NCBI GenBank assembly: GCA_018524725.1
Contig: JAEUWP010000206.1
Coordinates: forward strand, 1-47,461
Reading direction: 5' to 3'
From: Podaxis mareebaensis
Lineage: Eukaryota > Basidiomycota > Agaricomycetes > Agaricales > Agaricaceae
Length of the DNA: 47,461 nucleotides
Position 1 is the first letter of the stretch. Each line of letters starts with the position of its first letter. Shown one piece after another: positions 1-47,461 of the stretch. The notes under the pieces were generated by a model. The model was given only the letters and a program-made list of their open reading frames with translations, did no database searches and was not told where the DNA came from. Both the position numbers and the translations under genes were made by a program.

Positions 1-1757
1 TGCGGAGGGTTTCCGAGAAATCTTCATATTTCTATCCGAATTTGATCAGGGATACCCCCCAATTTTCGGGGGTCCTGGTCTATGCTGGTTCGTAAAGATT
101 CGAGCACGAATGAATTTTAACATCGAGGACCATAATTTCATCACAACTGATGACATGATTTTGGGGCTATCGCTTTAGCGTGGGAGAGCGCGGTTTTTAG
201 CGCTGTCTGTGTTCCCAGACGCCGAGTGGAGGAATGCACGAAGCATGGCGATAGTTACATTGTCCTCGTCTATTAGTTAAAAAGGGACTTATATCGTACT
301 TACTTTTCATGCCATACACTGAAACTGCTGCGGAGTGACAGCCACGAGTAAGGTACGTTGAAGATGTTGACGGCGGCGATGATGGACTGGGTCGGTTCCT
401 GCTATTTTTGACATTCCAGAAGTTAGGATTTTCGTCCGACTATGGTCAACTTTTATATTTGGGAAGAAGAGACAGCCAAACGACCTGAGGCGGATGAATA
501 TAGAGCAAGAGTGTAAAGTCTATGGTTCTTTCTGGAAGAGAAGCTGAGAATGGACGTGCTGTCGACCACATGATCGGGTGACCAGGACAGAGTGAAGAAG
601 GCAGGTTCATGGAAGGGAGAGCGCGTGAACACTCTAAAAACTTGTTTATAGTCGAGCTATGTTCCTTTGCATGAAAAAAAAACATAGCTGGTATTTTGGC
701 CGTGACCGCTTAGGTTCGTTTTGTGTGGATTAGTTAATCCACCCCCGAAGGGTATTTTTTCCTAGGTTAGAATTTTCTCCCTTGACTGCGAGTGGTTACC
801 ACCTCGTTGGAAGCCAATGGGAAGCAGAATGGTTGGCGAGTCTAGAGTTCGAAATGGGGGCGACCCGGAGACGATCATCCATCCACGAAGTTATCGATCT
901 GTTGCTGACCTGGAGCGGTGTCCTGTTAATCAAGTTGTGATGTTCAAAGTGTTGCCTTTGGTTGTTCATTCGTATCGTTATCTCTGCCAGTCAACCTAAA
1001 GATACCGGGAGGGCCAATAAATTTGCAACTCTAGAAAGCCTTTGCCTTGCGAGGTGTATGATCCTGTTCCTTTCCTTTATTCTTGAGAGGGTGATCTGCG
1101 GAGGGATGTCACCGCCCGTCCACCTCTCAATAATTGGGCCTTCTCGTAAGCCGACAACGCCAAGCTAGGGATATACGACAACGGTGGCGTATCAGGGCAT
1201 GGGTTAAATTTTGTGTGGCCGAGTTGACCCGGGCAGAGCATCAGCGCTAAAGCGTCTGGCGTTTGTGCATGCCCTTAGTTCGGTGTGGGGGGTTTGTCTG
1301 TTGTCCTTGGTTTGGAGGCTGAAGGGGCCGGTGGTGATACTTGGTCCACACAGTTCAAGCGAGGCGGGGTTCGGGGGAAAGTATCTAGTGCATGAGAGGA
1401 ATCATTATTAAGGTGGAAGCAGTATTTCTGTCTCCAGCTTCGTTTACAACGCAACATGGTTGTTGGATGACGGACAAGCGTTGACTGGAAGCCCTACCGA
1501 TTGATCCTTGTATTACTATTTTTAGGGTTTAATACACAGATGTCAACAAACCGTTCATAGGTCGGTGCGTGGCCGCCGCGTTATCTGTCAACCATTAGGC
1601 GCGTAAGTCCTTGCTTTTTCGTACTGTAGCCCCTCACTGCGACTCAGTTTACAACTTTGGACGCGTCACAGACTCAGACCATTTCCCCGATGGTTTCTCT
1701 TTAATATCTAGGAGCAACACTCCAACGAACACATAATCCCCATCTTTCCTTGACACA
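1..1757. other. No gene seen; 5' flank of the MIOS-like gene
   Basis: Only short, mutually overlapping ORFs below 80 codons occur on both strands, with no recognisable protein motif and no spliceable chain of exons that I could find. The last few hundred bases must contain the promoter of the MIOS-like gene that starts at 1758. I see no convincing TATA box, repeat or RNA gene here. Confidence 0.5.
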
Positions 1758-4700
1758 ATGGTTCTGCCAGAAAAGCGTTTGTTATGGCATCCGCGACAGG
1801 AAAACAAGTTTGTGGTTGGAGGGGGCTCGCAGATCACGCTATATGAATGGGCGAAGGAGCACCCTAGAATCAGGCATGTCACGTCCCAGCAGGACCTACA
1901 ATATATGAAAGTGTGTTCTCTCCTCTAGATTTGCATCTCGTTCGGAGATACATGTACCAGATTTCTGATTCATTGTCTTCTCCTAACGAACGTTTAAATG
2001 ATGTTGACATCATTCTAATTTAGTGCTTCGCATGGTCGCCAGATCCAACCCTCGACGATCTAGTTGCTGTAGGAGTCAACTCGGGTAGAGTAGATCTCAT
2101 CAGGCTCGAGGCCGCAAAACACACAAGAGGCGACAAGCTTTCGAGCGGACCATCCGTGTCACTGCCGGTTCGCAACTCTCGCACATGCAATTCCGTGGCA
2201 TTCTGCACCGCGAACCCCAACTATCTTGCTGCTGGTCTCGATAAAGTCCGTGGCGATTGCAGTCTCCTTATCTGGGACATCACCTCCGCTGTCCCACTTC
2301 TTTCCCTTGAGCCGACAGGCTCATCTCAAGACTCCGTCAGTTCGGCCACTCGAACGCAAGCATCAATCCCTCGCAGTTCCGAAACGCATTCTCGTCACGA
2401 TCCCCGTATACTCCAACAATATGCACCTCAGGAGATTGTCTCTTGCCTCACCTTCCTTCCAAAATCCACCAACCTCCTGCTTGCTGGAGTCTCATACCGG
2501 TGGCTTCGTCTTTTCGACCTAAGGACTCCGGCAGCGGCCGTTCTGAATGTACCAGGAAAAATTCAGGCTATTGCGACTGACCCATTCGATCAACATCGCG
2601 TCGCCTCCATCGGCGACAACAACGTATCAATATGGGATACCCGCAGATTGACATCACCTTTGATGTTTTCGGAACGAGACGCGATGGCAGACAACGCAAG
2701 GTTACGACCTGGTTCTGTATTCAGCAGCATTGAGTTCTCGAGCACGCGGCGAGGGTGCTTAGCCACCTTGGAGAAAGACTCGGCATATGTTCGTTTTTGG
2801 GATTTGATAGATACATCTCCTTCAAACGACACAATCGGTCTCGGGATCCTAGGCAGCCCTTTGAGCAAGGCACCCACAAAGCGATCTTGGGCTGCTACAC
2901 TGCCTTGGCAGACAGGCAGCCAACAACAAGCACCGGGAGCTATGAGGCAGAGGACATTATCGACGGATCATACTACTTCGTCGTTGGTCCTGGCGAATAC
3001 ACGAAGAAGTGCGCGTTCTTTCTCCTCGAGTTCGACTTAGTGCACTCATACAGCTCTAGCTAAAAGCTTCACCAAATCTCTTTCTTCCTTCGCTCTATCC
3101 CCCGATCACGGGACTCCACACCCTCTTACCAGCAACGTGATGGTGGTCACCAAGGACGGCGACCTCGAGATGTACGCTATCTATGACGCGCCCAAGCAAT
3201 CTGTCTGGAGCGCCCGCGGTGATCTAGCCTTTGGTTCCGGCGTCAATCTGAAGACAATACCAGGACTACCCGACAACGACCTTGACGTAGACATCCCTTT
3301 GTCCACACCGGGATATCGCCTAGGTGGCAACTCCAGCGAGCTCGGAAGAGGCTCACGCTCGCGTTCAGCTCGACCTAGAGATGAGTCACTCATTCGTGGG
3401 CGCGCTGCGAAATCTCAGTCTCTTCCGCCACTCGTCCCGCCAATTGTATCTCCAGCTCTCTTCGGACGTGGTGATGAAGATGGGTTCCCCGCGCTTCCTA
3501 GTATGACACCCAGTGCACCTACGGGACTCGCTGCAACTCGACCACAGAAAGGACGGACGTATAGTCCATCGGCGTTGAGGAAGTATCAGAGTCATGAACA
3601 GGGTGACCAGCAACAGACCGGACAGAGCTCGGCGAGGCAGCCATCGTTGACGAGAGGAGATTCAATACCGATGAGCGGAGAGCATGGGTTGATAGGTGAG
3701 AAGCTTGAGTCGGAGAGGGCGAGGAGGAGGCCGAAGGGGAGGGAAGGAAAGAATAAGGAGGTGATTGCGACGATTGAGGACGATGTTTCGATGTTGATGC
3801 GGAGGAGGGCTATGCTTGGGTATGGGTTGAGTCGAGTGAGCGTGAGCGTTGACTTCCACGTCCGGTTCTGGCGAAAACTGATTGTTCTGGAATTCTAGCT
3901 ACAGCATAATATGTGGATAACGCGAGAGGAATATGGCTCTGTCGATGTCCATTCTCAAGCATTGTCAGACCTTTGGGCTTGGATTTCTCGTAAGCCTGAA
4001 TTCGGATCCTAATTATATGCCTTGTTAACATGAGTACGCAGACTCCCAACAGCTCCTCTGCACGCCCGTGGCCCGCGTACATGGATACGACTTCGCTCAT
4101 CAGGGTATTTCAGGAATCTGGGAAGGTCTAACGCCCATGCAGTCGCAATTAGACATCACACCCGTCGCCGTTGAACGACCGCTTCTGGACCTGGGTGACG
4201 CCACTGCACGTGATAGAAAGTCAAGGAGGAGTTACTCGCAAGCCGATGACTACCAGGGGAGTTTTCAAGCCGCGTTAACGGTGATTGAAAGCAGGAAGAC
4301 CGGGGAGAGATCGACCTGGAAGCCTGCTGTAAGTACTCTGAAACTGGTACAGCGGCAGGTTGCGATGAAGCTCTGTGGATGGAGCTTGAAAGAGGATGAG
4401 TTGAGCGCCGCAATTCTAAGGTGGGTTTTCCTTTCTTCTGGCTACTGCGGTACTAATTGTCCGATAGGTGGGAGAAGGAAGGCCAATATACGAGAGCTGC
4501 GGCCTGGCTAGTGTTCACACGGCAGTTCTCCAAGGCTTTGGAAACGCTTTTAAAGAGTAATGGTATGGGATGCTCGAATGAGTTTTCGCTGGCTTCCGGC
4601 TAACTGGTTTTCAGACATCTCTCATAAAATGATGTCCGGGACCATCGCTGCTTTGATACCTCACCCAGCAGGCACCGTCCCTCTCCGCAACCACGATTTA

Positions 4701-5660
4701 CGTGAACACTGCGAGCGTCTCATTAAAGACATGAAGGATCCCTACTTCTGCGCTATCCTGACCTACCTTGCTGTAGGCGACTGGGCCGACGTGCTCAAAG
4801 AAGAAAGCATACCCCTCCGCGAACGCCTTGCGATCGCACTCCAATTCCTTGACGACAAAGCCTTAACGATATATCTCCGCCAAGCTATCGAGCTCGCCGT
4901 GTCCAAAGGCAACATTGACGGGCTCATCGTTACAGGGCTAACCAATCGTGGTATGGACATACTTCAAAGCTACATCAATAATACGGGTGATGTGCAGACT
5001 GCGGCGATCTTGGGCTCGTATGTGAGTCCTCACAGGATAAGGGATTCGAGGGTGATTAGGTGGTTGGAGACGTATAGGGATATGTTGGATGGGTTCAAGT
5101 TGCATCATCCCAGAGTATTGTTTGATATTGAGAGGGGTCAGATTCTGGCTGAGGCAATGCAGAATGGGGATATTCCGCCGATGGAGTTGGTCCCTAAGCA
5201 GGTGATGATTAGGTGTAATTATTGTAATAAGCCGGTTGTACCGGAGGAAGAACTTGGGTTGGCAGGACAGGCGAAGTGGAAGGTAAGGTGTTTGTTATGA
5301 TCTCTACGGGACTGGTGGCTGACTATGATTTGAACTACAGCCAACGACGTGTTCAAATTGCCAGAGGGCTTTGCCTAGGTGTTCTGTATGTCTGTTGACG
5401 TTGAGCATCGTACCAGACGCTGCTCGGGAGATTGACTTGGCGTTTGCGCCTCATAAAGGTATCTACGACTTTTGCAATTACCAAAGACCATCTAACCGGG
5501 AGTCATAGACACCATTGACGATGCAATCGTGATTTGCCAAACGTGTAGACATGGTGGCCACGCTTCGCACTTGATGGAATGGTTCTTTGGGGAAGGTGAG
5601 AGATCACGCGGGGTTTGCCCCGCCGCTGACTGTGACTGTAGATGTGCGGATGAAATGTAA
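1758..5660 (+). CDS. SEA4: MIOS/Sea4 homologue, WD40 + C-terminal zinc-finger subunit of SEACAT/GATOR2
   Basis: Model: 1758-1910, 2024-3008, 3060-3835, 3905-3989, 4042-4420, 4468-4562, 4615-5282, 5341-5458, 5509-5660; 1136 aa with all joins in frame. The N-terminal half carries WD40-like blades (LLIWDITSA, LRLFDLRTP, VSIWDTRRL, VRFWDLID). The middle is helical and alpha-solenoid-like (MKLCGWSLKEDEL, AWLVFTRQFSKALETLL, YFCAILTYLAVGDW). The C-terminus is a cysteine/histidine zinc-ribbon/RING-like module (CNYCNKP, CSNCQRALPRCSVC, CQTCRHGGHASHL, CPAADCDCRCADEM). This order is diagnostic of Mios/Sea4, which with Sea2/WDR24 and Sea3/WDR59 forms GATOR2/SEACAT at the vacuole or lysosome and antagonises GATOR1 to allow TORC1 activation by amino acids. 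A Ser/Arg-rich low-complexity stretch separates propeller and solenoid. The last exon contains an intron-like stretch (5596-5641) that must be read as coding to complete the final Cys cluster. Splice at 3009-3059 is inferred from an in-frame stop in the unspliced sequence. Confidence 0.9.
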
Positions 5661-5879
5661 AGTAGATAATAGTGTTGCCTCTATATCTATGGTGATTTCT
5701 AACCGGTGTCTAGAGAGGTCGTTAGTTTTCTATTCGTAATTAGGTTATTCCTATCCCCGGTGAGAGCGTATCAATTAGTGTACACCACAGCTTTAATTGG
5801 CTGGGTCTGGCTGGGTTGGGAGGGATGGCTATGCATCAAAATATTATTAGGTCGGTTGATCTGGTAGGGAGAATGCGAG

Positions 5880-6831
5880 TCATACCTCTTTCTCGTCTGC
5901 TTGGTTATATCGCATTCGTTCCGCGTTTTCCCAAACATCAGGGCCCCCTTCTCTAAGTGTGGCGCAGTATTTCTGATGACTATTAGGCCAGCGGAAATCC
6001 GGCAGAAGAACGAGTCGCGGATTTTTATAAATCTCCTCGGCTTGTAATGCAGAGATGAAGTCGGGATCATGCGACATGGTAACCAGCACTTTTAATTTGG
6101 GGCACCGTCGTAAGATTTCTTCCATAAGCGGGAAGAGGTACATGTGGTCGAATGCCCACAGGTCCCCAAGGGCGAGATGAGTGAGCGAAGGTAGTCTGCA
6201 AATGCCCTCCCAATCGAGATTAATTATTTTATTGTATCCAGGTGGGTTGACGATTTCGAGATGTGTCAATTGGGGGTAGTCCTCAGGCAGGAAGCTGTCT
6301 CCGTCAGGTCCGCATGTATACCCCCAGAGAGTCTCGAGCTTTATTGAGAGACGTCGGAGGGTATGTGTTGGGAGGATAGAGTGGACCCCTTTGACGTTGG
6401 GTCGAGCGTCGACCCAGCACGCGACTGTTTGCGCGCTTTGACATGTGGAGATGAGCTCGCGGGCATCGTGGATACTGAGGATACTTGTGAGGTAGAGGTG
6501 TTTGACGTGTTTAGCGAAGAAGGAACGGGGCCGAGAGCGGAATGTACGGAGGAAGAGTTGGATGGTGGTGAAGGAAGCATCCAGGACAACGATTCTGTAT
6601 ATGAAGGCTTCCATCCTGGATTTTGGGACATATATTAACTACTGGAGGAGGGGGTATAGGACTCGGTACGAACCATTCATGAGCGTAGCTGGATACAAGG
6701 GCTAGTTTGACCGCGGTTCCCGGAAATGCTTCGGCCGTCAGCTCGAAAATGTCCCGTTCCAGCTCGTATGGGAGGCAACGGGTGCTGGTAGAAGGGACTT
6801 CGAGGTGGTCGGGGACCCCCTTGCAGGTCAT
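5880..6831 (-). CDS. F-box-like protein (basidiomycete family)
   Basis: Model: complement of 6674-6831 and 5880-6615; 297 aa. Exon 1 holds an F-box-like start (LPYELERDIFELTAEA, then KLALVSSYAHEW). Splicing over the 58-nt intron 6616-6673 gives HEW-MEAFIYRIVVLD, matching the W-x-x-P/A-x-x-Y-R-x-V-x-L motif that follows the F-box in the large agaricomycete F-box families. The remainder has leucine-rich, LRR-like stretches (LTHLEIVNPPG, LPSLTHLALGDLWA, CPKLKVLVTMSHD). Such proteins normally bind Skp1 and recruit substrates to SCF ubiquitin ligases; the target cannot be told from sequence. It converges on the MIOS-like gene (219 bp between stop codons) and is divergent from the lysyl-tRNA synthetase. 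The family call is firm at the level of fold, weak for function. Confidence 0.75.
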
Positions 6832-7257
6832 GGTTGGTGTTTAAGTGCGTTGACGTGACTCAGGGGATTTTAAATGCTAAGTATGACGATTCCTGCCCGT
6901 AAGGTTAGTAATATTTAGTCCTGTGGAACTCATACAGGGCGGAGCGAAGTCAGACATCTGTACGGCTGATGAACGGGTGAGCTTGCGGGGTTATACCCGG
7001 TTCTCCCTCGCTCGCTCCCATATTCCTGGCGTGCAAAATAAGATCCTACTCAGACTAGCCTTACGAGACCCCCCGAAAGAGTATGTTTTGGCAACCAGGG
7101 TCGAAGTGCGAATGAGTTCTCCTGGACAGGGGCCTAATGGCCGGTTTCCAAATATTGGATAGAGCATCCGTGGGAATGAGATGCTTAATTTGCTCGGAGA
7201 GAAGACGTGACTTGAATCGACTAATCGATTTCCTAAATTACCGAGGACAAAAGTTGG
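6832..7257. promoter_or_regulatory. Shared divergent promoter region (F-box gene / lysyl-tRNA synthetase)
   Basis: This 426-bp gap separates two divergently transcribed start codons (6831 on the minus strand, 7258 or 7345 on the plus strand). No TATA box is obvious. It must hold the 5' UTRs and promoters of both genes. Confidence 0.45.
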
Positions 7258-9528
<2,271 letters not shown>

Positions 9529-11254
9529 GTATGTTAACTTACACCTCATAGAGATGATAATTGCTTTGTTCAGTCGGTAGCGTTGGATGTATATCCCATA
9601 TCGGAAAATAAACTTCTGCGTCTAACTCAACCTAAGTTCACTCGGAACGGGGAAGTTGGAGTCTGCTGTCAATTCTTTGGGCTCAACACCAGCTCTCTGA
9701 ATGTGAAACGAGGTCAAGCATGAGGACGTAATTATGTCAAGGCTGTTTAGAACTGTCTCGAAGAGGAAAACACCTTCGGCAATGCTGCTGCTGGTAATGA
9801 AATCACCTCAAGCTCCGCCATCTCCCTTTGGTCTAGAGCGGCTTCCGCAGGTACGTAGGATCAAGCATCTATCACCGCAACAAGCCGGTCTCTTGGGTTT
9901 ATCACGGATTACCTAGTTGGTGGTCATGGCGTCACCTCTAAAGCCGAGATTGGCACAGGAATGAGGCCCAAAAGCCTATATTGATACCAAGAAGTTTATG
10001 GGCTCCGCCGGCCCCGAAACAAAATGAGACACCGAAGAATGATACTTCCATTCTGCGTCTTATATTTGATCCACGTTGCATGAAGTTTTGAGGTGAAATG
10101 GCATCGTCCAGGCGGCTACCGTCAACACACCCCATCCGCACATATACAATAAGGAAATGCGATAAAATGGAGGGTTGAAAGACATCATTCTATACAGCTA
10201 CTGCAAAGATATTTACGTATATCCTATCTGTCTAGTAGTGTACTGAGTTCTTAACCAAGGTCGAGGATATTCCGGGACAAAATAATGACGGTCAAAAATA
10301 AGTGCTGTCAAGGGACTGCGAGAAACAAAAGCCTCTACGGCCTATTGTACGGTCTCGGCCTCGGACAACCGCCCTGAGTCATAATGCTTTGATGCGAGGA
10401 TGTGGTCAAGTTCTTGGGATCATTAGCACTCGCTCAACTTGCACAGATATGGCTACTCATGGGCGCGTGCTAGATCAGCAAATGTGCCTGTGGAGTGGTA
10501 ACAGAAGGCAAATGCCATCCCACCGGCGTAAGATGACTATCCCACCACATAACGCTGATCCCTGACAAAGAGAATGGGGTGACCTCGGTGGCCAGGAGCA
10601 TGGCGAGGATCATATGCATCCCAGCCTGGAACGAGACTTGTGGCTCATATCTCTACGAGATGGAATTTTGCTATATACACATGGGTATCGGACCTGGGCC
10701 AATGCAGATGTAGGACTGTAAGCAGGGCGAAGATCTCGAGTGTTTCCTGTCATTGGAAGCTCCCACAAAACTCAGAACTCCATGACCTACGAGACATTGT
10801 CCTTACGTTTTCCTAGTTTCCTTTGCCGCGTCGCAACCCATACCTTGGTTCCAGAAGCAGTGCTTCAAATGAAGGCAATGAGGCACACGGCGTGCCAAAG
10901 GGGGCACGAAAATGCGCACACCGATAATAAACGCATTTCATACTAGTACAGGGGGTCCGTTGAATGGAAGCAAGGAAGGTGGTGTAAATGATGAAAACCG
11001 ATAAGAGGGTACACGGTGTACGCCAACGTTAAGTTGCCTGGGACCCTTTCACATTACCAACGTAGGCTACGGTCACCTTGAGACGAACACGGACTCCGAA
11101 ATATCCGCGGGTCCCAACCTCGAAATTAAACGGCGATGAATCTGCAATGCTTGAGACGACCCTACTTGAAGGATAGAAGAGGTATATAAGGTAAGAAGTC
11201 TGGCATTTCCCCTACTGTTCTCCCAAGAGCTCGAAGAGCAGTGTAACCAAAACC
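9529..11254. other. Non-coding stretch upstream of kinase 1A
   Basis: No ORF above 90 codons and no recognisable protein is present. The sequence is alignable to 16765-18607 in unit B, with scattered indels that do not respect any reading frame, so I see no sign of a gene. The right end holds the kinase 1A promoter, with TATATAAG at 11183-11190, about 65-70 bp before its ATG. Confidence 0.6.
11183..11190 (+). promoter_or_regulatory. TATA box of kinase 1A
   Basis: TATATAAG lies 65-72 bp upstream of the ATG at 11255 and is conserved as TATATAAGG at 18537-18545 before kinase 1B. Confidence 0.6.
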
Positions 11255-12329
11255 ATGTGTAAACCCTCGCGTGTCAATTCACCACTGTCCACCCCCTACC
11301 ACCTTTCCCCTCATGCGACTGAGCAACTTTCTAACCAAGAGCTCCAGTGGTTTGGTGTGTCACCTCATTCAGATGTTGCTAGGGCGCAGCTCGATCGACA
11401 CTACGTCTCTGTAAAGCGGTTTAGACCCCGCGAGGGTTTCAACAAGGAACAAGTGAGCTGACCAGCGGTTACCACAACTTCATCGCTCTTTTAACAAGTG
11501 TTTTTTAGCTTGGCCATGCTTTGCTGAGGTGGCGAGAAGTGGCTTCACGTCCCAATATCCAGCCCTTCATAGGTCTCCTGGATAACACGCAAGGCATCCT
11601 TCCAATGCTCGTTGTAGTACACATAAAATGGAATTTGATAGAATATCTTGGCGCACGACCACAGGCAGATAAATACGTTGTGGTGTGGTGTCTACGTTTC
11701 GACGAGTTCGCTCATTATGACCTTCAACTACAGGCCTACTATGTTGCCTCTGCACTGGAATATATGCATCGCCAAGACCCTCCCGTCCTTCATGGAAACA
11801 TGAGAGCAGTGAGTGTTCGCATTTGCCATGAGCCCGATTGACAAGTCCTCAACCCGTAACAGTCTAACGTCTTGGTCGACGGTAACGGTGGCGTTTACCT
11901 TTCTGACATCGGAATCCACGAGGCGATATATAGTAAAGACCAACCCAGACACGGGATACGTTGGAGGGCACCAGAACAGATCCTCCATGACGAACCTCAT
12001 ACCGCCGCTTGCGATGTCTGGGGTTTTGCAATGACAGTTCTGGAGGTTCGGCATTAATCAATCTGTTCCAATGCCTTCTTAATTCGCTGCGAGTTACAGA
12101 TGTATACTGGAGTCCACCATTCGAGAATTATCCTCACGAAGCGACTGTTGTCCTTGCGATAGGACAAGGGGAGATACCACGTCGTCCACAGAATAGCACG
12201 CAGTCTGACGATGGTCTCTGGGTAATGCTCTCGCACTGCTGGAATTATTCGCCACCTCAGAGGCCGACGATGTCAACGGTCTTACCGTGGATACGTTTGC
12301 TGAAGGAGATAAGTCAAGTCGTCCATTAG
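11255..12329 (+). pseudogene. TKL-like pseudokinase gene 1A, frameshifted in the C-lobe
   Basis: Exons by comparison with 1B: 11255-11452, 11509-11682, 11734-11808, 11863-12045, 12100-12329. Visible kinase elements are the beta3 Lys (YVSVKRFR), a candidate alpha-C Glu (LRWREVASRPNIQ), the catalytic loop VLHGNMRA-SNVLVD, LSDIGI in place of the DFG motif, RWRAPE for the APE motif, DVWGFAMTVLE, and C-lobe HCWNYSPPQRPTM. The glycine-rich loop is not recognisable. The HRD aspartate is Asn, so even an intact product would probably be catalytically dead. In exon 5, one base is missing relative to copy 1B around 12111-12119. The spliced frame therefore runs to a stop at 12160-12162, while the conserved C-lobe (PFENYPHEATVVL) continues in another frame. 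A sequencing error could mimic this. Confidence 0.75.
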
Positions 12330-12819
12330 TAGCACGGATAGAAGTCACAGATGTTCGCTCAAGCTCCCTCAACGAAGACGTGGTATAGAACGAACTGATA
12401 TGACGTAAATCCTTCTGTGCCCCTACATTACTTCAATGCTTGTTCGGTCTGTAGGTTCAGCTCCCGCCGCTCTAATAGACTCTCTTTCACTGTTGGGTGA
12501 GGACTTTTGGCATCCGCGGAGCCTTTTGTCAACAGGACGCCCATACTTAGGGCCACGCGGCACTTTCCAGCAAGCCATTCCACATGCACGAAGTGGCGCT
12601 ACCGCTTGTTGTTACATGAAGCTTTAGTCCCCGCAAAGCCCATATCTCACCGTGGCGCCACCAGTTGAATTGATAGAGAACCTCTTGACTTGCCTACGCC
12701 AATAGTTCATAGAATCGGCTTGGATCAGTGGCTAATTGCTTTATCACTACCCTAAAACCATACCTAGACGTGAGCCACCCGCCTGTCTTGCCCCGCGACG
12801 TACTAAACAGGCATTGATT

Positions 12820-12869
12820 GCCGGCTATTCTGAGAATTATCCTCGCCGGCTATTCTGGAAATTATCCTC
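12820..12869 (+). repeat. 25-bp tandem duplication inside kinase relic
   Basis: GCCGGCTATTCTG followed by AGAATTATCCTC recurs immediately, with one or two mismatches, at 12845-12869. Unit B does not show the duplication at the matching place near 20290, so it arose or was lost after the large duplication. Confidence 0.7.
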
Positions 12870-12935
12870 AAGAGTAGCTGTTGTCCTTGTGGTGAAGCGA
12901 GGCGATACCCGTCGACCAGGACCACAAGCCAACGT
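12826..12935 (+). pseudogene. Relic of a third kinase copy (C-lobe exon fragment)
   Basis: The stretch GAAATTATCCTC ... GCTGTTGTCCTTG ... GATACCCGTCG aligns with the kinase 1 exon 5 segment that encodes ENYPHEATVVLAIGQGEIPR (about 12122-12185). It is broken by stop codons and indels. The same relic occurs in unit B at about 20295-20365, so it predates the large duplication. No other exon of this copy could be recognised nearby. Confidence 0.6.
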
Positions 12936-13836
12936 AATCCTTGGTAAGCATCGGCTTCCGTTCAAGCAATACTTGACTGGACACTTGGTTATAGATGCCA
13001 TCCTGTCTGTGATTTTATGCCACTTCCGTATGTTGAAGAAACTACTTGTGAAACTTTCTCAGGGACAGAGCAAGCTATTAAATGGTCATAGCCTAACATG
13101 GCACCGAAGAATCCCACTGTAGGTTGGTGTCCCGAATTTTTCCTTCTCTGAACCTTTACTTTGGGAAAGCAGCGTCGATGACTAGCATGTGCTGGTAGTG
13201 TTGCCACTCGCACCCATAGTGAAAGCCTCGTGCCCACGCAGTATTCATGAGTAGGCCCGCGCTCCCGTCCTAATGAGCATTTACCTCGATTGACATGGAC
13301 AGATCTTGATGGCCATTCGAGTTCCACTGCTAGTCAGGGTGCAGGATCGTGAGGATGTGATTGATTGAGACCTTGCATCAATTTGAGAGGTTTGATTCAA
13401 CGTTGGGTACATTGTTAGTCCCCCCCCATTGCGGTAGGTGGGAACCCAGCCCCTTGTATTGCTGCCTATGTTTCCTTCGTTGTTTCCCCTTGTCCGTACA
13501 CATCCACTGATCTTATAATGCTATATTTAGTCACTCATAGAAGTTAGTGGAACACTACATCATACGTAAAACATTGGCATCTCTTATATACCCCCCTGGG
13601 GTTTGACATAAATATAAGCTACAGCACACGGGGTCGGGTGCTCAGTTCCTGGGAACAAATCTAAGGAATAACAGAAGCTACAGCCAAGTTCGTTTCACAT
13701 GCAATACTCGTTGATGAGCCAATGGTAAGGCTATTAATATCAATGCCATTTCTTATGCGCATCTTACTGTTCACTTTCCACTGCTGGGGCTTAGGGGCCT
13801 GACGTGTATAAAACTACCTGAAGCATTCCTTCTCAG

Positions 13837-14004
13837 ATGATGCTTTTTGACTACCTTCAACTGTCGTTTGCTGAGCAAGCTCTTGTCGAAAGGTATACTC
13901 ACCATGGCTCTTCACATTTCCAATGGACAACACTGATACACCTTATACGCCCACTGTTAATTCATCGCTGTTTTTACCCCAGATATTGTGATCCATCTTC
14001 ATGA
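13837..14004 (+). other. Tiny two-exon ORF conserved in both units (25 aa)
   Basis: Exon 13837-13892 plus 13983-14004 reads MMLFDYLQLSFAEQALVERY then CDPSS and a stop. The unit B counterpart (21279-21331 plus 21422-21443) reads MLFDSLQLLFVEQALIERYY then DPSS. Both keep GT and AG at the intron ends and a stop at the same codon. A TATA-like GTATAAAAC lies about 30 bp before the ATG, which is unusually close. It may be a real micro-gene, a relic, or chance. Confidence 0.25.
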
Positions 14005-14215
14005 CTGCGCAGCATTCTGTTTCACTACTCAAGAGCATCTGGTGCATTCTACCCCCCTGGGCTAGTCATAATGGAAGCCCGATTGACCAAGCGGCAAGCA
14101 CAAAGTTCCGACACTGACAATTAGCTATTTGGATATGCTCATATGTTACTGTCATCAGTCGCTGACATGGCTGATTTGAATTCCACGGCGCACGGCTATG
14201 ACTCGCACAGCACCT

Positions 14216-14221
14216 TATAAA
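14216..14221 (+). promoter_or_regulatory. TATA box of kinase 2A
   Basis: TATAAA lies 51 bp before the ATG at 14267; the same element is at 21651-21656 before kinase 2B. Confidence 0.55.
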
Positions 14222-14266
14222 TTGCCACCTCCAGTTCCCTCAGATCCCCCCAAGAAGCACATAACA

Positions 14267-15400
14267 ATGGGTAGCTTGTACATTCGACCGTCAGTCCTTG
14301 TTTTTCTGCCTGGCAGCCAAGAGCTTCAAGTACTGACAGTATGTCACTTAACGATTGTACCTTTCCAGTGCTATTGCCAGCCAAATTGTTCCACAGGCCC
14401 TTGAATACTTCGACCAATCGTTCCACTCGGAGGTCTTGAAAGGTCAAATCCCCCAAAGTAAGGTCGCCGTAAAAAAGGCGAAACAACGTGATCATGCTCA
14501 AGGCATCGGAACGCCACAAGTACGATCTTGCCAACACCCTTTATATTCATAACCATTGCTGAATGTTTATAGCTTGAACATGCTATGAAGCAGTGGGAAA
14601 GGGCCACCCATTCAAACGTCCTGCGGTTCCTCGGTCTTTGGAAGAGTCCACTTAGCCCTTTCCCAGTGCTCGTTACTTCGTTCCTCGAGTGGAATATAAT
14701 TGATTATGTTTCCGCAATGCCAGGTGCCAACAAATATAGCCTGGTATGTTGTGATCTCTTTATCTAGTACACTTCTTTATGCTCATGCCCCCTAACGATC
14801 CATTATCAGATCTTTCCTATTGCTCTTGCACTGGAGCACATGCACCAGCAGAACCCTCCCGTTCTCCACGGAAACATAAAGGGCGTAAGTGCTGTATTAG
14901 TTTACTTCATACCAATTCCTCATATAATGAAGTCCAATATCCTGGTCGATCGGACTGAGAAGGCTTACCTCACCGATATCGGAATCTACAAGGCGCTGTC
15001 TAATCCAGACCAAGTTGATCCCGAAGTCCGTTGGAAAGCACCAGAGATAGTACTGGATAACAAGCCACACAGCACCGCGTGTGACGTCTGGAGCTTTGCG
15101 ATGACGATATTAGAGGTCCTACTTCCTAACTAAAACCCTTTCTGGCCTTACAGCTTATATTCTTTCATGTAGGTTTACACTCAGGAACGACCATTCTGCG
15201 ACATACCCCTTGAAGCATCAATTGTCGTTCAAATGAAAAAGGTCCAAATAGTACCACGTCGACCCCCAAATGCCATTCCCGATGAAAGACTTTGGCGGCT
15301 ACTCCAACAATGCTGGAGTTATTCGCCCTCCGAGAGACCTGGGATGTCCAAGGTCGTTTCCCAACTTCGTAATCTGAGGGGACAGGCCTGGGTGCGTTAG
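14267..15400 (+). CDS. TKL-like pseudokinase gene 2A (HGN catalytic loop)
   Basis: Model: 14267-14289, 14369-14519, 14573-14743, 14810-14884, 14933-15115, 15173-15400; 276 aa, in frame throughout. Elements in order: short N-terminus, beta3 Lys (KVAVKKAKQ), candidate alpha-C Glu (AMKQWERATHSNVLRFLG), catalytic loop PPVLHGNIKG-SNILVD, YLTDIGIYKAL, RWKAPEIVL, CDVWSFAMTILE, PFCDIPLEAS, and C-lobe LLQQCWSYSPSERPGMSKVV. The C-lobe signature (CW-x5-RP) and NVLRFLG are typical of tyrosine-kinase-like families that are expanded in agaricomycetes. The catalytic Asp of HRD is replaced by Asn, and DFG is DIG. Lys and the DIG Asp are kept, so nucleotide binding is possible but phosphotransfer is doubtful. 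At 276 aa it is a bare kinase domain with a shortened N-lobe. It is paralogous to kinase 1, with intron positions shared from the alpha-C exon onward. Confidence 0.8.
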
Positions 15401-16244
15401 TATAAGCAAGGCATATTATGAATGAGGTAGATTTCCTCCAGCTTCAATACCGGGGTTTATGTAATCTAGATACCCAAATATACCTTCTTTGTTATCCAAA
15501 TCGAGACCCGTGTTAGTGTTGGCTCCTCAGGACTGGAAAGGAGCAAACGACAGCTCAAACGTGTACTTGGACCTATAAATAGGCGGACCACTTGAAGAAT
15601 TTGCTATCACCAAAGGCATCCAGAAAAGGAAAGAAAGCTTTGATGCTTCCTACCTATCGAATTTGAGGGCAGCTTTCTTTGGCCCGTGTTCTTAGAAATG
15701 TGGGGTGGGTGCTTCCAGGATATAACTCAGGCTGTAGTTGGACGTTCACCAAATGTTAGAAACCTTTGGAATTGCCGGGACTGAGCTCAGCCTAAGGTGC
15801 CCGATCCCTGGTGTCAAGCTTATCCCCTGGTTCTCTATCAGGAGACCGAACACCTGTGGCAGTGAAAATGTGCCAGTATCGTGTCGTGGCTAGGCGCTTT
15901 CCGTGCATAGAACTTCACAAAGACTTCTCGGCGAGGACCCCAGACTAGCGGGCGTATGTGGCTGTTGCATCCAGAGGTTTTGGATGCACTTAATGAATTT
16001 ATGATCCGGCTTGCCTAGATATCGCGGAAAGAATGATTTGGGGGTGTTGTCAAGAATAATGTTTATTGTCGAGATGAATCGCTTCCAGGTGAACTAGCCG
16101 CATCCGAGGGTGCGGGCAGGCAGGGAAATCCAACCGAGGTCTCGTGTGTGGTAGATGACGACATGTGGCTACTGGTTAAGCGCCGGTGCAGGCTGTCATG
16201 CGACTCCGCCCGGCCAGTCGTTCGAAACCCCAGCAAGTCCACTC
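15401..16244. other. No gene seen; 3' flank of kinase 2A
   Basis: No credible ORF is present. The stretch is partly alignable to 22836-23497. It ends at the 3' end of the truncated minus-strand gene fragment. Confidence 0.5.
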
Positions 16245-16390
16245 CTACTTGCTCGTCTCATCTCCCCTCGCTTTCCTAAAAACAACCGACAAGGCCTTGA
16301 CATTCTCCACAACCTCCGGCCACGCAGTCCGATGTAGTACCACACTCGCCTCCGTCGACCCCTTAGGCTCCCCCAAAAACGTTGCATGTA
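16245..16390 (-). pseudogene. Truncated 3' exon of the small minus-strand gene
   Basis: On the minus strand the sequence encodes HATFLGEPKGSTEASVVLHR, then TAWPEVVENVKALSVVFRKA, RGDETSK and a stop. This is near-identical to the last exon of the intact gene at 23498-24107. Homology stops at the duplication junction (16391), so the start and first exon are missing. The reading frame now continues upstream into antisense synthetase sequence, giving a 64-codon chimeric ORF (16245-16439). Confidence 0.85.
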
Positions 16391-16391
16391 T

Positions 16392-16764
16392 GAGGTTCGA
16401 AGAGCAGGTAGAATCGACCATATACGTGTTTCTGCGCATGTGTACTGACCACCGTATCCAATAGGTGAGGCAAAAGGAACAAGGTGACGACGAGGCTCAG
16501 GGCATCGACGAGACCTTTATCGATGCTCTTGAACATGCTCTGCCGCCAACTGGTGGCTGGGGTATCGGTATCTATCGTCTGGTTATGTTCTTGACAGACT
16601 CAATGAGTAATTTCTTCCCTTCTGCTTTTTATCGCGCCCACTGATTTGTGATATTTTAGACATCAAGGCGGTGTTGTTGTTCCCTGCTATGAAGCCTATT
16701 GAGAACCCACCACCCCCTCCTGCTGTTCCCGACGGTCATCCTCTTCCACCATCAGGCCAGATCT
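16392..16764 (+). pseudogene. 3' fragment of lysyl-tRNA synthetase
   Basis: The fragment starts inside exon 6 (RFEEQ) and repeats exons 7 and 8 with their introns to the stop codon. It has no start and no upstream exons. Replacements relative to the intact gene hit the catalytic core: the motif 3 Asp is Tyr (GIGIYRL instead of GIGIDRL) and NIKEVLLF has become NIKAVLLF, consistent with lost constraint. Confidence 0.9.
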
Positions 16765-18607
16765 AAGTATGTTAACTTACACCTCATAGAGATGATAATT
16801 GCTTTGCTCGGTCAGTAACGCTGGATGTATATCCCGTATCGAAAAATTAAGCTTCTGCGTCTAACTCAACCTAAGTTCACTCGGAACGGGGAAGTTGGAG
16901 TCTGCTGTCAACCCTTTGGGCTCAACACCAGCTCTCTGGGCTCAACACCAGCTTCCTGAGTTTGAAACGAGGTCAAACATGAGGACGCATCAGTGCCAAA
17001 ACTATCCAAGTCTTTAAGTTACGAACTACCTTGGAGGGGAAACGACCCGGTGTTGCTGCTGGTAATGAAATCACCTTAAGCTCCGCCGTCTTTCTTTGGG
17101 GTTTAGAGCGGCCCCCAGGTACGTAGGATTAGCATCTATCATCGCAACAAGCCGGTCCCGCGGGTCTATTTTTTGCTTGATAGTTATAAGGAGCAAGGAC
17201 GTCACCACTAAAACCCAACATGGAAAGATTAGCAAAAGAATGAGGCCCAACATGCCTGTGTTCATACTTAGTTTATGGGCTCCGCCGGCCCAGAAATGAA
17301 ATGAGACATCGAAGAATGGAGGTCTTTCAGGCGGCTCCATTCTGTGTTTTAGATTTGATCCACGTTGCATTAAGTTTCGGAGCGCAGGTGATAGAGCATC
17401 GTCCAGGTATCTACCATCAGCACATCGCGTCCGTTCATATGCTACACGGAAACCAGATAAAACGGAAGGTTGAGAAGCATTCTATACAGCTACCGCAAAG
17501 AATGTGTATATTCTATCTCTCTAACAGTTTACTCTAAATTGCTTAACAAACGTCGAGGATGTTCCCGACGAGGAGTGGACAAAATAGTAATGAATCAAGA
17601 TAAATGCCGTTGAAGGGGCGGTAAGAACCAAAAGACTACCGTACGCTTTCGGCCCACCGGGTGTGCAGAGTTTAGTTTGCACTGCAAACTACCTTCCGTG
17701 GCCGTCCTACGTCATGATGCTTCGTTGCGAAGATGTGGCCAAGTTGTCAGGGGTTATTACCGTTATTCGCACATCTTGCACAAATATGGACTCATGGGCG
17801 CATGTTAGATTAGTGAATGTGCCTGTAGAGTAGAGCGGCAACAGAAGGCAAATACCCTTCTTACTGGCCTGAGATTACTATCTTATTGTATTACTTCTGA
17901 TATTAAACTTTTTTACCACATCATGATCAACCCTGACAAAGAGAACGGGGTGACCTCGGTGGTCGGGGAGCGGCGCAAGATCATATGGATGTCAGCGTGA
18001 ATGAAGCCCGTGGCCCATATCCCCATGAGGTAGAATCTTGCCATATACATACATGGGTGTCGGAATTGGGCCAGCACGCATGTAGGATGGTGGGCGGGAT
18101 GGAAATCCCGAGATTCTTGTCACTGGAAGCTCCATATGGGGACTCAAGAGTTTCGTTACCTACGAAAGATTGTCCTTGTGTTTTCCCATTTTCCTCATCG
18201 CGTCGTACCCCATACCTCGGTTCCGGAAAGCAGTGCTTAAAAATAGATGTAATGAAGCAATCAATGATAGCACTTTATGTGTTCAGATAACAAGTGCATG
18301 TCATACCAATACAGGGGGTGCGTTGAGTCAAGGCAAGGAAGGTGGATTAAATGATGGAAGCCGATAAGAGTGCATGCTAACGTTAATATATCTGGAACAC
18401 TTTTGCATTATTGACGTAGGCCACAAAAGCCTCGAAACGGAGGCGTACTCCGGCACAGCCGGGGGTTCCAAGGCCTCTAAATGAAATGGCGATGGATGCA
18501 ACGCTTGACATGATCCTACCTGAGGGATAGAAGAGGTATATAAGGAGAGAACTTTATCATTTCCCCTCCTTTTCTACCAAGAACTTGAAGAGCAGTGTGA
18601 TCGAACC
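16765..18607. other. Non-coding stretch upstream of kinase 1B
   Basis: Counterpart of 9529-11254, diverged by substitutions and indels, with no credible gene. A TATA box (TATATAAGG, 18537-18545) precedes kinase 1B. Confidence 0.55.
18537..18545 (+). promoter_or_regulatory. TATA box of kinase 1B
   Basis: TATATAAGG lies 63-71 bp before the ATG at 18608 and is conserved with the 1A promoter. Confidence 0.6.
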
Positions 18608-19683
18608 ATGTGTAAACCGTCGCGTGCCCGTTCGCCACTGTCCGCCTCCTACCACCTTCCCCTCCATGCAACTGGGCAGCTTTCTAATCAAGAGCTCCGG
18701 TGGTTTGGCATGTCGCCTCATTCAGATGTCGCCAGGGCACGACTCGATCAGTATTACGTCTCTGTGAAGCGGTTTAGGTCCCACGGAGATTTCAATAATG
18801 ACAAAGTAGGCTGACTAGCGGTTACCTCAACGCCATTACTCTTTTAACAAATGTTTGCAGCTTGGACATGCATTGCGGAAGTGGAGAGAAGTGGCCTCTC
18901 ATCCCAATATCCAGCACTTTATAGGTCTCCTGGATAATACACAAGGAGTCCTTCCAATGCTTGTCGTCGTACATTTAAATTGGAACTTAATGGAATACCT
19001 CAACATACTACCACAGGCCGATAAATATGTTGTGGTGCGTCGTCTATGTTTTGTTAAGTTCACTTATTGTGATCATCAACAACAGGCCTACTGTGTCGCC
19101 TCTGCGCTGGAATATATGCATTGTCAAGACCCTCCCGTCCTTCACGGAAATGTGAGAGCAGTAAGCGTTTATATTGTTTGACCTGCCCTACCAAGGTCTC
19201 AACCTACAATAGTCTAACGTCTTGATCGACGACAACGGTGGTGTTTATCTTTCCGACATCGGGATCCACGAGGCGATATATAGTAAAGATCGACCCAGGT
19301 ACGGGATACGTTGGAGGGCACCAGAAAAGGTCCTCCATGGCGGACCTCATACCACCGCTTGTGATGTCTGGGGTTTTGCGATGACAGTTCTGGAGGTTCG
19401 GCGTTAATCCATTGGTTCCAGTGCCTGTTAATTCAGTGTGAAATTACAGATGTATGCTAGAGCTCACCCATTCGAGAATTATCCTCACGAAGCGACTGTT
19501 GTCCTTGCAATGGGGCAAGGAGAGATACCACGTCGTCCGCAGAACAGCACACAACTTGACGATGGTCTCTGGGTAATGCTCACACACTGCTGGAATTATT
19601 CGCCACCTCAGAGGCCGACAATGTCAACGATATTGCCCTGGATACGTTTACTGAAGGAGATCAATCGGGTGGTCAACCAGTGA
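18608..19683 (+). CDS. TKL-like pseudokinase gene 1B (intact copy, HGN catalytic loop)
   Basis: Model: 18608-18805, 18861-19034, 19086-19160, 19213-19395, 19450-19683; 287 aa, all joins in frame. Kinase elements: YVSVKRFR (beta3 Lys), LRKWREVASHPNIQHFIGLL (candidate alpha-C Glu and following strand), CVASALEYMHCQDPPVLHGN, SNVLIDDNGGVYLSDIGIHE, RWRAPEKVL, CDVWGFAMTVLE, HPFENYPHEATVVLAMGQ and LTHCWNYSPPQRPTM. The N-terminal ~50 residues are Ser/Pro/His-rich with no glycine loop. The HRD Asp is Asn, as in the three other copies. Unlike 1A, exon 5 is open to its stop. The intron 19035-19085 is 51 nt and also open, so retention would add 17 residues. A regulatory (scaffold) role is inference. Confidence 0.8.
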
Positions 19684-20294
19684 CACGGACAGAAGCCATA
19701 AAAGTTCGCTCAAGCTCCTTCAACCAAAACAATAGTATAAAGCCAACCGATATGACAGCCTGGCAAGGAGGAAGTCTCGTTCCGTGCCCTTATATTGCTT
19801 TAACACCTGTTCGATCTGTAGACTCAGCTCCTACCACTTGTAATAGACTCGCTTTCATTGCCAGGCGGAGGCACTACGAGAGAAAAATAGACTCCGGCAT
19901 CCATGGAGCCTTTGATTGACAGGATGCCCATAGATTACTGCGGGACTTCCCAGCCGTTCCTCCGTGTGCAAGGTGGTTCCACAACTTGTCGTTTCATGAA
20001 CCCTGCGTCCCGTAAGGCCCATATGTCAGCGTAGCTTTACCAACTAAGTTGGTAGGGAACCCCTTGATTTTCCTGGGCCAGCATTCCATAGAATTGACAT
20101 AGATCAATGACTGTTGTTTTATCGCCTATCAAAAATTTAAGCGCGGAAACTTCAAAGTTAGAACTCCTGATCTCATTGGCAATTTGATGACTGGAGGCAA
20201 ACCGAGGTTGCCTCCGAACCATTATTGTACTTAGACTTGAATCACCCAGCTGTCTCGCCCCGCAACACACCAAATGGGCACCGGTCGCTGTCTA

Positions 20295-20365
20295 TTTTGG
20301 AATCAAGAGTAGCTATTACCTTATGGTGAAACGGGGCGATACCCGTCGACCAGGACCACAAGCCA
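20295..20365 (+). pseudogene. Kinase exon relic, unit B copy
   Basis: Matches the relic at 12860-12935 (AAGAGTAGCT, GGGGCGATACCCGTCGACCA) and, more distantly, kinase 1 exon 5. No open frame remains. Confidence 0.5.
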
Positions 20366-21278
20366 ATGTTGGTCCTCAGTGGGCGTCAGTCTCTGTCTGG
20401 GCAGCACTTGACTGAGCACTCGGTTATAGATGCCATCCTATTTCTAACTTTACACTAGTTCCATGCGTTGGAGAAACTACTTGTGAAGCCTTGAAAGATC
20501 TTGATCTTCTCAGGGGGTGGAGTGGGCTGTTTAATGGCCATGGCCTGACATGCCGCCGAAGAAACCCGCTGTAGGCCGGTGCACAAATTCTTTCTTCTCG
20601 GCACCCTTACTCTGGGAAAGCGGTGTCAATGGCTGGCATACGCTGATAGCGTTACCACTTGCGCCCTTAAGTGAAAGCCTCATGCCCATGAAGTATTCGT
20701 GAGTAGGCTCTGGGTCCCGTCCTAATGAGTTTTACCTCAGTTGACCCAGATGAAAGCAGACAGATCTTGATGGCTATTCGAGTTCCGCCGCTATTCAGAG
20801 TGTCGAGGCGTGAGGATGTGGTTGATTGGGACCTTACATCATTTCGAGAAGTTTGATTTAGCACTGGGCACACCGCCAGTCCCCCCTCATTGCGGTAGGT
20901 CGGAACCCTGCCCCCTCGTATTGTTGTCTACGTTTCCTTGGTCGTCTCCCCTCGTCTGCACACACCCATTAGCACTTTAGACGAGCTAGCGGAACACTAC
21001 ATTATACATGGAACATTGGCATCTCTCATATAGCCCTCTGGGGTTTGGCACGATGCGAGCTCTGCCACGTGTGGGTTGGGTGCTCAGTTCCAGAGAGCAA
21101 CTCTAAGAAATAACAGCAACTACAGCCAAGTTTGTTTCACATGCGACGCTCGTTTATGAGCCAGTGTTGACGCTATCAATAATGCTATTTTTTATGCGCA
21201 TCTTGCTGTTCACTGCTCATCGCTGGGGCTTAGACGCCGGACGTGTATAAAACTACCTGAAACATTCCTTCTCAGACG

Positions 21279-21443
21279 ATGCTTTTTGATTCTCTTCAAC
21301 TGTTGTTTGTTGAGCAAGCTCTTATAGAAAGGTATGCTCGCCGTGACCCTTCTCATTTCCAGTAGACGACATTGATACACCTGGTATGTCCACTGTTCAT
21401 TCGCCGCTGCTTTTGCTCCAGATATTATGATCCATCTTCGTAA
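21279..21443 (+). other. Tiny two-exon ORF, unit B copy (24 aa)
   Basis: Exons 21279-21331 and 21422-21443 read MLFDSLQLLFVEQALIERYY then DPSS and a stop. The frame and splice ends match the copy at 13837-14004. Confidence 0.25.
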
Positions 21444-21650
21444 CTGCGCAGCGTCCTGTTTCACCAGTCAAGAGCATCTGATACGCACTACCCCTGGGGT
21501 TAGTTGTAATGGAAGCCAAATCGACAAGGCGGCAACACAAAATCCCGGCACCGATAATTAGCTATTTGCATATGCTCATATGTTACTGTCAAGTCGTTGG
21601 CATGATTGATGTTGAATTCACGGCGCATAGCTATGACTCCCGTAGCACCT

Positions 21651-21656
21651 TATAAA
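21651..21656 (+). promoter_or_regulatory. TATA box of kinase 2B
   Basis: TATAAA lies 57 bp before the ATG at 21708, matching the element before kinase 2A. Confidence 0.5.
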
Positions 21657-21707
21657 CTGTCCCCTCCAATCTCCTCAGATTTCCCCAAGCCCAAGCAGCG
21701 CATGACA

Positions 21708-22835
21708 ATGGGTAGCCTGTACACTCGACTGTCAGTCTCTCTTTTTTTCCCCTGGTATTCAAGAGGTTCAATTGCTGACAGCGTGCCACTTAACAACTGT
21801 ACCTTTTCGTCATTGATATTGCCAGCCAAATCGTTCCAGGGGCCCTTGAATACTTCGGTGGATCATCCCACTCGGAGGTCTTGAAAGGCCAAACCTCCCA
21901 AGGCAACATTGCCGTCAAAAAGGTGATACCGTGTAGCCATTCTCAACACATTGGAACACCGCAAGTACGATCTTCCGACACCCTTTATGTTCATGAGTGT
22001 CGCTGAATGTTTATAGCTTGAACGCATGATGAAGCAGTGGGAAAGGGCTACCCCACATGCAAATGTTCTGCGGTTCCATGGTCTTTGGAATGGTCCACTT
22101 AGCCCCTTCCCTATGCTCGTTACTCCATTCCACGAAGACATAATGGATTATGTCCGTGTAATGCCAAATGCCAATAAATACGACCTGGTACGTTGTGGTC
22201 TTCCTACCCAGCACGCTGCTTCAACCTGACGGTACATTATAAGGTCTCTCCTGTCGCTAGTGCACTAGCGTACATGCACACGCGGAACCCTCCCATTCTC
22301 CACGGAAACATAAAAGGCGTACGTGCTACGTTGGTTTGTTTCATGCCAACTCCTCACATAATGAAGTCCAATATCCTTGTCGATCAGACTGGGAAGGTTT
22401 ATCTCTCCGATATCGGAGTTTACAAGGCTCTGTCCATGCCGGACCAGTCAGACCGCGAAGTCCGTTGGAAGGCACCAGAGATGGTACTGGAAAACAAGCC
22501 GCACAGCACCGCATGCGACGTCTGGAGCTTTGCAATGACCGTATTAGAGGTTCTATTCCCTAACTAAAATCCTTTTCTTGCCTTATAGCTTACATTCTTT
22601 CGTGTAGGTTTACACTCAGAAACACCCATTCTACGACATACCCCACGAAGCATCAATTCCCCTTGCCATGAGAGGGGGGCAAATACCGCAGCGACCTTCA
22701 AAAGCCATTATTCCCGACGAAGGTCTTTGGCGGCTACTCCAGCAGTGTTGGAGCTACTCGCCCCCCGAAAGACCTGAGATGTCCAAGGTCGTCTCCCAGC
22801 TTTGTGCTCTGAAGGGACAGACCCGGGTACGTTAG
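21708..22835 (+). CDS. TKL-like pseudokinase gene 2B (HGN catalytic loop)
   Basis: Model: 21708-21730, 21826-21964, 22017-22187, 22244-22318, 22367-22549, 22608-22835; 272 aa in frame. The elements match 2A: NIAVKK (beta3 Lys), MMKQWERATPHANVLRFHGL, PPILHGNIKG-SNILVD, YLSDIGVYKAL, RWKAPEMVL, CDVWSFAMTVLE, HPFYDIPHEAS and LLQQCWSYSPPERPEMSKVV. The acceptor used by 2A for exon 2 (CTTTCCAG) is mutated here (CTTTTCGT). The next AG downstream (21824-21825) restores the frame with four residues lost. An alternative ATG at 21702 is in frame. The catalytic Asp is Asn, as in all paralogues. Confidence 0.75.
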
Positions 22836-23497
22836 CACAAGCAACACTTACTACGAATGAGGTAGATTTTCGATACCCCGACGTATATGCCCTAGATACT
22901 CAAACTGAATCTTTTCTATTATCCGAAGCTTAACGCTTGACATTGTCTCCTTAAGCTCGAAAGCGGAAAGTGCCGGCTCGAACATAGACTGGTCCTGTAA
23001 ATAGGCGAACCTCTTGAAGAATTGGCTATTCTCAGGGGCACACAGGAAGAAAGAACGGGTTTGCTGCTCATGATACCTCTGGTCCGTTGAGAATGTAGGG
23101 GCAATGTCAGAGAGGTTTCGGATGTACGAACCTGCCCAATTGTTTCCTGCGCCGTTGAAACAGGGGTTTATATGGTGTGTTTATGGGCATGTATGATTGT
23201 TGCATCCGAGGCTGTGGATACTTCAATCATGCATTTAAAATAGATATCGCGAAAGAACGATTTAGGGTGCTGTCAAAGAATGGGGAAGGATAACCATTGT
23301 TGCCGGCATGAATCGCTTCCAAGGTGAGCTAGCCAAATCAGAGGGTCCAACGCAGGCGAACAGGAAATCCGAAACGTGGTCTGGTATGTCGTAGCTGAAC
23401 AGTGGCCGATGACAAGCGACTATCTAGTGGCCATTATTAAAGCGTCTGTCACGTGACACGGCCCAATCAGTCGTCCGAATCCCCAGCAAGCTCACTC
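22836..23497. other. No gene seen; 3' flanks of kinase 2B and of the minus-strand small gene
   Basis: No credible ORF; partly alignable to 15401-16244. Confidence 0.5.
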
Positions 23498-24107
23498 CTA
23501 CTTGCTCGTCTCATCTCCCCTCGCTTTCCTAAAAACGACCGACAAGGCCTTGACATTCTCTACAACCTCCGGCCACGCAGTCCGATGTAATATCACACTC
23601 GCCTCCGTCGACCCCCTAGGCTCCCTCAAAAACGTCGCATGTATCTCCATCGTTGGCGGGATCACTCGTATCTTCTCGCCATTGGCCGTTCCGTTCGCTG
23701 GAACCTTGAGTTTGTCGTCTTCGGATTCAAATATCGATCTGAACAGGGTTTCTGCTTCCTGTAAATCAGGGTATCAACAGTCCGTCGGTATACAAACATA
23801 AGAGATATCAGAGGATAACACGCACACCATAGCTCATACTCGCCAAACTCTGTCTTCCAAACGCCATGCTCTGACTACTCCAGAACCCGGTCCTACTCAC
23901 GCGTATTTGTGGAGGCGTATACAAGGACCGGAAGTACTCTTGGATGCCGTTGAACAACTGTGATATTTCGGATTTTCCTGGTATGTTGGGTTGAGCGGAT
24001 CTGGCGGACTGCGATGATGCGGGTTGCTGAGGGGCTTGTGTGTGGTGACACATGCAGTGGCATGCCGTGGTGTGATGGTAATTCGCTTGTGACCCAGGAG
24101 CAGACAT
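23498..24107 (-). CDS. Small conserved hypothetical protein (intact copy)
   Basis: Model: complement of 23901-24107 and 23498-23758; 155 aa. I do not recognise the family. The N-terminus is His/Cys-rich (HHTTACHCMCHHTQ), followed by a Gln/Ser-rich stretch. Then come a probable helix (ISQLFNGIQEYFRSLYTPP, continuing into EAETLFRSIFESEDDKLKV after the intron) and a compact C-terminus (MEIHATFLREPRGSTEASVI, TAWPEVVENVKALSVVF). The intron is 142 nt, long for this window, so an unrecognised extra exon is possible. The right breakpoint of the tandem duplication lies inside its last exon (at 23644), which gives an independent truncated copy at 16245-16390. Confidence 0.6.
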
Positions 24108-24469
24108 GGTGGGAGCGAGAAGACAAGTTATAAACAGTGCTGCAATTCCCCTGTGAAATCAAGCTCAAGCGCTTATTGATAGTCCGCAGCAACTCCGTTC
24201 ATCCATAAAGTGGTATATTGTATTAACCTTTAACATATTGCATTACTATTCGAGTGGGGAGACAGAAAACAAAGGAAATCAATATCGCGGGAAAATAATG
24301 ATAAGGAAGAAAGGAAAAACTACAATCCTTGAGGAAGAGATTCGAGGAAGAGGTAATCAGGTCATACAAACATGAACACGCCACAAGTAGAGTCGAGGGA
24401 AAATGCACCCAAAATATTGTAACAGGAGAACAAAAGATATAGTCCCGGGTCCGTGTGCATACACGCGCA
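24108..24469. other. Short intergenic gap
   Basis: This gap lies between two minus-strand genes. It holds the 5' flank of the small gene and the 3' UTR of the Ser/Pro-rich gene. No other feature was recognised. Confidence 0.5.
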
Positions 24470-26899
24470 TCATAGGTCATCTTCTGGATCCCAGCGTGAA
24501 ATCTTATCCAGTGGTTGATAATAATACTGCTTGTACTTCTTCGTTACATTTCGCTTTCCCGGCCGCGGCATCATGCTGCGTATCAGAGCAGCTCGTTCTT
24601 GATCACAGTCCATTTCCGGGACGTAGAACCATCGTGCGTCCTTTGCGGGGTTGTTACCATCCTATACGATGATAAGCGATAAGCCGACGGCAGGTGTACG
24701 CAATTGAAGATATACCTTGTAGCTACTATCCACCTTTCCGAACACCCCACTTCCTCGGCCCGCGACACCACTCTGCAGCACACGGTCGAATACAACATGC
24801 CACTCCTGCTCACTTCGTTCTGCTTTCATGGAAGGCCGACTCTGCGTTACGATTTTGTATATCTGGGAGATAGGCAACGACGACGCTCGTGATGTGGCCA
24901 TACCCTCGATAATCATGCCACAAATCTCTGCATCTTCTTCTGCGATGCCATTCTGATCCCGTGTGACGCCATCGGTAAAAGTGAGTCGGGGAGGGGCCAC
25001 CGAAGAAGCGCGAGAAGATGATGCAGAGGATTCGGAGTCCGAGTCCGCAACATATTTCGACCTCCTTTTCTTGGATGTTGGCGTTAAAACTTCCGAAGTA
25101 ACCGGATTTTTGCGCCGTTTGTTGACAGCGGCTTTCGGCTTGCCTTTATGGGGCTCTGTTGAAGTTGATGCAACTGCAATCTGGGAAGGACCATCAGACG
25201 TTTTCACTCGTTTTCGGGAGGAGCCATCATCCAATTTTGAGTCTTGCTCTGATTTAGGACGTTTGGTGGCGGTTGCGGAGTTCTCGGCAGAAGCGGCAGG
25301 ACTCGAAGAAGGCTTGGTTTCCGAGCTTGTTGAACTTCGCCGGGAAGATAGCACTTTCGGGCTTGTGGGCAATTGTGTCGAATGTTCCCTGGGACTTCCA
25401 GGGACATCTTTGTGAGCGGCGGTTGTCAGAATGCAGCGCAGAGACGAGTTTTCACAGATCCCTTCAGGCATTTTCGGCGGCGTGGAAGGCGGAGGTTCCA
25501 TAGAAGATTGTGTCATATGAGCTCCGGATTGGGGAAGGTCGGATTCGATAATGCCTGATTGTGAAGGGGCACATGTTGACCGGTCGTAGGGTGTGGGAGT
25601 CAAATCCAAATTCTGACAACGCGAGAAGCCATTAGCTATGGCAGGTGAAAAATACATGATGCATGAGCAAACGCTTACCGAGGTGGTGCTTACCCCATTC
25701 TGATCCAACCTTCTCTCAATGCCTGTCGCCACCACACCTTGTTCCATGAGAATCAAGTCGAGAGCATCTTCTTCTCCGATTTCTGATGAGATTGGCGATA
25801 ATGGGGATGATGGGGCGATGAGGGGTGAGGAAGGATTGGAGTCACCTGACGTTGTTGATTGAGTGCGGAGAGGTGCCAGCGAAATAGCCGGTGAGAAAGG
25901 AGGGGGTGATGAGGGTGGCAGAGGTGATGAGGGTGTCAAGATCTCGTCTACATCCATGCTGCTGTCTCTGTCGCTCGTTAAAGGCGGAAGGGGTTCCATC
26001 GATTCAAGGGCTGGCGAAGTCGGCAAAGAGGGTAGGGTGGCCGGAGATGGTGCGGATGTTACTTCGGGTACTTCGCTTTCACATTGTTTATCGGTTTCAA
26101 CAGGGTGGGAAGAGGTGATGGATGAGGGGATGGATGGAGCCGGTTCAGATATGGGTCGAGAAGCGGTCAAAACGTCGGTAACGGATTCGTTTGCGGGAGC
26201 GGATTTGCGAGTCGAGAGCAGTAATGTATGTTGAGGGGACATAGGATCGGTTTTCCATCGACCCCGTTCGGCAGATGTACGGAAGCACATGGTACGAATT
26301 CCCAGATCGCTGAAAGAGAAACCCGTACCGTCGTCCTGCTCCTCGTCCGCCGAGTCTGAAAGAGGTGTGGCAGATCGAAGGGGGGTGCGGGTTGGTAGGT
26401 CCGTTCGAACATCGTCAAAATCGGTTTCCGCACTCTCAGAGTACTCTGACATGTCAAATTCTGAGGCTGCGCTATAACGTTGTCTGTATATGAGGGTTGA
26501 TCGGGACACGAGGGAAGTGGAGTGATGCGGTTGCGTTTTCAGGTGCAAGCGAGGAGCGGGGAGTTGATGCCAGAAGGTATGTTGATTTTCACAATGGTCG
26601 TTTGCAACATTAAAATCTGCGCCCATGCCGACTTGAGGACTGGACTTGATATGCGCATAATCGTAGGCATGTTTGGTATTGTATGGTGTCCTGGGCGGTG
26701 AAGACGAGCGAGGCGGCGATGAGAAAGGTTCTTGAAGACGGTAAGAGTAGGACCATGAGGCTAACGGTGGTAGGGTGAGATCGACCATGTCGTCTGAGAG
26801 CTTTGTGAGACGAGGGAGCTCCGTTAGAGAATGGAGAGAGGACGACATGGCAGTTTGGGTGATAAGGGGAGCATCACGTGTGCCCACGCGTTGATTCAA
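24470..26899 (-). CDS. Ser/Pro-rich, probably nuclear protein of unknown function
   Basis: Model: complement of 25679-26899, 24716-25612 and 24470-24661; 769 aa. The intron 25613-25678 (66 nt) and the last intron 24662-24715 are inferred from splice sites; reading through the latter meets a stop. Most of the protein is low-complexity Ser/Pro/Thr with acidic patches (SADEEQDDGTG, SEIGEEDALDLIL) and basic nuclear-localisation-like clusters (KRPKSEQD, SSRKRVKTSD, NKRRKNP, SKKRRSKY). The C-terminal ~140 residues are ordered and look conserved: ICGMIIEGMATSRASSLPIS, IYKIVTQSRPS, EQEWHVVFDRVLQ, then after the intron DARWFYVPEMDCDQERAAL and MMPRPGKRNVTKKYKQYYYQ. A second in-frame ATG (26848) may be the real start. 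Function not recognised; a chromatin or transcription role is a guess. Confidence 0.7.
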
Positions 26900-28237
26900 A
26901 GTAAACGCGTTTCGTCCGGAGTTTCAATTAATCCAGACTCCGTGTGCGCGTCGCACCGCGTGACTTGGGTGATAACGTGACGTCCACCCCATCATCGCTA
27001 GCGCTGTCGCCCGTCACCTGGCGTCGTCGGCGGCAAGGGTGAGACACTAGCAATGGGAGAGACAGGATCTAGGTGAGGGACTAGTCAGTGAAGGAGATCA
27101 AACTTTGAGCGTGAGGACGTACTCCAATGACGCAGATATGACGGCAAGAATCCAGTAAATATTTAAATTTGTGAACTCCCCTACATGTGCACACCCACTG
27201 TTCGAGATATTTCTTGCACGGTATTGGAGTGAGGATCTCTCCATTCGGCTCGCGGAGGTGGAGGTGTATGGGAATTGCTATCCCACCATGTCTCTTGGAT
27301 GCATGATCAAGTAAACAATGGTGTTGTGAGCAGAGCGACCATCACACATCTTCCTGGGTCATCATCAATTTTGAAAATACGAGCCCGAATCGCTTGTTGG
27401 GTCTATTGTCTGCATGCACAAGGAATGAGAAGATTTGGTGGTCGCGACGGGTGAGGGAGAGAGTCAAGGCATACAGTGTGCCCGCTGGCGCGTTCTCCTA
27501 TCCTCGCCTATCATCAACCGATGTCAGTGAATGAGATCATTCGCCCCTTAAGCAGCCCATACCTCTGCGGAGAAACGAGTATCGTGATAAGACCCCATCG
27601 CCAAAAAATAGGCTCACCTTGGTGAAGGAGTGGCAGAGGACTACGAACGAGCAGGAAGAAGGTATCATTAAACTAGCCACTGCAGGCTGCTAATTTAGTT
27701 TGTGAATAGTCACGTGAAAACATAGCACCCAATCTAGCTCTACGTCGCCAAGTGCACCAGTGCTGCCCTTCACCGGACAATGTCTTGTGACACTTGTCAC
27801 ATGTCGTTTGCAGAGTACTTGGAAAAGATGGATTACAGTGTATGTATGGGCATAAGAAATTTCTCGGGGCCCGCATAGCCTTGCTCTATAAATACTCAGA
27901 TTTGCTTGGGCTCATCCGCGGTTGATTCCGCCCGCATAAGAGTTTCGACTGGGATTCATCCCAGAGCTGTGCACAAGAGAGAGAGATACACACGTTGACG
28001 ACGATCTGTGGGGTGGGTGGTGATAGATTTCTACGCCCATCCGCCGGCCGGGGCAACAAGCACGGCGTGGTGACAATCAGGGCATTGATGGGAGCCGTGG
28101 CAGAGTGTGTATTGGCCGGTCGTAACTCCGATATGCCGGCAGGTTTCCAAATACGGATGAGTCTCGGCATTGACGGATAGAGAGTTGTTGCATTGTGCAA
28201 TGTCCATCTCTCCTCCAACTATCACAACCTCCTCTCC
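26900..28237. other. Divergent intergenic region, no gene seen
   Basis: About 1.3 kb separates the start codons of the Ser/Pro-rich gene (minus) and the NIPA-like transporter (plus). Only short shadow ORFs occur. It must hold both promoters; no TATA box could be assigned with confidence. Confidence 0.5.
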
Positions 28238-30983
28238 ATGTCCTCATCTTCAGCGCCGTCCGCGACATCTGCGGCAGCAGCTGCCTCTTCTTCCGCCGCA
28301 TCCCATACCCTCCAAGCAGGGAGCAATCTCAAAGTCCGTGTCTCCACCACTTGCGCTGAAGACCACCAGAGGCTCATATAGTTGGCAATTGCCAATCCAG
28401 GTTGTCGGGATTATCCTCGCAATAGTCAGCGGGCTTTTGATAGGCTCCAGCTTTGTATTCAAAAAGAAAGGTCTCCTTCGCTCGCAGGCGGGCGGAGAGC
28501 TCGGCGAGGGCGTCGCATATCTCAAATCAGTATGTAGCTGGTCGTTTTGACTTCAGGACAACAAGCTGATACTTCTGGCCCAGCCGTTATGGTGGACTGG
28601 AATGATTAGTGTGTACCGGTATTATGACGGCACTCACCGGCGGCTGATAACTATCACAGTGATGATATTGGGTGAAATATGCAACTTTGCTGGTTTGTCC
28701 CGAGCCTCTGATCTCCATCCTGTGTTTTGTTTGACGTCTTTTACTCAGCATACGCATTTGTGGAGGCCATTGTTGTAGTAAGTGCGCTCCGCAGGTTGAT
28801 ACACACGTCACATCAACCTCGTCGGTATAGACACCACTTGGAGCGCTTTCTGTTGTGGTCTGCGCTATCCTCTCGTCGTTTTTCCTGAAGGAAAAGCTCA
28901 CATTCTTCGGCTGGCTGGGCTGTGGACTCTGCATCGTAAGCATGCTGCTTCCTCACCTTGGTCAGGGTGTTTACTCTGCCCCTACAGCTGGGATCCACCA
29001 TCATCGCACTTAATGGTTCGACCCCTCGCGCCTACTGCCTGGTTTCGTTCTCATCGCATATGCACCCTAGGTCCGAAAGAAGAATCTGTCGGTCAAATAC
29101 GTGAATTCCAGAAATTGTTCTTGGCGCCTGGTTTCTTGGCATTTGCTGGATCACTTATTGCTGCGTCGGTGGTCATCATTTTCTACTTTGCTCCCAAGTG
29201 AGTAGCATACAACATCCTTGCTACTGCAGAAACCTCACATATGGTCCAGGTACGGGAAGAAGAACATGTTGTGGTACATTGGTGTCTGCAGCATGATTGG
29301 AGGTATCTCCGTAAGCGTTACCACTGGTCTTGGCGCGGCGATAGTAACAACAGCAATGGGAGATAACCAAGTAGGTGTCATTTCGCCTCTGATCATGGTG
29401 TTATTAATGTGGTCTCTAGTTTAAATATTGGTTTATGTATTTCTTGGCGGCATTTGTTGTTATTACCCTGAGTAAGTATGTTGGTGCTGCCTGTCAGGCT
29501 GAGCTAACCCTTTGCTGCAGTTACTGAAGTTTACTATCTTAATGTTGCCCTGGCACTCTTCAATACCGGTACGCTTACTTCTGTACGCAGTGTTAATAGT
29601 CATCTGACTTGCATTTCTAGCTATGGGTAAGCGATTAACGATGAAGGAAGAACTCGCATACTGACCAAGTTTCTAGTGACTCCCACTTATTATGTCATCT
29701 GTACGTCTTCTTTTATTGCTGATGAATTAAACATCTCTAAAGCTCTCATAGTTACATTTTGTTCCATGGTCACCACGGTTGTGAGTGAAAATAGGTCCAC
29801 TGATCAGTCTCAGCCAACTTTTTGAACTCATATCCTCCAGGTACTATTCCAAGGCCTCAAAGCATCGGTAACACAAATCCTTACTCTGGTCATGGCTTTC
29901 CTTGTTATCTGTGTCGGAATCACTATCCTTCAAATGTCCAAGGTCGACCCTGTTCAACTCAATAAATTGGACCGCCGCTCGACAATCCTTCTCCAGGCTG
30001 CCCGGTCGCAAACCGAAACCGCGGACGAGAAGGTTCCCATCGGTTTGGAAGATCCTGGAATGGATGCTCTTCGCGGCTCCTTCGGAACTTTCGGCAGCAT
30101 TATTCGCGCCAAAAGCGTACGCAGAATGAGCCAGAGCAGTGGCCGTGGATTTGACTACCGATCTCGTCCCCCTGGTGCGGCGGCCCCCTACACCAGTGGG
30201 CTGCCCTATGCAAACGAAGATTCCCTGGATGGCTTGAAACGCCATCAGCTCTATGATGCTCCAGTGCCCAAGGACAACGAAGCGGCATCATTAAGAGCTG
30301 CATCAATACACTCACAGCTCGTTAACAAACGCCCCACCATCAAATTCGATAGTCAAGACGTCGTTCATCAATACAACCGCCCCGGTACAGGGACAAGCCA
30401 AGCGATTCACGAACATCGCGCCGCTCTAGGTAGCCCAGCCCCGGGCGTATACCCACCTCTACCTCCCAAGTCGCCCCAGCCTGCCGAAGGCAAACTTCTG
30501 GAAATAGAGAGCCCCGAGTCCGATACCCCGATTACCAATGTTGCTGTGTTGGGTGATGATAGTCAAACAACTATTATCACACCCCACCTGGAACGAAGTC
30601 TCAGCAATGAAGTGCACAGTGCACCGCCCACGATGTATGCTCGATTCCGGTCACCGCCTTCGGCTCCAGCGCGAAAGGATTCTCGAGAAATCTTCGAAGA
30701 TGTGCGAAGTTCTGGAACGCTTCTATCATTCCCTTCTGTGACAGATTCTGCACGGAGTGAAGGTTGGGATGATGAGGAGCTAGAGCGGCAGAAGGAAAGT
30801 GCGAGGGCAAAGGAGCGTGGCAGGTCGGCTAGGAAATATCCGAAGGGAGATGGAGATGACGACAGGGAGGAGAGTGTATCCCTGTGGAGACGGGCGACGA
30901 TGAGTGACGAGGATGAACCGCCGCTGCCAGCTGGAGGAATTAGACTTGTACAACAGCCATCTCGGAATAATATGGGACCCTGA
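28238..30983 (+). CDS. NIPA-like magnesium transporter (DUF803), 15 exons
   Basis: Model: 28238-28333, 28401-28529, 28584-28608, 28660-28692, 28749-28777, 28831-28935, 28988-29015, 29071-29197, 29250-29370, 29420-29471, 29521-29568, 29621-29626, 29677-29700, 29752-29780, 29841-30983; 664 aa, all in frame. It is a polytopic membrane protein with the NIPA signatures GLLIGSSFVFKKKGLL, ILGEICNFAAYAFVEAIVVT, PLGALSVVVCAILSSFFLKE, GWLGCGLCILGSTIIALNG, TEVYYLNVALALFNTAMVTP and FLVICVGITILQMSKVDP. NIPA proteins move Mg2+ at the plasma membrane or endosomes. The last exon adds a ~330-residue hydrophilic, Ser/Pro/Arg-rich cytosolic tail, which is common in fungal members. Exon 12 is only 6 nt (CTATGG), required to join NT-AMVTP in frame. 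The Ala/Ser-rich N-terminus starts at 28238; an upstream in-frame ATG at 28193 is possible. It converges on the beta-mannosidase gene (267 bp apart). Confidence 0.9.
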
Positions 30984-31250
30984 GGCGCAGTGTAACGATT
31001 TTGTGTTTCCCTACGGATACTTGTGTGTTTTTGTTGCTTTACCCTGTTTTTAGCCACTGGACCAACTATTTAATCCTGTATTTTCTTGGGTATTTTGCAA
31101 TGGGTGATGATTGTCATGATCATGATTTCTGTCCACGCCATTCTTTCCATCTTATTTCGATTCATTGGACTCTCCTACTAGCTATATTGTTTCTGTACCC
31201 GCACCCGTACCATATCGGCTACAATGAAAATACGCGCAAGAAGGCCGAGC

Positions 31251-34200
31251 TTAGATGTGGGTATTGTTCCAAAGAGAACGAACGATAAAGTCTTCCGGTC
31301 GGGGGTTCTTGACACGAGAAAGAGACGGGTTCATTTCGAAGCGCACTGTAGAGATCAAATGAGGGACATAAAACATATCGGGTACCGAAAGATCTACGCA
31401 CGAATTCTGTCGATTCCAGGAATGAGGTAGAAACCATTTGTCGGCAGACCAGTCTTGGCGTCTACGAAAATACCCATTGTTCCGGCTGGATGGTCGATCC
31501 ATGTCCACGCGGCGACGCCACCCTTGGCAGATAGAGTAAAGGTGAGATCGCTACTGTGAGCGATGGAAACTTCCGGATCCTCGAGCTTCGAATTGGCTAG
31601 AGATGCCGGCGTGAACTAGGAGGAGCAGGTGTCAGCCTAGTGATATTGCAGGTGAGGTGGATGACGTACCCATTGCTCATTCGTTACAGTACGGCCGTCG
31701 ACCTCTGCCGTCAAATTCAAGAGCATCCAAACGTCAGTCGCATCGTGGCCGTCTGGTAAGATACTTTGCAGGCCCTGTTGTTGGATAATGACCGAATTGT
31801 TCAGACTGGGTACTGTAAACGAGTGTTTCTGGGAGCTTAGTGTATTTCCTTTCCAGTCGTACCACGTCAACTGGGCAGTGCCCTCTACGGCTTCCCACCT
31901 ATCCGATATAACGAGCACTTCTAGCGTTTCATTATGTGCCGTCCAGAACGGGTAAATCGTCACAGGAGAAAATACTCCCGTCAGTCCGTAGTGAAGGACC
32001 TTCCATCTGCCAGAATATTCGATGCTAGACCAACTAACTCCTTGCCAGATATCATTCAATTGCCACACCAGCGCGCCTAGATTGTTCTCGCCTTTACCGG
32101 CACCATGTCTATACCACGCAACTTGGGCAACCATAGCGAGGTTTTGGAAGACTTGGGTGCTGTAGCACCACTGCGCGAATGTCTGGTTTGGATTGGACTG
32201 AGAGTCGATGGGACGAGGAAGCCACGCCTCTACTGCCATCGTCATTTGAGCTTGGCCTTGAGGTGCATTTGGATTGGGAAAGGCGAGGCTGCCGGCGGGT
32301 GGATGATGGTCCCTGGACATTACGACGGTGGAGTTGAAGGAGAAATCGGAGGGTGAGGTGAGAACTTCTTCCCAGCTGTAGAAGGAGGGCATAGAGTGGA
32401 AGCTGAAGGACGGCTGTGGTCAAGATCTTGTAAGAGTCGGAGGCGTGGCAGAGGACGTACCCGAATTCGTTCATGAAACTGGGTATAAGCACAAGATGTG
32501 AGTACAATGGCAACTTGAAAGGTAGGCTTAAAGTATGCGCACCGGATGACGGGGAAAGTGCTATAGTTGAATGTCTGAGATGCATCGTAGTTGTAACGCT
32601 CTGAGGGAGGGGAAGATGTTACGATTATGCACACAGTCTGGAATATGGATAAGACGTGCCTCCGTTGCCATAGATTTCACCAGGTGTGGCGTTACTCAGT
32701 CGAAGCTGGTATGGATCCAAACTCAGAACTCCAGTGGTCGTCGAGCAATCAGTGTACGGAACCTATCAGAATGTCAATATATGCGCTGAACTGGGAGTAC
32801 GAGGGACCCACAGAACGGGTCTCGGCTGATACAATCGGTTGGAGGAAATCCTGGAATAGGGCGACAAACTGCAAAGGTTACCGTCAGTGGCGTGGCGGAT
32901 GGTCACAACCCCTGACATACTTCGTTCAAGTAATGGGTCCCGTTGTCCAGTGTATGCACAGCAGTTGTTACGATGCCCTCAATCTCATTGCCGCCCGCCC
33001 ACTGCGCATTACTAGGATGCCTATTAACCCTCCTCACGTTTTGACGAACTTCGGGTTCAATCGACTCCAACAAGAAGTCGTTGATCGGGTACATCGAATC
33101 CGAGAATATCAACTCAGACCAGGCCAAGATACCCAATTCATCGCACAACGAGTAGAAATCATAAACGCCCCCCGCAACGCTTGGGTGAGAGGGCTGGTAA
33201 GTACCGCCTCCCCAAATGCGTAACTAGGGAACCGCACACCCAAAAATTTGTCAGGGCGATTGGATGAAACGATTCATGCAGGGAAAGAAGACCCACCATA
33301 TTCTGTCCACTCTTTACTGCGCTCTCGAGCACCCATCGCACTTGGTCTGTAGTTGTCCTCGCGTAGAAAGGGTCAAATGGAATGATGTTGGTACCAAGAG
33401 CATAGAAGGGTTTGCCGTTAATGTTGAAATGCCAGTTATCGCCAGGAGTAATGCCTCGCGTCTCGACGTCCTCTTGGGGGTATCGTGCCTGGACAAGCTG
33501 TATAGTACGGAAGCCTGTGCGTGTGTTGAAAGAAACGCTGTCTACAACGTTCCCCTTCGATTGTAGATCGAGAGTAACCGACAAGTTGTAGAGTTGAGGA
33601 TTGCCGAGGTTGTGGGGGAACCACCGCTTAGGTATAGAGTCAGGGATCCTCCACACAGCGTTGACCCAGTTTGTGCCATCTCCACTAGCAGAAGACGAGG
33701 CCCGGATCGCGGAGACGTGGAATGTTTTATCGATTTTGAGTTCTGGGAAAGCAAGCGTCAGGGAGGAAGACTGGAAGTCCGTGGATGATCGTACGCCCAG
33801 AGTGACGTTAACAATCCAGTCGGCGTCCTCCTTCGGTGGAACTGAGAATGATTGGCCAAGCTTGTAAATGTCAACGGAGCTTTCTTCAATGAATACGGGA
33901 CTTGGTGTGCTGATCCCATTGATGTCAGGAGAAACTGGAGGAGCTCCTATGGTCTGTTTCTTTCCACTCGGGGATGCCAAGGTCACAAAATAAGCGGGTT
34001 TATATATGCCGGACGGGACGAAGGCTGGACCCTGCATCGATTCATCGAATTAGTTCATGATAATCATATAGACTAATCACTCAAGTACGCACCCAATCCC
34101 ATCCGAAGTCAGAGGCAATTTTTCGAACCCATTGGCGGACTCCCGGGTACTCATACTAATGACATCAGCTGAATAGAAGCTCGTCCGAGCTCAGAATTGC

Positions 34201-34861
34201 CTCACACTGTCACTAGTTCTTACGCCATTGCCATTTGGGAAGAATTCTGCGTCGGGTCTCGCTGTTACATTCAACCCGTATGTCCATGCAGACTCGAAGG
34301 CTATGACAAGTTCAGCACTCTTGGGGGACGCGAGTATATGCGTGACATCGAAGACATATTGACGGAATTGATTGTTGACCCATGCGAGCGGCTGGCCTGC
34401 GAGGGTCTAGAAAGGATATGCCTCAGTACCGGACCCAAATAAGCGGTACGAGAACGTACGATGTTGGCGATCGTGTCTATCCCATAGAAAACAAGTAAGG
34501 TCTTCTTGGACTGTCGGAACGCACTGCTTTTCAGGAATGGCGTGATATCGGCTGTGTACGTCCAATTCTCATCAACAACCCAGCGTTGGGTAAAATCTAT
34601 AAGCAAATCAGATATAAATATGTTGGAGTGAAACGAATTTGAATGATTAGTACCATTTATCCCAAGCAATGGCTCAGTGATTATCCCGGCGTTCAATAAA
34701 TCTATATGCGCTTGGTTCGGGGGCCCAGTAGACGGGATGTTAAGAGTGCCATTCGAGTTCGTCAACGTCCAGGTTAGACTCGCTAGGTTCACGACATCGG
34801 CCAGAGCAGGCGTCGCAAGTAATGTTGGCAAGATCAGTCGAGAGAACCATAAGCGCGGCAT
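31251..34861 (-). CDS. Secreted GH2 beta-mannosidase
   Basis: Model: complement of 34654-34861, 34460-34596, 34224-34406, 34093-34155, 33297-34031, 32921-33223, 32812-32868, 32660-32762, 32543-32600, 32461-32478, 31670-32402, 31402-31615, 31251-31345; 968 aa, all in frame. It hydrolyses terminal beta-1,4-mannose from mannooligosaccharides. A signal peptide (MPRLWFSRLILPTLLATPAL, cleavage near ALA-DVV) and many Asn-X-Ser/Thr sites fit secretion. Family landmarks in order: sugar-binding domain (DFTQRWVVDENWTYTADI, SDFGWDWGPAFVPSGIYKP), Ig-like domain, TIM barrel with acid/base Glu about 522 (QWAGGNEIEGIV) and nucleophile Glu about 620 (RFMNEFGFHSMPSFYSWEEV), and the C-terminal VRSLWNNTH ending typical of fungal enzymes. 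The intron 32601-32659 needs a GC donor (GCACGT) to give GNG-ERYNYDAS, and the next-but-one exon is 18 nt. Confidence 0.93.
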
Positions 34862-34912
34862 CTTGTGCGATGAGGTGTGTGAACGTACAATATTCGCCCC
34901 CATTTATAGGAG

Positions 34913-34918
34913 CTGAAT
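34913..34918 (-). promoter_or_regulatory. TATA-like box of beta-mannosidase
   Basis: On the minus strand the sequence reads CTATAAATG, about 52 bp upstream of the start codon at 34861. This is a plausible core promoter for an inducible secreted enzyme. Confidence 0.45.
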
Positions 34919-35027
34919 TACCACCTCATGAGGTGTCATAAACATACACGAGGGTCCCAGCCACCAATAATACGACCATCTTGTGTTCGCCGGTAGGAAA
35001 ACACGAGAAAGAAGGCGAGAAGACGTA

Positions 35028-35363
35028 TCATGGGACTGACGAGTAGACGAAGTTCTTCTCCGAAGTACTTTCTTCTCTGAAGGACCCGCCTTGGGAACTC
35101 GCTCTGACCGCTCGGTAGAATCTTGGCTTAAGTGTGTGATTCAGTTCGTCTCCTGTAAGGTTGCAATCCAGCAAGAGTCTTTGTAGAGCTCGTTCACCTG
35201 AGATTGTCAAGAGAGTAAGAAGTAGAGCGCTGGGAACCAGCGATAAAAATAACCAAGACTCTCTGAGCCCGTCACATGCCCCTGATCGAACATCAGGCCA
35301 TGACTTCACCATTGTTCTCATAAAATCCATGAATTCCTGAACATCGACACGAATCGTCTTCAC
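35028..35363 (-). CDS. Possible small ORF with one membrane segment (doubtful)
   Basis: A single-exon ORF of 111 codons starts MKTIRVDVQEFMDFMRTMV and contains a hydrophobic stretch (WLFLSLVPSALLLTLLTI). I recognise no family. It sits between two same-strand genes, with only ~45 bp to the glyoxalase stop and ~170 bp to the mannosidase start, which leaves little room for its own promoter. It could be part of a UTR or chance. Confidence 0.2.
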   Translation of the reverse strand: MKTIRVDVQEFMDFMRTMVKSWPDVRSGACDGLRESWLFLSLVPSALLLTLLTISGERALQRLLLDCNLTGDELNHTLKPRFYRAVRASSQGGSFREESTSEKNFVYSSVP

Positions 35364-35408
35364 CAGTTCTTCATCTCAAACAAAGTAATTTATCCTTAAA
35401 TACATGAC

Positions 35409-36177
35409 TTAGGTTCGATTAAGCGCCAAGTTGTTCGGAAGGATCTCAACCCAGTAGCTAGGGAACGCATACGTTAGGCAATGGAACCATGGTCACCAAC
35501 TTACGACTCACCCATCAGGATCCAGAATGAAAGCAATATGCCTCATCCTTCCCTCGCTCGGCCTTTTCTTAAATGGGACACCGAGCTGCTCGAAGCGTTC
35601 GCACGCTTTATTGACGTCGTCCACCGTAATAGCAATATGCCCAAAACCTTTCCCAGGGTCCGAGTTTCCACTGGCATATCCCTGGAAATTGGGGTCCGAC
35701 TCCGTACCGTGGTTGTGCGTCAACTCCAAGATACCTGTGAATTTATGAAGACAATGTACGGATCGTGGTCAGAAATAGGTACCTTCGCGACCAAATCTAG
35801 TCGCTCTCTTTTCATCCAAAGACAATTCGCGTCCTTCGTGATTGTAGGCCAGGAAGTAGAGGGTGAAATCGCTGAATTCATGCTCTAGATCAGGTTAGAC
35901 TGCGACGAGTGCCGATGAGAAGGCTGATCTTACTGTCATACAATTCCATTCCAAGGACCTACATAACGTTATGTTGTTGGTCCTGAAATGCTGACTTATT
36001 GACGCCGACTAAGGACTTACGTCTTGATAGAACTTCAATGAAGCCTGGGGATCCTTGACCCGGATCATTGTGTGATTGAACTGATTATTAAGTTATGTAG
36101 CAAGTCAGTAAAGTGCTTATTTGGTTCGTATTCAGCCTTCTCACCTTGAAGCTAGCAGTCTCTGCAGTGCGCGGCAT
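35409..36177 (-). CDS. GLO1: Lactoylglutathione lyase (glyoxalase I)
   Basis: Model: complement of 36145-36177, 36021-36080, 35934-35958, 35783-35884, 35512-35734, 35409-35457; 163 aa, in frame. It isomerises the methylglyoxal-glutathione hemithioacetal to S-lactoylglutathione, the first step of methylglyoxal detoxification in the cytosol. Two beta-alpha-beta-beta-beta modules are visible. The four expected metal ligands are His14 ([11 protein letters not shown]), Glu77 ([10 protein letters not shown]), His106 ([12 protein letters not shown]) and Glu152 (LDPDGYWVEIL). Other family motifs are [22 protein letters not shown] and [13 protein letters not shown]. Length is that of the single-domain (human-like) enzyme rather than the fused two-domain yeast Glo1. 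Six small exons, one of 25 nt. Confidence 0.93.
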
Positions 36178-37396
36178 TGTATAGTGATGGAGGAGAGTTT
36201 GTCAAAGGTGTGAGTGGGGGGAATCTAGGGTTCTATTAATGGAGATAGGCAGGTGATGCATGATGACATGATCAGTCAGCCATCTGTCTTTTTCTGGACA
36301 TCTTTTCCCAAAATTAGAGTGACCATTGGTTCACACAGAGATTTGTAAAGCATTGCGCATGACAATAATGTACTATCAGTTCCACAAGCACAGATGAGCG
36401 CTCACCTAACCCTAGCTGATGCATTATCTATATCAAACAGTAAAAATGGGAAGGTAATTGAGCTAGGTTGCCGGGTTTCAATAACTGGATGGGGCACCTT
36501 CTGCACCATCAGGTACACAACATCCAGCATAAGGCACAAGGACAGGGGCATTTGCCGAAATATTATAGCGGCTGCTGCCTCCTGGAAACTGCCTGAAGCC
36601 CGAGGACTGTACTTGCAATCAGCAATCACAAGGAAAATATATACCCTCACTCTGCATGAAATGTCATGCACAAATCAGTTGCACTCCCAAAAATTAAGCG
36701 AAAGCCAGATCAATTCCACAAGCAACAAACTACAAGTACAACAAAATACAAAATAAAATAAGTATCCATCAGACAGACGCTCCTCTCGCAGGCAAGCCCC
36801 ACCCAGAACTAAGAAGGTCTGGATCCGGATCGAGCCTAAACGTCCTCGAGACTCCACATAGGGCGGGAGCCACAGTTCTCGGTTATAACGAGAGAGCGCG
36901 TAATGTCATCGGTTGGATATGAAGGATGCGGCATTTGTAAAAATGCGAGACTCGGTCAGTTTCTGTAAACAGATCCTGTTCGAGTATGTTCTAAGGAAAC
37001 AAGGACGTGTGGTGTGAGGTTTATATGTTATTTGTGCGTGGTCCGTGCGCGGGGGTTGGGTAAGCGAAAATTTTGTAAATTTGTGGCTTGATTGGTCGCT
37101 TGATGGGTCAATGATCAGTGTTATGATTGGCGGAGCACGCGTCAGGATCGGGATTTCGGAGGCCGGGTAGATAGGCCGATAAAGAGATGTGTCTGGCTGA
37201 GATGGGGGCGATAAACTAAACGTTGTGCCCATAATACAATGTAACAGAGCAAGACACTATGTTAGAAAAATTCCGTGCAATATTCAGACAAACCAGAGAA
37301 GAACTCGGACCCAGGGGATACCGTCATCACCATCGTAACATTAACCGCCCACGCACACATCGAGTCCCAAATCCCTAACACTTGACAGTCCAGTAT
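36178..37396. other. Intergenic, no gene seen
   Basis: About 1.2 kb between two minus-strand genes: the promoter of glyoxalase I and the 3' flank of the Ariadne gene. The ORFs here (largest 120 codons, plus strand) show no motif and look like chance. Confidence 0.5.
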
Positions 37397-39574
37397 TCAA
37401 TACTCAGTCTTCTCAGGATCGTCAAATCCCTCAACAGGAACATTCCACTTCCACCTGCCCTCCAAGAACCCCTTTGCGGTATCTTCCAACACGATCTCAT
37501 TCCTCTTCTGTACGTATACCGTCTTGTCTGTCACCTTCTGACGTAGTGTCGGGATGTTCTCTGGCTCGATAGGGCCTTCGAGTAATTCAGATAGGTCCTC
37601 GACCGCTTTCTCCAAATCCCTTAACACACGCAATCAGTCAGTGAATCCTATTCCAACTTACCATCGAACGTACCTCTGGTTGTCCTCAAAGAGATCCTTC
37701 TCGTTGCCCTTCGCCAGGTAATAAGCCATGGCATAAGTCCATTTAAGCGTCATACGACACCGCTCAACTTCCTCCACTGCCTTCTTCATAAATTGTACCT
37801 GTGACGCAAGTTCTTTAATTTGCGGAGCGCACTTAAGCGGGGATGACTACACACCTCGATCCAGGTAAGGGAAGACGTTATTTGCATGTCTTCCATCTTC
37901 TTCTCAGTCTTGGCGTAGAGGTCCAGCGAGAGTTTAGCGGATTGCTCGTGATTAGCCCAGCGGTTGTAGTACTACGCAGGAGGGGGATGGTAAGAGTGGC
38001 GGATAAGGGTGACAGGAGGACGTACGTGTAGATAACGCTCAAGTGACGCACGACTCCGGCTCTGAGCATCGCGAGCATCCACACCGGCCTTCTCATCGTA
38101 TCGGTTACAAGAGTACCAGGCCGTACCGTGTTCACTCCAAGGACCCATACAGACCCAACAAAATTCATGTTTACACTTCTTGCACGTCATATGGCTAACA
38201 GAAGCGTCAGATTACAATTCTCAACAGAAGACGCGTCTCGACGTACTTGCATCCACCGTTTTTCTCAATCGTACTCTGACACTGACTGCATTCCTTGGTG
38301 TTACTCTTGATCCAGTTCGCAGTCTCGCTGTCATCCCGACACTTCTTCAACCACATCCTTGCCACGCTACACACCACCGGCCGATGATCAGCCTCGATGT
38401 TGCACCCGAAGCAGAACTTGTGTTCCTTCCCAGCCAAACCCCAGCCGCTCTGACTCTGGCTCTGCGTCATCTGGTCACCAATACCACGCGCGCCACACGA
38501 GACCGTCGGGACCACAGTTGTAAGACTTGACTTGTCCGCTGCAGAGGGACAAGACACAGTGTTCGTACAACCAGGATAAGGGCAGAACTTGAGCCTCTTG
38601 TTTGAGGCGACGTAGTGACGGACGATGAGTTCCTGGAAGTGTGACCAGGCCTTCCTGTTATCCTCTTCCTGTACTGGATCTGTTACTGGAACGCCAGGTG
38701 AAGGGACGAGGACTGCACGAATAAAAGGATCGGGGCACACGAGTGCGCAACCCTCTGCCATGCACTTGACCGAATGTTCTCCCTCATCCCGAATCTTGGA
38801 CACGAGGTATGCATTCCAGCAAGCCGAGCAGAAAGTATGTTCGCAATCCAGCGCAAGGGTTCGGAGATCAGGGGAGTCATCAAAACAAATGGGGCAGACG
38901 AAAGGCTCGTCAGATTTGGGTTTGAAAGACCTAGGGGTGTAATGCGAGATTGGGGGTGACGTAGTGGGTGACTTGGTCTTGGAGCCACCGAGCGCTAAGA
39001 GTCTGGAGGCACCACGTGCGGAACGGCGACTAGCGGAAGAGCTGTCAATTGATCGCGTGCGGGATTGGGGTGAAGTAGCAGTCGGCTCGGGCACGGTGAC
39101 ACCCGCGGCGACAAGTAGCGACGTGGGGTTATCCATGTATTTCTCGACAAGTCGCTCTTTGTTCCATTTCATATGCCGGAGGAGCATGCTGGCGACGCTT
39201 TCCTGTGTGGCGCACGTAGCATCGCAAGCACGGAGAGGATGAATAGCAGAATACGACTTACATCAACCCCGCAAACGCTGCAAATATAATCCACGTCTTC
39301 TTTTATGAGCCTCTCCACAGCACTCTGACTCAGGGACTCATAGTCGACCTCGTACGCCTTGCGCTTGCCTTTGGGCACGACCTTGAAGTCGTCCCCTCCA
39401 TAGACATCCATATCCATATCATCCTCGGAGTGCCCGGATACTGGTGGGCGGGGTAAGGCCGCGAAGAAGGCAAGGAAGGGTAGGAGACTCACAATCATCC
39501 TGGGTGCCGTCTAGCATCTCCTCATCGTCGTAGTAATCGGCATCGTCGTCTGAGTAGTCGTAGTCTGAGGACAT
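37397..39574 (-). CDS. Ariadne-type RBR E3 ubiquitin-protein ligase
   Basis: Model: complement of 39493-39574, 39262-39440, 38247-39202, 38026-38194, 37855-37971, 37674-37798, 37397-37619; 616 aa, in frame. Domains: acidic Asp/Tyr/Glu-rich N-terminus ([20 protein letters not shown]), UBA-like segment ([20 protein letters not shown]), a Ser-rich insert, RING1 from about residue 190 ([20 protein letters not shown]), IBR ([13 protein letters not shown] ... EHKFCFGC), RING2 with catalytic Cys405 ([20 protein letters not shown]), and a helical Ariadne domain ([40 protein letters not shown]). RBR ligases take ubiquitin from an E2 onto the RING2 Cys, and the Ariadne domain autoinhibits until neddylated cullins bind. 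The Ser-rich linkers (before RING1 and inside the IBR region) lengthen it relative to the ~500-560 aa usual for the family. It shares a 347-bp divergent promoter with prefoldin subunit 4. Confidence 0.93.
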
Positions 39575-39921
39575 TGATGTGTACGTGAGTTGTTTGGGGT
39601 GTAGATCGATGTGGTTGAGTGTCTCTAGCGTGTTTGGTCAGACGTCGAGATCGCTCACCCGGCACCTCTTAAGCGTCCCCACCGACCCACGTGACCCTAA
39701 TGAGTGGCGATACACCTCCCCTGCTCCCCGTCTCTCTCCCGCCTCGGCCCATGACTCACGCTGTGCGCGTGTGCCGTAGTCATCACTGTCACCCCCCGTC
39801 CTGGGTCGACGCTGCGTCGTCTGCGCTGTTGGCCTGAGCTGTGAAGTCCTTTCGCAAAGGTGTCATGTGATCACGTAATCGCTTCATCGCCAATATCACT
39901 TCCTGCATCCTCACCACCAAG
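39575..39921. promoter_or_regulatory. Bidirectional promoter region (Ariadne ligase / prefoldin subunit 4)
   Basis: 347 bp separate the two divergent start codons. The stretch is GC- and pyrimidine-rich with no clear TATA box, as is common for housekeeping fungal genes. Confidence 0.5.
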
Positions 39922-40522
39922 ATGAATAACATGCGCATGGTAGGTCGCTTTTCCCTGCGGTATACTGCACGACACACACCACCATCAGCTAGAGCACAAC
40001 GAGGAGGATGACACTGCCGAGGTGACCTGGGGTGCGTTTCCAGACCATCTGTCTGTCTCGTGTCAGTCTGACCATGGTTCAGAGGACCAGCAACGAATCA
40101 ACACGTTCTCGAAGCTGAACACGCGGGTCAGGGCATTGGAAGCGAAACTTGAGGATATCAAAGTGGGTGCCTCGCACAATATGCATGTCTTTGCGCTGAG
40201 TTACCGGCACAGCAACAGAAAGAGGCTCTTGATGATCTATCAACTGAACTCGAACTTGCTGACGAGGACGAGCCCGTGCTGTAACTATTCATTCCGTAAC
40301 ATTTCCTCAGCGTCTCAAGACTCTTCCAGGTACAAAATTGGCGAGACATTCTTGCATCTGCCCCTCCCAAAAGCGCTCAAACGACTGGAGCGCGATCAGA
40401 AAGATGTAGACGAACGCTTCATAAAGGTGGCTGGGGAAGTGGAAGATATTGAAACCAAGATGAAGGAGCTAAAGGTCGTTCTGTATGCAAAGTTTGGCAA
40501 GGCCATTAATCTTGAGGAGTAG
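39922..40522 (+). CDS. GIM3: Prefoldin subunit 4
   Basis: Model: 39922-39939, 39989-40031, 40083-40162, 40213-40280, 40330-40522; 133 aa, all in frame. Subunit of the hexameric prefoldin (GimC) co-chaperone that delivers nascent actin and tubulin to the TRiC/CCT chaperonin. Two long coiled-coil helices flank a beta-hairpin: INTFSKLNTRVRALEAKLED, then LSTELELADEDEPVLYKIGE and TFLHLPLPKALKRLERDQKD, then the second helix VEDIETKMKELKVVLYAKFG and a terminal KAINLEE. Length and motifs match Pfdn4 (beta-type subunit). The first exon is only 18 nt and contains three Met codons (39922, 39931, 39937), any of which could start translation. Confidence 0.9.
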
Positions 40523-41638
40523 ACAGGTATCTTGATGTCCACTGCGCACAGTAGGAACTCACTGATGGTATGTGGAATAGGCAGGTGTATCTATCTTATG
40601 TGCATTACTGCGCAATTCCACCGTCACTAATTCACGCATGATGCATGATATATGAGTGTTCGCCGCTCACCCATCAGACCTATCAAGCAGAAGGAAGACA
40701 GACAAAACATCACTCAAGACGCGCTCTGAAGCTGTCAACTCGAACTTAATTCTTCACGCGTTGTTCGGCTACTCTCCGAGTCTCTCGTCGTCAAAAGCTT
40801 CCAATATCGCTCTCAGACCTCTATGTCCGGAAATACAAGGCGTGGCTATTAAACTTCGTGATAAAGAGATGATTGGACCTTCCATTGATGCAGGCACACA
40901 AGACTGTTTTGGCACAAAACCATCAATCCTTCTGAGCGTCGACTTTCGAACAAGTGTAAACTAGCCGCATCCCATCCGCCCCCTTATTTTTTTCGCAAAT
41001 TCTTGATCAAAACATCACCTCAACGATCCCGTGTTATACAACTTAGAACACGCAAGCCACGCCAACTGTTACAAGGCAATCGACGAGAGCTTATCCCTCA
41101 AATGTCCAGAACGTACCCAGTAGCATCCGACAGTTCTTATGACCCGAGCCAGTGACTGCCTACGTGATTTATGAATGTCTTTACGGCGCATGGGCAGTGC
41201 CTGGAAGCATACAAGAAGCTCCGGGGTCCACGGGCTATGTATACACCACACCTACAAATATCTACTCAGCGAAGGCAGCACGACATAGGCGCTCGAACGA
41301 TACCTGGTGACTCAGCCTCTCAGTAACAGTGGTCCGAGTTTGACGAGGAAGATTGCAAACATGGTTGTAGCTAACCCATGGATTCGATTGAAGGGAAAGA
41401 GTACCTGTCCAATAGTTTGCTGTGTATCTTATTAAACAATCTGTCACGTATCACATAAGGTAAGTATAATTAGTTGTACCTCATTTCTACTGTGTGCTGT
41501 ACCCGCCCTTATATCTAAATTGGGGCGTGTTTGGAACCAAATACATTTGGCACCTATCTGGGTATTGGCGCCTATATCTCCTTCTAACAGGAAGATCTTG
41601 GGCGAAACCCCACCAAAGAAACAAGAGGGACGTCCTAT
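40523..41638. other. Intergenic with first copy of a ~300-bp direct repeat
   Basis: 40523-41100 shows no gene. 41103-41404 is the left copy of the direct repeat described separately. 41405-41638 is the 5' flank of the NYN-myosin gene; no TATA box was assigned there. Confidence 0.5.
41103..41404 (+). repeat. Direct repeat R1, left of the NYN-myosin gene
   Basis: Strongly similar along its length to 45600-45904: shared blocks include CTACGTGATTTATGAATGTC, AGGCGCTCGA and GAGGAAGATTGCAAACATGG. It carries a TATA-like box (CTATGTATACACC) and ends with a candidate start-codon exon (41361-41400) followed by GT. Its exon reading frame is shifted by one base relative to R2. Confidence 0.85.
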
Positions 41639-44600
41639 ATGCAACGAGAACAACGAGAGCAGGGTGTCGCTGTGTTCTGGGATTTCGGTAAGTTCACCCG
41701 GAGTTCTGCTCACCTCTGTAATTCTGACAACTGCGGTTAACCAGAGACCGCTCGGGTCAAATCCCTAGTTTCTGGCTACCAAGTGGCCAAGGGTTTGCGA
41801 GATGTCGCCAACGCTTTTGGCCTCGTAAAGTCCATTCGGGCGTACCTGGATGTGGCGAACCAGACTCATCCCAAGTTTCCTTCCCTGCGGAGGGAACTGC
41901 ATGCATCTGGCATCACGATCGTAGATTGCCCAACCTTCTCCGGAAAAGACATCGCCGACAAAGCAATGATAGGTACGTTCATACGTTCATACGTTCATAC
42001 GTGCATCCCAGAGGTGGTGCCTAACTAGAGAAATTCACAGTGGATATGCTTACACTGGCAATGGATGAGACCTCTCCCCGCACCATTATTGTCGCCACTG
42101 GAGACCGCGATTTATCCTACGCGCTCGCTGTCTTACGACTTCGAAGATTCAAAATTGTCCTCGTTTGCCCTTCCGATGCCTATGAAAGCTTGCTCATGCA
42201 GGCCGATGACAATGTCAACTGGAACAGCCAGGTCCTCGGTCTCGACGAAAACAATGACCCATCGGGCTCCTCTTCGTCCACCTTCTCTTCCTCTTCTACT
42301 AGTACTTCCGAATCATCCGCCCTCTCGTATACCACGCCTTCCCCTCCCAATCATGGTATACACAGATCGACCGAACCCGAGGCCGGTTCCGCCAAAGCTC
42401 AAATCCCCAGATCCCCGGCCTGCGCTTCTCATCAGACCACCGGCTCAGAGAGCCGGGTCCCACGAGCTGAGAAGGGTTGGCCTAGAGAGGACCATGGAGA
42501 TGATATCAATGAAATGGAGACATTGTCCGCAGTTTCTCCTCTGAATTCTCCCCGGATAGCCACAGTCAAAGGACTTTCTAATGAAGGCCCAGTCGTTACA
42601 GTAAATGGGCTTGCCGAAGGCAATGTCTCTACACTTTCCGCAGGGTCAACTTCGGGAGCAGAGCACCAGGTGACCAACCCAAGATCAAGGACTCGCGCTG
42701 GAACACAATCTACTGCCGCTGCCACTGGTAGTGGACCGAAACGTGCTGGACTTGCCACGATCAAGATCCAAACTTGGTGGCGCGGTATTCAAGTGCGGAG
42801 GCTCGCGGAAAATATCCGGCGCGAGGAGGCTGTGAGGAGGCTGCAGACCGCCATCCGAGCGCACACTGAACGGAAGAGATTCCTCGATATCCGACGAGGT
42901 GTCACCCTGGTGCAGAGCAGTATATGGTGTCTCTCAATGCTGTAAACTTCTCCTTGACAATTGGTCATAGGGATCCGTGGTATGCAAGCCCGTCACCGTT
43001 TCGTTCACGAAAGGAAGTACCAAGCTGCAACATTACTGCAAAGCCTGTTCCGTGGAATGTAAGGATTATAACATATTTCACGTCTTGCATTAGCTCATTC
43101 TTCCATCTAGGGCCTGTCATCGTTCTTACCGATCTGACGTTCGCCATGTCATCTACCTACAATCTTGCATCCGACGCCGTTATGCTCGCCGCGAGCTGGA
43201 AGCTCTCATGGAGGAAGCTCGCACCCTCTCCAAGTACCAAGAGATTTCCTACGAATTGGAGAACAAGGCGGTCGAGCTCACACAGTCCTTGCGAAAACGG
43301 TCAGAGGAGGAAAAGCAAGCCGAGGCACAACTTGTCGAGCTCAAGCAACAGACGCAGCAATGGATTAACAGGCATGAAGAATCTGACGCCCGTCTGAAGC
43401 AAGCGCTGGCGAGATTGCAAACTGCCGAGGCAGAAGTAGCACGCAAAGAGGAGTTGCTCCAAGCCAAACTTGAGGTCAAAAAGAAGCTAGAAGAAGTCAC
43501 TACGCAGTTGGCAGAGAAGGAGGAAATCATCTTGAAGTTGACGGACGAGATTTCGCGGCAGACAACTCAGATTGAGGCTCAACGGACGGCCTCGGAGGCC
43601 TCCCCCGTTCGGACACACGAGGATAGTTCGGTCATCGCGACGCTCAAGAACGAGGTCAGCAGTTTACGCGAGCAACTCAATCGCGCGAACGCTCTCAACG
43701 CACTCACGAGGGGCTCGAGAGCTGACCAACCATCATTATCCCCAACCTTCGCTCCTACGTTGCGCATAGCAGACCCCAATGGCACCACCGCAAATGGAAA
43801 TGCAGCGGAAAACAACCGACACCAGCATAGGCACAGTTCTGCTGGAGTGTTCGGCTTGGTACCTCAAGAGAACCGCACATCAACTGACGAAATCATGATT
43901 GACGTCAGGAAGCTACAGGCTACGAATCCTCGCGCCGTTTCCGTTGCCTTTAACGGCGAGGATAACTTCATGCTTTTCCGTGGCGCCGATGGTCTTCCTG
44001 GAATTCGGGACTATGAGGATCCTGCTGAGGAGAAGATCAGACTAATGATGGATGCAAAGAAGTTGGACAAGGACATCCTGGATGGCTTGATTCGTGGATT
44101 GAAGATTCCTTTGCCAAGCTTGATGAATCCTTCAGCTGTCAAGGAAATCCTGTTCCCGGCAAACCTTATCAACATTGTGGCGAACGAGATGTGGAAATAT
44201 GGCTTAATTGCAGAGAGTGAGCGCTTCCTCGCCAATGTCATGCAGACTATCCAAGCACACGTGATGGTATGTCTAATAGCTTCAGTCAAGTCGGATCCGT
44301 TATTCATCCCGCTCTAGTCCTTCCAAGGCGAAGACGCTATCATCCCTGGGATCTTCTGGCTCTCTAATGTCCATGAGTTGCTTTCGTTCATTTGTGTTGC
44401 GGAGAGTGATATGCTCCAGGGCATCGGACCAGGCGAAGAGAACGCTGTCCGACCGTTCGACTGGGCTGATTACGAGCGCTCAGTGTCTGTTGTCAAACAC
44501 GATCTCGACAGCCTGGAATACAACATTTATCACACCTGGATGCTAGAGACGAAGAAGAAATTATCGAAGATGGTCATTCCCGCTTTAATCGAGAGCCAAT

Positions 44601-45436
44601 CGTTACCCGGCTTCACGACAAGCGACGGTGGAGGACGACTGTTCAATCGTCTCCTGGACGCGAACAGCCAGTCAGCGTACAGCATGGATGATATCCTGAA
44701 CCTACTTAACAAGGTTTGGAAGAGTCTGAAGAGTTATTATATGGAGGAGTCTGTGGTGCAGCAGGTCGTTACGGAACTACTCAAGCTGATTGGTGTTACG
44801 AGTTTCAACGACCTCCTTATGCGACAAAATTTCTCATCATGGAAGCGAGGTACGTCTAATACTCTTCCCCGTTGACATTACTGAAATGTGTACTTAGCTA
44901 TGCAAATTCAGTACAACATCACAAGGATAGAGGAATGGTGCAAGGCACACGACATGCCGGAGGGAACACTACAGTTGGAACACTTGATGCAGGCTACCAA
45001 GCTCCTGCAGCTCAAGAAGGTTTGTCCTCGCTTGCGGGAGTCTCGAAATTGAATCACTGATCTATCGTCTACTCCAGGCTACACCCGCTGACATTGAAAT
45101 TATCTATGATGTGTGTTGGATGCTGAACCCAATGCAAATCCAGAGGATGTGTACCAACTACTATGTCGCAGATTACGAGGTAAGAATTACGTCTGAGAAT
45201 TGAAACAGAAACACTGATAGTGTGAACAGAATCCGATCTCGCCAGAAATCCTTCGAGTTGTGGCATCACGAGTCCAAGCTAACGACCGTAATGATCACCT
45301 TCTACTGTCACCGGAGACAAAAGAAGTAGGACCCTACGAACTACCGCTACCTCGGGATGTCTCAGGTTTGGAGACCTACGTCCCTGCATACCTTAATGTT
45401 TCGCATCTAAGGCGCCTGGCTGCCCTTGTTTTATGA
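41639..45436 (+). CDS. NYN nuclease domain fused to class V myosin neck-tail (no motor)
   Basis: Model: 41639-41687, 41745-41972, 42041-42919, 42971-43058, 43111-44266, 44318-44849, 44898-45019, 45078-45179, 45230-45436; 1120 aa, all joins in frame, no internal stop. Residues 9-155 form a MARF1-type NYN domain with the expected acidic residues (VAVFWDFE D15, KDIADKAMIVDM D85/D88, IIVATGDRDLSYA D114/D116). A Ser/Thr-rich linker (155-330) follows. From about residue 332, IQ motifs begin inside the same exon (IKIQTWWRGIQVRR, LQTAIRAHTERKRF, VQSRIRGMQARHRF, LLQSLFRGM, LQSCIRRRYARREL). A coiled coil follows (about 448-570, SYELENKAVELTQSL), and then the globular DIL/cargo-binding tail to the end (about 690-1120; IPGIFWLSNVHELLSFI, SYYMEESVVQQVVTELLKLI, NYYVADYENPIS). 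NYN domains cleave or bind RNA; myosin V tails bind cargo adaptors. The ~780-residue motor is absent. An assembly join cannot be excluded, but the reading frame is perfect. Confidence 0.85.
41975..42006 (+). repeat. Octamer tandem repeat in intron 2 of the NYN-myosin gene
   Basis: ACGTTCAT is repeated three times, followed by a fourth imperfect unit (ACGTGCAT), immediately downstream of the donor site. A small microsatellite with no effect on the coding frame. Confidence 0.85.
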
Positions 45437-45599
45437 CAAGCTGCATAACCTCCTGTTGTATCCATTTCCCCTTATCCCTCGTATTGCACGGTCCTTTGTT
45501 TGGTTCACGAATGGAAATTGGCTAAATTCTCGTTTAGTTCTTGTCCCTACTTTTTGACTACGGCCAGTATACCTCGCATTGTTGGATTGTGTAACCTTA

Positions 45600-45904
45600 C
45601 CAGAAAGTTCGTGAACGCACCAGTAGCGTCCGGCAGTTCTTGTGGCCCGAGCCACTGCCTACGTGATTTATGAATGTCCTTACGGCGCATAGGCGGTGCC
45701 TGGAAGCACGCAAGAAGCTCCGGTGTCCACGAGCTATATATACGCCACACCCACGAATCTCTACTCAGCGAAGGCAACACGACATAGGCGCTCGAGCGAT
45801 ACCTGGTAACTCAGCCTCTCAGTAACAGCGGTCCGAGTTTGACGAGGAAGATTGCAAACATGGTCATAGCTAACCCACTCGATTCATTGAAAGAAAAAGA
45901 GTGC
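45600..45904 (+). repeat. Direct repeat R2, right of the NYN-myosin gene
   Basis: Partner of 41103-41404, same orientation. It contains a TATA-like CTATATATACGCC near 45734 and a candidate first coding exon (45860-45900: MVIANPLDSLKEK) directly followed by a GTGCGT donor-like site. No downstream exon could be recognised, so this may be the promoter and first exon of a gene whose body is lost or outside recognition. Confidence 0.85.
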
Positions 45905-46662
45905 GTACTACCCTAAGACCTGTCTAGACTATTATCGTCTATACAAAGCTTGCTGTGACCAGATGCTGTTCAAGCTCTACACGTGCATGATCAGTTGACA
46001 AAACAGAAACTTCTATGGTGCGGGACACCTAAACACCGCTACTTTTGTGCAAACGAAAAAAGAAATTCAAATTTTAATATATTTCTTAGTTCTCTGGTAA
46101 AATAGCTTCTTTTGCTTGTCTGAACAAATTGTCCAGAGGAATTTTTTTCGGTCAAGAATTGATGGAGCTCTTGTTTCGGATCCGCCTCACAATGGCCAGC
46201 CTACATGCACATGTTCCAAATATGGTAACCATTTCTAAATCTGGAACAATCTTATCTTATCCACTAATCTAATATTCTGGCAGTGTTCTCAAGAACACGT
46301 CGATGGGACTTGTACTTGCAGGAAGTGAATGCCCGAACATGTAACTGTGCATTGCATGTGGAAAGACCACCTTGGTATGCATACAGCCATGGAAAAAACA
46401 GTTCTGCCATTTCCAAATGAGTAGAGTATCAACCGAGGCAAGTGCAAGGGGCATGTTCTCTTCATCCGTACTCAGTGAGTTCTCGTGCTCACTGATGTGC
46501 CTAAACTTTCGAGCATGGGCTGCTGAATTCACTCACCAAGTCTTTTGGTGGCCCACTATGTACAGGAGGTTCTGTGAAGATTGTGGTATTCTATATGTCT
46601 GTGTGTTCATCTGATCCTTGTAGCTGAACTTTCAATGAATCACACCAAACCTGGTTGCGACG

Positions 46663-47461
46663 ATTATTTATTTTTATTTTATTTATTTTCAGATCTGCAT
46701 CCCTGCTGAGATGGCCACTGCACAAATGTAGTGGTGTCTAGGTGTCCTGCACCATATGCTCTTGTCATCTAAAAAAGTACAACTTCTAATTGATGAACAT
46801 GTACTTACTGGGCTGTAATTTGCATGGTTCTTGCCATTGTCTGTGAGTAGATTGAACCTTAGTGCACTATTCACACACAGCCAGTTATCATTTCTCTAGT
46901 GCTTAGCATGTATAAAAATTGATGACAGAGGCACACAAGGATTCCAAAGGAATGCCATCCTTGAGTGCAATGTCACATCACACTGTGGACATCCCCACAT
47001 AACAGACAACTATGAACCTTTCTCCTGCTATCTCCCATTATGACAGTAACCCAATCCAGAATTTTAACTCCCAGAGGTCCCTGGTGAGTAGTTCAGATCT
47101 TTCCCAAGGAACAAAATTGCCATGAGACTATATACCCTGCATCACCCTTGCTGACAAGGGGATACCACTTGAAGAGACCTGTGTATGTTGGCTCTGGTCC
47201 TCCTCCTATTGCTCCAGCTCACTCATGCTTGACTGATAGGCAAGATATACCCCCTACATGTGCCCTTGACCCTTTGACCATGTCTTTCATTGAGTTAGTA
47301 ACCCATGATTAAACTTGTTTTTCATAAACTGCCTTCATCCTAGTGAGTGTCCCCATGTTACAAGGTTTCTTCTTTGGCTAAGCAATGCCTAAGTCAGAGC
47401 CTATCCTTGTAAGAGAGACAAGCAGAGGTCCTAGTCCTATACAGGTCAGTAGGAGCTGCTC
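46663..47461. other. CpG-free block, probable methylated and decayed transposon
   Basis: I read every line from 46663 to the end of the window and found no CG dinucleotide in 799 bp, while TG and CA are frequent. CpG is common in the rest of the window. In basidiomycetes, cytosine methylation acts at CpG and is concentrated on transposons, and deamination converts CpG to TpG/CpA. No residual protein could be read, so the element type is unknown. Confidence 0.6.

Follow-up and report, generated by a model that had tools for sequence, protein, structure and literature searches.

Closest described systems

Fungal class V myosins of the Myo2 type contain IQ motifs, a coiled coil and a globular tail, and so does a chimeric gene of Podaxis mareebaensis (41639..45436, + strand, in the window, the whole stretch of 47,461 nucleotides that was analysed). 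The fusion differs from these myosins in lacking the motor domain and the first IQ motif (IQ1), in possessing an N-terminal NYN domain, and in having a coil that is apparently unconstrained; the nearest named protein is myosin 5 of Leucocoprinus birnbaumii (P0001, 83% identical over 70% of the fusion query). Afadin and the fungal DIL-ankyrin proteins likewise carry a DIL domain without a motor, but in the fusion the entire neck, coil and globular tail domain (GTD) derive recently from myosin V.

Young chimeric genes made by duplication are known as jingwei-type genes. As in these, the parents of the Podaxis fusion are present and the sequence appears constrained after fusion; unlike these, the fusion was copied as DNA with its introns and is flanked by a direct duplication, and its pair of source genes and its domain order were not found in the sources searched.

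The MARF1/NYN (PIN-like) endoribonucleases (structures 6FDL and 5YAA) share the NYN domain with the fusion, which matches 6FDL with an E value of 9e-6. The NYN domain of human MARF1 is an endoribonuclease with active-site residues Asp358, Asp426, Asp427 and Asp452 (PMC6294520). The fusion has counterparts of three of the four active-site aspartates of MARF1, but no RRM or LOTUS domain was found in it by Pfam, the fourth aspartate is replaced by lysine, and a myosin tail takes the place of the C terminus.

Gene structure and domain organization

Splicing, translation and Pfam matches confirm the chimeric fusion gene of P. mareebaensis. Its nine exons (41639-41687, 41745-41972, 42041-42919, 42971-43058, 43111-44266, 44318-44849, 44898-45019, 45078-45179 and 45230-45436) all have GT..AG borders and run in frame from ATG to TGA with zero internal stops, giving 1120 amino acids, in agreement with a preliminary description of this DNA. 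That description had also assigned NYN and IQ sequence to one unbroken exon, and correctly so: exon 42041-42919 (879 bp) encodes the latter half of the NYN domain together with the first IQ motifs.

The domain order from N to C terminus is NYN, low-complexity linker, IQ motifs, coiled coil and globular tail (DIL). Pfam places the NYN domain (PF01936) at residues 10-148 (E 9e-17, positions 2-139 of the 145 in the profile) and the DIL domain (PF01843) at residues 949-1049 (E 1e-31), both above cut-off, whereas the motor domain (PF00063) is absent from the fusion protein by the same search; the description of the gene as an NYN domain joined to a motor-less myosin V tail is thus upheld. A single stretch of IQ sequence exceeds the Pfam cut-off (PF00612, residues 331-346, E 6e-8), and approximately five of the six IQ motifs can be recognized by eye in an alignment with the myosin V gene of contig C87 of the same genome, IQ1 being absent; one invariant arginine of the IQ region is altered (R418H). 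The GTD matches the yeast Myo2 GTD structures 6EYW and 2F6H (E 6e-93). RRM and LOTUS domains were detected neither in the fusion nor in its NYN parent on contig C96 (Pfam, E 0.1). The sole remnant of the motor is a 50-bp stretch (42704-42753) from its loop-2 region, and the earlier statement that the motor and about one IQ motif are missing holds.

Parental genes

The parents were sought in the genome of the window itself (G000, 36.95 Mb in 429 contigs). Both survive there and match the fusion with their shared introns included, and the gene is therefore a product of duplication and fusion at the DNA level, as the preliminary description had maintained of the fusion itself. The NYN-derived segment (41560..42706, + strand) comprises 79 bp of 5' flank, exons 1 and 2, and part of exon 3, and is 86% identical to C96:55659-56785, with both introns in common; the parent on C96 encodes 637 amino acids. 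The loop-2 fragment (42704..42753, + strand) is in frame and 96% identical to C87:46503-46552 over its 50 bases. The main myosin V-derived segment (42754..45600, + strand), encoding the IQ motifs, coiled coil and globular tail and followed by 164 bp of 3' flank, is 92.4% identical to C87 over 2849 bp, with six introns in common. A retrotransposed origin from mRNA is excluded by the retention of the introns of both parents.

Motor-domain matches occur on five contigs of the genome and DIL matches on three, including that of the window; C87 bears both, and its translated matches extend over residues 1-1614 of P0001, interrupted by introns only. The separate full-length myosin V for which the preliminary description had suggested looking is thus present. 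The nearest named relative of the tail is from L. birnbaumii and that of the NYN domain from Leucoagaricus sp. SymC.cos.

The differences between the fusion and its parents also bear on the possibility that reads from the NYN and myosin V loci were misjoined in assembly. Only one assembly is available, and its contig ends 1559 bases beyond the downstream flanking repeat (R2, below), two points in favour of such an error. Each half of the gene, however, has diverged from its parent, the exons by 7% (myosin) and 12% (NYN) and the introns by 9-12%, the flanking repeats match neither parent, and repeats that are just 88.5% alike should not confuse an assembler. An artefact is therefore very improbable.

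Two further observations concern related genes. The parental NYN gene is one of three or more NYN genes in series (L016, C96:55738-62500), the other members sharing 31-43% identity with it. Another DIL-domain match lies at C150:43766-43936, with no motor among the matches listed on that contig.

Junctions, flanking repeats and surroundings

The preliminary description recognized the chimera but missed the direct repeats on either side of it, the NYN gene that is one of its parents, and an internal deletion. Junction 1 (42704..42706, + strand) is a 3-bp overlap (CAC) of the C96 and C87 segments. At Junction 2 (42753..42754, + strand), 554 bp of C87 are missing, consisting of 504 coding bases (168 codons, in frame) and one 50-bp intron; the residues lost comprise the last part of the motor together with IQ1, and the C87 sequences flanking this junction have no clear overlap. 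Both parental reading frames are preserved across both joins.

The gene lies between two copies of a direct repeat, R1 upstream (41109..41402, 294 bp) and R2 downstream (45613..45902, 290 bp), which differ by 26 substitutions in 288 aligned bases (9.0%) and eight gap columns. A search of the genome found no copy of this unit beyond these two and no match to it at either parental locus. Approximately 12 bp of unassigned sequence lie between R2 and the end of the myosin segment. On the other side, R1 is followed by a copy of a dispersed repeat of about 110 bp (41450..41558), which ends where NYN homology starts and has at least six more copies (on C173, C343, C280 and C52, and two on C107) at 79-84% identity. 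Because just 79 bp upstream of the ATG derive from the NYN gene, the fusion is probably under a new promoter, and R1, which contains a TATA-like stretch recognized by eye, may be its source.

By eye, a palindrome is present close to one end of the dispersed repeat. Transitions between R1 and R2 at CpG sites number 7 versus 0, CpG being lost in R1 (small numbers), with no such bias in the gene. The upstream neighbour (39944-40522) appears to encode a prefoldin subunit (PF01920, E 5e-11), and a long open reading frame at 7810-9126 resembles a lysyl-tRNA synthetase, as judged by eye. The window also contains a large tandem duplication (9153-23644), the main pieces of which are 79-91% identical (9153-10273/16391-17565, 10544-12404/17915-19756, 12868-15434/20303-22869 and 16193-16391/23446-23644). 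RNA families were not found at gathering threshold in 39000-47461.

Age of the parts and proposed route of formation

The noncoding sequences of the fusion have diverged from those of its parents by 29/310 substitutions (9.35%) in the myosin introns and 11/159 (6.9%) in the myosin 3' flank, relative to C87, and by 13/108 (12.0%) in the NYN introns and 10/79 (12.7%) in the NYN 5' flank, relative to C96. With numbers this small, the noncoding divergence of the NYN half and that of the myosin half do not differ significantly (p 0.14), nor does the divergence of R1 from R2 differ from that of the myosin introns (p 1.0) or of the NYN noncoding sequence (p 0.28). Synonymous divergence (dS) amounts to 0.21 in the tail and 0.28 in the NYN portion (p 0.15). 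The matching divergence of the repeats (9.0%) and of the myosin introns is as expected from one template-switching event; parts of similar age are what a single event would leave, but several events close in time would also fit.

Template-switching mechanisms include those named MMBIR and FoSTeS. By a similar route, a replication or repair event would have copied the 5' portion of an NYN ribonuclease-type gene along with the 3' portion of myosin V, joined them in frame while skipping the remainder of the motor, and inserted the fusion at a 290-bp target sequence that became duplicated on either side of it; both the single event and its MMBIR/FoSTeS-like mechanism are inferred. The product would consist of two kept modules, an NYN domain at one end and the globular tail of myosin V at the other, with the neck and coil reduced to little more than a spacer. 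Duplication and fusion by one template-switching-like event, yielding a protein that docks an NYN nuclease by means of the tail, is on balance the favoured account of the gene.

Decay of a silenced repeat by RIP or methylation was considered and rejected, as transitions in the gene have no directional bias. From C87 to the fusion they are symmetric, with 32 CpG losses and 30 gains, and 55 changes in each direction at other sites; from C96 to the fusion, the corresponding counts are 18 and 14, and 34 in each direction.

Evidence on selection in the myosin tail

Polarised with P0001 as outgroup, 39 of the 41 polarisable amino-acid changes in the tail fall on the fusion and two on C87 (another 12 are ambiguous and seven lie at gaps). 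The tail of the fusion is thus clearly relaxed relative to that of the working myosin V, and it therefore no longer serves the old role under the old constraint. Such rapid change would also suit a recent non-functional duplicate, in which an accidental fusion has yet to acquire a disabling mutation.

The borders of the tail regions were set by eye ahead of counting. Nonsynonymous differences from C87 are heterogeneous among regions (14 in the neck, 25 in the coil, 10.5 in the linker and 17 in the GTD, p 3e-5), and synonymous differences are not (p 0.22). If half of the synonymous differences, which are unpolarised, and all of the nonsynonymous differences are assigned to the fusion, omega on the fusion branch is 0.29 for the GTD, 0.40 for the linker, 0.82 for the neck and 2.2 for the coil. 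Under this assumed split, neither the neck (p 0.65) nor the coil (p 0.18) departs from neutrality, again as a non-functional duplicate would have it, but the GTD does so (17:26 nonsynonymous to synonymous, one-sided p 1e-4), as does the tail as a whole (approximately 62:52, p 0.002).

Polarised changes alone give no significant difference between the GTD (14/370) and the remainder of the tail (25/420; Fisher p 0.19), a result that also favours the non-functional duplicate; the case for regional constraint therefore depends on the full counts together with the columns that are invariant among 57 class V myosins (C87 plus the 56 highest-ranked of 62 search hits). The fusion breaks 5 of 189 such columns in the GTD, where 14.8 breaks would be expected without constraint if about 62 changes were distributed uniformly (p 0.003); outside the GTD it breaks 5 of 62, where 4.9 would be expected. 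In a leave-one-out control, C87 breaks 0/251 columns and P0001 1/273, compared with 10/251 for the fusion; among the 56 database proteins the middle one breaks one column and six break 6 to 21, so that the fusion is within the range of these proteins, some of which are distant or perhaps misannotated. The low nonsynonymous rate of the GTD might instead reflect gene conversion by C87, but this idea is not supported, as dS is not lowered there (0.24 versus 0.21 for the whole tail). Under the stated assumptions, the GTD looks constrained, and the neck and coil look nearly neutral.

Selection on the fused product had previously been argued from the open frame and the intact splice sites. The conclusion is supported by the rates relative to both parents, but the argument is weak when taken alone: chance would have produced approximately three stops in the tail and 1.4 in the NYN portion, and the probability of none is 0.045 for the 85 changes of the tail and 0.24 for the 57 of the NYN portion. 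This lack of stops is by itself not decisive against a non-functional duplicate. Relative to the parents, there are seven indels in 656 aligned noncoding bases, whereas 3312 aligned exon bases contain one 3-bp gap and two 1-bp gaps that lie 9 bases apart and cancel, leaving zero uncompensated frameshifts. Together with the intact splice sites, the region-specific constraint in the full counts and invariant GTD columns, and an NYN domain that changes about as slowly as that of the parent (below), this makes a non-functional duplicate quite unlikely.

Apparent constraint on the NYN domain

In the NYN domain, five polarised changes fall on the fusion and four on the C96 parent, with six ambiguous, and in the NYN linker the counts are six, zero and 11; polarisation is rough here because the outgroup, P0066, is distant (66% identical over 28% of the C96 protein). 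Pairwise dN/dS is 0.16 for the domain (0.25 when transition bias is allowed for) and 0.53 for the linker, and assigning every nonsynonymous difference to the fusion leaves the departure of the NYN portion from neutrality at only p 0.07. Under the stated assumptions the domain looks constrained, evolving about as slowly in the fusion as in the parent. In the acidic metal-binding cluster, residues D15, D88 and D114 of the fusion align with Asp358, Asp426 and Asp452 of MARF1, and the position of Asp427 is occupied by Lys89, as it is by lysine in the C96 parent and P0066.

In both yeast and mammals, myosin V tails have a dominant-negative effect when overexpressed. The fusion might similarly be a natural dominant negative, its motor-less tail competing with the C87 myosin V for cargo adaptors while the NYN domain remains passive. 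Within the tail, constraint is strongest in the GTD, and a full-length myosin V is available as the target of competition, both of which accord with this proposal. It leaves unexplained, however, the low dN/dS of the NYN domain, the near-equal numbers of changes in fusion and parent, and the retention of three of the four MARF1 active-site aspartates; moreover, a major transporter could probably not be inhibited all the time without cost. A dominant negative is accordingly rated unlikely, and docking of the NYN domain through the GTD is the most economical reading. Openly licensed PMC literature includes plant myosin tail-expression work (PMC4033215, PMC3203191 and PMC4199776) and gave no match for the Myo2 globular tail as a dominant negative.

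Other NYN-myosin proteins

From about 5.8 billion clusters, the candidates of 616-1960 amino acids that had most words in common with the query were scored, 7995 in one protein search and 7985 in the other. The whole protein as query retrieved 62 proteins, of which 61 align over 69-73% of the query, each with a precomputed motor domain, and the other is a weak IQ-only match. Residues 1-313 as query retrieved three proteins with NYN as the sole listed domain. Among candidates of this size range, which shorter or unannotated proteins would escape, there was no second NYN-IQ-DIL protein, and in these protein searches the fusion was seen in no second species. Among the openly licensed PMC papers listed, none describes an NYN-myosin protein in its title or the start of its abstract. 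The preliminary description knew of no protein with this domain order, and none was found in the sources searched.

Possible role and significance

The fusion is a young, traceable chimeric gene that is probably functional. Its likeliest role, rated at slightly less than even odds, would be to dock an RNA-cleaving domain where myosin V adaptors are displayed, on membranes or on ribonucleoprotein cargo, with no transport of its own; the account of the gene's origin is the firmer of the two. Delivery to myosin V cargo adaptors and dominant-negative action had both been proposed in the preliminary description. A fuller and rather doubtful proposal is that the tail serves as a stationary address tag, by which an NYN ribonuclease is put on secretory vesicles or mRNPs with myosin V adaptors and cuts RNA at the site of delivery, and that the gene arose from one replication accident that duplicated its own landing site. 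If the address-tag reading is true, the fusion would be a new kind of localised RNA nuclease.

Because the parents, the joins and the landing site are all readable in one genome, the locus affords a base-by-base view of the birth of a multi-domain gene. The fusion is also old enough for selection to be read domain by domain, the ends appearing to be kept and the middle released. If it is functional, the myosin V tail, once separated from its motor, would be reusable as a docking tag, and P. mareebaensis would provide a natural test of competition between a tail-only protein and the resident myosin V.
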